From positions 1-25,625 of IMG/VR virus record IMGVR_UViG_3300022689_000407: a stretch of DNA of 25,625 bases; one strand, given 5' to 3'. The notes below the pieces were generated by a model that ran no database searches, was not told where the DNA came from, and was given only the letters and a program-made list of their open reading frames with translations. Origin of the DNA: a virus. The translations under genes and the position numbers were made by a program. This document shows positions 1 through 25,625 of the stretch, in pieces (positions within the stretch are counted from its first letter, which is position 1; every line of letters starts with the position of its first letter).

Positions 1-3000
1 CTGCTGCGCCAACGCCGCCTGCGCTGCCGCACGGCCGACCTGTCCCGCCGCCTCCGTCTGACGGTGCGCGGCCTGCTCCGCCGCCGCCGCCTCCTGCCGC
101 TGCACCGCCGCGATGCGCTGACGCACTTGGGCCTGGCCGTCGCGCAGCCGCTCCAGGCGCCCTTCGAGGGAGGTGAAGTTTTCGATCTCGCGCGCCATCG
201 CCGCGCCAAACTCGGTGATTGCCTCGCGCGACAGGCCGGCCTCTTCGGCGACCTTGATCATTTCGTCTTTGATTTGAACCAGCGCCTCGAGGGGCGCGCC
301 CTCGAAGGTCGCCGCGCGCAGCTCCGTCATCAGCGCGCTCAGACGCCGGTTGGCCTCATTGGTGCCAACGAAGAACTCGTCCCAGATCGAAGTCGCTTCA
401 CCCCGCAGGTCATTGGCGATGTGGTTGAGCAGGTCGCGCGACGCCTGACGTGCCTCTTCGGTCTCCGCCAGTGCTTTGCGCAGCCGGTCGCGCTCCTGCG
501 AAGCCTCCGCCGCCGACAGCCCGTCGATCGCCTCGGCAAGGTCGCGCACGCTGCCGGCCGTGGCGGTCACCGTGTCGCGGTAGGCGGCATCGGCTTCGGC
601 CAGCGCGCGCTGCGCCTTCTCGGCCGCCGACAGCTTGTCGATCAGCAGCGCGTAGGCGGCCGCCGCGGCGGTCAGCCCGACCCCGATCGGGCCGCCCAGG
701 AAGTCCACGACCTCGCCGCCGGCGCGCCGGGCCAATCCGCGCACGCCGGTGCTGCGCCGCACCGCTTCCAGTTCACGCTGCTGGGTCTCGATCATCGCAT
801 CGAGATCGGCCATGCGCTCGCGCGCACGCGCCATCTGGCGAACCATGGCTTGGGGTTGGTCCGGCCGGCCAAGCCAACCCCGAACCATGGCGTCGCTGGC
901 CGGCCGTTGCCCCGCCTCGGCGTCGCGCACGGCTTCGGGCACCCGGCGCAGCACAGCGGTTGGTCTGGCCGCGCCATCGCCGGCGATCTGCGCGCGCTGG
1001 CGTGCCATTTCCAACGCCGCGCGCTCGATCTCGACCTGGCTCCGGATCGTTTGACCCAGGTCCTTCATCGCTACACTATTGGCGCGGACATTCTCGCGTG
1101 CCCGACGCTCCAAATCGAGGCGCTCGGTCACCGTCTGCCCGAGCTGCGCCCGCTGGCGCGCGACGCTTTCCTCCGCCAGGCGAGCGCGCTGGCGCGCCTT
1201 GGTCCGGGGTTGGCTTGGCCGGCCGGACCAACCCCAAGCCGTGACCGCGGCGTCCAGGTCAGCACTGGCGACCGGGCGCGCACCGCGCCGAAGAGCATCC
1301 TGAAAGGCCTCCGGCACGCGCACACCGGCCGCGGGCGTTCCGCGCTCTCCAGCCAGCGTCGCGCGCTGGCGGGCGATCAGCCAGGCTTGGCGCATTGCCT
1401 CCCGGCTCGACATGCGCGCCTGCTCGCCGCGCATCATCTCGGCCTCGAGGCGTTGATGCATCACGTCGGCATCGCGGCGTGCGGCGTCGCGCATCCGCTC
1501 CTGCTCGGCCAAATCCGCAGCGAGCCGCTGCGATCGTTCGTCCGCCTCGATGCGCTGGCGCAGCTGGCGTTGTACGGCGTCGTAGCCGGTCGCCTGCTTC
1601 TGGAGCGGACCGAAGTCAACGTCCGGCCCCGCCTGCCGCGCCCGCTCCACCGCCCGCCGCCGCTCGGCCGCTTCGTTCTGTTCGATGCGCGTGCGGGCGC
1701 GCGCTTCCGTCAAGGCCCGTGCGGCTCGATCTCGCTCGGCGCGCAGAGCCGCCAAATCGGCCGCCCGCTGTCGGCGATCGGCGGCCTCAGACTGCAGCCG
1801 CTCGCGCACGCCGCCGACCCGCTCGCCGACCACCCGCCCACCGGCGCGCATGGTCCGGGGTTGGCTTGGCCGGCCGGACCAACCCCAAGCCACGGTGCGG
1901 GCGGCCAGCACGGTGCCGACCACGGCGGCCCCGGTGGCGATGGTCCGGGGTTGGCTTGGCCGGCCGGACCAACCCCAAGCCATGCTGTCGACAACGGCGT
2001 TGGTGTCGGCCAGGAGGGACCGCATCTCGCCGACGGCGTCCTTGAGTACCGGCAACAGCCGGTCGGTGATCTCGAGGCCGATATCGCCGAAGGCATTGGA
2101 CAGCAGCTTGGCTTGCGTCGACAACGCCTCGCTGAAGATCGCGAACTCGCGATCGAGCGCGCCGTGGTCCGGGGTTGGCTTGGCCGGCCGGACTAACCCC
2201 AAGCCGTGGTCGCGGCCGACCTCGAACGCCTCGAGCAGCTTCTCGTAATTGGCGGCGTACGATGGCAGCGTCCGTGCCAGTTCCTGCCCACGCAGCTCCA
2301 GCGTGTACAAGACCGCGCCGGCATCGTCGCCCACAGCGCGCAGCCGCTCCAGGAACTCCTTGGCCGCCGCCGTCGGATCGGCGCGGGCAAACGCCTTCAG
2401 CTCGGCCTGGCTGCGCTCCATGAAGGCGGCGGTCGCCTCGATCGGTTCGACCAGGGCCTGGTACAGCCGGCCCACAGATGTCCCGGCCAGCTCCGGATGC
2501 ACGCCGAGCGAGCGCGTGAAGGCCCCCCAGACGGCCGCGACCTCGCTGGTCACGCCCTGAAACCGAGCCAGATTCTGCGCGACATTGACCGTGTTGTTCG
2601 CGATCTCGCTCTCGAGGGCTTCAAAAGAGTTTCCCAGCGCCGTGATCGAACCGGCCAGGTTGTGGACGCCGGAATAATCTTCCTTCGACAGTGACAGGAT
2701 GCGACCCAACGCCCTTGCAGCTTCATCGCCGCGCAAGTCGGATGTCGTCTCCAGCTTGGCGATGGTCTCGACGAAGCTCTCCAGGTCTTGCCGTGAGCGC
2801 ACGCCAACGGTGCCGGCCGCCTGCGCGATCTCCGCCAGAGCCCGGGCAGACGTCGGGAGATCCGTCTTGGCACGGGCCCGCAGCGTCTCGCCGAGCCGGT
2901 GCATCGACGCCTCGGTGGCATCGGTGGTCTTGCGCACGCCGATCATGGCGCGCTCGAAGTCTGCGCCGGCCGTGATGAAACTGCGGATACCACCGAACGC

Positions 3001-3324
3001 TTGATCCGCGGCGATCGCACCCGCACCGAAGGCGAGCGCCTGCCGGATGCGCCGGCCGGTGCCCTCGAGCTCGGTTGCCGCCTTGTCGGCGTCGCCGCGC
3101 AGGTCCTTGAGCGCCTTGCCGGCCTCACCGGCACCGGCCTTGACGGCGCGGCTGGCCTCGGCGCCGGCTTCGCCGATCGTCCCGAGCGCGCCCGAGGCCT
3201 GGCGCGCAGTATTCTGCACATTGGTGCGCAGCTGGTCGGTGGCGTCGCCAATGGAGAGGATCGACGCGCGCGCCTGGCCCGCGCCTTCCACCTCCACCTT
3301 GACGAAGACCCGGTATTCGGCCAC
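1..3324 (-). CDS. Tail tape measure protein, 3' end outside window (partial)
   Basis: The reading frame is open from a GTG at 3324 to the window edge (1108 codons, no stop). GGGAG lies 6 nt before the GTG; another in-frame GTG lies shortly upstream. The N-terminus is AEYRVFVKVEVEGAGQ, followed by Ala/Gln/Arg/Glu-rich helical and coiled-coil sequence typical of tape measure proteins, which set tail length and assist DNA ejection. An early stretch (about residues 100-330, with GIRSFITAGADFERAMIGVRKTT) matches the tape-measure core style of phage-related minor tail proteins. A hydrophobic segment with GGPIGVGLTAAAAAYALLI lies near residue 880. It follows the tail chaperone genes, as expected. 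Five 14-residue insertions encoded by family A palindromes lie near residues 373, 448, 478, 695 and 813. A long opposite-strand open frame here is a high-GC shadow. Confidence 0.9.
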   Translation of the reverse strand, partial: MAEYRVFVKVEVEGAGQARASILSIGDATDQLRTNVQNTARQASGALGTIGEAGAEASRAVKAGAGEAGKALKDLRGDADKAATELEGTGRRIRQALAFGAGAIAADQAFGGIRSFITAGADFERAMIGVRKTTDATEASMHRLGETLRARAKTDLPTSARALAEIAQAAGTVGVRSRQDLESFVETIAKLETTSDLRGDEAARALGRILSLSKEDYSGVHNLAGSITALGNSFEALESEIANNTVNVAQNLARFQGVTSEVAAVWGAFTRSLGVHPELAGTSVGRLYQALVEPIEATAAFMERSQAELKAFARADPTAAAKEFLERLRAVGDDAGAVLYTLELRGQELARTLPSYAANYEKLLEAFEVGRDHGLGLVRPAKPTPDHGALDREFAIFSEALSTQAKLLSNAFGDIGLEITDRLLPVLKDAVGEMRSLLADTNAVVDSMAWGWSGRPSQPRTIATGAAVVGTVLAARTVAWGWSGRPSQPRTMRAGGRVVGERVGGVRERLQSEAADRRQRAADLAALRAERDRAARALTEARARTRIEQNEAAERRRAVERARQAGPDVDFGPLQKQATGYDAVQRQLRQRIEADERSQRLAADLAEQERMRDAARRDADVMHQRLEAEMMRGEQARMSSREAMRQAWLIARQRATLAGERGTPAAGVRVPEAFQDALRRGARPVASADLDAAVTAWGWSGRPSQPRTKARQRARLAEESVARQRAQLGQTVTERLDLERRARENVRANSVAMKDLGQTIRSQVEIERAALEMARQRAQIAGDGAARPTAVLRRVPEAVRDAEAGQRPASDAMVRGWLGRPDQPQAMVRQMARARERMADLDAMIETQQRELEAVRRSTGVRGLARRAGGEVVDFLGGPIGVGLTAAAAAYALLIDKLSAAEKAQRALAEADAAYRDTVTATAGSVRDLAEAIDGLSAAEASQERDRLRKALAETEEARQASRDLLNHIANDLRGEATSIWDEFFVGTNEANRRLSALMTELRAATFEGAPLEALVQIKDEMIKVAEEAGLSREAITEFGAAMAREIENFTSLEGRLERLRDGQAQVRQRIAAVQRQEAAAAEQAAHRQTEAAGQVGRAAAQAALAQQ
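847..886 (-). repeat. Family A palindromic element, copy 1 (in tape measure gene)
   Basis: A 40-bp copy, inverted relative to the other four in this gene. The 10-mer CGAACCATGG occurs at 839-848 and again at 881-890, 42 bp apart, so the insertion looks like a 42-bp addition with a duplicated target. On the coding strand it is read as GWLGRPDQPQ, with MVR present on both sides. The gene frame is preserved. Confidence 0.9.
1201..1240 (+). repeat. Family A palindromic element, copy 2 (in tape measure gene)
   Basis: A 40-bp copy starting GGTCCGGGGTTGG and ending CCAACCCCAAGCC. On the coding (minus) strand it is read as AWGWSGRPSQPRT, between AAVT and KARQRA. No clear target duplication is visible beyond a repeated Thr codon. 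Frame is preserved. Confidence 0.9.
1852..1891 (+). repeat. Family A palindromic element, copy 3 (in tape measure gene)
   Basis: A copy identical to the consensus over 40 bp. On the coding strand it is read as AWGWSGRPSQPRT between ARTV and MRAGG. Flanks CATGGT and CACGGT lie 42 bp apart, a partial match that could be a target duplication. It is only 50 bp from copy 4. Confidence 0.9.
1942..1981 (+). repeat. Family A palindromic element, copy 4 (in tape measure gene)
   Basis: A copy identical to copy 3 over 40 bp, in the same orientation and translated frame (AWGWSGRPSQPRT), between VDSM and IATGAA. The near identity of neighbouring copies suggests recent spread. Confidence 0.9.
2166..2205 (+). 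repeat. Family A palindromic element, copy 5 (in tape measure gene)
   Basis: A copy with one change (GACTAACC for GACCAACC). The 9-mer GCCGTGGTC is found at 2161-2169 and again at 2203-2211, 42 bp apart. On the coding strand this copy is read in a third frame as GLGLVRPAKPTPD with DHG on both sides. The single base change gives TTA for TTG (silent Leu) in the frame used, although it would create TAG in another frame. Confidence 0.9.
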
Positions 3325-3342
3325 CGAAAGCTCCCGATCCAC

Positions 3343-3561
3343 TGGGCGCGCGTGCATCTTGCACGCGCCTCTTCATCGTTAGTGCGACCAAGATGGTCGC
3401 GCTCCCAATCCCCGCGCCGCCGGGACCAACCCCAAGCTTGGGAGCGCGTGCATCTTGCACGCGCCTCTTCATCGTTAGTGCGACCAAGATGGTCGCGCTC
3501 CCAATCCCCGCGCCGGCCGGACCAACCCCAAGCTTGGGAGCGCGTGCATCTTGCACGCGCC
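3343..3561. repeat. Tandem 96-bp composite repeat between tape measure and tail chaperone genes
   Basis: This gene-free stretch holds two tandem copies of a 96-bp unit (3370-3465 and 3466-3561), preceded by a further family B hairpin at 3346-3369. Each unit joins a hairpin GCGACCAAGATGGTCGC, a CTCCCAATCCCC box, the right half of a family A element (GGACCAACCCCAAGC) and a family B hairpin with core GCGCGTGCATCTTGCACGCG. The units differ mainly at GCCGCCGGG versus GCCGGCCGG. It starts immediately after the TAG of the chaperone extension. Confidence 0.88.
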
Positions 3562-3821
3562 TATCCGCCTACGGCCCCGCCACCATCGGCGTCCTCGCTT
3601 TCGTCCAGGGCCTGGTCCTTCAGCCCCTCGATCAGGCCGGCCTCGATCGCCGGCAAGAACGTCGCCACCGCGCGCTCATCCAGCCCGCGGGCCCGCGCCA
3701 AGGCGAGCACGCCGGCCGCATCAAAGCCGATCACGTGGCCAGACGGGGCGATCCTCAATTGCGCGCCGCCGGCCTGGGCCGCCTCCCAGGCCTCTAGTCC
3801 TGCGACGCTTTGCGGCCGATC
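3561..3821 (-). CDS. Tail assembly chaperone -1 frameshift extension (T-like, DUF1799-like)
   Basis: This open frame continues past the end of the upstream chaperone in the -1 frame and encodes DRPQSVAGLEAWEAAQ, then QLRIAPSGHVIGFDAA, then LARARGLDERAVATFLPAIEAGLIEGLKDQALDE, ending at TAG 3563-3561. The order 'W..A', 'R..P.GHVIGFD', and a C-terminal Glu-rich helix is like the DUF1799 proteins found beside tail chaperones in Mu-like and lambda-like phages. No ATG, and no GTG or TTG with a ribosome site, begins this frame near its start. It therefore is most simply made by -1 slippage at GAAAAAG (3827-3821), giving a fusion of about 246 residues. The DUF assignment is from memory and moderate. 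Confidence 0.65.
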   Translation of the reverse strand, partial: DRPQSVAGLEAWEAAQAGGAQLRIAPSGHVIGFDAAGVLALARARGLDERAVATFLPAIEAGLIEGLKDQALDESEDADGGGAVGG

Positions 3822-4300
3822 TTTTTCATAGGGGCACCGTCCTCGACAGTCGGCGCCGCTGGCGCGGCACTGTCGGCAATACTCGGCGCCGCCGCCATAG
3901 TGCCATCGGGCGCGGCGCCGGAGCCTTCCCCCTCGGCGGCCTGGAGAGCCTGCCCGTCGAAGGCCGGGTTGACGTACCTGGCAAGGAACGCGCGGCACGC
4001 CGGGTAGTGATCGATCAGGGCGCCGACATGCACCGCGTCGACCGGGGCCGGCTTGCCGTCCGGGCCGACCACGCCGGTCCAGGCCAGGATGGCCGCGCCC
4101 GCCACCGCCTTGGCCATGCGCACTTCGCGCGTGGCCGCGACCTCCGGGATTTCCCCGGCCGCCCCATCGCCGGTCTCGGCGTCGCGCAGGGCCATCAGGC
4201 CCGTCTGCACGATGGTCGAAGAGGGCGGCCGGACCTGCACCGAGACGCCGGGCAGCAGTTCGATCCAGCGCGGCTGCGGGTTCAAGTCGAGTTTCAGCAT
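3794..4300 (-). CDS. Tail assembly chaperone (G-like), 168 aa
   Basis: It starts MLKLDLNPQPRWIELLPGVSVQV at ATG 4300, with GAGG 8 nt upstream. The N-terminal part (LLPGVSVQVRPPSSTIVQTGLMALRDAET) has the look of phage tail assembly chaperone / Mu-like tail proteins, which coat the tape measure during tail building. The C-terminal 45 residues are Ala/Pro/Glu-rich and end APMKKIGRKASQD. It sits between the tail tube gene and tape measure, the standard place for the G/GT pair. The run AAA AAG near its 3' end is a likely -1 slippage point. The next gene upstream ends 10 nt away. Confidence 0.75.
   Translation of the reverse strand: MLKLDLNPQPRWIELLPGVSVQVRPPSSTIVQTGLMALRDAETGDGAAGEIPEVAATREVRMAKAVAGAAILAWTGVVGPDGKPAPVDAVHVGALIDHYPACRAFLARYVNPAFDGQALQAAEGEGSGAAPDGTMAAAPSIADSAAPAAPTVEDGAPMKKIGRKASQD
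3821..3827 (-). promoter_or_regulatory. Candidate -1 ribosomal frameshift site (GAAAAAG)
   Basis: In the zero frame the codons are ATG AAA AAG ATC; slipping back one base continues as GAT CGG CCG in the open -1 frame. The zero-frame stop TAG is at 3796-3794, so the overlap is short. The heptamer is not an ideal X XXY YYZ motif because the first base is G and not A. The inference rests on heptamer, position and gene order together. Confidence 0.5.
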
Positions 4301-4310
4301 TGTTGGGTCC

Positions 4311-5249
4311 TCACGCGTAGGCGGCAACATCGTTGTAGAGCGCGACCGTCAAGGCCTCGCCGGCGTCCGGCTTGGCGATCTGGAAATCATGGGTGACCTG
4401 GACGCCGGCCGGGCCCTGGATGTTCCGCCGGCCGCGGCCGAGATGGACCTCGGGGATCGTGATCAGGAGCTGTTTGTCGGCATCGATCACCCAGCCCAGG
4501 GCCAGCGACACCGGCGTGTCGGCCACCGCCAGATCGTGCAGGACCGTGTCGGCGAAGCGGGCGGTCAAGCTGCCGGTGGCGGTCAGATTGCCGAGATCGA
4601 CGCCGTCGATCAGGCCGTCGGCACGGATCACGCGCGCCGGATCGACATTGTTGTTGATGGTCATATCGACCGACACGATGTTGCCGAGCGGCGCGCCGCC
4701 GCGGTCGATCTTGCCCTGGAATTGATGAAACCGCTGGTAGCCCATATCGACCGGCGTACCGCCGGCCGACGTGTCCGCCGCCGTTTCGTTCTGTGCCGTC
4801 ACGGTCACCGTGGCCTGCGCCTGGCCGCTGGCCTGCCACTGCAGCTGCATCTGCGAGACGACACAGCCGACATTCATGAAATATTTCGGCACCAAGGTAT
4901 GCCCGATTTCGATCGCCAGGCTTGGCAGGGTATTCGCCGCGCCAACAAAGGTATGCAGATAGTCCGACGGGTTGGTCGTGACCGGAGCGCCGAGCAGTCC
5001 TTTCAGCCACCAGCCGATCAAGCGCAGATCGATCGGCACGGCGATGGTGCCGCTGGTCTCGATGACGTCACGCGCCGGGTCCGAGGGCTGCCGGAAGGTG
5101 CCGAGCACCTCGTCGGCGATCAGGTTTTGTTGTGCCCCGAGGTCCGACGTCAGAAACCGCATGGCGTTATAGTTGCCCGAAGGCGCCGTGCCGTACTCGG
5201 TCTCTTCCTTGAGCAGCATCTGCGCCGTGGCGCCGGTCGCCCGTCCCAT
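4311..5249 (-). CDS. Major tail tube protein-like, 312 aa
   Basis: It starts at ATG 5249 (MGRATGATAQMLLKEETEYG), with GGGAGGG just upstream and one base after the preceding stop. The protein begins with the pattern 'AQ.L...E..YGT', common in phage tail tube proteins of siphovirus and Mu-like siphovirus tails, and contains RFLTSDLGAQQNLIADEVLG and a beta-rich remainder such as ATGSLTARFADT and DKQLLITIPEVHLG. Tube proteins stack as hexameric rings around the tape measure. No separate sheath gene is visible nearby, which supports a non-contractile tail. An upstream in-frame ATG at 5315 would overlap the previous gene and is less likely. Confidence 0.75.
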   Translation of the reverse strand: MGRATGATAQMLLKEETEYGTAPSGNYNAMRFLTSDLGAQQNLIADEVLGTFRQPSDPARDVIETSGTIAVPIDLRLIGWWLKGLLGAPVTTNPSDYLHTFVGAANTLPSLAIEIGHTLVPKYFMNVGCVVSQMQLQWQASGQAQATVTVTAQNETAADTSAGGTPVDMGYQRFHQFQGKIDRGGAPLGNIVSVDMTINNNVDPARVIRADGLIDGVDLGNLTATGSLTARFADTVLHDLAVADTPVSLALGWVIDADKQLLITIPEVHLGRGRRNIQGPAGVQVTHDFQIAKPDAGEALTVALYNDVAAYA

Positions 5250-5250
5250 G

Positions 5251-5688
5251 TCAGCCCTCCCAATCCCAGTGGGTGCGAAAAACGATGTGGTCGAAGCCGG
5301 CACCGCCGCCGGCACCGGCGAACTTGCCCGAGACGAAATCCAACGGCCGGACCGTGGCGGCGTCCGGCGTCCAGCCGGCCAGGGCCGTCACAACAGCGCT
5401 GCGCAGTTGGGTCAGCGCGTCACGCACCGCGCCGCCGTGGCGGTCGCCGCCGTGACGCGCCACCACGATCACCGACACCGTGTCGGTCAGGTCCTGGACG
5501 TGGCTGCCGCCCATCACGTCGTCGGCCTTGGCTTCCCAGCCGAGCGAGACCACGAACGCCGCCGGCAGCCGCTGCGGCAGCACGCCCTTGTCGGTCAGCG
5601 ACGCAAACTCCAAGGCGTCGTGCACCGAACGCAAGGCGCTGACCTGCTCCGTCAGACGCGTCTGCACGGCGGCCGCCAGGTCGATCAT
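5251..5688 (-). CDS. Tail terminator / gp37-like connector protein, 145 aa
   Basis: MIDLAAAVQTRLTEQVSALRSV, a short helical start, is followed by an alpha/beta body (LPAAFVVSLGWEAKADD, TDTVSVIVVARHGGD, AVRDALTQLRSAVVTALAGW) like the small tail terminator or Mu gp37-type proteins that cap the tail tube or join it to the head. Its ATG overlaps the stop of the gpG-like gene by 4 bp (ATGA), so it is probably translationally coupled. The position between gpG and tail tube fits. The exact family is not certain. Confidence 0.65.
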   Translation of the reverse strand: MIDLAAAVQTRLTEQVSALRSVHDALEFASLTDKGVLPQRLPAAFVVSLGWEAKADDVMGGSHVQDLTDTVSVIVVARHGGDRHGGAVRDALTQLRSAVVTALAGWTPDAATVRPLDFVSGKFAGAGGGAGFDHIVFRTHWDWEG

Positions 5689-6176
5689 GGCGTGTCCCCC
5701 GTGCGCAGGTAGTGCACCAGCGTCTCGCGGATGCCGGCGACGTCGTCATCATCCAGACCGAGATAGGGCCGCGCCGGCATGGTCACTTTCTGGGTCACGA
5801 CCATCTCGCCGCTGGCGAGCCGGAACACCAACGCCCGCGCATGAACGGGGCGGATGACGCCGCCGAACTGGTGGATCGCCGAATAGATCAGATTCGAGCC
5901 GACGAAGACGACGTCGCGCCGGGCATCCACGGCCAGGCTGTTCTTGAGCGCCCCGGTGTCCTGCAGCGTCTTGCCGCCGGTGATTTGCGCACGCAGAGAC
6001 GGCGGCCACGGGTTGCCGTCCGGTCCGGCTTCGCGGTCGAAACGCAAGCGGGTGCCGGCCTCGATTGCTGCGCCGATGCTCTCCATCACCGGCGTCATGT
6101 CGTCGAGCCGGCGCGACAGCGCGGTCAGGAAATGGTCGAAGCGGCGCGTGTCCGCTGTGACGCGCAGCGCAACCAT
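5685..6176 (-). CDS. Virion morphogenesis protein (Mu gpG-like), 163 aa
   Basis: From ATG 6176: MVALRVTADTRRFDHFLTAL, then MESIGAAIEAGTRLRFDREAG, PDGNPWPPSLRAQITGGKTLQDTGALKNSL and IHQFGGVIRPVHARAL. The blocks 'F..E..PDG..W', 'L..TG.L..S' and 'IHQFGG' are hallmarks of the phage virion morphogenesis family (Mu gpG, P2 gpS), involved in tail completion and head-tail joining. Start and upstream stop overlap as TGATG. A longer reading of this frame reaching back to 6731 is a high-GC extension that runs over the DUF1320 gene and is rejected. Confidence 0.88.
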   Translation of the reverse strand: MVALRVTADTRRFDHFLTALSRRLDDMTPVMESIGAAIEAGTRLRFDREAGPDGNPWPPSLRAQITGGKTLQDTGALKNSLAVDARRDVVFVGSNLIYSAIHQFGGVIRPVHARALVFRLASGEMVVTQKVTMPARPYLGLDDDDVAGIRETLVHYLRTGDTP

Positions 6177-6607
6177 CACCAGCCATCCAGGCTGGTGCGG
6201 GTGAACACCCGCGCTGGACCGCTCGAGCGCACCGTGCCGCCCGTCGTCGGCGCGTCGGCGCCGGAGCTTGGCAGAGTGAGTTTCACGGTGCCCTTGGCCA
6301 CCATTTCCAGCCACCGGAGCTGGGCTTTGTGGTCTTCGGCGACCTTGTCGGGGACGTGCTCCACATGGAGCCGGTAATAGGCGATGATCGCCGTCGCGCC
6401 GCGCAGGGCCCGTGGCACCTGAACCAGCGGCAGGACATAGTCGGCCGCGGCCAGATAGGAGTCGACCACGGCGGTAGCGTCCTCGAGCGCCTGGTCGATG
6501 ATCGTCTGGTCGATCGCGCCCGTCGGCGTTTCGGCGCGGTCGGTCAACTCGACCAAGCGCTCGGTCGAGGCGAACTTCAGCAGATCGTCCAGGGTCGCGT
6601 AGGCCAT
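6176..6607 (-). CDS. DUF1320 family protein (Mu gp36-like), 143 aa
   Basis: MAYATLDDLLKFASTERLVELTDR, then a helical body AIDQTIIDQALEDATAVVDSYLAAADYVLPL, VPRALRGATAIIAYYRLHVEHVP. This is the typical order of DUF1320 proteins: an N-terminal 'Y.T.DDL', then 'ID......AL.DA...ID.YL' and a second 'L......IA.Y.L'. In Mu-like phages the gene follows the major head gene (after gp35) and is thought to act at the head-tail connector. It follows a 505-bp repeat-rich gap where gp35 would normally be. The ribosome site is weak. Confidence 0.88.
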   Translation of the reverse strand: MAYATLDDLLKFASTERLVELTDRAETPTGAIDQTIIDQALEDATAVVDSYLAAADYVLPLVQVPRALRGATAIIAYYRLHVEHVPDKVAEDHKAQLRWLEMVAKGTVKLTLPSSGADAPTTGGTVRSSGPARVFTRTSLDGW

Positions 6608-6647
6608 GGTGCAGCTCGCCAGAGTGACCGCTCTTCCGAGCGTCCTT

Positions 6648-6702
6648 AGTCCGGGGTTGGGCCAAGTTGTTGGAAGGGGGCCGGCCGGACCAACCCCAAG
6701 CC
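6648..6702 (+). repeat. Variant family A element with internal insertion
   Basis: Left part AGTCCGGGGTTGGGCC and right part GGCCGGACCAACCCC flank an extra segment (about 6664-6678) not found in other copies. It is fused directly to a family B hairpin on its right. Intergenic. Confidence 0.75.
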
Positions 6703-6775
6703 CGGGAGCGCGTGCATCTTACACGCGCCATTGCTTGCCGATGTGCGGGCTGGAAGCCCGCGTGATTGAATTGGC

Positions 6776-6961
6776 CCGGTGATGTCGCTCACCGGAAAGC
6801 GCCGATTTAACGCTTCGGTCAGCGCGCTGCGCAGGGCGTGGCGCAACGACACAAGCGGTTCCTTCAGTTTTTGTGTGGTTCTGTTTGCCCCGCTCAAAGT
6901 CACCTATAACCACCTCGGACGGCCGCACGGCCGAAACGGGTCCGGTGATATCGCTCACCGG
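6776..6961. repeat. Pair of CCGGTGA...TCACCGG hairpin repeats
   Basis: The 20-mer at 6776-6795 and the one at 6942-6961 differ at one base; each has inverted arms CCGGTGA / TCACCGG and is followed by AAAGCG. Between them is AT-richer DNA (about 6850-6910). They look like a repeated genomic hairpin unit and not phage coding DNA. Confidence 0.75.
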
Positions 6962-7112
6962 AAAGCGGCCCCGGGCTCCGCCGCCGGGACGTCAGCCCGC
7001 CTTTGGCTCCGGCCGGCATTCCGGGGACGTTTCCTTCAGCCCCCCTACTGACCGACCATCACCGCCGCCGGCGGCTCGGGAATTCCGTCCTCTGTCCTCC
7101 GTCCTCTGGAAC

Positions 7113-8009
7113 TCAGATATCCAGCCACTGCGTGACCAGTAGGTCCGTCCGGTTGCGCAAAATATTACTCTCGCCGGCAGCGTTGCGCTCCCTCTCCAAG
7201 AGTTCGCGCGCCTTCTGCTCCAGGCTCGGCGGCACCACCAGGAGCGTCGGGCGGATGTTCAGCGGCTTGCCGCTGTCGCCCTTGACCGATTGCATGGCCT
7301 GGATCGCGGCCCAGAAATTGGTGTCGTCCAGCGTTTGCTTGGACGCATAGGCGAGTTGCCACAAGCCGACGCCGACATTCAGCCTGGCATCGGTGCCGTA
7401 GACATATTGCTTGCGGAAGAAGGTGTTCTCGTCCGTCTCTCGGTCGAGACTGACGAAATTGTAGTCCTTCCGCATCTGCACGATGATCGGCTTGACCATC
7501 TTCGACGCATCGATCAGGTACCAGGCCGTGCCCGAACCGCCGCCGGTGTTGGATTGCGTCTTCGCCTTGCCGGCCCGGTCGACATACGGATGGGCGCTGC
7601 CGAAGAACGGCGTGCCGTCGTAGCAGGTGGTATCGAACCCGGCCTTGAGCAGCTCGAACACCAGCTCGTCGCGGTGGCATTTGGCGTCCATGCCGAGCTG
7701 GGAAAACAGCGGCGCGTAGACACCGAACTGATCGTCCTCGATGTCCTCGCGGTTGACGCCGATGGTGTTCTCGAAAGACCGGTTCCTGATCGTAAAGTCG
7801 TGCGCCTGCAGGTTCTGAATGACGCGCTCGCCGAGCCATTCGCGGAAGCGCGTGCTCTGCCCCAGCCAGCCATAGGTCTCCTGCTTGGTCGATGACTGCA
7901 CCGTCATCGCCACGCGCTCGTACTGCGAAGGCGCCTGCTCGAAGGCCTGGTTGAAGACCGTCCGGAAGCCGGTATAGATGGTCAGCAGATTGGCTTGATT
8001 GATGATCAT
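7113..8009 (-). CDS. Major head protein (Mu gpT-like), 298 aa
   Basis: The gene encodes MIINQANLLTIYTGFRTVFNQAFEQAPSQY, then MTVQSSTKQETYGWLGQSTRFREWLGER and the block NLQAHDFTIRNRSFENTIGVNREDIEDDQFGVY. These are the signature segments of the Mu-like major head subunit gpT, which builds the capsid shell. Other conserved-looking pieces are PFFGSAHP and FYGTDARLNVG-like YVYGTDARLNVGVGLWQLAYAS. Length agrees with the family (about 300). ATG overlaps the upstream stop (ATGA), so it is coupled to the decoration-like gene. Confidence 0.95.
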   Translation of the reverse strand: MIINQANLLTIYTGFRTVFNQAFEQAPSQYERVAMTVQSSTKQETYGWLGQSTRFREWLGERVIQNLQAHDFTIRNRSFENTIGVNREDIEDDQFGVYAPLFSQLGMDAKCHRDELVFELLKAGFDTTCYDGTPFFGSAHPYVDRAGKAKTQSNTGGGSGTAWYLIDASKMVKPIIVQMRKDYNFVSLDRETDENTFFRKQYVYGTDARLNVGVGLWQLAYASKQTLDDTNFWAAIQAMQSVKGDSGKPLNIRPTLLVVPPSLEQKARELLERERNAAGESNILRNRTDLLVTQWLDI

Positions 8010-8707
8010 GCCGCGGCACCCCTGACAATATGAAAGGTCACCACCGGCGGCGTGGCGAAGGTCGCCTCCGTGATGGCGTCGGTCCGGACGGTAATTTCGT
8101 CAGCGCCGGAAACGCTGACATCATGGATGGCGCCGGGCTGCGTCCCTGACACGTGCGCGCCGATGACCCGGTCGGTGGCCCGAATGCCGGCGACCGTGAA
8201 GGTGTCGCTGGCCTGGACGCCGGTCGCGATCGGCGAGCTGATCCCGGTCAGCGTCTTGGTGAACGGGCCAGCCAGGGTGATCTGGCTGCCGGTGTGCGGC
8301 AGGCCGGAGCGCACCCACACCCCGACCGTGTCCACATCCATGACCACGCCGGCGACCGGACGGGTTCCGTTCGCCGAGGTCAGCGCGACCGTCTCGTCGT
8401 CCACTGCATAGACCGTGTGACCGACATGCGTGAAATCGATGGCGTCCGCGGCACTGGCGTTCTTCCAGCGGAACACGCCCGCTTCGACGGCGATGGTTTC
8501 ATCGCCGGCCTCACCGTTGGCGTTGTCGGCGCGCCCGTTGGCGCGACCGACGACGCGCAGGCTGGCGTCGGCGCTCGCCGGCACGGCGTAGCCGCCGGCG
8601 TTCAGCGCCACCATGGCGCCCGCGTAGAGGGTCGTGTTGGCCGCGAGCGCGAAGGCGAACAAATCCTCGCCGCGCGCTGCGGTGTTGCGGTCTGCGGACA
8701 GCGGCAT
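8006..8707 (-). CDS. Capsid decoration/cement-like protein, 233 aa
   Basis: MPLSADRNTAARGEDLFAFALAANTTLYAGAMVALNAGGYAVPAS, then VVGRANGRADNANGEAGDETIAVEAGVFRWKN and HVGHTVYAVDDETVALTSANGTRPVAGVVMDVDTVGVWV. The order 'G..V.L...G...PA', 'VVG', 'V..G.F...', 'VYAVDD.TV' and 'AG.....D..GVWV' is that of DUF2190-like or Mu-like head proteins thought to stabilise the capsid. The last 80 residues form a second beta domain of unknown family. It lies between gpI- and gpT-like genes, one base after the former. Confidence 0.75.
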   Translation of the reverse strand: MPLSADRNTAARGEDLFAFALAANTTLYAGAMVALNAGGYAVPASADASLRVVGRANGRADNANGEAGDETIAVEAGVFRWKNASAADAIDFTHVGHTVYAVDDETVALTSANGTRPVAGVVMDVDTVGVWVRSGLPHTGSQITLAGPFTKTLTGISSPIATGVQASDTFTVAGIRATDRVIGAHVSGTQPGAIHDVSVSGADEITVRTDAITEATFATPPVVTFHIVRGAAA

Positions 8708-8708
8708 G

Positions 8709-9677
8709 TTACGCCCTCTCGCTCATGGTGGCGACGACCCGCTTGCTCGCGGCGAAATCATCCGGAGCGATGCCCATGGCCGCGCACAGCGCCAGCTCGG
8801 TCGCCCCCAAATTCGGCTGACCGCCGGCGGCGCCGTCCGCCGGTGGCGGTGCGGCCGTGGCGCCCGACGGTCCCAGATTGACCAGCTTCGGACGCTCGCG
8901 CTTGAGCTTGTCCCAGTATTCCGGCATGCGGCTGGCCATAGCGATCAGCGTCTCGCGCTCGGCCGGCAAGGCCCGTTCGGCCTGGATCAGTGCATCGACC
9001 TCGGCCGTGATGCGCGCGGTCTCGAGCTGCGTCACGCGCGTCTGCAGCGCGGTCACCGTCTCCTCCAGCCCCGTGCGCGCGGCGGTTTCGGTCTGCAGCG
9101 CGACTTCGGCGGCCTCCGCCTTGGCGCGGTGCGCCGTAACGGCGCTCAGCAGCTCGTCCTCCGATGCGGCGTCAGGCAGGCTGAGCGCATCGGCCAGACG
9201 GGTAGGCAGGCTCTTCTCTGGCGTGTCGGGCACAGCCCCCTCCATGGTATTGAGTGCCGCAATCGGCAGGTTCGGCCGGTTGGTGAGCCCGGCACCAACG
9301 ATCCGCAGGACGCGGTGTTGTTTGTCGTGCTCGAAGGCCGGGGAAATGCCCCGGTAGGACCGTTCGCGCAGCTTCGCCGCCGCGGTGTCGGTCCAAGTGA
9401 CCGAGGCCCAGATGCCATCCGGCCGGGCGTGCAGCGCCGTGATCCAGCCGGCGATCTCGGCGCCGTCGGCTTGCCCGTCACGGAACAGCGCGTGGCCGTA
9501 ATCGATCAGCAGCTTCTCGCCGTCGATCAGGCTTTGGCTGGCGCGGATGATCGCGCCGGCATCCGCCACCGTGTAGGCGCGCCGATCGGCGCCCTGCACG
9601 TGGCCCAGCGGCAGAAGCTGCACCTCGCTCGGCGGGTCGGCCGGCACGCCGACGGTATGGGTCGCGATCTGGAGCAT
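8709..9677 (-). CDS. Prohead protease/scaffold (Mu gpI-like), 322 aa
   Basis: The chosen start ATG 9677 gives MLQIATHTVGVPADPPSEVQLLPLG. Then come DAGAIIRASQSLIDGEKLLIDYGHALF, AEIAGWITALHARPDGIWASVTWTDTAAAKLRERSYRGISPAF and the segment VGAGLTNRPNLPI. These match the gpI/ClpP-like head maturation protease with 'LP.G', 'DY.H', 'AGW', 'YRYLSP.F' and 'LTN.P'. The second half (residues ~170-260) is a long helical/coiled part suited to scaffold function, as in Mu where gpI and gpZ overlap. An upstream ATG at 9773 adds 32 unlikely residues. Confidence 0.9.
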   Translation of the reverse strand: MLQIATHTVGVPADPPSEVQLLPLGHVQGADRRAYTVADAGAIIRASQSLIDGEKLLIDYGHALFRDGQADGAEIAGWITALHARPDGIWASVTWTDTAAAKLRERSYRGISPAFEHDKQHRVLRIVGAGLTNRPNLPIAALNTMEGAVPDTPEKSLPTRLADALSLPDAASEDELLSAVTAHRAKAEAAEVALQTETAARTGLEETVTALQTRVTQLETARITAEVDALIQAERALPAERETLIAMASRMPEYWDKLKRERPKLVNLGPSGATAAPPPADGAAGGQPNLGATELALCAAMGIAPDDFAASKRVVATMSERA

Positions 9678-9931
9678 GGGGATCGGGTCTCGCCTCGGGA
9701 TGAGGGCGACTTTGCGCCGGACTGATCCCGCATTTTGAGCCGGATTGTTGGCCGCACCGTACATTGTGAACAAACCAGAAACTTATGCGTCCCGCGCGTG
9801 CGAGACGCACAGGGTTCGGCAACGGCCGAAATCCAGCGCCGGTAACGGGGGTGTAACGGGGGTAAAGTGAGGTCCCGAGACCTGTGCGCACCCGACAGCC
9901 CGACTGCACACGGACCGGCCTCAGCGGCGAT
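9678..9931. other. Intergenic stretch between gpF-like and gpI-like genes
   Basis: No gene is seen. It contains a 22-bp motif TTTGAGCCGG(A)TTGTTGGCCG at 9734-9755, found again with one change at 16906-16927, and two direct GTAACGGGGGT copies near 9840-9865. Because the gpI-like gene starts after this gap, a promoter could lie here, but I cannot point to a reliable -35/-10 pair. Confidence 0.5.
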
Positions 9932-10804
9932 CTAGTGGCCGTGGAGCGAGCAGCCCCAAGCCGATGTCTGTGTGACCAGATCATGGGGCGGGGGGTCCTC
10001 GACCGCGAGCAGCCCCTGGAGGGCGCCCAGGAGCGCCGCCTCAAGGGCCTCGCGTCGCGCGTCACGCTGCGCCTGGCCGCGGTCCAGCTGCTGCTGATGC
10101 GCCTTGCCCGGATTGGTGTCGAAACCGTAGTCGACCCCGCGCGGCAGGGTGACCAGGCCGACGCCGCGGACATCGTGCAGGATCGGCGTGTCGTCGGGAT
10201 CCGTGGTCGGCGTCAGACCGCGCCGGCGGATGTCGCCGTCGGAGAGCTGCACCACCGAGCAGCGGCAATTGTAGCCGTTCGGGGGAAAATGCGTGTCCCA
10301 CCACGGGTGATCGACCGGCAGCAGCGTCCCGTGCCACAATCGGTGCTGTGGGCGGATACGGCTGTCCAGGATACCCTGATAGAGCAGCCAGGGCCGGATC
10401 GCCTTTTGTCGCTGAATACGCTCCCACTGCCCGATGCTCAGCGCCTGGGTGATGTTGGTGCGGAAGATCCTCCTGAGCCTATGCACCGATCCCAGCTGGA
10501 TGACGTGGGGCGTCCCGTTGGGCAGCGTGACGGTCACCCGTCCCCACCAGCCTTTGGCGCGCATCTTCGGCTCGATGTTGGCGCGAAACTGCTCGAAGGT
10601 CTGGCCTTCGCGCAGGGCCTGCAGCAGTGCGTCATAGGTGTCGTTCAAGAGGCCGGTGTCGACCATCTTGGCGACGGTGAACGCCTTCAGGTGTTCTTCC
10701 GCCGCCATGTCCCGGTACGACCACGTGATCCGCCGGCCGGTCTTCTGTTCGAAGAACCGGATCGCCTCGGCAGGCGGCACCTTGAACGGGACGACGTCGG
10801 CCAT
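9932..10804 (-). CDS. Minor head protein (Mu gpF/gp30-like head morphogenesis), 290 aa
   Basis: Start ATG 10804 is preceded by AGGTGA. The N-terminus ADVVPFKVPPAEAIRFFEQK is typical of Mu-like gp30/F. The C-terminal half has RRIFRTNITQALSIGQWERI, PWLLYQGILDSRIRPQHRLWHG and THFPPNGYNCRCSVVQLS, i.e. the 'R.IF.TN...A', 'D.R.RP.H...HG' and 'PP.GYNCRC' blocks of the SPP1 gp7/Mu F family. The protein binds the portal and acts in early head assembly. The last 12 residues (QTSAWGCSLHGH) are read from a sequence with CAGCCCCAAGCC, slightly like a family A end. Confidence 0.93.
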   Translation of the reverse strand: MADVVPFKVPPAEAIRFFEQKTGRRITWSYRDMAAEEHLKAFTVAKMVDTGLLNDTYDALLQALREGQTFEQFRANIEPKMRAKGWWGRVTVTLPNGTPHVIQLGSVHRLRRIFRTNITQALSIGQWERIQRQKAIRPWLLYQGILDSRIRPQHRLWHGTLLPVDHPWWDTHFPPNGYNCRCSVVQLSDGDIRRRGLTPTTDPDDTPILHDVRGVGLVTLPRGVDYGFDTNPGKAHQQQLDRGQAQRDARREALEAALLGALQGLLAVEDPPPHDLVTQTSAWGCSLHGH

Positions 10805-10807
10805 CAC

Positions 10808-10953
10808 TCACCTAACGAACCCAGATCGGGAGCGCGTGCATCTTGCACGCGTCTCTATCTTCTCCACCGTCGCGGGCTGGAAGCCCGCGCTCCCAATCCC
10901 CGTGCCGCCGGCACCGACGCCACTGGGAGCGCGTGCATCTTGCACGCGCCGCC
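10808..10953. repeat. Family B / C / B hairpin cluster
   Basis: Family B hairpins at 10828-10853 and 10924-10950 flank a family C hairpin GCGGGCTGGAAGCCCGC (10872-10888) and a CTCCCAATCCCC box. It lies between the stop of the portal gene (10954) and the gpF-like start. The unit structure B-C-box-B is the same as at 12673-12792 and 25527-25625. Confidence 0.88.
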
Positions 10954-12594
10954 TCACCGAAAATCCTCGCCCAGCCGGCCGGCGACGCGCACCGCGAAGC
11001 CCAGATTGCGCAACGCCGCGGCGACCGGGGCGGCGTCCGGCCGATCCTCGCCGGCCAGCCGGATCAGCCGATCGACCAGATCATGGAACCCCGACGCGTC
11101 GGCCACCGCCTGCAGGATCGCCTCCTCCATGGCGCGGCCGATCTCCGGACCGTCGGCCAGAAGGGCACCGACCAAATCCTCCATGTCGGTGGTCTCGCGC
11201 CCGTGCAACGCAAGGGCTGGTGTGTCGACCCCGGCTCGAGACCCTAGATGCTGGGTCGCATCGGCCCGGTTGCGCGTGCCGTTGGGCCCGCCATAGCCGC
11301 CCACATTCCTGGGATCGCCGAACGGGTCGGTGGCGCTGTTCGGCACCGTCACCGGCGCCACCAGAACTTCCTGGTCGGGGTCCGGCTCGGGCAGGCCAAG
11401 GCGGTCGCGGATATCCGACATGCCGACCTTGAGGCCCATGGGCACAAGCTGCGTCAAGCTCGGCACCAGCGTCGCCATGTCCAGGCTCTCCGGCCGGCCG
11501 ATCACGATGCGTGGAAAGCCGGCTGCCGGCTCGCCGAAATTCAAGAGGATCATCGGGCGCACCAGGTCCCGATTGAGCGTCGCGGCCAAAGCCTTGGCAT
11601 CGGCGCGCTCGATATCCTCGCGGATTTCCTGGTGTTCCTGTCCGACGGCGTGACCGCCGGAGATGGCGTCGGTGGTGGCGGTCTGGCCCAGCACCGCCTT
11701 GGAGATCTGCTGGTCGATGTAACTGCAGAGCGCGCGGTAGAGGTCGCTGGAGACCTGAGTCGACTGCGCGTTGACGAACTCGACCACCATATCCGCGGAC
11801 ACGACCGCGCACGCGTCGGTGCCGAGATTTTGCACCGCCTGGAACAGCTTCTCCCGCTCCTCATCGCTCGCGCCCGCCGGATACTTGCCCAGGCGCAGCG
11901 GATGACCGAAGGTCTCGGCCAGCATGACCCAGTCCTTCACGGTGAAGGACTTGAACAGCCAGGCCCACCCCGCCAGACGCGCCAGGCCGCCGCGCACCGG
12001 GATGCCCGACTTGAGGGACGGTGTGTGCACGATGAACTTGCCCGGCTGCAGATCGAGCGGCTGCCCCTGGTGGTCGCGCAGCTTGGGCGTCGTCATGTCG
12101 GCGCGGTCGAACAGGAACCAGCGCGGGTCGCGCCATTCCAGCCGGTCCGGCAGCCACTGGCCGGCCTGGAAGCGCCAGAGGATCTCGGTGAACGAAATGC
12201 CCTTGGCCAGGGCGTCCAGGATGTCGACCACCTCCTGCTCGACCGTGTCGCGCGCCAGGAAGGCGCGGACCAAATCGGCGTTGCGCACGTCGTCGGTGTT
12301 GTCCGACGCGCTTTCGACCGACAGATCGAGTTGTGCCACCGCCAGCTTCCGGGTTCTAATCACGCTGGCATAATGCCAGTCCTTTTCCTCCAGGTCCTCC
12401 GCCAGCTCATAATACCGGATCGGATCATTGTCCTCCGCTTCCCGGAGTATCCGCTCCAATTTCTGGGGCGTCAGGCCCTTGGACGGGTGTCCCGACCAGG
12501 CCTGGCGCACGCCGGTCAGGCTCGGCCCCGCAACCGCCGTGGTGAGGTGCTTCCGAGTTGGAAACGGCCGTCCGTACTGATCGACCAGTGCCAT
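10954..12594 (-). CDS. Portal protein (DUF935, Mu gp29-like), 546 aa
   Basis: Start ATG 12594 has AAAGG 7 nt upstream. The sequence MALVDQYGRPFP, RQAWSGHPSKGLTPQKLERILREAEDNDPIRYYELAEDLEEKDWHYASVIRTRKLAV is a textbook DUF935 opening. Further blocks are LAKGISFTEILW, WLPDRLEWRDPRWFLFD, GGLARLAGWAWLFKSFTVKDWVMLAETFGHPLRLGKYP and AVLGQTATTDAISGGHAVGQEH. Portals form the dodecameric ring that DNA passes through. Length is as usual for the family. It stands immediately downstream of the large terminase, separated by a 212-bp repeat cluster, and ends 4 bp before a family B hairpin. Confidence 0.96.
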   Translation of the reverse strand: MALVDQYGRPFPTRKHLTTAVAGPSLTGVRQAWSGHPSKGLTPQKLERILREAEDNDPIRYYELAEDLEEKDWHYASVIRTRKLAVAQLDLSVESASDNTDDVRNADLVRAFLARDTVEQEVVDILDALAKGISFTEILWRFQAGQWLPDRLEWRDPRWFLFDRADMTTPKLRDHQGQPLDLQPGKFIVHTPSLKSGIPVRGGLARLAGWAWLFKSFTVKDWVMLAETFGHPLRLGKYPAGASDEEREKLFQAVQNLGTDACAVVSADMVVEFVNAQSTQVSSDLYRALCSYIDQQISKAVLGQTATTDAISGGHAVGQEHQEIREDIERADAKALAATLNRDLVRPMILLNFGEPAAGFPRIVIGRPESLDMATLVPSLTQLVPMGLKVGMSDIRDRLGLPEPDPDQEVLVAPVTVPNSATDPFGDPRNVGGYGGPNGTRNRADATQHLGSRAGVDTPALALHGRETTDMEDLVGALLADGPEIGRAMEEAILQAVADASGFHDLVDRLIRLAGEDRPDAAPVAAALRNLGFAVRVAGRLGEDFR

Positions 12595-12806
12595 GGCCTA
12601 ACCTTTCACCAAGATCGCCGTGACCGGGAGCCCGCACTCCCAATTCCCGAGCCGCAGGGTCCGGCGCCCATTGGGAGCGCGTGCATCTTGCACGCGCCAT
12701 CGCTTGCCGAGGTGCGGGCTGGAAGCCCGCACTCCCAATTCCCGAGCCGCCGGCACCGACGCCACTGGGAGCGCGTGCATCTTGCACGCGCCTTTCGCGC
12801 CCCCGT
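12595..12806. repeat. Family B / C / B hairpin cluster between terminase and portal
   Basis: A CTCCCAATTCCC box near 12637, family B hairpin 12673-12698, family C hairpin 12714-12730, a second box, and family B hairpin 12767-12792. No gene is found in these 212 bp. The second B hairpin lies 14 bp beyond the terminase stop. Confidence 0.88.
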
Positions 12807-14495
12807 CTACCAACTCCCCGTCCAGCGTTTGAGCCGGCCGCCCCACGTCCCCAGCGCCGACGCATGGTCCCGTCCGCCGCCGCCGCGGTAGCCGACACCG
12901 GCGCGCGCCCCCATGGCCAGGGTCCACAGCATCTCGAGCGCGTCCGGGCCGTCGTCGTGATCGGCCGCAGGATAGTGGCGGAGCTGCTCGCACAGCGTCG
13001 TCTGGTCGGCGCGCACCCGGATCAATCCGTTGGCCACGTGCGGCTGCAGCCCCTCGATGCGGAGCTGCTTGTCTTTGTGCGGCTCCACCGACACCACCGG
13101 CACCGGGATTTTCTTGGCGGCGCTGCGTTTGACCAGCTCGCTCGCGAAGAAGGCCTGGAACTGCACGGTCTCGATCGCCCAGCGCTGGCACCGGTAGCGC
13201 AATTGCAGATCGATGATGTCCTCGATCAGCGCGTCGGGCAGGCGCCGGCGGATCAGCGCTTCGACCACGTCGAGCACGCCGGTCTCACGATCGAGGCCAC
13301 CCACCAGCGTCGCCGACGGGTCGCGACCCTTGTTGGCCTTGCCCAGGCTGGGATCACAGGCGCCGAAAAAGAGCCAGTCGCGCGACGGCGCGACCCAAAA
13401 CTGGAGACCGCCGAAAACCGCTTCGCTAACATTCACAGGATCGTTCATGAACTCGCTGTCGAAGGCCCGCTGCCCGACTTCGACCCGCTTTTTCATCAGC
13501 GCCAGGATCGGCCGCACCTCCGGCCACGACACCACCGCGCCTTCATCCATCGCTGCCTTGTTGGCGGCGTAGAAGCCGTCGGCGACGGCGGCCCCCTGGT
13601 TGCGCAGCAGCTCTTCCCAGCGCTCCCACAGATCCATGCGCGCGGGCCAAACCTCGATCGCCCGGAACGTGATCGCCGTCCACAGCGGATGGCGCAGCTT
13701 GCGCGCCAGGACGCTGTCGTAATGCAGGATGGTGCCGACATAGACGATGTCGCATTTGGCGCCGGCGCCGCCCAGACCGGCGACGGCGGTGTCGACCCAG
13801 CGGTCCAGCTTGTCGCGCTGGTCGGGCGTGCGCACATTGTCGTCGTTCTCGATGTCGTCGAGCACGACCAGGTCCGGCCGGTGCGGACCGTGGCGCAGGC
13901 CGCGCAGGCGCTTGCCGGAGCCGAGCGCCATCACACGTGCGCCGCCGGCGGTGACGATATCCGCTTCTTGCCACGTCCGGGGTTGGCCCGGCCGGCCGGA
14001 CGCACTTAAAGCTGTCGCGCCGGCGCCGACCTCTTTGCGGAAATCCACCGCCAGGCGCGGGTTCGCCTCCAGCTCGGCTTTGATCGCCGCGAGCGTCAGC
14101 GTGGCCTGGTGCAGCGCGTCCTGGATCAGGACGATGAATTTCTTGCGCCGGCCCATGAGCAGCCAGAGCGGAAACAGGACCGCGCATAGAGTCGACTTGG
14201 CTTCGCCGCGCGGAGCGGCTATGGCGTCGCGCTCGGCCTCGCTCGAGGCCGCCAACGCCGGCAAGCGCTCATAGAGATAGAGGTGCAGCTTCGACGGCGG
14301 ACCGGTGATGTAGTGCGGAAAGTAAGTCCGGCAGAAGGCCTGGAAATCGGCGAGCGTCTCTTTGCGCCGCTTTTGCACCGACGCCTTGTCGTCGGGCAGG
14401 CCGGAGACGTCGGCCTCGATGCGTTGACGCAAGGCCGCGACGTGCTCGCGTACGACGGCCGTGAACGCGCGCGGGCTGAGCGGGTCCGGGATCAT
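12807..14495 (-). CDS. Large terminase subunit (Mu gp28-like), 562 aa
   Basis: Packaging motor ATPase-nuclease. From ATG 14495 (MIPDPLSPRAFTAVV), motifs are Walker A-like APRGEAKST (about 94-102), Walker B LVVLDDIEND (about 209-218), and the RNase H-type nuclease part starting WLFFGACDPSLGK with acidic residues later at LDVVEALIRRR and WAIETVQFQAFF. The GSGKRLRGLRHG stretch (about 192-203) fits the family. Residues about 163-175 (LSASGRPGQPRT) are encoded by a decayed family A element. A GTG at 14525 is also in frame but lies inside an interspersed repeat. It stops 14 bp before a family B hairpin. Confidence 0.95.
   Translation of the reverse strand: MIPDPLSPRAFTAVVREHVAALRQRIEADVSGLPDDKASVQKRRKETLADFQAFCRTYFPHYITGPPSKLHLYLYERLPALAASSEAERDAIAAPRGEAKSTLCAVLFPLWLLMGRRKKFIVLIQDALHQATLTLAAIKAELEANPRLAVDFRKEVGAGATALSASGRPGQPRTWQEADIVTAGGARVMALGSGKRLRGLRHGPHRPDLVVLDDIENDDNVRTPDQRDKLDRWVDTAVAGLGGAGAKCDIVYVGTILHYDSVLARKLRHPLWTAITFRAIEVWPARMDLWERWEELLRNQGAAVADGFYAANKAAMDEGAVVSWPEVRPILALMKKRVEVGQRAFDSEFMNDPVNVSEAVFGGLQFWVAPSRDWLFFGACDPSLGKANKGRDPSATLVGGLDRETGVLDVVEALIRRRLPDALIEDIIDLQLRYRCQRWAIETVQFQAFFASELVKRSAAKKIPVPVVSVEPHKDKQLRIEGLQPHVANGLIRVRADQTTLCEQLRHYPAADHDDGPDALEMLWTLAMGARAGVGYRGGGGRDHASALGTWGGRLKRWTGSW
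13974..14012 (+). repeat. Degenerate family A element inside the large terminase gene
   Basis: CGTCCGGGGTTGGCCCGGCC followed by GGCCGGACGCACTTAAAGC aligns to the family A consensus with several changes, mostly in the right arm. On the coding strand it is read as ASGRPGQPRT, the same frame as copies 2-4 of the tape measure gene. It lies between Walker A and Walker B, in frame. Confidence 0.75.
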
Positions 14496-14519
14496 GGCAG
14501 CACCGCGCCTGTTAAACTC

Positions 14520-14658
14520 AGCCACAGATGGACGCAGATGGACGCAGATAAAACAAAAGCTGAAACGGCCGACAAGGCGACGGCCTGAAGACTCCTGGTT
14601 TCGTCTCGGTCATCGGAGCATCTTTTCTATCTGTGTTCATCTGAGTTCATCTGTGGCT
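14520..14658. repeat. Interspersed element with 30-bp inverted ends (MITE-like)
   Basis: Left arm at 14520-14549 (AGCCACAGATGGACGCAGAT...) and right arm at 14629-14658 (...TTCATCTGTGGCT) are inverted repeats matching at 26 of 30 positions, around a 79-bp centre. Each arm is built from a repeated ~10-bp unit (CAGATGGACG). This resembles the widespread 'CACAGATG' intergenic repeats of many bacterial genomes. It separates the small and large terminase genes and carries no gene. Confidence 0.85.
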
Positions 14659-14707
14659 AATACAGTGTTTTGTCCGAACCGTGGGAACGCCGCCGACCGG
14701 TCGGCCG

Positions 14708-15211
14708 TTATTTCGAGTACTTCCGCGACAGATGCTGACCGAACGGCTCCAGCACTTCGGCGAAGGCCTCTTGGTGATCCGGATACCGCTCGCTGACGAA
14801 GGTGATCAGCGCGCGCACGAAGTCCGCCAGCAGCGCCAGCCGCGAGACCTCCGGCGACGCCTTGCCCACCGCCGACATCACTTTGGTGAAGGCATCGGCC
14901 AGCCGGGACAACGCTTCGGCCGCCTTCAGCGGGTCTTGGTTCACGGCACCGCGCAGGGCGGTTTGCGTCGCCTGGTGCAGATGCGTGTAGTCCTCGAGCA
15001 AAGCCTGGATCAGCAGGCCCTGATTGCCGCTGCTCAGCCGATGCGCCGCGCGCGCCTGATCCCAGTCGTCACCGTCGGCCTTGGCGTCGGCCTTCCAGCG
15101 CTTGGCGGTTGCCGGCGGCACGCCGTGGCTGAGCGCTGCGGCCTCCATCGACTGCCGGTCGAAGACATAGGCTTGGCGCACGGCCAGGCGCGTGTCGGCG
15201 CTCCAAGCCAT
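14708..15211 (-). CDS. DUF1804 family protein, small terminase candidate, 167 aa
   Basis: MAWSADTRLAVRQAYVFDRQSMEAAALSHGVPPATAKRWKADAKADGDDWDQARAAHRLS contains an N-terminal helix-turn-helix (about residues 18-45), then a helical body, and ends EAFAEVLEPFGQHLSRKYSK. This is the DUF1804 pattern ('R..YVFDR.S.E.AA...GV...TA.RWK..AK..GDDWD.AR'). In Mu-like phages the gene lies directly before the large terminase and is taken to be the DNA-recognising small subunit. The start lies 7 bp after the previous stop. Function is inferred from HTH and position. Confidence 0.85.
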   Translation of the reverse strand: MAWSADTRLAVRQAYVFDRQSMEAAALSHGVPPATAKRWKADAKADGDDWDQARAAHRLSSGNQGLLIQALLEDYTHLHQATQTALRGAVNQDPLKAAEALSRLADAFTKVMSAVGKASPEVSRLALLADFVRALITFVSERYPDHQEAFAEVLEPFGQHLSRKYSK

Positions 15212-15218
15212 GGGCGGC

Positions 15219-15551
15219 TCAGCCCTGGCCGCCGAGCAGCGCGCGGGCCAGGCTGTCCGGGGAAGGGCGCTGCACGCCGGGCACGGTCACGCGGCCTTCG
15301 GCGACCTCCTGGCCGCGATTGGTGATGGTCGCGACCAGCAGCCCCTGCCGGTCGGTCAGCGTGACCAGACCCTGCTCGGCCAGCCAGTGCATCTGCGTCT
15401 TGCAGACGTCGCGGCTGCCGGCGATGCCATAGGCTTCGAGATGCCCTTGCAGCAGGCTTTCGTTGGCCGCATAGCCGTCGCTGCCGGCGAGCGCGCGCAG
15501 GATACACAGGCGCTGGTGCGCGTGCAGCAGCGCATTAAAGCTCGCCATCAT
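15219..15551 (-). CDS. Small winged-helix phage protein (VpaChn25_0724-like), 110 aa
   Basis: MMASFNALLHAHQRLCILRALAGSDGYAANESLLQGHLEAYGIAGSRDVCKTQMHWLAEQGLVTLTDRQGLLVATITNRGQEVAEG reads as a winged helix: helices with 'R..ILR.L', then 'R..V...L.WLAEQGLV' and a beta-wing 'LLVATIT.RG.EVA.G'. The same layout occurs in small Mu-like phage proteins between lysis and terminase genes. The start ATGATG overlaps the end of the upstream gene by 14-17 bp. Role unknown; a DNA-binding or assembly function is possible. Confidence 0.8.
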   Translation of the reverse strand: MMASFNALLHAHQRLCILRALAGSDGYAANESLLQGHLEAYGIAGSRDVCKTQMHWLAEQGLVTLTDRQGLLVATITNRGQEVAEGRVTVPGVQRPSPDSLARALLGGQG

Positions 15552-15975
15552 CGCCTCCGGCGGCCCCCGGCGGCACGAGCCGGCCGGTCTCGTGATGCAG
15601 GTGGTACTGGATCAGGAGTTGCAGCGGTCCCTGAACCTGCTGCAGCAGGCGCTCGAACTTGGCCACCTCGCCGGTCACCTTGGCGATTTCCACGCGCGCT
15701 TCCGCCAGCTCACGCGTGGTCGGCAGGTTGGATAGGCGTTCGGCCAGGCGGTGCATCTGCTCGGCCATGCCGCGGTGCAGGTCTTCGTGACGCTTGATCC
15801 AGTCGTCGCGCTGCACCTTGAGCTGGTGCAGCTCCTCATGGACCGGCGCCAAGAAGCGCGGCAGGTCGGCCTTGCGCACGAAGACCGCGTTCAATACGAA
15901 CCATCCGGCGGTGTTGATCACCCCCAACACGGCGATCCCCGTGCCGACGGCCGCAATCACCAACATCCAGTCCAT
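15535..15975 (-). CDS. DUF2730-like membrane-anchored coiled-coil protein, 146 aa
   Basis: Start ATG 15975 gives MDWMLVIAAVGTGIAVLGVINTAGWFVLNAVFV, a single membrane segment, then a long charged helix with heptad character (EELHQLKVQRDDWIKRHEDLH... ARVEIAKVTGEVAKFERLL), ending GGDDGEL. This resembles DUF2730 proteins of Mu-like phages and sits, as they do, beside the endolysin. It may be a spanin-like or accessory lysis protein, but no lipobox is seen. A longer frame from 16011 overlaps the lysin gene and has worse start spacing. Confidence 0.7.
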   Translation of the reverse strand: MDWMLVIAAVGTGIAVLGVINTAGWFVLNAVFVRKADLPRFLAPVHEELHQLKVQRDDWIKRHEDLHRGMAEQMHRLAERLSNLPTTRELAEARVEIAKVTGEVAKFERLLQQVQGPLQLLIQYHLHHETGRLVPPGAAGGDDGEL

Positions 15976-16000
15976 TTTCGTCTCGCCTTCTCGGCCCCGG

Positions 16001-16450
16001 TCAGGGCACATCCTTAAAGAAGCGGTGGTTCTTGATCCTGTGCGCCGGCGTCAGCCCGCGGGCCCATTTCGGCCGTGCGCCCGGCGCCAGATAGTGGGTG
16101 CAGCCCGGCACCGGGTCGGCGATCCGCCCGGCGCAGACATCGAGCGCGACGTACCAGCAATCGACGAACAGCGGATCGTCGAGACTGGCTGCGAGCATCT
16201 TCTCCCGGTTGGGATCGCTTTCCAGCCAGCACGAGAACTGATAGTTCGCCTGGCAGACATGGGCGACCGTATCGCCCCACCAGGTCGTCGTGCCGGCCTG
16301 TGCCAGCGCGACGCGGTGGCGGATCACCCACGCCACGGCGATCAGCCCGCGCCGACCTTCACCGCGCGCCTCGCCCCACAGCGTCTGGGCGAGCACCTCG
16401 AGGTCCCGCCCGGTGACGCCGGGCAGCGGCTCGGCTGGGCGTGCGCTCAT
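16001..16450 (-). CDS. Cell wall hydrolase, SleB-like endolysin, 149 aa
   Basis: The block VLAQTLWGEARGEGRRGLIAVAWVIRHRV (residues 20-48) is the Hydrolase_2/SleB active-site region, with the likely catalytic Glu in WGEARGE (E27). Later are ANYQFSCWLE and PVPGCTHYLAPGARPKWA, also typical. The enzyme would cleave peptidoglycan glycan strands for lysis. It has no signal peptide, so export probably needs the holin encoded just before it. The ATG overlaps the holin-candidate stop (ATGA). Confidence 0.93.
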   Translation of the reverse strand: MSARPAEPLPGVTGRDLEVLAQTLWGEARGEGRRGLIAVAWVIRHRVALAQAGTTTWWGDTVAHVCQANYQFSCWLESDPNREKMLAASLDDPLFVDCWYVALDVCAGRIADPVPGCTHYLAPGARPKWARGLTPAHRIKNHRFFKDVP

Positions 16451-16833
16451 GATGCGCTCACCGTGCTTCGAACCTTGGTCACGCCGTCGGCGGGCGCGCG
16501 GGCTTCCAGCAGCTTGAGGACGCCATCACGGTCCAGTCCGAAATGCCGCAGCCCGTCCGGCACGCGGTCGCGCATGTAGTCGGCGGCGACGGCGAGCGCC
16601 TGATTGCGCACGTCCAGCTTGGGTGCGTGCTCGGATGCCGTGTCGAAGGCGACGCGGTAGCCGTATTCGATGGCGTTGAAGGCGGCCTCGTTCAGATAGG
16701 CTCTGACCCGGTCGTCTTTTTCGATGCCGATCTTGTCGGCGAAGACGTTGATCAGTTTCCGCCCGTAATGCAGGGCGGCGAGCGCCACCACGCCCACCAC
16801 GGCCTGCAGGACCGGTGCAAAATCGATCGTCAT
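16447..16833 (-). CDS. Holin candidate (LL-H holin-like), 128 aa
   Basis: MTIDFAPVLQAVVGVVALAALHYGRKLINVF carries one N-terminal membrane segment (about residues 8-22), followed by a soluble helical domain: DRVRAYLNEAAFNAIEYGYRVAF, LAVAADYMRDRVPDGLRHFGLDRDGVLKLLEARA. The plan matches phage holins of the LL-H family, where 'AV...E......GK...A..YL...G' follows the membrane helix. It is immediately upstream of and overlapping the endolysin, the usual holin place. The ribosome site is weak. Confidence 0.72.
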   Translation of the reverse strand: MTIDFAPVLQAVVGVVALAALHYGRKLINVFADKIGIEKDDRVRAYLNEAAFNAIEYGYRVAFDTASEHAPKLDVRNQALAVAADYMRDRVPDGLRHFGLDRDGVLKLLEARAPADGVTKVRSTVSAS

Positions 16834-16955
16834 GGCAAGGGGCCCGTCCGTTGCTTGGGGTTGGTGCGGAGACGGGACCGGAGCCTAGAGACTGGCGTGC
16901 GCCGATTTGAGCCGGCTTGTTGGCCGTACTGGGAGCGCGTGCATCTTGCACGCGC
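16834..16955. other. Repeat-bearing gap left of the defence cassette
   Basis: Holds a partial family A-like arm (16853-16879, GCTTGGGGTTGGTGCGG), the 22-bp motif shared with 9734-9755 (at 16906-16927), and a family B hairpin (16931-16956). No gene seen. Confidence 0.65.
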
Positions 16956-17054
16956 CTAGGCATCGTCTTCGACCGCCTCCTCCAGACGCTGCGCTTCCGA
17001 AGGACCGCCAACCAACCCGGTATGCGGAACGACAGGTTCGACCACGAGTCTCAA
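16956..17054 (-). CDS. Tiny ORF or gene remnant after the helicase, about 32 aa
   Basis: A TTG overlapping the helicase stop (TTGA) opens a frame that reads RLVVEPVVPHTGLVGG, then PSEAQRLEEAVEDDA, and stops with TAG exactly at the edge of a family B hairpin. A GTG at 17045 is an alternative start. The end is acidic and gene-like, and the hairpin next to it is placed as after real phage genes. It may be the C-terminal remnant of a phage gene disrupted when the defence cassette arrived, or a very small protein. No homologue is recognised. Confidence 0.35.
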   Translation of the reverse strand: MRLVVEPVVPHTGLVGGPSEAQRLEEAVEDDA

Positions 17055-20000
17055 TTAGCAATAATGGTGCGCATTTTTGCGAGGACGGAGGCATAGTCAT
17101 CGGAAGTTTCAAAGCTAAGCCGATCACCAATTTCCACTTCAAACGCCCGGTGAAGTTGAACGCGACCCAGTATGCCCTTCCTGGTTTCTGCGAAGGCGAT
17201 TTTGGCGGGCGTGTCGAAGCCACGCCTCACGGCCGTATGTAAGCATCCAATGACGGCTGGCGCAGTCAGGCTGTTGTCCGCATCTGCGAGCACATCTTGT
17301 GCTGTTTTCGCCACCAATCCAATGACATAGGTGATCCCCATCGGCACCAAGCGTGTGATCAGTCGTCTTGCTCTCGGGCATTCAAGTTGTTTCTTGTCCT
17401 TGGGATCGCCACCAAGGGCACGCTCAATGTCAATGAGCTGCTTTCCTGAAATCCATGCGAGCAGCCCTGGGCACAACGTGCTGATGGCATCTCCAGAGAA
17501 CGGTGCATTCTCTTTCCGCCCAATCGTCTTGAGGATTTCGCGACTCTCGCGTTGTAGGAGTGCTGACCGGGATTGCTCGTCTTCAGCCAACCACGAACAG
17601 GTCCAGGAAACCCATTCCGCGATTGAGACGGGAAGGGCCTGACGGGTTGCCTCCAGTCGATTGCGGAGGCTTGTCAGGACGGTGACCGATGCGCCACTTT
17701 GAGCAGCTAGTTCTAGGACGGACAGGTCCCCACACTCGCTCATCCGCTGGTCTAAAGCTGTCTTCAACGCCGCGACCTTGCCGTCGAATGCTGCAAGAGT
17801 CTCTCGCCTCAAAGCCATGAAGGCTGCAAACGATCTTTCGGTTGAAAAACGCGTTCTTGTCCCCGCCTCGCCCTCCTCCAATGCGGCCACGGTCGAGTAT
17901 CGATTTAACGCATACTCCGTATTTGGATCGCCGCCCCCCGGCTCACTGATGCGATCCAATATAACCTCTAGCGGATCAATAATATCGATGCACCGGTCGT
18001 CGTCGGGGAGAATTGAGCGTAGTTTTCTCTCTGCATCCGGTGCCAATGCCCTAGCATTCTTAAATTCAAGGATTTCTTCCGGAACGAGAAGCACCACTCC
18101 ATTCGCGAGGTGTCCAGCACGTCCTGCGCGCGCCGCCGCATTCAATATCTCATGCGCCCTAAGTGGCTGCCTAGACGAGTTTCTCCTGCGCGGTCCCTCT
18201 CCAAATGTACGATCATCATCATCCCCGTGTTCATCCTCTTCCATGCGCATGTCGCTTGCAAGAATAGCCAGGTGGGCAGGCAAATTGAGACCTTGAGCAA
18301 GCGTCGGGGTCGCCACAATGACCTTCGCCCCGTCTTTCCGGCGAAACATGCTTTGCGAGAGCTCCCGTTCAAGCTTAAGCATTCCCGCATGATGCGCGAC
18401 AGCTGATGCGGGACCTGTCAGTAACGAATGCTTACGCTCACCCAATTCAACGTCGAGGGCCTGCCATCGAGCTTCTTCGTCCGCGTTTGCTGTTACTGAA
18501 TCCTCAAGGGCGCTCGCAATATTTCTTGCCGTTGATACAGCGTGACCCTTATTATTGACGAAGATAATACATTTTGCGCCCACTTCCGCAGATTTCACTG
18601 CAATCTGGGCCGATACTTTGTTGACATTTCCAGTCAAATGAACGTTTCTCCTTCTTACGCTCCCAGAAAGCTCGACTTTGTGGCCGAGCAAAGGTGTAAT
18701 TCTAAAATCTATAGACCGGTGGGGCAACCAATTGTGGTGTAACCCGAATAACGCGAATGGCTTTACAAGCAACTCGCGTTTCGCGGCGGCTCCAAGTGGT
18801 TTTGGGGTTTTTCTTCTTGCGGTATCTATGTCTTGTTGTTTTCGAGTTGCGGCACGCCTGACAACAGCAGCGGTATCTATGTCTCGTTGTACTCGATCTG
18901 CGGCACGCCTGACCTCATCGATTGATCTCGCTTCGTAAACCACAACCCCCCGCGCCTGCCGACTGGGTTTCCAGAGGGCATCAACGAAAACGCAGTGTCG
19001 CCCTGTCAAGTGCTCGATCCAGTTTGCGAAGTCCTGACCATTCTTGATCATCGCCGACAGAAAGAGAAAGTCAGAGTCCGGTGCGACGCTATTGAAGGCA
19101 AGCACGCAGAACATACCGTCCAGGGAGCGGCGAAGCCCGGATTCTGCGCTGAGGAGGTGACATTCATCAAATACCAGTAGACCAACTTCAGCAAATATCT
19201 CGGGCGCATAGGAGAGCAACGCCAAGCAATGCTCCGGTGTCATGACCTCAATCTGCCGTAGTGTAGATCCGACGGCGAACATTTGATCGAAGTCGCTTGA
19301 TACGATTGACCCGAGCAAATCCTCAGGAAATATCTTCTGAAGATCGTCCTTGAGTTGGTCCACGAGAGCATGCGTCGGTGCGATGAAGATTACGCTTTTA
19401 TTTTGACCAAGGACGCTGGCGATCTTGAGGCAGGAGACCGTGGTCTTGCCGGCACCGGTTGGCAGCACCACCACGGCGGACGTTCCAGTATGGTGAAATC
19501 GCTTCTCGACGGCGGCACCGTGATTGGGCCAAAGGAACGGTGCTTCCGCTGCGCGATGCCGGAGCCATTTGCGCCAGAATCGTCCGTCGGTCCCGCCTGG
19601 AGGATCAATCTTCGTCACGGCTGCCTGCGCCGTCGCGTCGTATGCGGCAAGGAGCAGTGCCGCAAGGTGACGCGGACCTGGATAGGTCGTCAGCAACGGG
19701 GCCGTTTCAGTAGACTGGTACCAGGAGGTCGAGAGTTCCAGGACGCGTGAGAACGCCGCCCGTGCCGACGCGAAACGATCTCTGACTGTCTCGGGGGCTC
19801 GACGAGATAAGACTTCCGCGGCAAACAGCTCGACGCCAGTTAGAAGGGCCTCGAATAAAGCTGTGGTAGCCCGCGCCTCCAGGTCTTCTGGTGTGCGAAA
19901 TTCTTGCGTCCGCTTCCGCGCTCGCGAAAGAATTCGCCGCAACTTTCCGGAGGTGAAGTCCTGGACCCTCTCGGCAAGGAGTGTTGCGACGAATTCTTGC

Positions 20001-20437
20001 TGCCGATCGACAATTCGGATGCGTTGGGCGGCCTCATGGGCATCCGCATATTGCTCGGCAGCAAGGAAGAGCACCGCCGCTGAGAGACTGGGGTCTACCC
20101 GATCACGACTCAGAATAGGCTTCTCTATGCCGTCTTCAGTGGCTTGAGCCGCCTGCGCCAAGATTTGCTGCGCCGTTCCGGCGACGAACGCGGAGGCTCG
20201 ACGAACCTTAGGATCGTCGTGAATCGACGTGATGAGCTCGTAGGTATCCGCTATCCGTTCGAGAGGCCACTCATCCTCGCCGTCCATCTCTTCTGGGCTG
20301 GCGGCAGTCGCTCCACGAAGCCGTCGCGCAACAAGCTCAGCATAGTGCGCAGTCAGCCGCTCGGGTAGGGTGTGCGGGTCGAGGCCAGCCAATCCAGGGG
20401 CGGATCGCAGAAAAGCTGCTGTGTCAGGGTCGAACAT
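17051..20437 (-). CDS. SF2 DExH helicase of a Hachiman/AbpAB-like defence pair, 1128 aa
   Basis: A large helicase with an N-terminal ~310-residue helical region of no recognised family. It then has Walker A VLPTGAGKTT (about 324-333), motif Ia FIAPTHALVDQL, motif II DECH (424-427), motif III SAM (461-463, normally SAT), HHAGM (682-686), motif V ATPTLAQGLNLPA (709-721) and motif VI ARAGRAG (769-775). The HHAGM and motif V/VI style is Ski2/Hel308-like, as described for Hachiman HamB and AbpB. A 350-residue C-terminal region follows. A 17-residue tandem repeat lies at about 506-542. The ATG overlaps the nuclease stop (TGATG). Base composition is less GC-rich than the phage genes, supporting separate acquisition. 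The precise system name is an inference. Confidence 0.85.
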   Translation of the reverse strand: MFDPDTAAFLRSAPGLAGLDPHTLPERLTAHYAELVARRLRGATAASPEEMDGEDEWPLERIADTYELITSIHDDPKVRRASAFVAGTAQQILAQAAQATEDGIEKPILSRDRVDPSLSAAVLFLAAEQYADAHEAAQRIRIVDRQQEFVATLLAERVQDFTSGKLRRILSRARKRTQEFRTPEDLEARATTALFEALLTGVELFAAEVLSRRAPETVRDRFASARAAFSRVLELSTSWYQSTETAPLLTTYPGPRHLAALLLAAYDATAQAAVTKIDPPGGTDGRFWRKWLRHRAAEAPFLWPNHGAAVEKRFHHTGTSAVVVLPTGAGKTTVSCLKIASVLGQNKSVIFIAPTHALVDQLKDDLQKIFPEDLLGSIVSSDFDQMFAVGSTLRQIEVMTPEHCLALLSYAPEIFAEVGLLVFDECHLLSAESGLRRSLDGMFCVLAFNSVAPDSDFLFLSAMIKNGQDFANWIEHLTGRHCVFVDALWKPSRQARGVVVYEARSIDEVRRAADRVQRDIDTAAVVRRAATRKQQDIDTARRKTPKPLGAAAKRELLVKPFALFGLHHNWLPHRSIDFRITPLLGHKVELSGSVRRRNVHLTGNVNKVSAQIAVKSAEVGAKCIIFVNNKGHAVSTARNIASALEDSVTANADEEARWQALDVELGERKHSLLTGPASAVAHHAGMLKLERELSQSMFRRKDGAKVIVATPTLAQGLNLPAHLAILASDMRMEEDEHGDDDDRTFGEGPRRRNSSRQPLRAHEILNAAARAGRAGHLANGVVLLVPEEILEFKNARALAPDAERKLRSILPDDDRCIDIIDPLEVILDRISEPGGGDPNTEYALNRYSTVAALEEGEAGTRTRFSTERSFAAFMALRRETLAAFDGKVAALKTALDQRMSECGDLSVLELAAQSGASVTVLTSLRNRLEATRQALPVSIAEWVSWTCSWLAEDEQSRSALLQRESREILKTIGRKENAPFSGDAISTLCPGLLAWISGKQLIDIERALGGDPKDKKQLECPRARRLITRLVPMGITYVIGLVAKTAQDVLADADNSLTAPAVIGCLHTAVRRGFDTPAKIAFAETRKGILGRVQLHRAFEVEIGDRLSFETSDDYASVLAKMRTIIAN
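18819..18920 (-). repeat. 51-bp tandem duplication inside the helicase gene
   Basis: Two adjacent 51-bp units (18819-18869 and 18870-18920) share GCGGTATCTATGTCT and TGCGGCACGCCTGAC at the same offset. They encode 17-residue repeats with RRAADRVQRDIDTA and RRAATRKQQDIDTA. The frame is kept. It lies between motif III and the second RecA domain, where length changes may be tolerated. Confidence 0.88.
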
Positions 20438-21330
20438 CAGTCAGCGTCCGCTGGGAGGCTATCGATATAGGCTATGGCCCGAGATGCAAGTTGGTCGAAC
20501 CAAGCACGTAGATCGTTGGAGGTTACTAAAGTAGCTGCAATTCGGCGATTGGCCGCAATTCCCTCTAGCTTCTCATACCCACGGAACAAGTCCTTCCTGT
20601 ACCTGGATTGCTCGTATTTTGCCGTTACTGTTAAGCTCGCACGATAAGCTCTATACGTCTTCTGAAGAGAACGACTAGCCGCTTCAGTTGCCATGGTACC
20701 CTTAAGACCCGCCTTCTCTAACAATGCGGCAGCTGCGTCAAGTAACTCAGTTGCCCTTATTCCCGCATGATATTTTTCGAACTCCGGTATAACTTTTCGC
20801 GCGAAAGTATCTCGTGGGTGTTTCGTGCACTTGTCTTCTAAGATAGTAAGCTGCCTTACTTGACATGCTTTTGCATCAAACTCAATTGACAGGCCATCGA
20901 GTCCTTGGGTTGTGGGGCTTAGATGAGGTGCTTTGGAGAGAACCTCCCCATTTGCCATCAGCTGGGTGGCGACCCACGAAATTGCCTCAAAGATCAATCC
21001 ATCCCTCTGGTCTCTCCGCTTCTCTTCTTGGTCCTTTGTTCCTGCCGAAACCGTGAGCTTCCGCCTCGCTGCGCTCTTATAATCCGCCCCGACTACAGCC
21101 GGGTGAAATGGTTTGAGTTCATTTATAATTTCAGCCGCATGCGAAGCTTGCCCCATCGCGATGATTGCCACGATCCGTGCCAGCTGGTCGAGGTCTGCAA
21201 CAGTCCATCTGCTGACTGTGCAGTGCTGGTTGTCTTCAACAGGCTCGATTGCCAGCGGACACGAAACCTTTTGCGCTAATCGGGCAGACAGAATGTCTAC
21301 GTTATCGCTGCTGCGGCCAGGTGAGCTCAT
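20437..21330 (-). CDS. PD-(D/E)xK nuclease-like partner of the helicase (HamA/AbpA-like), 297 aa
   Basis: The chosen start ATG 21330 (MSSPGRSSDNVDILSARLAQ) has GGGG 7 nt upstream; the frame stays open to an ATG at 21468, whose first 46 residues look non-conserved. The centre has GLIFEAISWVATQL (E115), TTQGLDGLSIEFDAKA (D145) and LTILEDKCTKHPRD with E165-D-K167. E...D...ExK is the arrangement of a restriction-like nuclease fold. A helical C-terminal half follows. Paired with a large SF2 helicase, it matches the Hachiman (HamA with HamB) or AbpA-AbpB plan, where the nuclease is restrained by the helicase until phage DNA is sensed. Family naming is by architecture, not by search. Confidence 0.7.
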   Translation of the reverse strand: MSSPGRSSDNVDILSARLAQKVSCPLAIEPVEDNQHCTVSRWTVADLDQLARIVAIIAMGQASHAAEIINELKPFHPAVVGADYKSAARRKLTVSAGTKDQEEKRRDQRDGLIFEAISWVATQLMANGEVLSKAPHLSPTTQGLDGLSIEFDAKACQVRQLTILEDKCTKHPRDTFARKVIPEFEKYHAGIRATELLDAAAALLEKAGLKGTMATEAASRSLQKTYRAYRASLTVTAKYEQSRYRKDLFRGYEKLEGIAANRRIAATLVTSNDLRAWFDQLASRAIAYIDSLPADAD

Positions 21331-21468
21331 CGAGATACCCCGGTCCAGCCCAAGCACGTACTTAGGCGTCCCCCATGTTTGTCGGCGTAAGCAGTGTTGC
21401 TTGTCTTCCGTCCTGGAGTCAAGGACACGTGCGTTTTGCCGTAAGGTACCTGTGTTTTTATGACGCAT

Positions 21469-21760
21469 GTTTTGGCCTGGGCAGCCATCTTCTGCGCTTC
21501 CATGACGCAGCCAGGGGGCGTATTATGCATAATAATATGCAATCAGCCTGCGTCAGTCGCTAACTATCTCCGGATAGAACGGGGAAATGGTATAGGAATA
21601 GTATGACTACCGGCGACACACTCATTTATTGACATCCATCGTTCGTGCTACGCGAGTAGGTCTCTGGTCGAGATCGTGTCGGTGCGGGGAGGATAATCAG
21701 CTAGCACCACTATTCTCCGCCCCCTTCCTCCACGCCACAGCCCTTTCTTTCGCTCCCCCC
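21469..21760. other. Upstream region of the defence cassette
   Basis: No convincing gene in 292 bp. It is AT-richer than the surroundings on its left part and holds the palindrome described separately. A short minus-strand frame (21327-21542, starting MHIIMHNTPP, with an inner ATG giving MEAQKMAAQAKTCVIKTQV) overlaps the nuclease frame and cannot be judged. The right part (about 21710-21780) is C-rich on the plus strand. Confidence 0.5.
21503..21555. promoter_or_regulatory. Operator-like nested palindrome upstream of the nuclease-helicase pair
   Basis: TATTATGCATAATA (21521-21534) is a perfect 14-bp palindrome in otherwise GC-rich DNA, overlapping a near-palindromic GCATAATAATATGC (21527-21540). 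An outer inverted pair TGACGCAG (21503-21510) / CTGCGTCA (21548-21555) encloses both. On the minus strand the AT-rich core offers -10-like TATTAT and CATAAT hexamers, 170-200 bp before the chosen nuclease start. I infer a regulated promoter; no cognate repressor gene is seen next to it. Confidence 0.5.
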
Positions 21761-22258
21761 TCACTCGCACCAGCTTCCCCGCCGGCCGCCGTCATAGGGC
21801 CGCGCCAATTGGGCAAACAGAAGCTGGCCGCCGAGATCGCCGCCGGCTTGGCAATACACCTCGGCGACGACGCGCCCGGCCCAGGTGCCGCGCTGGACGG
21901 CGCGCAGCTCGACCCGCTGCCCGCACATCTCCGTCCACACCCGCGTGAAGGCGGTCGCCCGGTCTGCCAACGCCCGTTCGCGCGCGCATTGCGGACGCCG
22001 CGGCTCCGGCGTGTCCACGCCGGCGACGCGCACGGTCACCTCTAGCGTCTGACCCAGCCACAGATGTGCACGGACGACGGTCCGGGGTTGGCTTGGCCGG
22101 CCGGACCAACCCCAAGCCATCGTATCGCCGTCGATGACGCGCAGCACGTCGGCGGCGATGGTGCTCGCAAGGGTCTCCTCGGCGCTGGCCGGCACCGGCG
22201 CCAGAGCCGGCGCCACAGCAAGAGACGCCGTCAGCGCCAGCAGGGCCGCCGGTCTCAC
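21761..22258 (-). CDS. Secreted thermonuclease-like protein with in-gene insertion, 165 aa
   Basis: The GTG start at 22258 overlaps the upstream stop (GTGA). Residues 1-26 (RPAALLALTASLAVAPALAPVPASA) form a signal peptide. The mature part carries SNase motifs: DGDT (43-46), R77 and D82-T-P-E85 in TVRVAGVDTPE, and R129 in GRVVAEVY. Spacing R77-D82-E85 equals R35-D40-E43 of staphylococcal nuclease. A family A palindrome adds AWGWSGRPSQPRT directly after DGDT, in the strand bearing metal ligands, so activity may be reduced or lost. Similar nucleases occur in Mu-like phages after the Mor region. An upstream extension to 22492 is a shadow of the two preceding genes. Confidence 0.88.
   Translation of the reverse strand: MRPAALLALTASLAVAPALAPVPASAEETLASTIAADVLRVIDGDTMAWGWSGRPSQPRTVVRAHLWLGQTLEVTVRVAGVDTPEPRRPQCARERALADRATAFTRVWTEMCGQRVELRAVQRGTWAGRVVAEVYCQAGGDLGGQLLFAQLARPYDGGRRGSWCE
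22079..22118 (+). repeat. Family A palindromic element in the thermonuclease gene
   Basis: A 40-bp copy identical to tape measure copies 2-4, in the same orientation and the same translated frame. It is inserted between the codons for DGDTM and VVRAHLWL. Removing 42 bp would give DGDTVVRAHLWLGQ, a normal-looking family sequence. Confidence 0.9.
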
Positions 22259-22521
22259 GCCGCCCCCTTTCGCCCGAGCAGGGCGAAACGCTCCACGCGC
22301 CGGACCAGTTCTTCCGCCTCCGCTCGCCGGCTTTCGGCAAGGTAGCGGCGGATGTTGCGCAGCTCGGTCGGGAACGGCGCCACGAGATCCCGGCACAGAA
22401 GCACCAAGCCCATGTCTGGCGGTGCACCGCACCTCAGACATCGGTAGCGTTTGCGGTGCGCTGTTGCAATCCGTTCGCGGTCGGTCAGCCATGCCGGTTT
22501 TTCGGCGCCGCGCTTAGCCAT
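22255..22521 (-). CDS. Small CxxC protein of unknown function, 88 aa
   Basis: MAKRGAEKPAWLTDRERIATAHRKRYRCLRCGAPPDMGLVLLCRDLVAPFPTELRNI has CLRC and a third Cys (43), followed by a charged helix (RRYLAESRRAEAEELVRRVERFALL). It overlaps the end of the Mor-like gene by 8 bp and the thermonuclease start by 3 bp, so it lies in a tightly packed operon and is probably real. A small metal site is possible, but only three Cys are clear. No family recognised. Confidence 0.65.
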   Translation of the reverse strand: MAKRGAEKPAWLTDRERIATAHRKRYRCLRCGAPPDMGLVLLCRDLVAPFPTELRNIRRYLAESRRAEAEELVRRVERFALLGRKGAA

Positions 22522-23023
22522 CGATGCCGGCCTCCTCGAACAAAGGCGCGGGGCGCGGCGGCTTGCTCTGCCGGCGCCATTTCACCATCGGTAGCTGCGG
22601 CTGGGTCCGGCCGGGCTGCACCCCTTCGCACACCTTGCGCAGGGTCCGTTCCGCTGTGCGAATGCGGAACCGCCGGCACAGATGCTGACGAATTTGCGGG
22701 TAGGAAAAGCCAGCGGCGCGCATCTGCCGCGCCACCGCATAGACCAGCGTGCTGTCGCCGGTCGGGATCGGGCAGCGCTCCGGCACCTGGCCGTGCAGGC
22801 GCCGCACCAGCTCCTCGGCGATCTGGTCGCCGAGCACGGCGCGTAACTGCGAGCGCGCCCCCAGGGTCTCGGGGATGATCACCATGCCGCCGCCGAAGGC
22901 ATCGAGGAAACGCAGGGTTAGGCGCGTGCCCAGGATTTCGTGAATCTCGTGCAGGACGCCCGGCCAAGCGACCCACCGGTCGGCAGCCCACAGATAGCCT
23001 GGTTTTTCGGGCATCCGAACCAT
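22514..23023 (-). CDS. mor: Mor-family middle operon transcription activator, 169 aa
   Basis: The block AWPGVLHEIHEILGTRLTLRFLDAFGGGMVIIPE (about residues 19-51) is the conserved dimerisation region of Mor/C proteins ('F.G...YIP'), and residues 92-130 (STLVYAVARQMRAAGFSYPQIRQHLCRRFRIRTAERTLRKV) are the helix-turn-helix that binds DNA. In Mu, Mor turns on the middle promoter and leads to late gene expression. The protein has a 35-residue basic tail after the HTH, longer than Mu Mor. It lies 3 bp after gemA, as in other Mu-like phages. AGAGG precedes the ATG at 23023. Confidence 0.92.
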   Translation of the reverse strand: MVRMPEKPGYLWAADRWVAWPGVLHEIHEILGTRLTLRFLDAFGGGMVIIPETLGARSQLRAVLGDQIAEELVRRLHGQVPERCPIPTGDSTLVYAVARQMRAAGFSYPQIRQHLCRRFRIRTAERTLRKVCEGVQPGRTQPQLPMVKWRRQSKPPRPAPLFEEAGIDG

Positions 23024-23026
23024 CTG

Positions 23027-23692
23027 TCAGTGCCTCTCGTTTTCCATCGCAGCGAGTTTCCTCAGCGCTTCGCGGGCCTCGCCCGGCGCCAATTGCGAGA
23101 CGCCCCGGTAATTCCCGGTAACCGCTTTCTGCAGCCAGATGTTCAGGGCCGCGCGCCGCGGGTTGTAAATCACACCCGCCGCGGCGAGGCGCGTCCACAT
23201 CTCCAGAACCTCGTGTTGTGCCGCGCGCGCGGTATCCGTCTCCCACAGCCGCCAGCTCTCGACCCGTCCCTCGGGGCCGAGGATTTCGGCGCGCTTGGCC
23301 CAGGCCTTCAGCGCTTCGATCACGCGCGTCCAAGGCGCGTTGTCGAGCGCGCCGACCTCCTGCCCGGTCTGCCGGCGAATGAAGGCGTCCCGCGCCCCGT
23401 CGCGGCGGTCTTCCACCGCGCCGGCGCGCCACAGCTCGATCCACATGCCCCGGCACATCCGGTAGGTCTGGCTGTCGCGGTAGCGCGGTCGGTGGCCACC
23501 ACCAAAGGCGTTCAGCCGGGCGATCAGCGCGCGCCGCTGGTGCGCATCCAGATCGGCCGACGAAACCGTGGCGCCGCGAGAGAGCCCGGCGATGATCGCG
23601 CGGTAACTGTCGTCGTCGACCGCGTGCTGCTTCTTCAGCGCGTGGATTTTCGCCAGGTCCGCCCGCCGCTGATCGGTCGTTGCTCGTGCCAT
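23027..23692 (-). CDS. gemA: GemA/gp16 family regulatory protein (DUF1018), 221 aa
   Basis: ATG 23692 is chosen because GGGAGG lies 6 nt before it; a TTG six bases upstream would abut the ribosome site. The text LAKIHALKKQHAVDDDSYRAIIAGLSRGATVSSADLDAHQRRALIARLNAFGG is the DUF1018 N-terminus ('IHIA...L.LDD..YR..L...G..S...L...E...L...L...G'). Then SQTYRMCRGMWIELWRAGAVEDRRDGARDAFIRRQTG and the end with ALKAWAKR. In Mu, GemA affects host gene expression and DNA supercoiling. The gene pair gemA-mor is diagnostic for Mu-like phages. Confidence 0.92.
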   Translation of the reverse strand: MARATTDQRRADLAKIHALKKQHAVDDDSYRAIIAGLSRGATVSSADLDAHQRRALIARLNAFGGGHRPRYRDSQTYRMCRGMWIELWRAGAVEDRRDGARDAFIRRQTGQEVGALDNAPWTRVIEALKAWAKRAEILGPEGRVESWRLWETDTARAAQHEVLEMWTRLAAAGVIYNPRRAALNIWLQKAVTGNYRGVSQLAPGEAREALRKLAAMENERH

Positions 23693-23715
23693 GGTCAACC
23701 TCCCGCGAGGCCACT

Positions 23716-23741
23716 GGGGGTGCGTGCATCTTGCACGCGCC
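23716..23741 (+). repeat. Family B hairpin repeat after the gam stop codon
   Basis: Core TGCGTGCATCTTGCACGCG with inverted arms. It begins directly beyond the gam stop (23742-23744) and lies in the 49-bp gap before gemA. Confidence 0.85.
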
Positions 23742-24272
23742 TCACTCCGCCAACTCGACGCCAGTTTCGGCCGGCGTCACATAGAACCCTTCACCGCCGC
23801 GGCCGATCGACACGCCAGGGACGCCGCGGGCCACCTCCGGCTCCTTCAGCATGGCCTCCTTGTCCGGCTCTTCCTTGGTGCGAATGAAGCGGCGCAGGCG
23901 CCGCTCTTTGAGCGCCGCGAGCACATCCTCGACCTTCTTCAGGCTCACCTTCATTGGCTTCTGCCGCCAGGCCACCGTGCCGGCCGCCAGCTTGGCGGTC
24001 TTGGTCTGGCCGTCCTTGGTCAACACGGCGCGGTTCGCTGCCGCCCACACCGACAGCCCTTTCAGGGCCCGCAGGATCGACTCTTTGATCGGCTTGGCCT
24101 GTGCTTCCGCGCTGGCCTTGGCCGCCTCGACGCTTTCCTGCATCGCCTGTTCAATCAGCGCCAACTGACGCTGATCACGACCCAGCCGCCGGATCATTTC
24201 GTTGGCTTCGTCCATCGACTGCGGCACCGGCACGGTCTCAGCCTCGGTGGCCGCGGCTCTCCGTCTCGCCAT
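23742..24272 (-). CDS. gam: Host-nuclease inhibitor Gam (Mu Gam-like), 176 aa
   Basis: Start ATG 24272 (MARRRAAATEAETVPVPQS), with GGGAG 7 nt upstream. The sequence MDEANEMIRRLGRDQRQLALIEQAMQESVEAAKASAEAQAKPI, ILRALKGLSVWAAANRAVLTKDGQTKTAKLAAGTVAWRQKPMKVSLKK and VLAALKERRLRRFIRTKEEPDKEAMLKEPEVARGVPGVSI match Mu Gam in order and length (about 174). Gam is a Ku-like dimer that binds DNA ends and blocks RecBCD. The gene overlaps its upstream neighbour by 35 bp and ends at a family B hairpin. Confidence 0.95.
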   Translation of the reverse strand: MARRRAAATEAETVPVPQSMDEANEMIRRLGRDQRQLALIEQAMQESVEAAKASAEAQAKPIKESILRALKGLSVWAAANRAVLTKDGQTKTAKLAAGTVAWRQKPMKVSLKKVEDVLAALKERRLRRFIRTKEEPDKEAMLKEPEVARGVPGVSIGRGGEGFYVTPAETGVELAE

Positions 24273-24648
24273 CGCTCTTCTCCCATCGGGTTTTGAGTTC
24301 GCTCTCGGCCCAGGCGGCGAGCGCGACCAGCGCCGTCGCCAGGATCGTTTCGGTGCGGGTGATCCCGCCGGTGTGCTGGCCGCCAAGTGCGCCGCGCCCC
24401 TCTGCACGCGCCGCGCTCAGCGACACCAGGCAATCGATCGTGTTGCCATCCGCGGCCAGCGCCAGGCCGTAGGCGACGCCGGCGCCATCCCGCACCAGCA
24501 GGACCTCTCGGTTGCAGCGCGCCAGCGGGTCCCGGCAGGATTCGCTGTGCAGCACCGTCAGCGCGCCATGGTCGTGACCGAGATGGTCGCGCACCCACAA
24601 CGCCTTGCGGTCGGCGCGCCAGTGCGCGCTCAAGAGCAAGTCGGTCAA
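24238..24648 (-). CDS. Unknown early-region protein, 136 aa
   Basis: I choose TTG 24648, overlapping the upstream TGA, because GGAGG lies 7 nt before it. The protein (LTDLLLSAHWRADRKALWVRDHLGHDHGALTVLHSESC...) continues through REVLLVRDGAGVAYGLALAADGNTIDCLVSLSAA and a Thr/Ala-rich helix TRTETILATALVALAAWAESELKTRWEKSDGE. No family recognised. Its place between the small early genes and gam, with overlaps on both sides, supports a real gene. The frame remains open to 24927, but that part runs over the previous gene. Confidence 0.6.
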   Translation of the reverse strand: MTDLLLSAHWRADRKALWVRDHLGHDHGALTVLHSESCRDPLARCNREVLLVRDGAGVAYGLALAADGNTIDCLVSLSAARAEGRGALGGQHTGGITRTETILATALVALAAWAESELKTRWEKSDGETESRGHRG

Positions 24649-24866
24649 ATCACTGCCTCCATCGTTTCGGCTCTCTGTCTGGCACCGCGCACGGCGACGA
24701 CGTCGCGCCAGGACACGACCGTCCAGCCGAGGCCATTGCACGACAGGAGCAAATGCCAGCCATCGTCCGGCCCCCAATAGCTCGCCACCTGGCCGCGACC
24801 CGGGGCGCCGTCGGCGCTCAGAAATGACACCCGATCGCCGATCCTCGGGCGCGGCAGGTCGGTCAT
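24645..24866 (-). CDS. Unknown small early protein, 73 aa
   Basis: The protein MTDLPRPRIGDRVSFLSADGAPGRGQVASYWGPDDGWHLLLSCNGLGWTVVSWRDVVAVRGARQ is short and beta-rich, with an SH3/KOW-like feel ('G..V.F....G..G.G.V......G...V......W....'). ATG 24866 has GGGGG 5 nt upstream; a GTG at 24872 overlapping the preceding TGA is an alternative. Function unknown; overlaps on both ends suggest an operon. Confidence 0.6.
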   Translation of the reverse strand: MTDLPRPRIGDRVSFLSADGAPGRGQVASYWGPDDGWHLLLSCNGLGWTVVSWRDVVAVRGARQRAETMEAVI

Positions 24867-24868
24867 GC

Positions 24869-25153
24869 TCACCCCCGCCCCGTGCCGCGGCCGATCCGGC
24901 GGCGCACGCTGTGTTGCTTGACGACACGGCGCAGCTCCGCGTCGATTACCTGTTTGGCTTCCGCGCGCAGCCGGGACGTGTCCGGTGCGGTCCCGATCAC
25001 CGCTCCGCCGGCCGTGGCCTCCAAAACAACGATGCGGAGCGCCAGCCGGGCGAGACGCTCGCCGATCTCGGCGGTTTGCGCGGGCGACAGGCCGTCCGGC
25101 GCAGCGCGGCGCAAGGCGGCGACGATCGCCGCCACCTCCTGGCTCACCGGCAT
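24869..25153 (-). CDS. Unknown small early protein, 94 aa
   Basis: MPVSQEVAAIVAALRRAAPDGLSPAQTAEIGERLARLALRIVVLEATAGG is mostly helical, ending with a basic tail RRVVKQHSVRRRIGRGTGRG. AGGAGGG lies 4 nt before ATG 25153, and the start overlaps the previous gene by 10 bp. No family recognised; the Arg-rich end may bind nucleic acid. Confidence 0.6.
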   Translation of the reverse strand: MPVSQEVAAIVAALRRAAPDGLSPAQTAEIGERLARLALRIVVLEATAGGAVIGTAPDTSRLRAEAKQVIDAELRRVVKQHSVRRRIGRGTGRG

Positions 25154-25488
25154 GTCGCCCTCCTGTCAGCCACAGGATTGTGCGGGCAGCGCCGGCAGGC
25201 CTGCCAATGGCGCAAGGCCGCCGCCGCCGAGGTCGGCATCGGCTTGCTGCGGTGGCCTTCGCAGGCTTCCGCCGCGATCTCCATCCGCAGATGCGGGCAG
25301 CGCACGCGCCCCAGCCGGGCGATCGCCGCTCCGGCCATGGGCTTGAGGTCCCGCTCGTACTTGCCCGCCAGTGCCAGCGAGACCGCGCTGCGCGAGTAGC
25401 CGATCGCCTCGGCCGCGCGGGCGATGCTGGTCCGCTCCGCCGTTTCGCGCAGCAGGCGCAGGCCGAATTGGACGCGTTCGGGGGTCAT
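25144..25488 (-). CDS. HTH protein with C-terminal cysteine cluster, 114 aa
   Basis: Residues about 18-45 (RTSIARAAEAIGYSRSAVSLALAGKY) form a LacI/XRE-like helix-turn-helix ('S...AA...GYSRS.VS.AL.GKY'). The C-terminal part has Cys at CPHLRMEI, EACEGH and CRRCPHN, and could bind a metal. AAGGGG precedes the ATG by 9 nt. Similar HTH proteins occur in the early region of Mu-like phages and regulate or assist replication. It follows a repeat cluster at the window edge. Confidence 0.75.
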   Translation of the reverse strand: MTPERVQFGLRLLRETAERTSIARAAEAIGYSRSAVSLALAGKYERDLKPMAGAAIARLGRVRCPHLRMEIAAEACEGHRSKPMPTSAAAALRHWQACRRCPHNPVADRRATCR

Positions 25489-25625
25489 AACAGCACCCCT
25501 TGGCGCGCCTGTTCAGGAACGCCGTCGGGAGCGCGTGCATCTTGCACGCGCTTTTCCCGCGACGGCGCGGGCTGGAAGCCCGCACTCCCAAGTCCGGCGC
25601 CGCTGGCTCCGGCGTCCCTGGGAGC
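25489..25625. repeat. Family B / C hairpin cluster at right edge
   Basis: Family B hairpin 25527-25551, family C hairpin GCGGGCTGGAAGCCCGC 25567-25583, a CTCCCAAGTCC box and the start of another family B copy (GGGAGC at 25620-25625) cut by the window edge. No gene is seen in this 137-bp stretch. Confidence 0.85.

Follow-up and report, generated by a model that had tools for sequence, protein, structure and literature searches.

A 40-nucleotide palindromic repeat that appears to have inserted in frame in several genes of Mu-like phages

The window analysed here is a virus record of 25,625 bases (IMGVR_UViG_3300022689_000407) whose structural genes are Mu-like (portal, I protease and gpT). Its minus strand carries a tail tape measure gene (positions 1–3357; phrog_28, E 2e-30) that is cut by the window edge; the frame begins with an ATG at 3357 and runs off the window at base 1, with 1119 codons free of stops, a figure that covers only the part inside the window and is counted from a start codon whose position is uncertain. 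The original prediction had given the frame 1108 codons; the frame is open through all five repeat copies described below. The plus strand opposite this gene is also open from 1 to 2196 (731 codons); open frames of this kind opposite a gene are a common feature of coding DNA rich in GC. The N-terminal part of the tape measure protein, used as the query of a scan, returned no relatives. Further along the window lies a minus-strand gene for a thermonuclease-like endonuclease (21761–22492; phrog_452). The stretch 17051–21468 encodes a 1128-residue helicase of the DEAD/ResIII type, with a weak likeness to the HamB and PDC-M23B defence helicases, and an adjoining 343-residue protein with no PADLOC or Pfam match; in a Mu-like record these two are possibly a carried defence module.

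Five near-identical copies of one 40-nucleotide (nt) unit, GGTCCGGGGTTGGCTTGGCCGGCCGGACCAACCCCAAGCC, lie within the tape measure gene between 847 and 2205, each adding 42 nt (14 codons), just as had been predicted. Three are identical to the unit, namely W2 (1201–1240), W3 (1852–1891) and W4 (1942–1981, with an exact 2-bp flanking repeat, AT), all on the plus strand and read in the minus-strand gene as TAWGWSGRPSQPRTK, VAWGWSGRPSQPRTM and MAWGWSGRPSQPRTI, respectively. W5 (2166–2205, plus strand) has one change, is read in another frame as HGLGLVRPAKPTPDH and has a direct repeat GTGGTC, while W1 (847–886, minus strand) is inverted with one change, is read as MVRGWLGRPDQPQAM and ends with an 8-bp direct repeat, ATGGTTCG. 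An exact sixth copy, W6 (22079–22118, plus strand), lies in frame in the thermonuclease-like gene, right behind the residues VIDGDT. When the window was searched with a 19-nt probe at three mismatches or fewer, 10 matches were found against 0.02 expected, and none of 100 shuffles reached that number. A 55-nt form with a long loop, probably intergenic, occupies 6648–6702 (plus strand). There are also two half elements on the plus strand, each a right half, at 3415–3437 (diverged) and 3511–3533, within a tandem array of other palindromes. This array (3343–3562) consists of two tandem copies, 97% identical, and a partial third of a 96-bp unit in which the palindromes GCGCGTGCATCTTGCACGCGC and GCGACCAAGATGGTCGC are linked by half of the 40-nt element.

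Searches of other genomes for the consensus, as proposed with the original prediction, recovered it in Mu-like records, a phage contig and a single MAG; the other genomes sampled gave none. Among 2.9 million viral contigs searched for exact matches, the element was located in two further records, both from metagenome 3300022678. One of these, IMGVR_UViG_3300022678_000100 (loci L007 and L008), is Mu-like by its MuA-type transposase, portal and terminase; it has the 40-nt element in frame in the transposase gene (L007) and in a gp36-like gene (L008), and the 55-nt form inside the minus-strand portal gene at L008. The other, IMGVR_UViG_3300022678_000063 (L029), is Mu-like by its protease and tail tube, and its copy is seemingly intergenic, as is one diverged copy in the phage contig IMGVR_UViG_3300005253_000354 (L114). 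One strict pattern run against 84,980 species genomes matched only the MAG 'Proteobacteria bacterium B18T1L10', which holds ten copies of the short form and one of the long form, seemingly intergenic as well (for all of the non-coding copies this status comes from open reading frame and family calls rather than curated annotation). Beyond the MAG, no member of the element family was found in genomes sampled at widening ranks (58 relatives, 9 family members, 385 class genomes and 398 phylum genomes), and the matches in annotated phages and plasmids were all partial, with E-values at chance level. Three pattern matches (L135–L137) were unrelated to the element once inspected.

Comparison with homologues and with empty sites bears out the prediction of insertion, in that the copies that were so checked are, as read from the alignments, insertions. 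The L007 transposase has NVGGWLGRPDQPQAIV where its homologues in phages HS6, RC1 and MuM16-1 are gapped; the nuclease reads VIDGDT[MAWGWSGRPSQPRT]V, and in two plasmid homologues DGDT is present but the block is missing; and the L008 gp36-like protein has EAWGWSGRPSQPRTDE, within a variable stretch, where five homologues show a gap. At the position of W5 the tape measure protein of Wolbachia phage WO has a 13-residue gap, resuming with HGSMQREF opposite HGALDREF, and that of Streptococcus phage Javan129 a 10-residue gap; at this site, then, unrelated tape measure proteins do not share the peptide, which was the outcome that would have refuted the prediction. This alignment bears on the fifth copy only, and insertion of W1–W4, which fall beyond the part of the protein that can be aligned to homologues, is inferred from repeat identity. 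The window's own portal is without the insert of the L008 portal, with which it shares 42% identity. In the phage contigs a AACCGCAGAGGACGCAGAGG-type repeat is split by copies of the element (L008 9626–9665 and L029 9888–9942), and intact repeats of this type are present in the same records (L008 7717; L029 minus strand 354). In the MAG the element sits in a larger hairpin, whose loop it fills; the same hairpin is also found element-free. In-frame insertion appears, from these sequences, to have occurred at least nine times in five genes of Mu-like phages (those for the tape measure protein, nuclease, MuA-like transposase, gp36-like protein and portal). Copies are identical at 40 of 40 positions between phages whose portals share 42% identity, which speaks for recent spread. 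If the repeats were instead ancestral peptides of the tape measure protein, with no inserted DNA, one long structural gene might well hold five of them; but the same DNA turns up in unrelated genes as well as at intergenic sites, it does so in two frames, in either orientation and with differing flanks, and the block is missing from homologues. That reading is already contradicted and we give it next to no weight.

The short form of the element has the plan GG-P-GGGGTTGG-Q-GGCCGGCC-P'-CCAACCCC-Q'-CC, in which P, Q, P' and Q' are variable blocks of 3 nt with centres 11 nt apart. Its halves had been described as near mirror images, but two of the 3-nt blocks are swapped and the best pairing is crosswise: P and P' form helix A, and Q and Q' helix B, each of 7 bp, in the manner of an H-type pseudoknot. 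The terminal inverted repeats are these interleaved 7-bp A and B, and the GG/CC ends are weakly palindromic. Helix A is found as GGTCCGG/CCGGACC, GGTTCGG/CCGAACC (MAG), GGTCTGG/CCAGACC (L029) and GGCGCGG/CCGCGCC (L114), and helix B as GGCTTGG/CCAAGCC, GTTTTGG/CCAAAAC (L008:3082) and GTCTTGG/CCAAGAC (L114); long forms retain helix A and have a longer loop in place of the short Q block. Across the ten distinct sequences, 96–97% of the cells in A and B are paired, with five covarying pairs, and when partners were shuffled the crosswise score was matched in 0.05% of trials (p = 0.0005), compared with p = 0.87 for the simple palindrome register. Drawn from ten sequences of few lineages, this covariation is good but not final evidence; the element appears to vary in matched pairs, as though its folded shape mattered. 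An RNA hairpin had also been predicted, and a nested hairpin is indeed the minimum-energy RNA fold of the common form, pseudoknots being outside the scoring; folding energies of DNA and RNA are not exceptional against shuffles, and the simple hairpin is not supported as the constrained structure because the palindrome register does not covary. No Rfam family among 4227 matched at its gathering score.

The consensus short form has no stops in any of the six frames. The nine coding copies fall into palindrome-equivalent frame classes as 7/2/0, the two being W5 and the L008 portal copy, a weak bias (binomial about 0.025, by our own calculation). One common frame for all coding copies is ruled out, with W5 in another frame and the long L008 copy in a minus-strand gene; nor is adaptation to coding regions, which had been suggested, shown, given the seemingly intergenic position of several copies and the slightness of this bias. 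Both changes among the tape measure copies are synonymous (W1, GTC to GTT; W5, TTG to TTA), in line with translation of the insert. The insert might alternatively be transcribed and then skipped in translation, in the manner of byp elements or of gene 60. Such bypassing would suit inserts that form hairpins and lie in essential genes, and the codons on the two sides of the insert are identical at W1 and W5; against it stand these synonymous changes and the unlike flanking codons at W2, W3, W4 and W6. With flanking codons unlike at most of these copies, and with every coding insert a multiple of three that contains no stop, we consider bypassing very improbable.

The junctions point to a target preference. 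Among the nine coding copies, the 2-nt flanks on either side of the 40-mer or 55-mer match exactly at four and agree in one base at the remaining five (p = 0.005 for at least four identical by chance). The three bases ahead of this pair agree with GCC at 18 of 27 letters (p = 0.0009), and the three beyond it with GGT at 19 of 27 (p < 5e-5); the resulting target, GCC-NN-GGT, is the sequence that the ends of the element would form if they were joined (AAGCC-NN-GGTCC). With this layout and a repeat of about 2 bp, each insertion adds 42 (or 57) nt, which is divisible by three. Not all junctions are alike: the left ends of W1 and L007 are off consensus toward the target sequence, which lengthens their direct repeats (to the 8 bp noted above for W1), the L029 copy has a 4-bp direct repeat, GGAC, and a MAG junction shows a small deletion. 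Flanks differ at every coding copy, and for that reason gene conversion, proposed earlier as a means of spread, is without evidence. The chief rival to a mobile element is template switching at microhomology, in which a nascent strand ending in GGT would jump to an existing copy, copy its 40 nt and return at GCC; no dedicated enzyme would be required, and spread would be a by-product of the element's ends and hairpins. It would explain why targets match both element ends, why the left ends of W1 and L007 look as if derived from the target and why junctions are not uniform. On the other hand, the near-constant 40-nt boundaries of all the coding copies and the conserved paired blocks suggest that a defined unit is recognised, and we judge enzyme-free copying of this kind unlikely.

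A different source of movement is suggested by the MAG, where the copies sit within a family of REP-like hairpins (CCGGCCCGCACCCCCGCCCGGCC ... GGCCGGGCGGGGGTGCGGGCCGG; G001, L040–L069); some of these hairpins have empty loops of about 23 nt, and in others the loop is filled with the element. These MAG copies look as if they came from one founder insertion. The MAG is not supported as the phages' host, its P/P' block being diverged and its copies confined to that one hairpin family. REPs and REPINs are short interspersed palindromes of bacteria, extragenic and linked to RAYTs (PMC3116915), and they resemble the present element in being short, dispersed and probably moved in trans. A REP-type element moved on single-stranded hairpins by a RAYT (a Y1 HUH transposase, PF01797) would fit with the four Y1_Tnp genes of the MAG, but the element is not near any of those four loci, no phage record contains a Y1_Tnp gene and no linked RAYT was found, and nine copies here are in genes. 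We therefore regard this origin as quite improbable.

Among known systems, the small dispersed repeats of cyanobacteria, reportedly recognised by Elhai and colleagues in 2008 as very small mobile repeats, are alike in tiny size and mobility as described, and belong to a different host group. Rickettsia palindromic elements (RPEs), as summarised in PMC10969869 (after Ogata et al. 2000, 2002), are non-autonomous palindromes of about 150 bp in Rickettsia chromosomes. They too lie in frame within many unrelated protein genes, as the phage element does within five, and are translated as an extra peptide; by that summary they differ in length (about 150 bp against 40 or 55 nt), and the present element is found in GC-rich Mu-like phages and pairs crosswise rather than simply. 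The comparison, made by setting descriptions side by side, is apt as an analogy, with no sequence relation apparent. The GC42 clusters of yeast mitochondria, 42 nt long, with AG as the target nucleotides and stems that are under constraint (PMC4478555), share with other GC clusters and with the phage element a GC-rich palindrome of about 40 nt, recent proliferation, structural constraint and a two-nucleotide target repeat. They are fungal, mitochondrial and mostly intergenic, whereas the copies described here are in phage and bacterial contigs and often in genes, and the GCC-NN-GGT target and two interleaved repeats are features of the phage element unlike GC42; the resemblance is one of design only, and we do not claim homology. 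Bacterial MITEs, several of which are known to form in-frame fusions (reviewed in PMC10969869), are likewise non-autonomous, multi-copy and bounded by inverted repeats. The phage element is much shorter than these and has a target repeat of about 2 bp that is often inexact, and no parent transposon with the same ends was found in the records searched.

Insertion, spread through several genes and genomes, recency, target preference and paired variation we regard as established by sequence. The reading we prefer, with a probability of about 0.7, takes the repeats for a mobile palindrome of very small size that is non-autonomous, measures 40 nt or, in its long-loop form, 55 nt, and is carried by a few phages of the Mu-like kind and by one proteobacterial genome at least. 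A trans-acting enzyme from the host or another element would recognise the interleaved repeats, the element would be copied or moved as a short form, and its ends would be matched to a short target, with an insertion that repeats about 2 bp; copies within genes would persist thanks to an insert that lacks stops and has a length divisible by three, and would be read as a tolerated 14-residue linker. Against a mobile palindrome count the inexact 2-bp repeat in five of the nine coding copies, the other kinds of junction at some intergenic copies, the small set of sequences and lineages behind the covariation, the nested hairpin as minimum-energy RNA fold in place of the crosswise one, and the fact that the records at hand yielded neither a mobilising enzyme nor a circular form, nor any site polymorphic for the presence of a copy. 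More tentatively, and with the odds against it, the element could represent a new class of micro-transposon, of 40 nt, with two interleaved inverted repeats, 3-nt blocks (P, Q, P', Q') that recur at intervals of 11 nt and can be exchanged, movement through phage and host genomes with targeting by end homology, and repeated in-frame entry into essential phage genes. The open-licence literature searched yielded no account of an element like this within phage genes, and the element appears to be among the smallest mobile-looking elements seen within virus genes.

How palindromes only a few tens of bases long move is a question that also concerns RPEs, mitochondrial GC clusters and the cyanobacterial repeats. 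Near-identical copies, readable insertion sites with a target motif, and crosswise covariation together give testable predictions of what the machinery recognises. The finding would further mean that structural genes of phages can take in 14-residue insertions from mobile DNA time and again, and so gain new protein sequence.

What the first reader, a model, noticed from the sequence alone, without database searches (positions are those of the whole stretch)
17051..21330. Nuclease-helicase anti-phage cassette carried by a Mu-like prophage
A PD-(D/E)xK-type protein overlaps a 1128-residue Ski2-like helicase by TGATG; both have composition unlike the surrounding phage genes, and lie between the nuclease and lysis genes, a place where cargo does not disturb phage modules. 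The architecture is like Hachiman (HamAB) and AbpAB. The long N-terminal region (310 residues) and C-terminal region (350 residues) of the helicase are not recognised, so it may be a divergent subtype.
Basis: partly seen in the sequence, partly recalled or inferred. Interest (0 to 1): 0.75.

Follow-up and report, generated by a model that had tools for sequence, protein, structure and literature searches.

The report
Divergent Hachiman-like nuclease-helicase pair in phage
A phage related to Mu carries a two-gene cassette, a DNA-cutting enzyme and a DNA motor protein, that looks like a distant, so far unlabelled branch of the bacterial Hachiman immune system, probably protecting the host of the phage from rival phages.

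Summary
A 297-aa protein (20437-21330, minus) overlaps a 1128-aa Ski2-like helicase (17051-20437, minus) by TGATG. Both genes are low in GC (51.5 and 55.9% against 68.2% elsewhere) and lie between a nuclease-like gene and lysis genes of a Mu-like phage. The interpretation largely holds. No HamA, AbpA or other model in Pfam, PADLOC, NCBIfam or PHROGs hits the small protein, yet its AlphaFold2 model matches E. coli HamA over its full length (Z 12.9; AbpA-type HamA domain 12.7; next unrelated nuclease 6.8). The putative catalytic D145/E165/K167 is invariant in all 66 relatives that have letters there. The helicase model's best match is HamB, including the N-terminal helical domain that Hel308 lacks. 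The pair is a conserved unit: 57 of 59 helicase relatives have the small gene directly upstream (the other 2 are cut by contig ends), and the two proteins diverge in step (r = 0.94). The helicases form their own clade beside known HamB groups. I read it as a HamAB-type genome-integrity-sensing abortive defence carried as cargo, a new variant of Hachiman that HamA models do not detect. Defence itself is inferred. Against: helicase core sequence alone fits Hel308 about as well, and the tree does not exclude that grouping (p = 0.28).

The parts
20437..21330 (-). HamA-like PD-(D/E)xK nuclease gene, 297 aa from ATG at 21330 (the ORF can also start at 21468, 343 aa)
   Evidence: ORF; homologues; AF2 model pLDDT 92.4, pTM 0.89; best structural matches HamA 8vx9_A Z 12.9 and 8zue_A Z 12.7
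20896..20898 (-). D145, first putative metal-binding residue
   Evidence: present in 66 of 67 sequences, the 67th truncated; aligned with D of HamA by hhalign
20830..20838 (-). E165-x-K167, putative catalytic ExK
   Evidence: present in 66 of 67, the 67th truncated; aligned with HamA ExK
17051..20437 (-). HamB-like Ski2-type SF2 helicase gene, 1128 aa
   Evidence: PADLOC PDC-M23B 4.5e-29, HamB1 7.7e-29; Pfam DEAD 2.9e-18; Foldseek HamB 8vxa 4.9e-27; VIA-align 8vxa_A Z 28.3, 894 aligned
19625..20437 (-). N-terminal all-helical region (residues 1-271), counterpart of the HamB NAH domain that binds HamA
   Evidence: model 10-1128 aligns to HamB 9-1063 (894 residues), whereas Hel308 aligns only from residue 272 (621 residues); NAH described in PMC12278908
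19439..19462 (-). helicase motif I PTGAGKTT (residues 326-333)
   Evidence: P326 T327 G328 G330 K331 invariant in 42 sequences
19157..19168 (-). helicase motif II DECH (residues 424-427)
   Evidence: D424 E425 H427 invariant in 42 sequences
20435..20439 (-). TGATG stop-start overlap joining the two genes
   Evidence: sequence

Best explanation
The cassette encodes a HamAB-type complex from a branch of the Hachiman radiation that HamA models do not recognise, carried as lysogen-benefit cargo by a Mu-like phage. SHOWN here by sequence and predicted structure: a PD-(D/E)xK protein with the full HamA fold and an invariant D..ExK; a Ski2-type helicase with intact motifs and a HamB-like N-terminal helical domain; strict pairing and co-divergence; foreign GC. 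INFERRED from Hachiman (PMC12278908): the small protein docks on the helicase's N-terminal domain and is held inactive; the helicase tracks DNA, and on meeting aberrant DNA (ends, ssDNA, replication intermediates of an invading phage) hydrolyses ATP, moves that domain and activates the nuclease; this degrades phage and host DNA, so the lysogen dies or stalls before the invader multiplies.
For: Model of the small protein: HamA Z 12.9 over 216 of 259 residues, AbpA-type HamA domain Z 12.7, a second HamA entry Z 11.3, then a drop to 6.8 for generic nucleases. Helicase model: the three HamB entries are Foldseek ranks 1-3 (4.9e-27 to 1.3e-23) ahead of Hel308 (4.7e-19); VIA-align 894 residues aligned to HamB from residue 10, 621 to Hel308 from residue 272. 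Triad in 66 of 67, the 67th truncated. Pairing 57 of 59. Distance correlation r = 0.94 over 47 loci, largest of 1000 permutations 0.12. 17 family helicases are one clade (100/99), beside canonical HamB (85/87) and inside the HamB/PDC-M23B side of the tree (89/83). Weak profile signal to HamA in register with the triad, above 150 of 150 column shuffles, though narrowly (24.0 against 23.2). GC contrast. 0 of 53 Mu-like terminase relatives carry either gene.
Against: No HamA/DUF1837 model hits any of 9 members, nor any of 14 whole records at E <= 1. hhalign to HamA gives probability 2.5%, E 0.018. Foldseek alone found no structure at E <= 0.001 for the small protein; the HamA match comes from VIA-align's second look. 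Helicase core: Hel308 models score as well as HamB, VIA Z values of HamB (28.3, 24.6) and Hel308 (26.8) overlap, and grouping with Hel308 is not rejected (p-AU 0.279). The complex was not modelled. The neighbour scan for defence genes had no control and no per-protein count. I know of no anti-phage assay of this family.
Confidence: 0.8

Rival explanations
1. It is a phage or plasmid DNA-repair/recombination pair: a Hel308-like helicase working with a nuclease on the element's own replication intermediates, not immunity.
For: NCBIfam's best matches are archaeal Hel308-type helicases (1.6e-30); PHROG calls it a branch migration helicase (3e-23); Hel308 grouping not rejected.
Against: Hel308 matches begin at residue 272 and leave the N-terminal domain unexplained, while HamB matches it; the partner has the HamA fold; the pair is sporadic (4 of 398 Pseudomonadota genomes) and absent from 53 of 53 Mu-like terminase relatives, unlike a core replication function.
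Confidence: 0.09
2. Same HamAB-like machine, but its main target is not lytic phages through genome-integrity sensing; it excludes plasmids or superinfecting relatives by recognising a particular DNA structure or modification.
For: Relatives lie on conjugative plasmids (6 of 10 records typed conjugative) and in phages (L012-L014), so element-against-element conflict is plausible; the sensing step is not readable from sequence.
Against: The closest characterised machines, HamAB and AbpAB, respond to DNA damage or ssDNA-binding proteins and act broadly (PMC12278908, PMC10732053, passages read).
Confidence: 0.08
3. The small protein is a generic PD-(D/E)xK nuclease whose resemblance to HamA is convergent.
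For: No sequence model links it to HamA; the hhalign signal is marginal.
Against: Z 11.3-12.9 over 206-219 residues for three HamA/AbpA-type entries against 6.8 for the next nuclease; partner helicase independently closest to HamB.
Confidence: 0.03

Closest known systems
Hachiman (HamAB), E. coli ECOR31, PDB 8VX9/8VXA/8VXY, PMC12278908
   Same: Two genes, nuclease then Ski2-like helicase; HamA fold with D..ExK; helicase with N-terminal helical (NAH) domain; similar sizes
   Different: Small protein not recognised by DUF1837/HamA models; residue before the ExK glutamate is not Gly in the 9 members shown; structural identity 11% (HamA) and 16-17% (HamB); VIA-align's aligned range ends at HamB residue 1061-1063, so the C-terminal end of E. 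coli HamB has no aligned counterpart
AbpAB (E. coli), PMC10732053; the 531-residue chain 8zue_A is of AbpA-like size (the equation is mine)
   Same: HamA-like domain plus Ski2-like helicase; match to residues 259-537 of 8zue_A, Z 12.7
   Different: No Cap4-like N-terminal nuclease domain here; the HamA-like site keeps an intact D-E-K set, whereas AbpA's is described as inactive (PMC12278908)
PADLOC candidate PDC-M23
   Same: Best PADLOC hit of the helicase (4.5e-29); PDC-M23A models weakly hit a known HamA1-type protein (2e-4), so it is probably another HamAB-like pair
   Different: The small protein hits no PDC-M23A model (0 of 9 members at E <= 1); PDC-M23B lies elsewhere in the tree (one sequence, long branch)
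Hel308 / Ski2 / Brr2 helicases
   Same: RecA1-RecA2 core and C-terminal domains
   Different: Hel308 shows no counterpart of the N-terminal 271 residues; a linked nuclease of this kind is not known to me for them (recalled)

Membership tests
Hachiman (HamAB) | HamA recognised by the DUF1837/HamA sequence models | tested here: not met
   PF08878 0 of 14 records at E <= 1; PADLOC 0 of 9 members at E <= 1, although its HamA1 set does reach divergent groups such as L104-L106
Hachiman (HamAB) | HamA fold in the partner | tested here: met
   AF2 model to 8vx9_A Z 12.9, rmsd 3.8, 216 of 259
Hachiman (HamAB) | D..ExK active site | tested here: met
   D145, E165, K167 in 66 of 67, the 67th truncated; in register with HamA. 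Position-by-position structural superposition was not available
Hachiman (HamAB) | canonical Gly before the ExK Glu (D-GEXK, PMC12799240) | tested here: not met
   L, F, C, S or Y in place of G in the 9 members; note that L103, a PF08878 and HamA1 hit, also has LESK
Hachiman (HamAB) | Ski2-like helicase with intact motifs | tested here: met
   HamB1 7.7e-29; motifs invariant in 42
Hachiman (HamAB) | N-terminal helical (NAH) domain, stated to be in all HamBs and absent from close Ski2 relatives | tested here: met
   HamB aligned from model residue 10-12, Hel308 from 272; helical secondary structure
Hachiman (HamAB) | helicase falls in the HamB clade | tested here: inconclusive
   with canonical HamB 85/87 and all HamB/M23B 89/83; grouping with Hel308 not rejected, p-AU 0.279
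Hachiman (HamAB) | 1:1 complex; DNA-damage-triggered DNA clearance; phage protection | not testable with these tools
   no complex prediction or assay available
AbpAB | Cap4-like N-terminal nuclease domain fused to a HamA domain | tested here: not met
   297 aa, no Pfam hit; 216-219 residues of the model are matched to the HamA domain
Hachiman type II (HamC) / HamMAB | third gene (DUF3223) or protease fused to HamA with an upstream MBL nuclease | tested here: not met
   neighbours are an SNase-like gene and a lysis-region gene of unknown family; no protease hit on the small protein
PDC-M23 | PDC-M23A partner | tested here: not met
   0 of 9 members at E <= 1
Hel308 | NCBIfam curated cut-off | tested here: not met
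   82 bits to helicase_Hel308 against a cut-off of 1200; 106 to PRK02362 against 887

The most novel reading that the evidence does not exclude
A sequence-orphan branch of Hachiman, spread across several phyla by plasmids and temperate phages, in which the HamA-HamB pair has diverged beyond recognition together. Carried by a transposing (Mu-like) phage whose own replication makes nicked and branched DNA of the kind Hachiman is thought to sense, it must be tuned or shielded (for example by the phage's Gam end-binding protein, encoded about 2.4 kb upstream) so that the carrier's own lytic cycle does not trigger it.
Probability: 0.2. Interest if true: 0.75.

Novelty: new variant of a known kind. 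Interest (0 to 1): 0.52.

Why it matters
Hachiman is counted in genomes by HamA and HamB models. A conserved nuclease-helicase family in which every HamA-side protein tested is invisible to those models means Hachiman-type immunity is undercounted: the family profile rang in 4 of 398 sampled Pseudomonadota genomes, against 10 of 299 for Pfam HamA. It gives a second sequence set for finding which features of the HamA-HamB interface are essential, and a phage-borne copy in which self-tolerance can be tested.

Tried and rejected
Single-sequence genome and viral scans with the small protein found no relatives; the helicase alignment did. Phage collection: no match for the small protein, one weak match for the helicase. 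Foldseek against PDB and the viral library gave nothing significant for the small protein. A profile of 9 members found no convincing relative in PDB sequences (2 chance-level matches, E 0.37 and 0.96). hhalign to HamA is marginal and I do not rest on it. Defence-island test: 132 neighbours of 35 loci scanned (up to two per side, 150-700 aa; 3 of 38 loci left out, at least 2 of them as duplicates); hits include restriction-modification, pAgo, CBASS, AbiE and Fic-type models, and Pfam phage integrase in 5, but the tool gives no count of proteins with a hit and I ran no control, so I claim nothing from it. A clean-insertion argument fails: Gam-to-terminase is about 9.2 kb here and about 6.0-6.2 kb in the 6 of 53 relatives where both genes were found, a difference smaller than the cassette, so other genes differ too. 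Promoter and terminator scan unremarkable. No Rfam match.

Rows dropped: of 80 loci (L074-L094, E >= 2e-10) were treated as generic helicases. L034 and L067 had no room upstream for the partner. L043 is the same plasmid as L005. L025 (near-copy of L023) and L056 (truncated) were left out of A3. Of 10 plasmid records, the helicase is beside the small gene in 9 (two of them, L002 and L003, with a broken helicase); in L007 the small gene is broken and I saw no helicase ORF.

Full report
WHAT IS THERE. The window is a whole viral record of 25,625 bases with Mu-like genes: Gam at 23742-24407, large terminase at 12807-14525, Mu portal at 10954-12594, major head protein at 7113-8009 and tape measure at its start, all on the minus strand. 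Between an SNase-like endonuclease gene (21761-22492) and the lysis region (endolysin 16001-16450; 16447-16833 matches a PHROG of unknown function) lie two genes on the same strand. The first, 20437-21330 (297 aa; the ORF could start at 21468), ends in TGATG, which starts the second, 17051-20437, 1128 aa. Their GC is 51.5% and 55.9% against 68.2% outside, and third-position GC 50.0 and 56.6 against 80.6-86.0 for Gam, portal and terminase; two other genes of the window are also lower, 5685-6731 at 69.1 and 22485-23729 at 52.5.

THE PAIR IS A REAL, CONSERVED UNIT. tblastn of the small protein finds 10 plasmid records, 9 with the helicase alongside. A scan of the genome collection (one genome for each of 84,980 species) with the helicase alignment kept 80 loci: 59 with E <= 2e-67, then a gap to 2e-10. 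In 57 of the 59 a homologue of the small gene ends at the helicase start; the other two are cut by the contig end. Record titles are mostly Alphaproteobacteria, with Gamma- and Betaproteobacteria and contigs labelled Myxococcota, Planctomycetota, acidobacterial, Cyanobacteria and Bacteroidota; many are metagenome bins, so single outlying labels may be contamination. Pairwise distances of the two proteins correlate at r = 0.94 over 47 loci (1000 permutations, maximum 0.12). In 398 sampled Pseudomonadota genomes the family profile rings in 4, one of them the centre of the sample, which was already known to carry it. Three other viral contigs carry the pair, and their neighbours include phage genes such as Bet, exonuclease, single-strand binding, tape measure and CI-like repressor matches. 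None of 53 Mu-like terminase relatives carries either gene; only 6 of these show both Gam and terminase and so surely span the interval.

WHAT THE PROTEINS ARE. By sequence the small protein matches nothing in PADLOC, Pfam, NCBIfam or PHROGs, nor do its 8 aligned relatives in PADLOC (E <= 1); in Pfam those give only stray E > 0.1 hits. Pfam HamA finds nothing in 14 records carrying the family. An alignment of 59 members has R109, D110, G143, D145, E165, K167, R263 and R275 invariant; across 67 sequences the D, E and K occur in 66, the other being truncated. The AlphaFold2 model is confident (pLDDT 92.4, pTM 0.89). Foldseek gave no significant hit, but VIA-align of the top 1000 chains put E. 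coli HamA first (8vx9_A, Z 12.9, rmsd 3.8, 216 aligned of 259), the C-terminal part of another E. coli Hachiman structure second (8zue_A, Z 12.7) and a second HamA entry third (Z 11.3), with generic nucleases (CdiA-CT, FokI, McrC) at 6.8 and below. That ranking, a gap of more than 4 Z units over about 210 residues, is the main evidence that it is HamA-like.

The helicase hits PADLOC PDC-M23B (4.5e-29) and HamB1 (7.7e-29) about equally, and Hel308 models as well, so its core sequence does not decide. Its model (pLDDT 86.5, pTM 0.88) does: the three HamB entries are Foldseek's first three (4.9e-27 to 1.3e-23), ahead of Hel308 at 4.7e-19, and HamB aligns over 894-911 residues from model residue 10-12, whereas Hel308 aligns over 621 from residue 272. 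[quoted passage not shown] In a maximum-likelihood tree of the helicase core, 17 family members form one clade (100/99), next to canonical HamB (85/87) and on the HamB/PDC-M23B side against Hel308 (89/83); forcing them with Hel308 is not rejected (p-AU 0.279).

MECHANISM. From HamAB (PMC12278908) and AbpAB (PMC10732053; passages read) the expected working is: the nuclease is held by the helicase's N-terminal domain; the helicase samples DNA and, on aberrant DNA, uses ATP to shift that domain and free the nuclease; DNA is degraded without distinction and the infected cell is sacrificed. What is shown here is the anatomy; the sensing, activation and outcome are inferred. As phage cargo it would profit the lysogen, hence the prophage, against competing phages. 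Prophages carrying anti-phage systems in variable spots are established (PMC9122126, start of abstract seen in the listing).

MEMBERSHIP AND NOVELTY. It works like Hachiman by architecture and fold, but it fails the sequence test by which HamA is defined (DUF1837/HamA models) and lacks the glycine of the canonical D-GEXK motif (PMC12799240, passages), so I file it as a new variant beside Hachiman, not as a plain member. It is not AbpAB (no Cap4-like domain, intact site), not HamMAB or type II (PMC8565338, passages), and its partner is not PDC-M23A. Eight literature searches showed no paper describing this family, judged from titles, abstract starts and the passages read; the family has no name to search for, the library holds open-licence papers only, and the papers' supplements could not be searched.

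LIMITS. No complex prediction was available; the structural match for the small protein rests on one aligner's second look at Foldseek candidates; the defence-island scan lacked a control; no assay of this family is known to me.

Noticed in passing
18819-18913 (-), helicase about residues 509-540: A 44-nt direct repeat, 51 nt start to start (89% identical), inside the helicase gene: a recent in-frame duplication of 17 codons in a region that is shorter in the relatives aligned.
   Followed up: partly
L171 (G008:C12:5500-10500), 639-2090, 2204-3070 and 3060 onward: A class I short pAgo gene (PADLOC pAgo_I, 1.5e-211) directly upstream of a divergent HamA-type gene (PDLC00161, 5.6e-108) and a long ORF that I placed with HamB-type helicases in the tree (L174): an argonaute beside a HamAB-like pair, in the genome that also carries the present family (L020).
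   Followed up: partly
L167 6532-7758 (-): A reverse transcriptase gene (PADLOC RT_III-A, 2e-147) lies next to a divergent HamA1/HamB1 pair.
   Followed up: partly
L105 1381-2157 (-) and PADLOC PDLC04527-04529: A HamA1-type protein also hits the PDC-M23A models weakly (2e-4 to 1e-3), and PDC-M23B is the window helicase's best PADLOC hit; the candidate system PDC-M23 is probably another HamAB-like branch.
   Followed up: no
L002 and L003 (plasmids of Shewanella and Rhizobium): In the two plasmid relatives whose small protein is closest to the window's, the helicase gene is broken into several frames while the small gene is intact.
   Followed up: no
22485-23729 (-): A 414-aa ORF between Gam and the SNase-like gene has no Pfam, PHROGs or PADLOC match and an unusual third-position GC of 52.5%; possibly another cargo gene or a wrongly chosen frame.
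   Followed up: no
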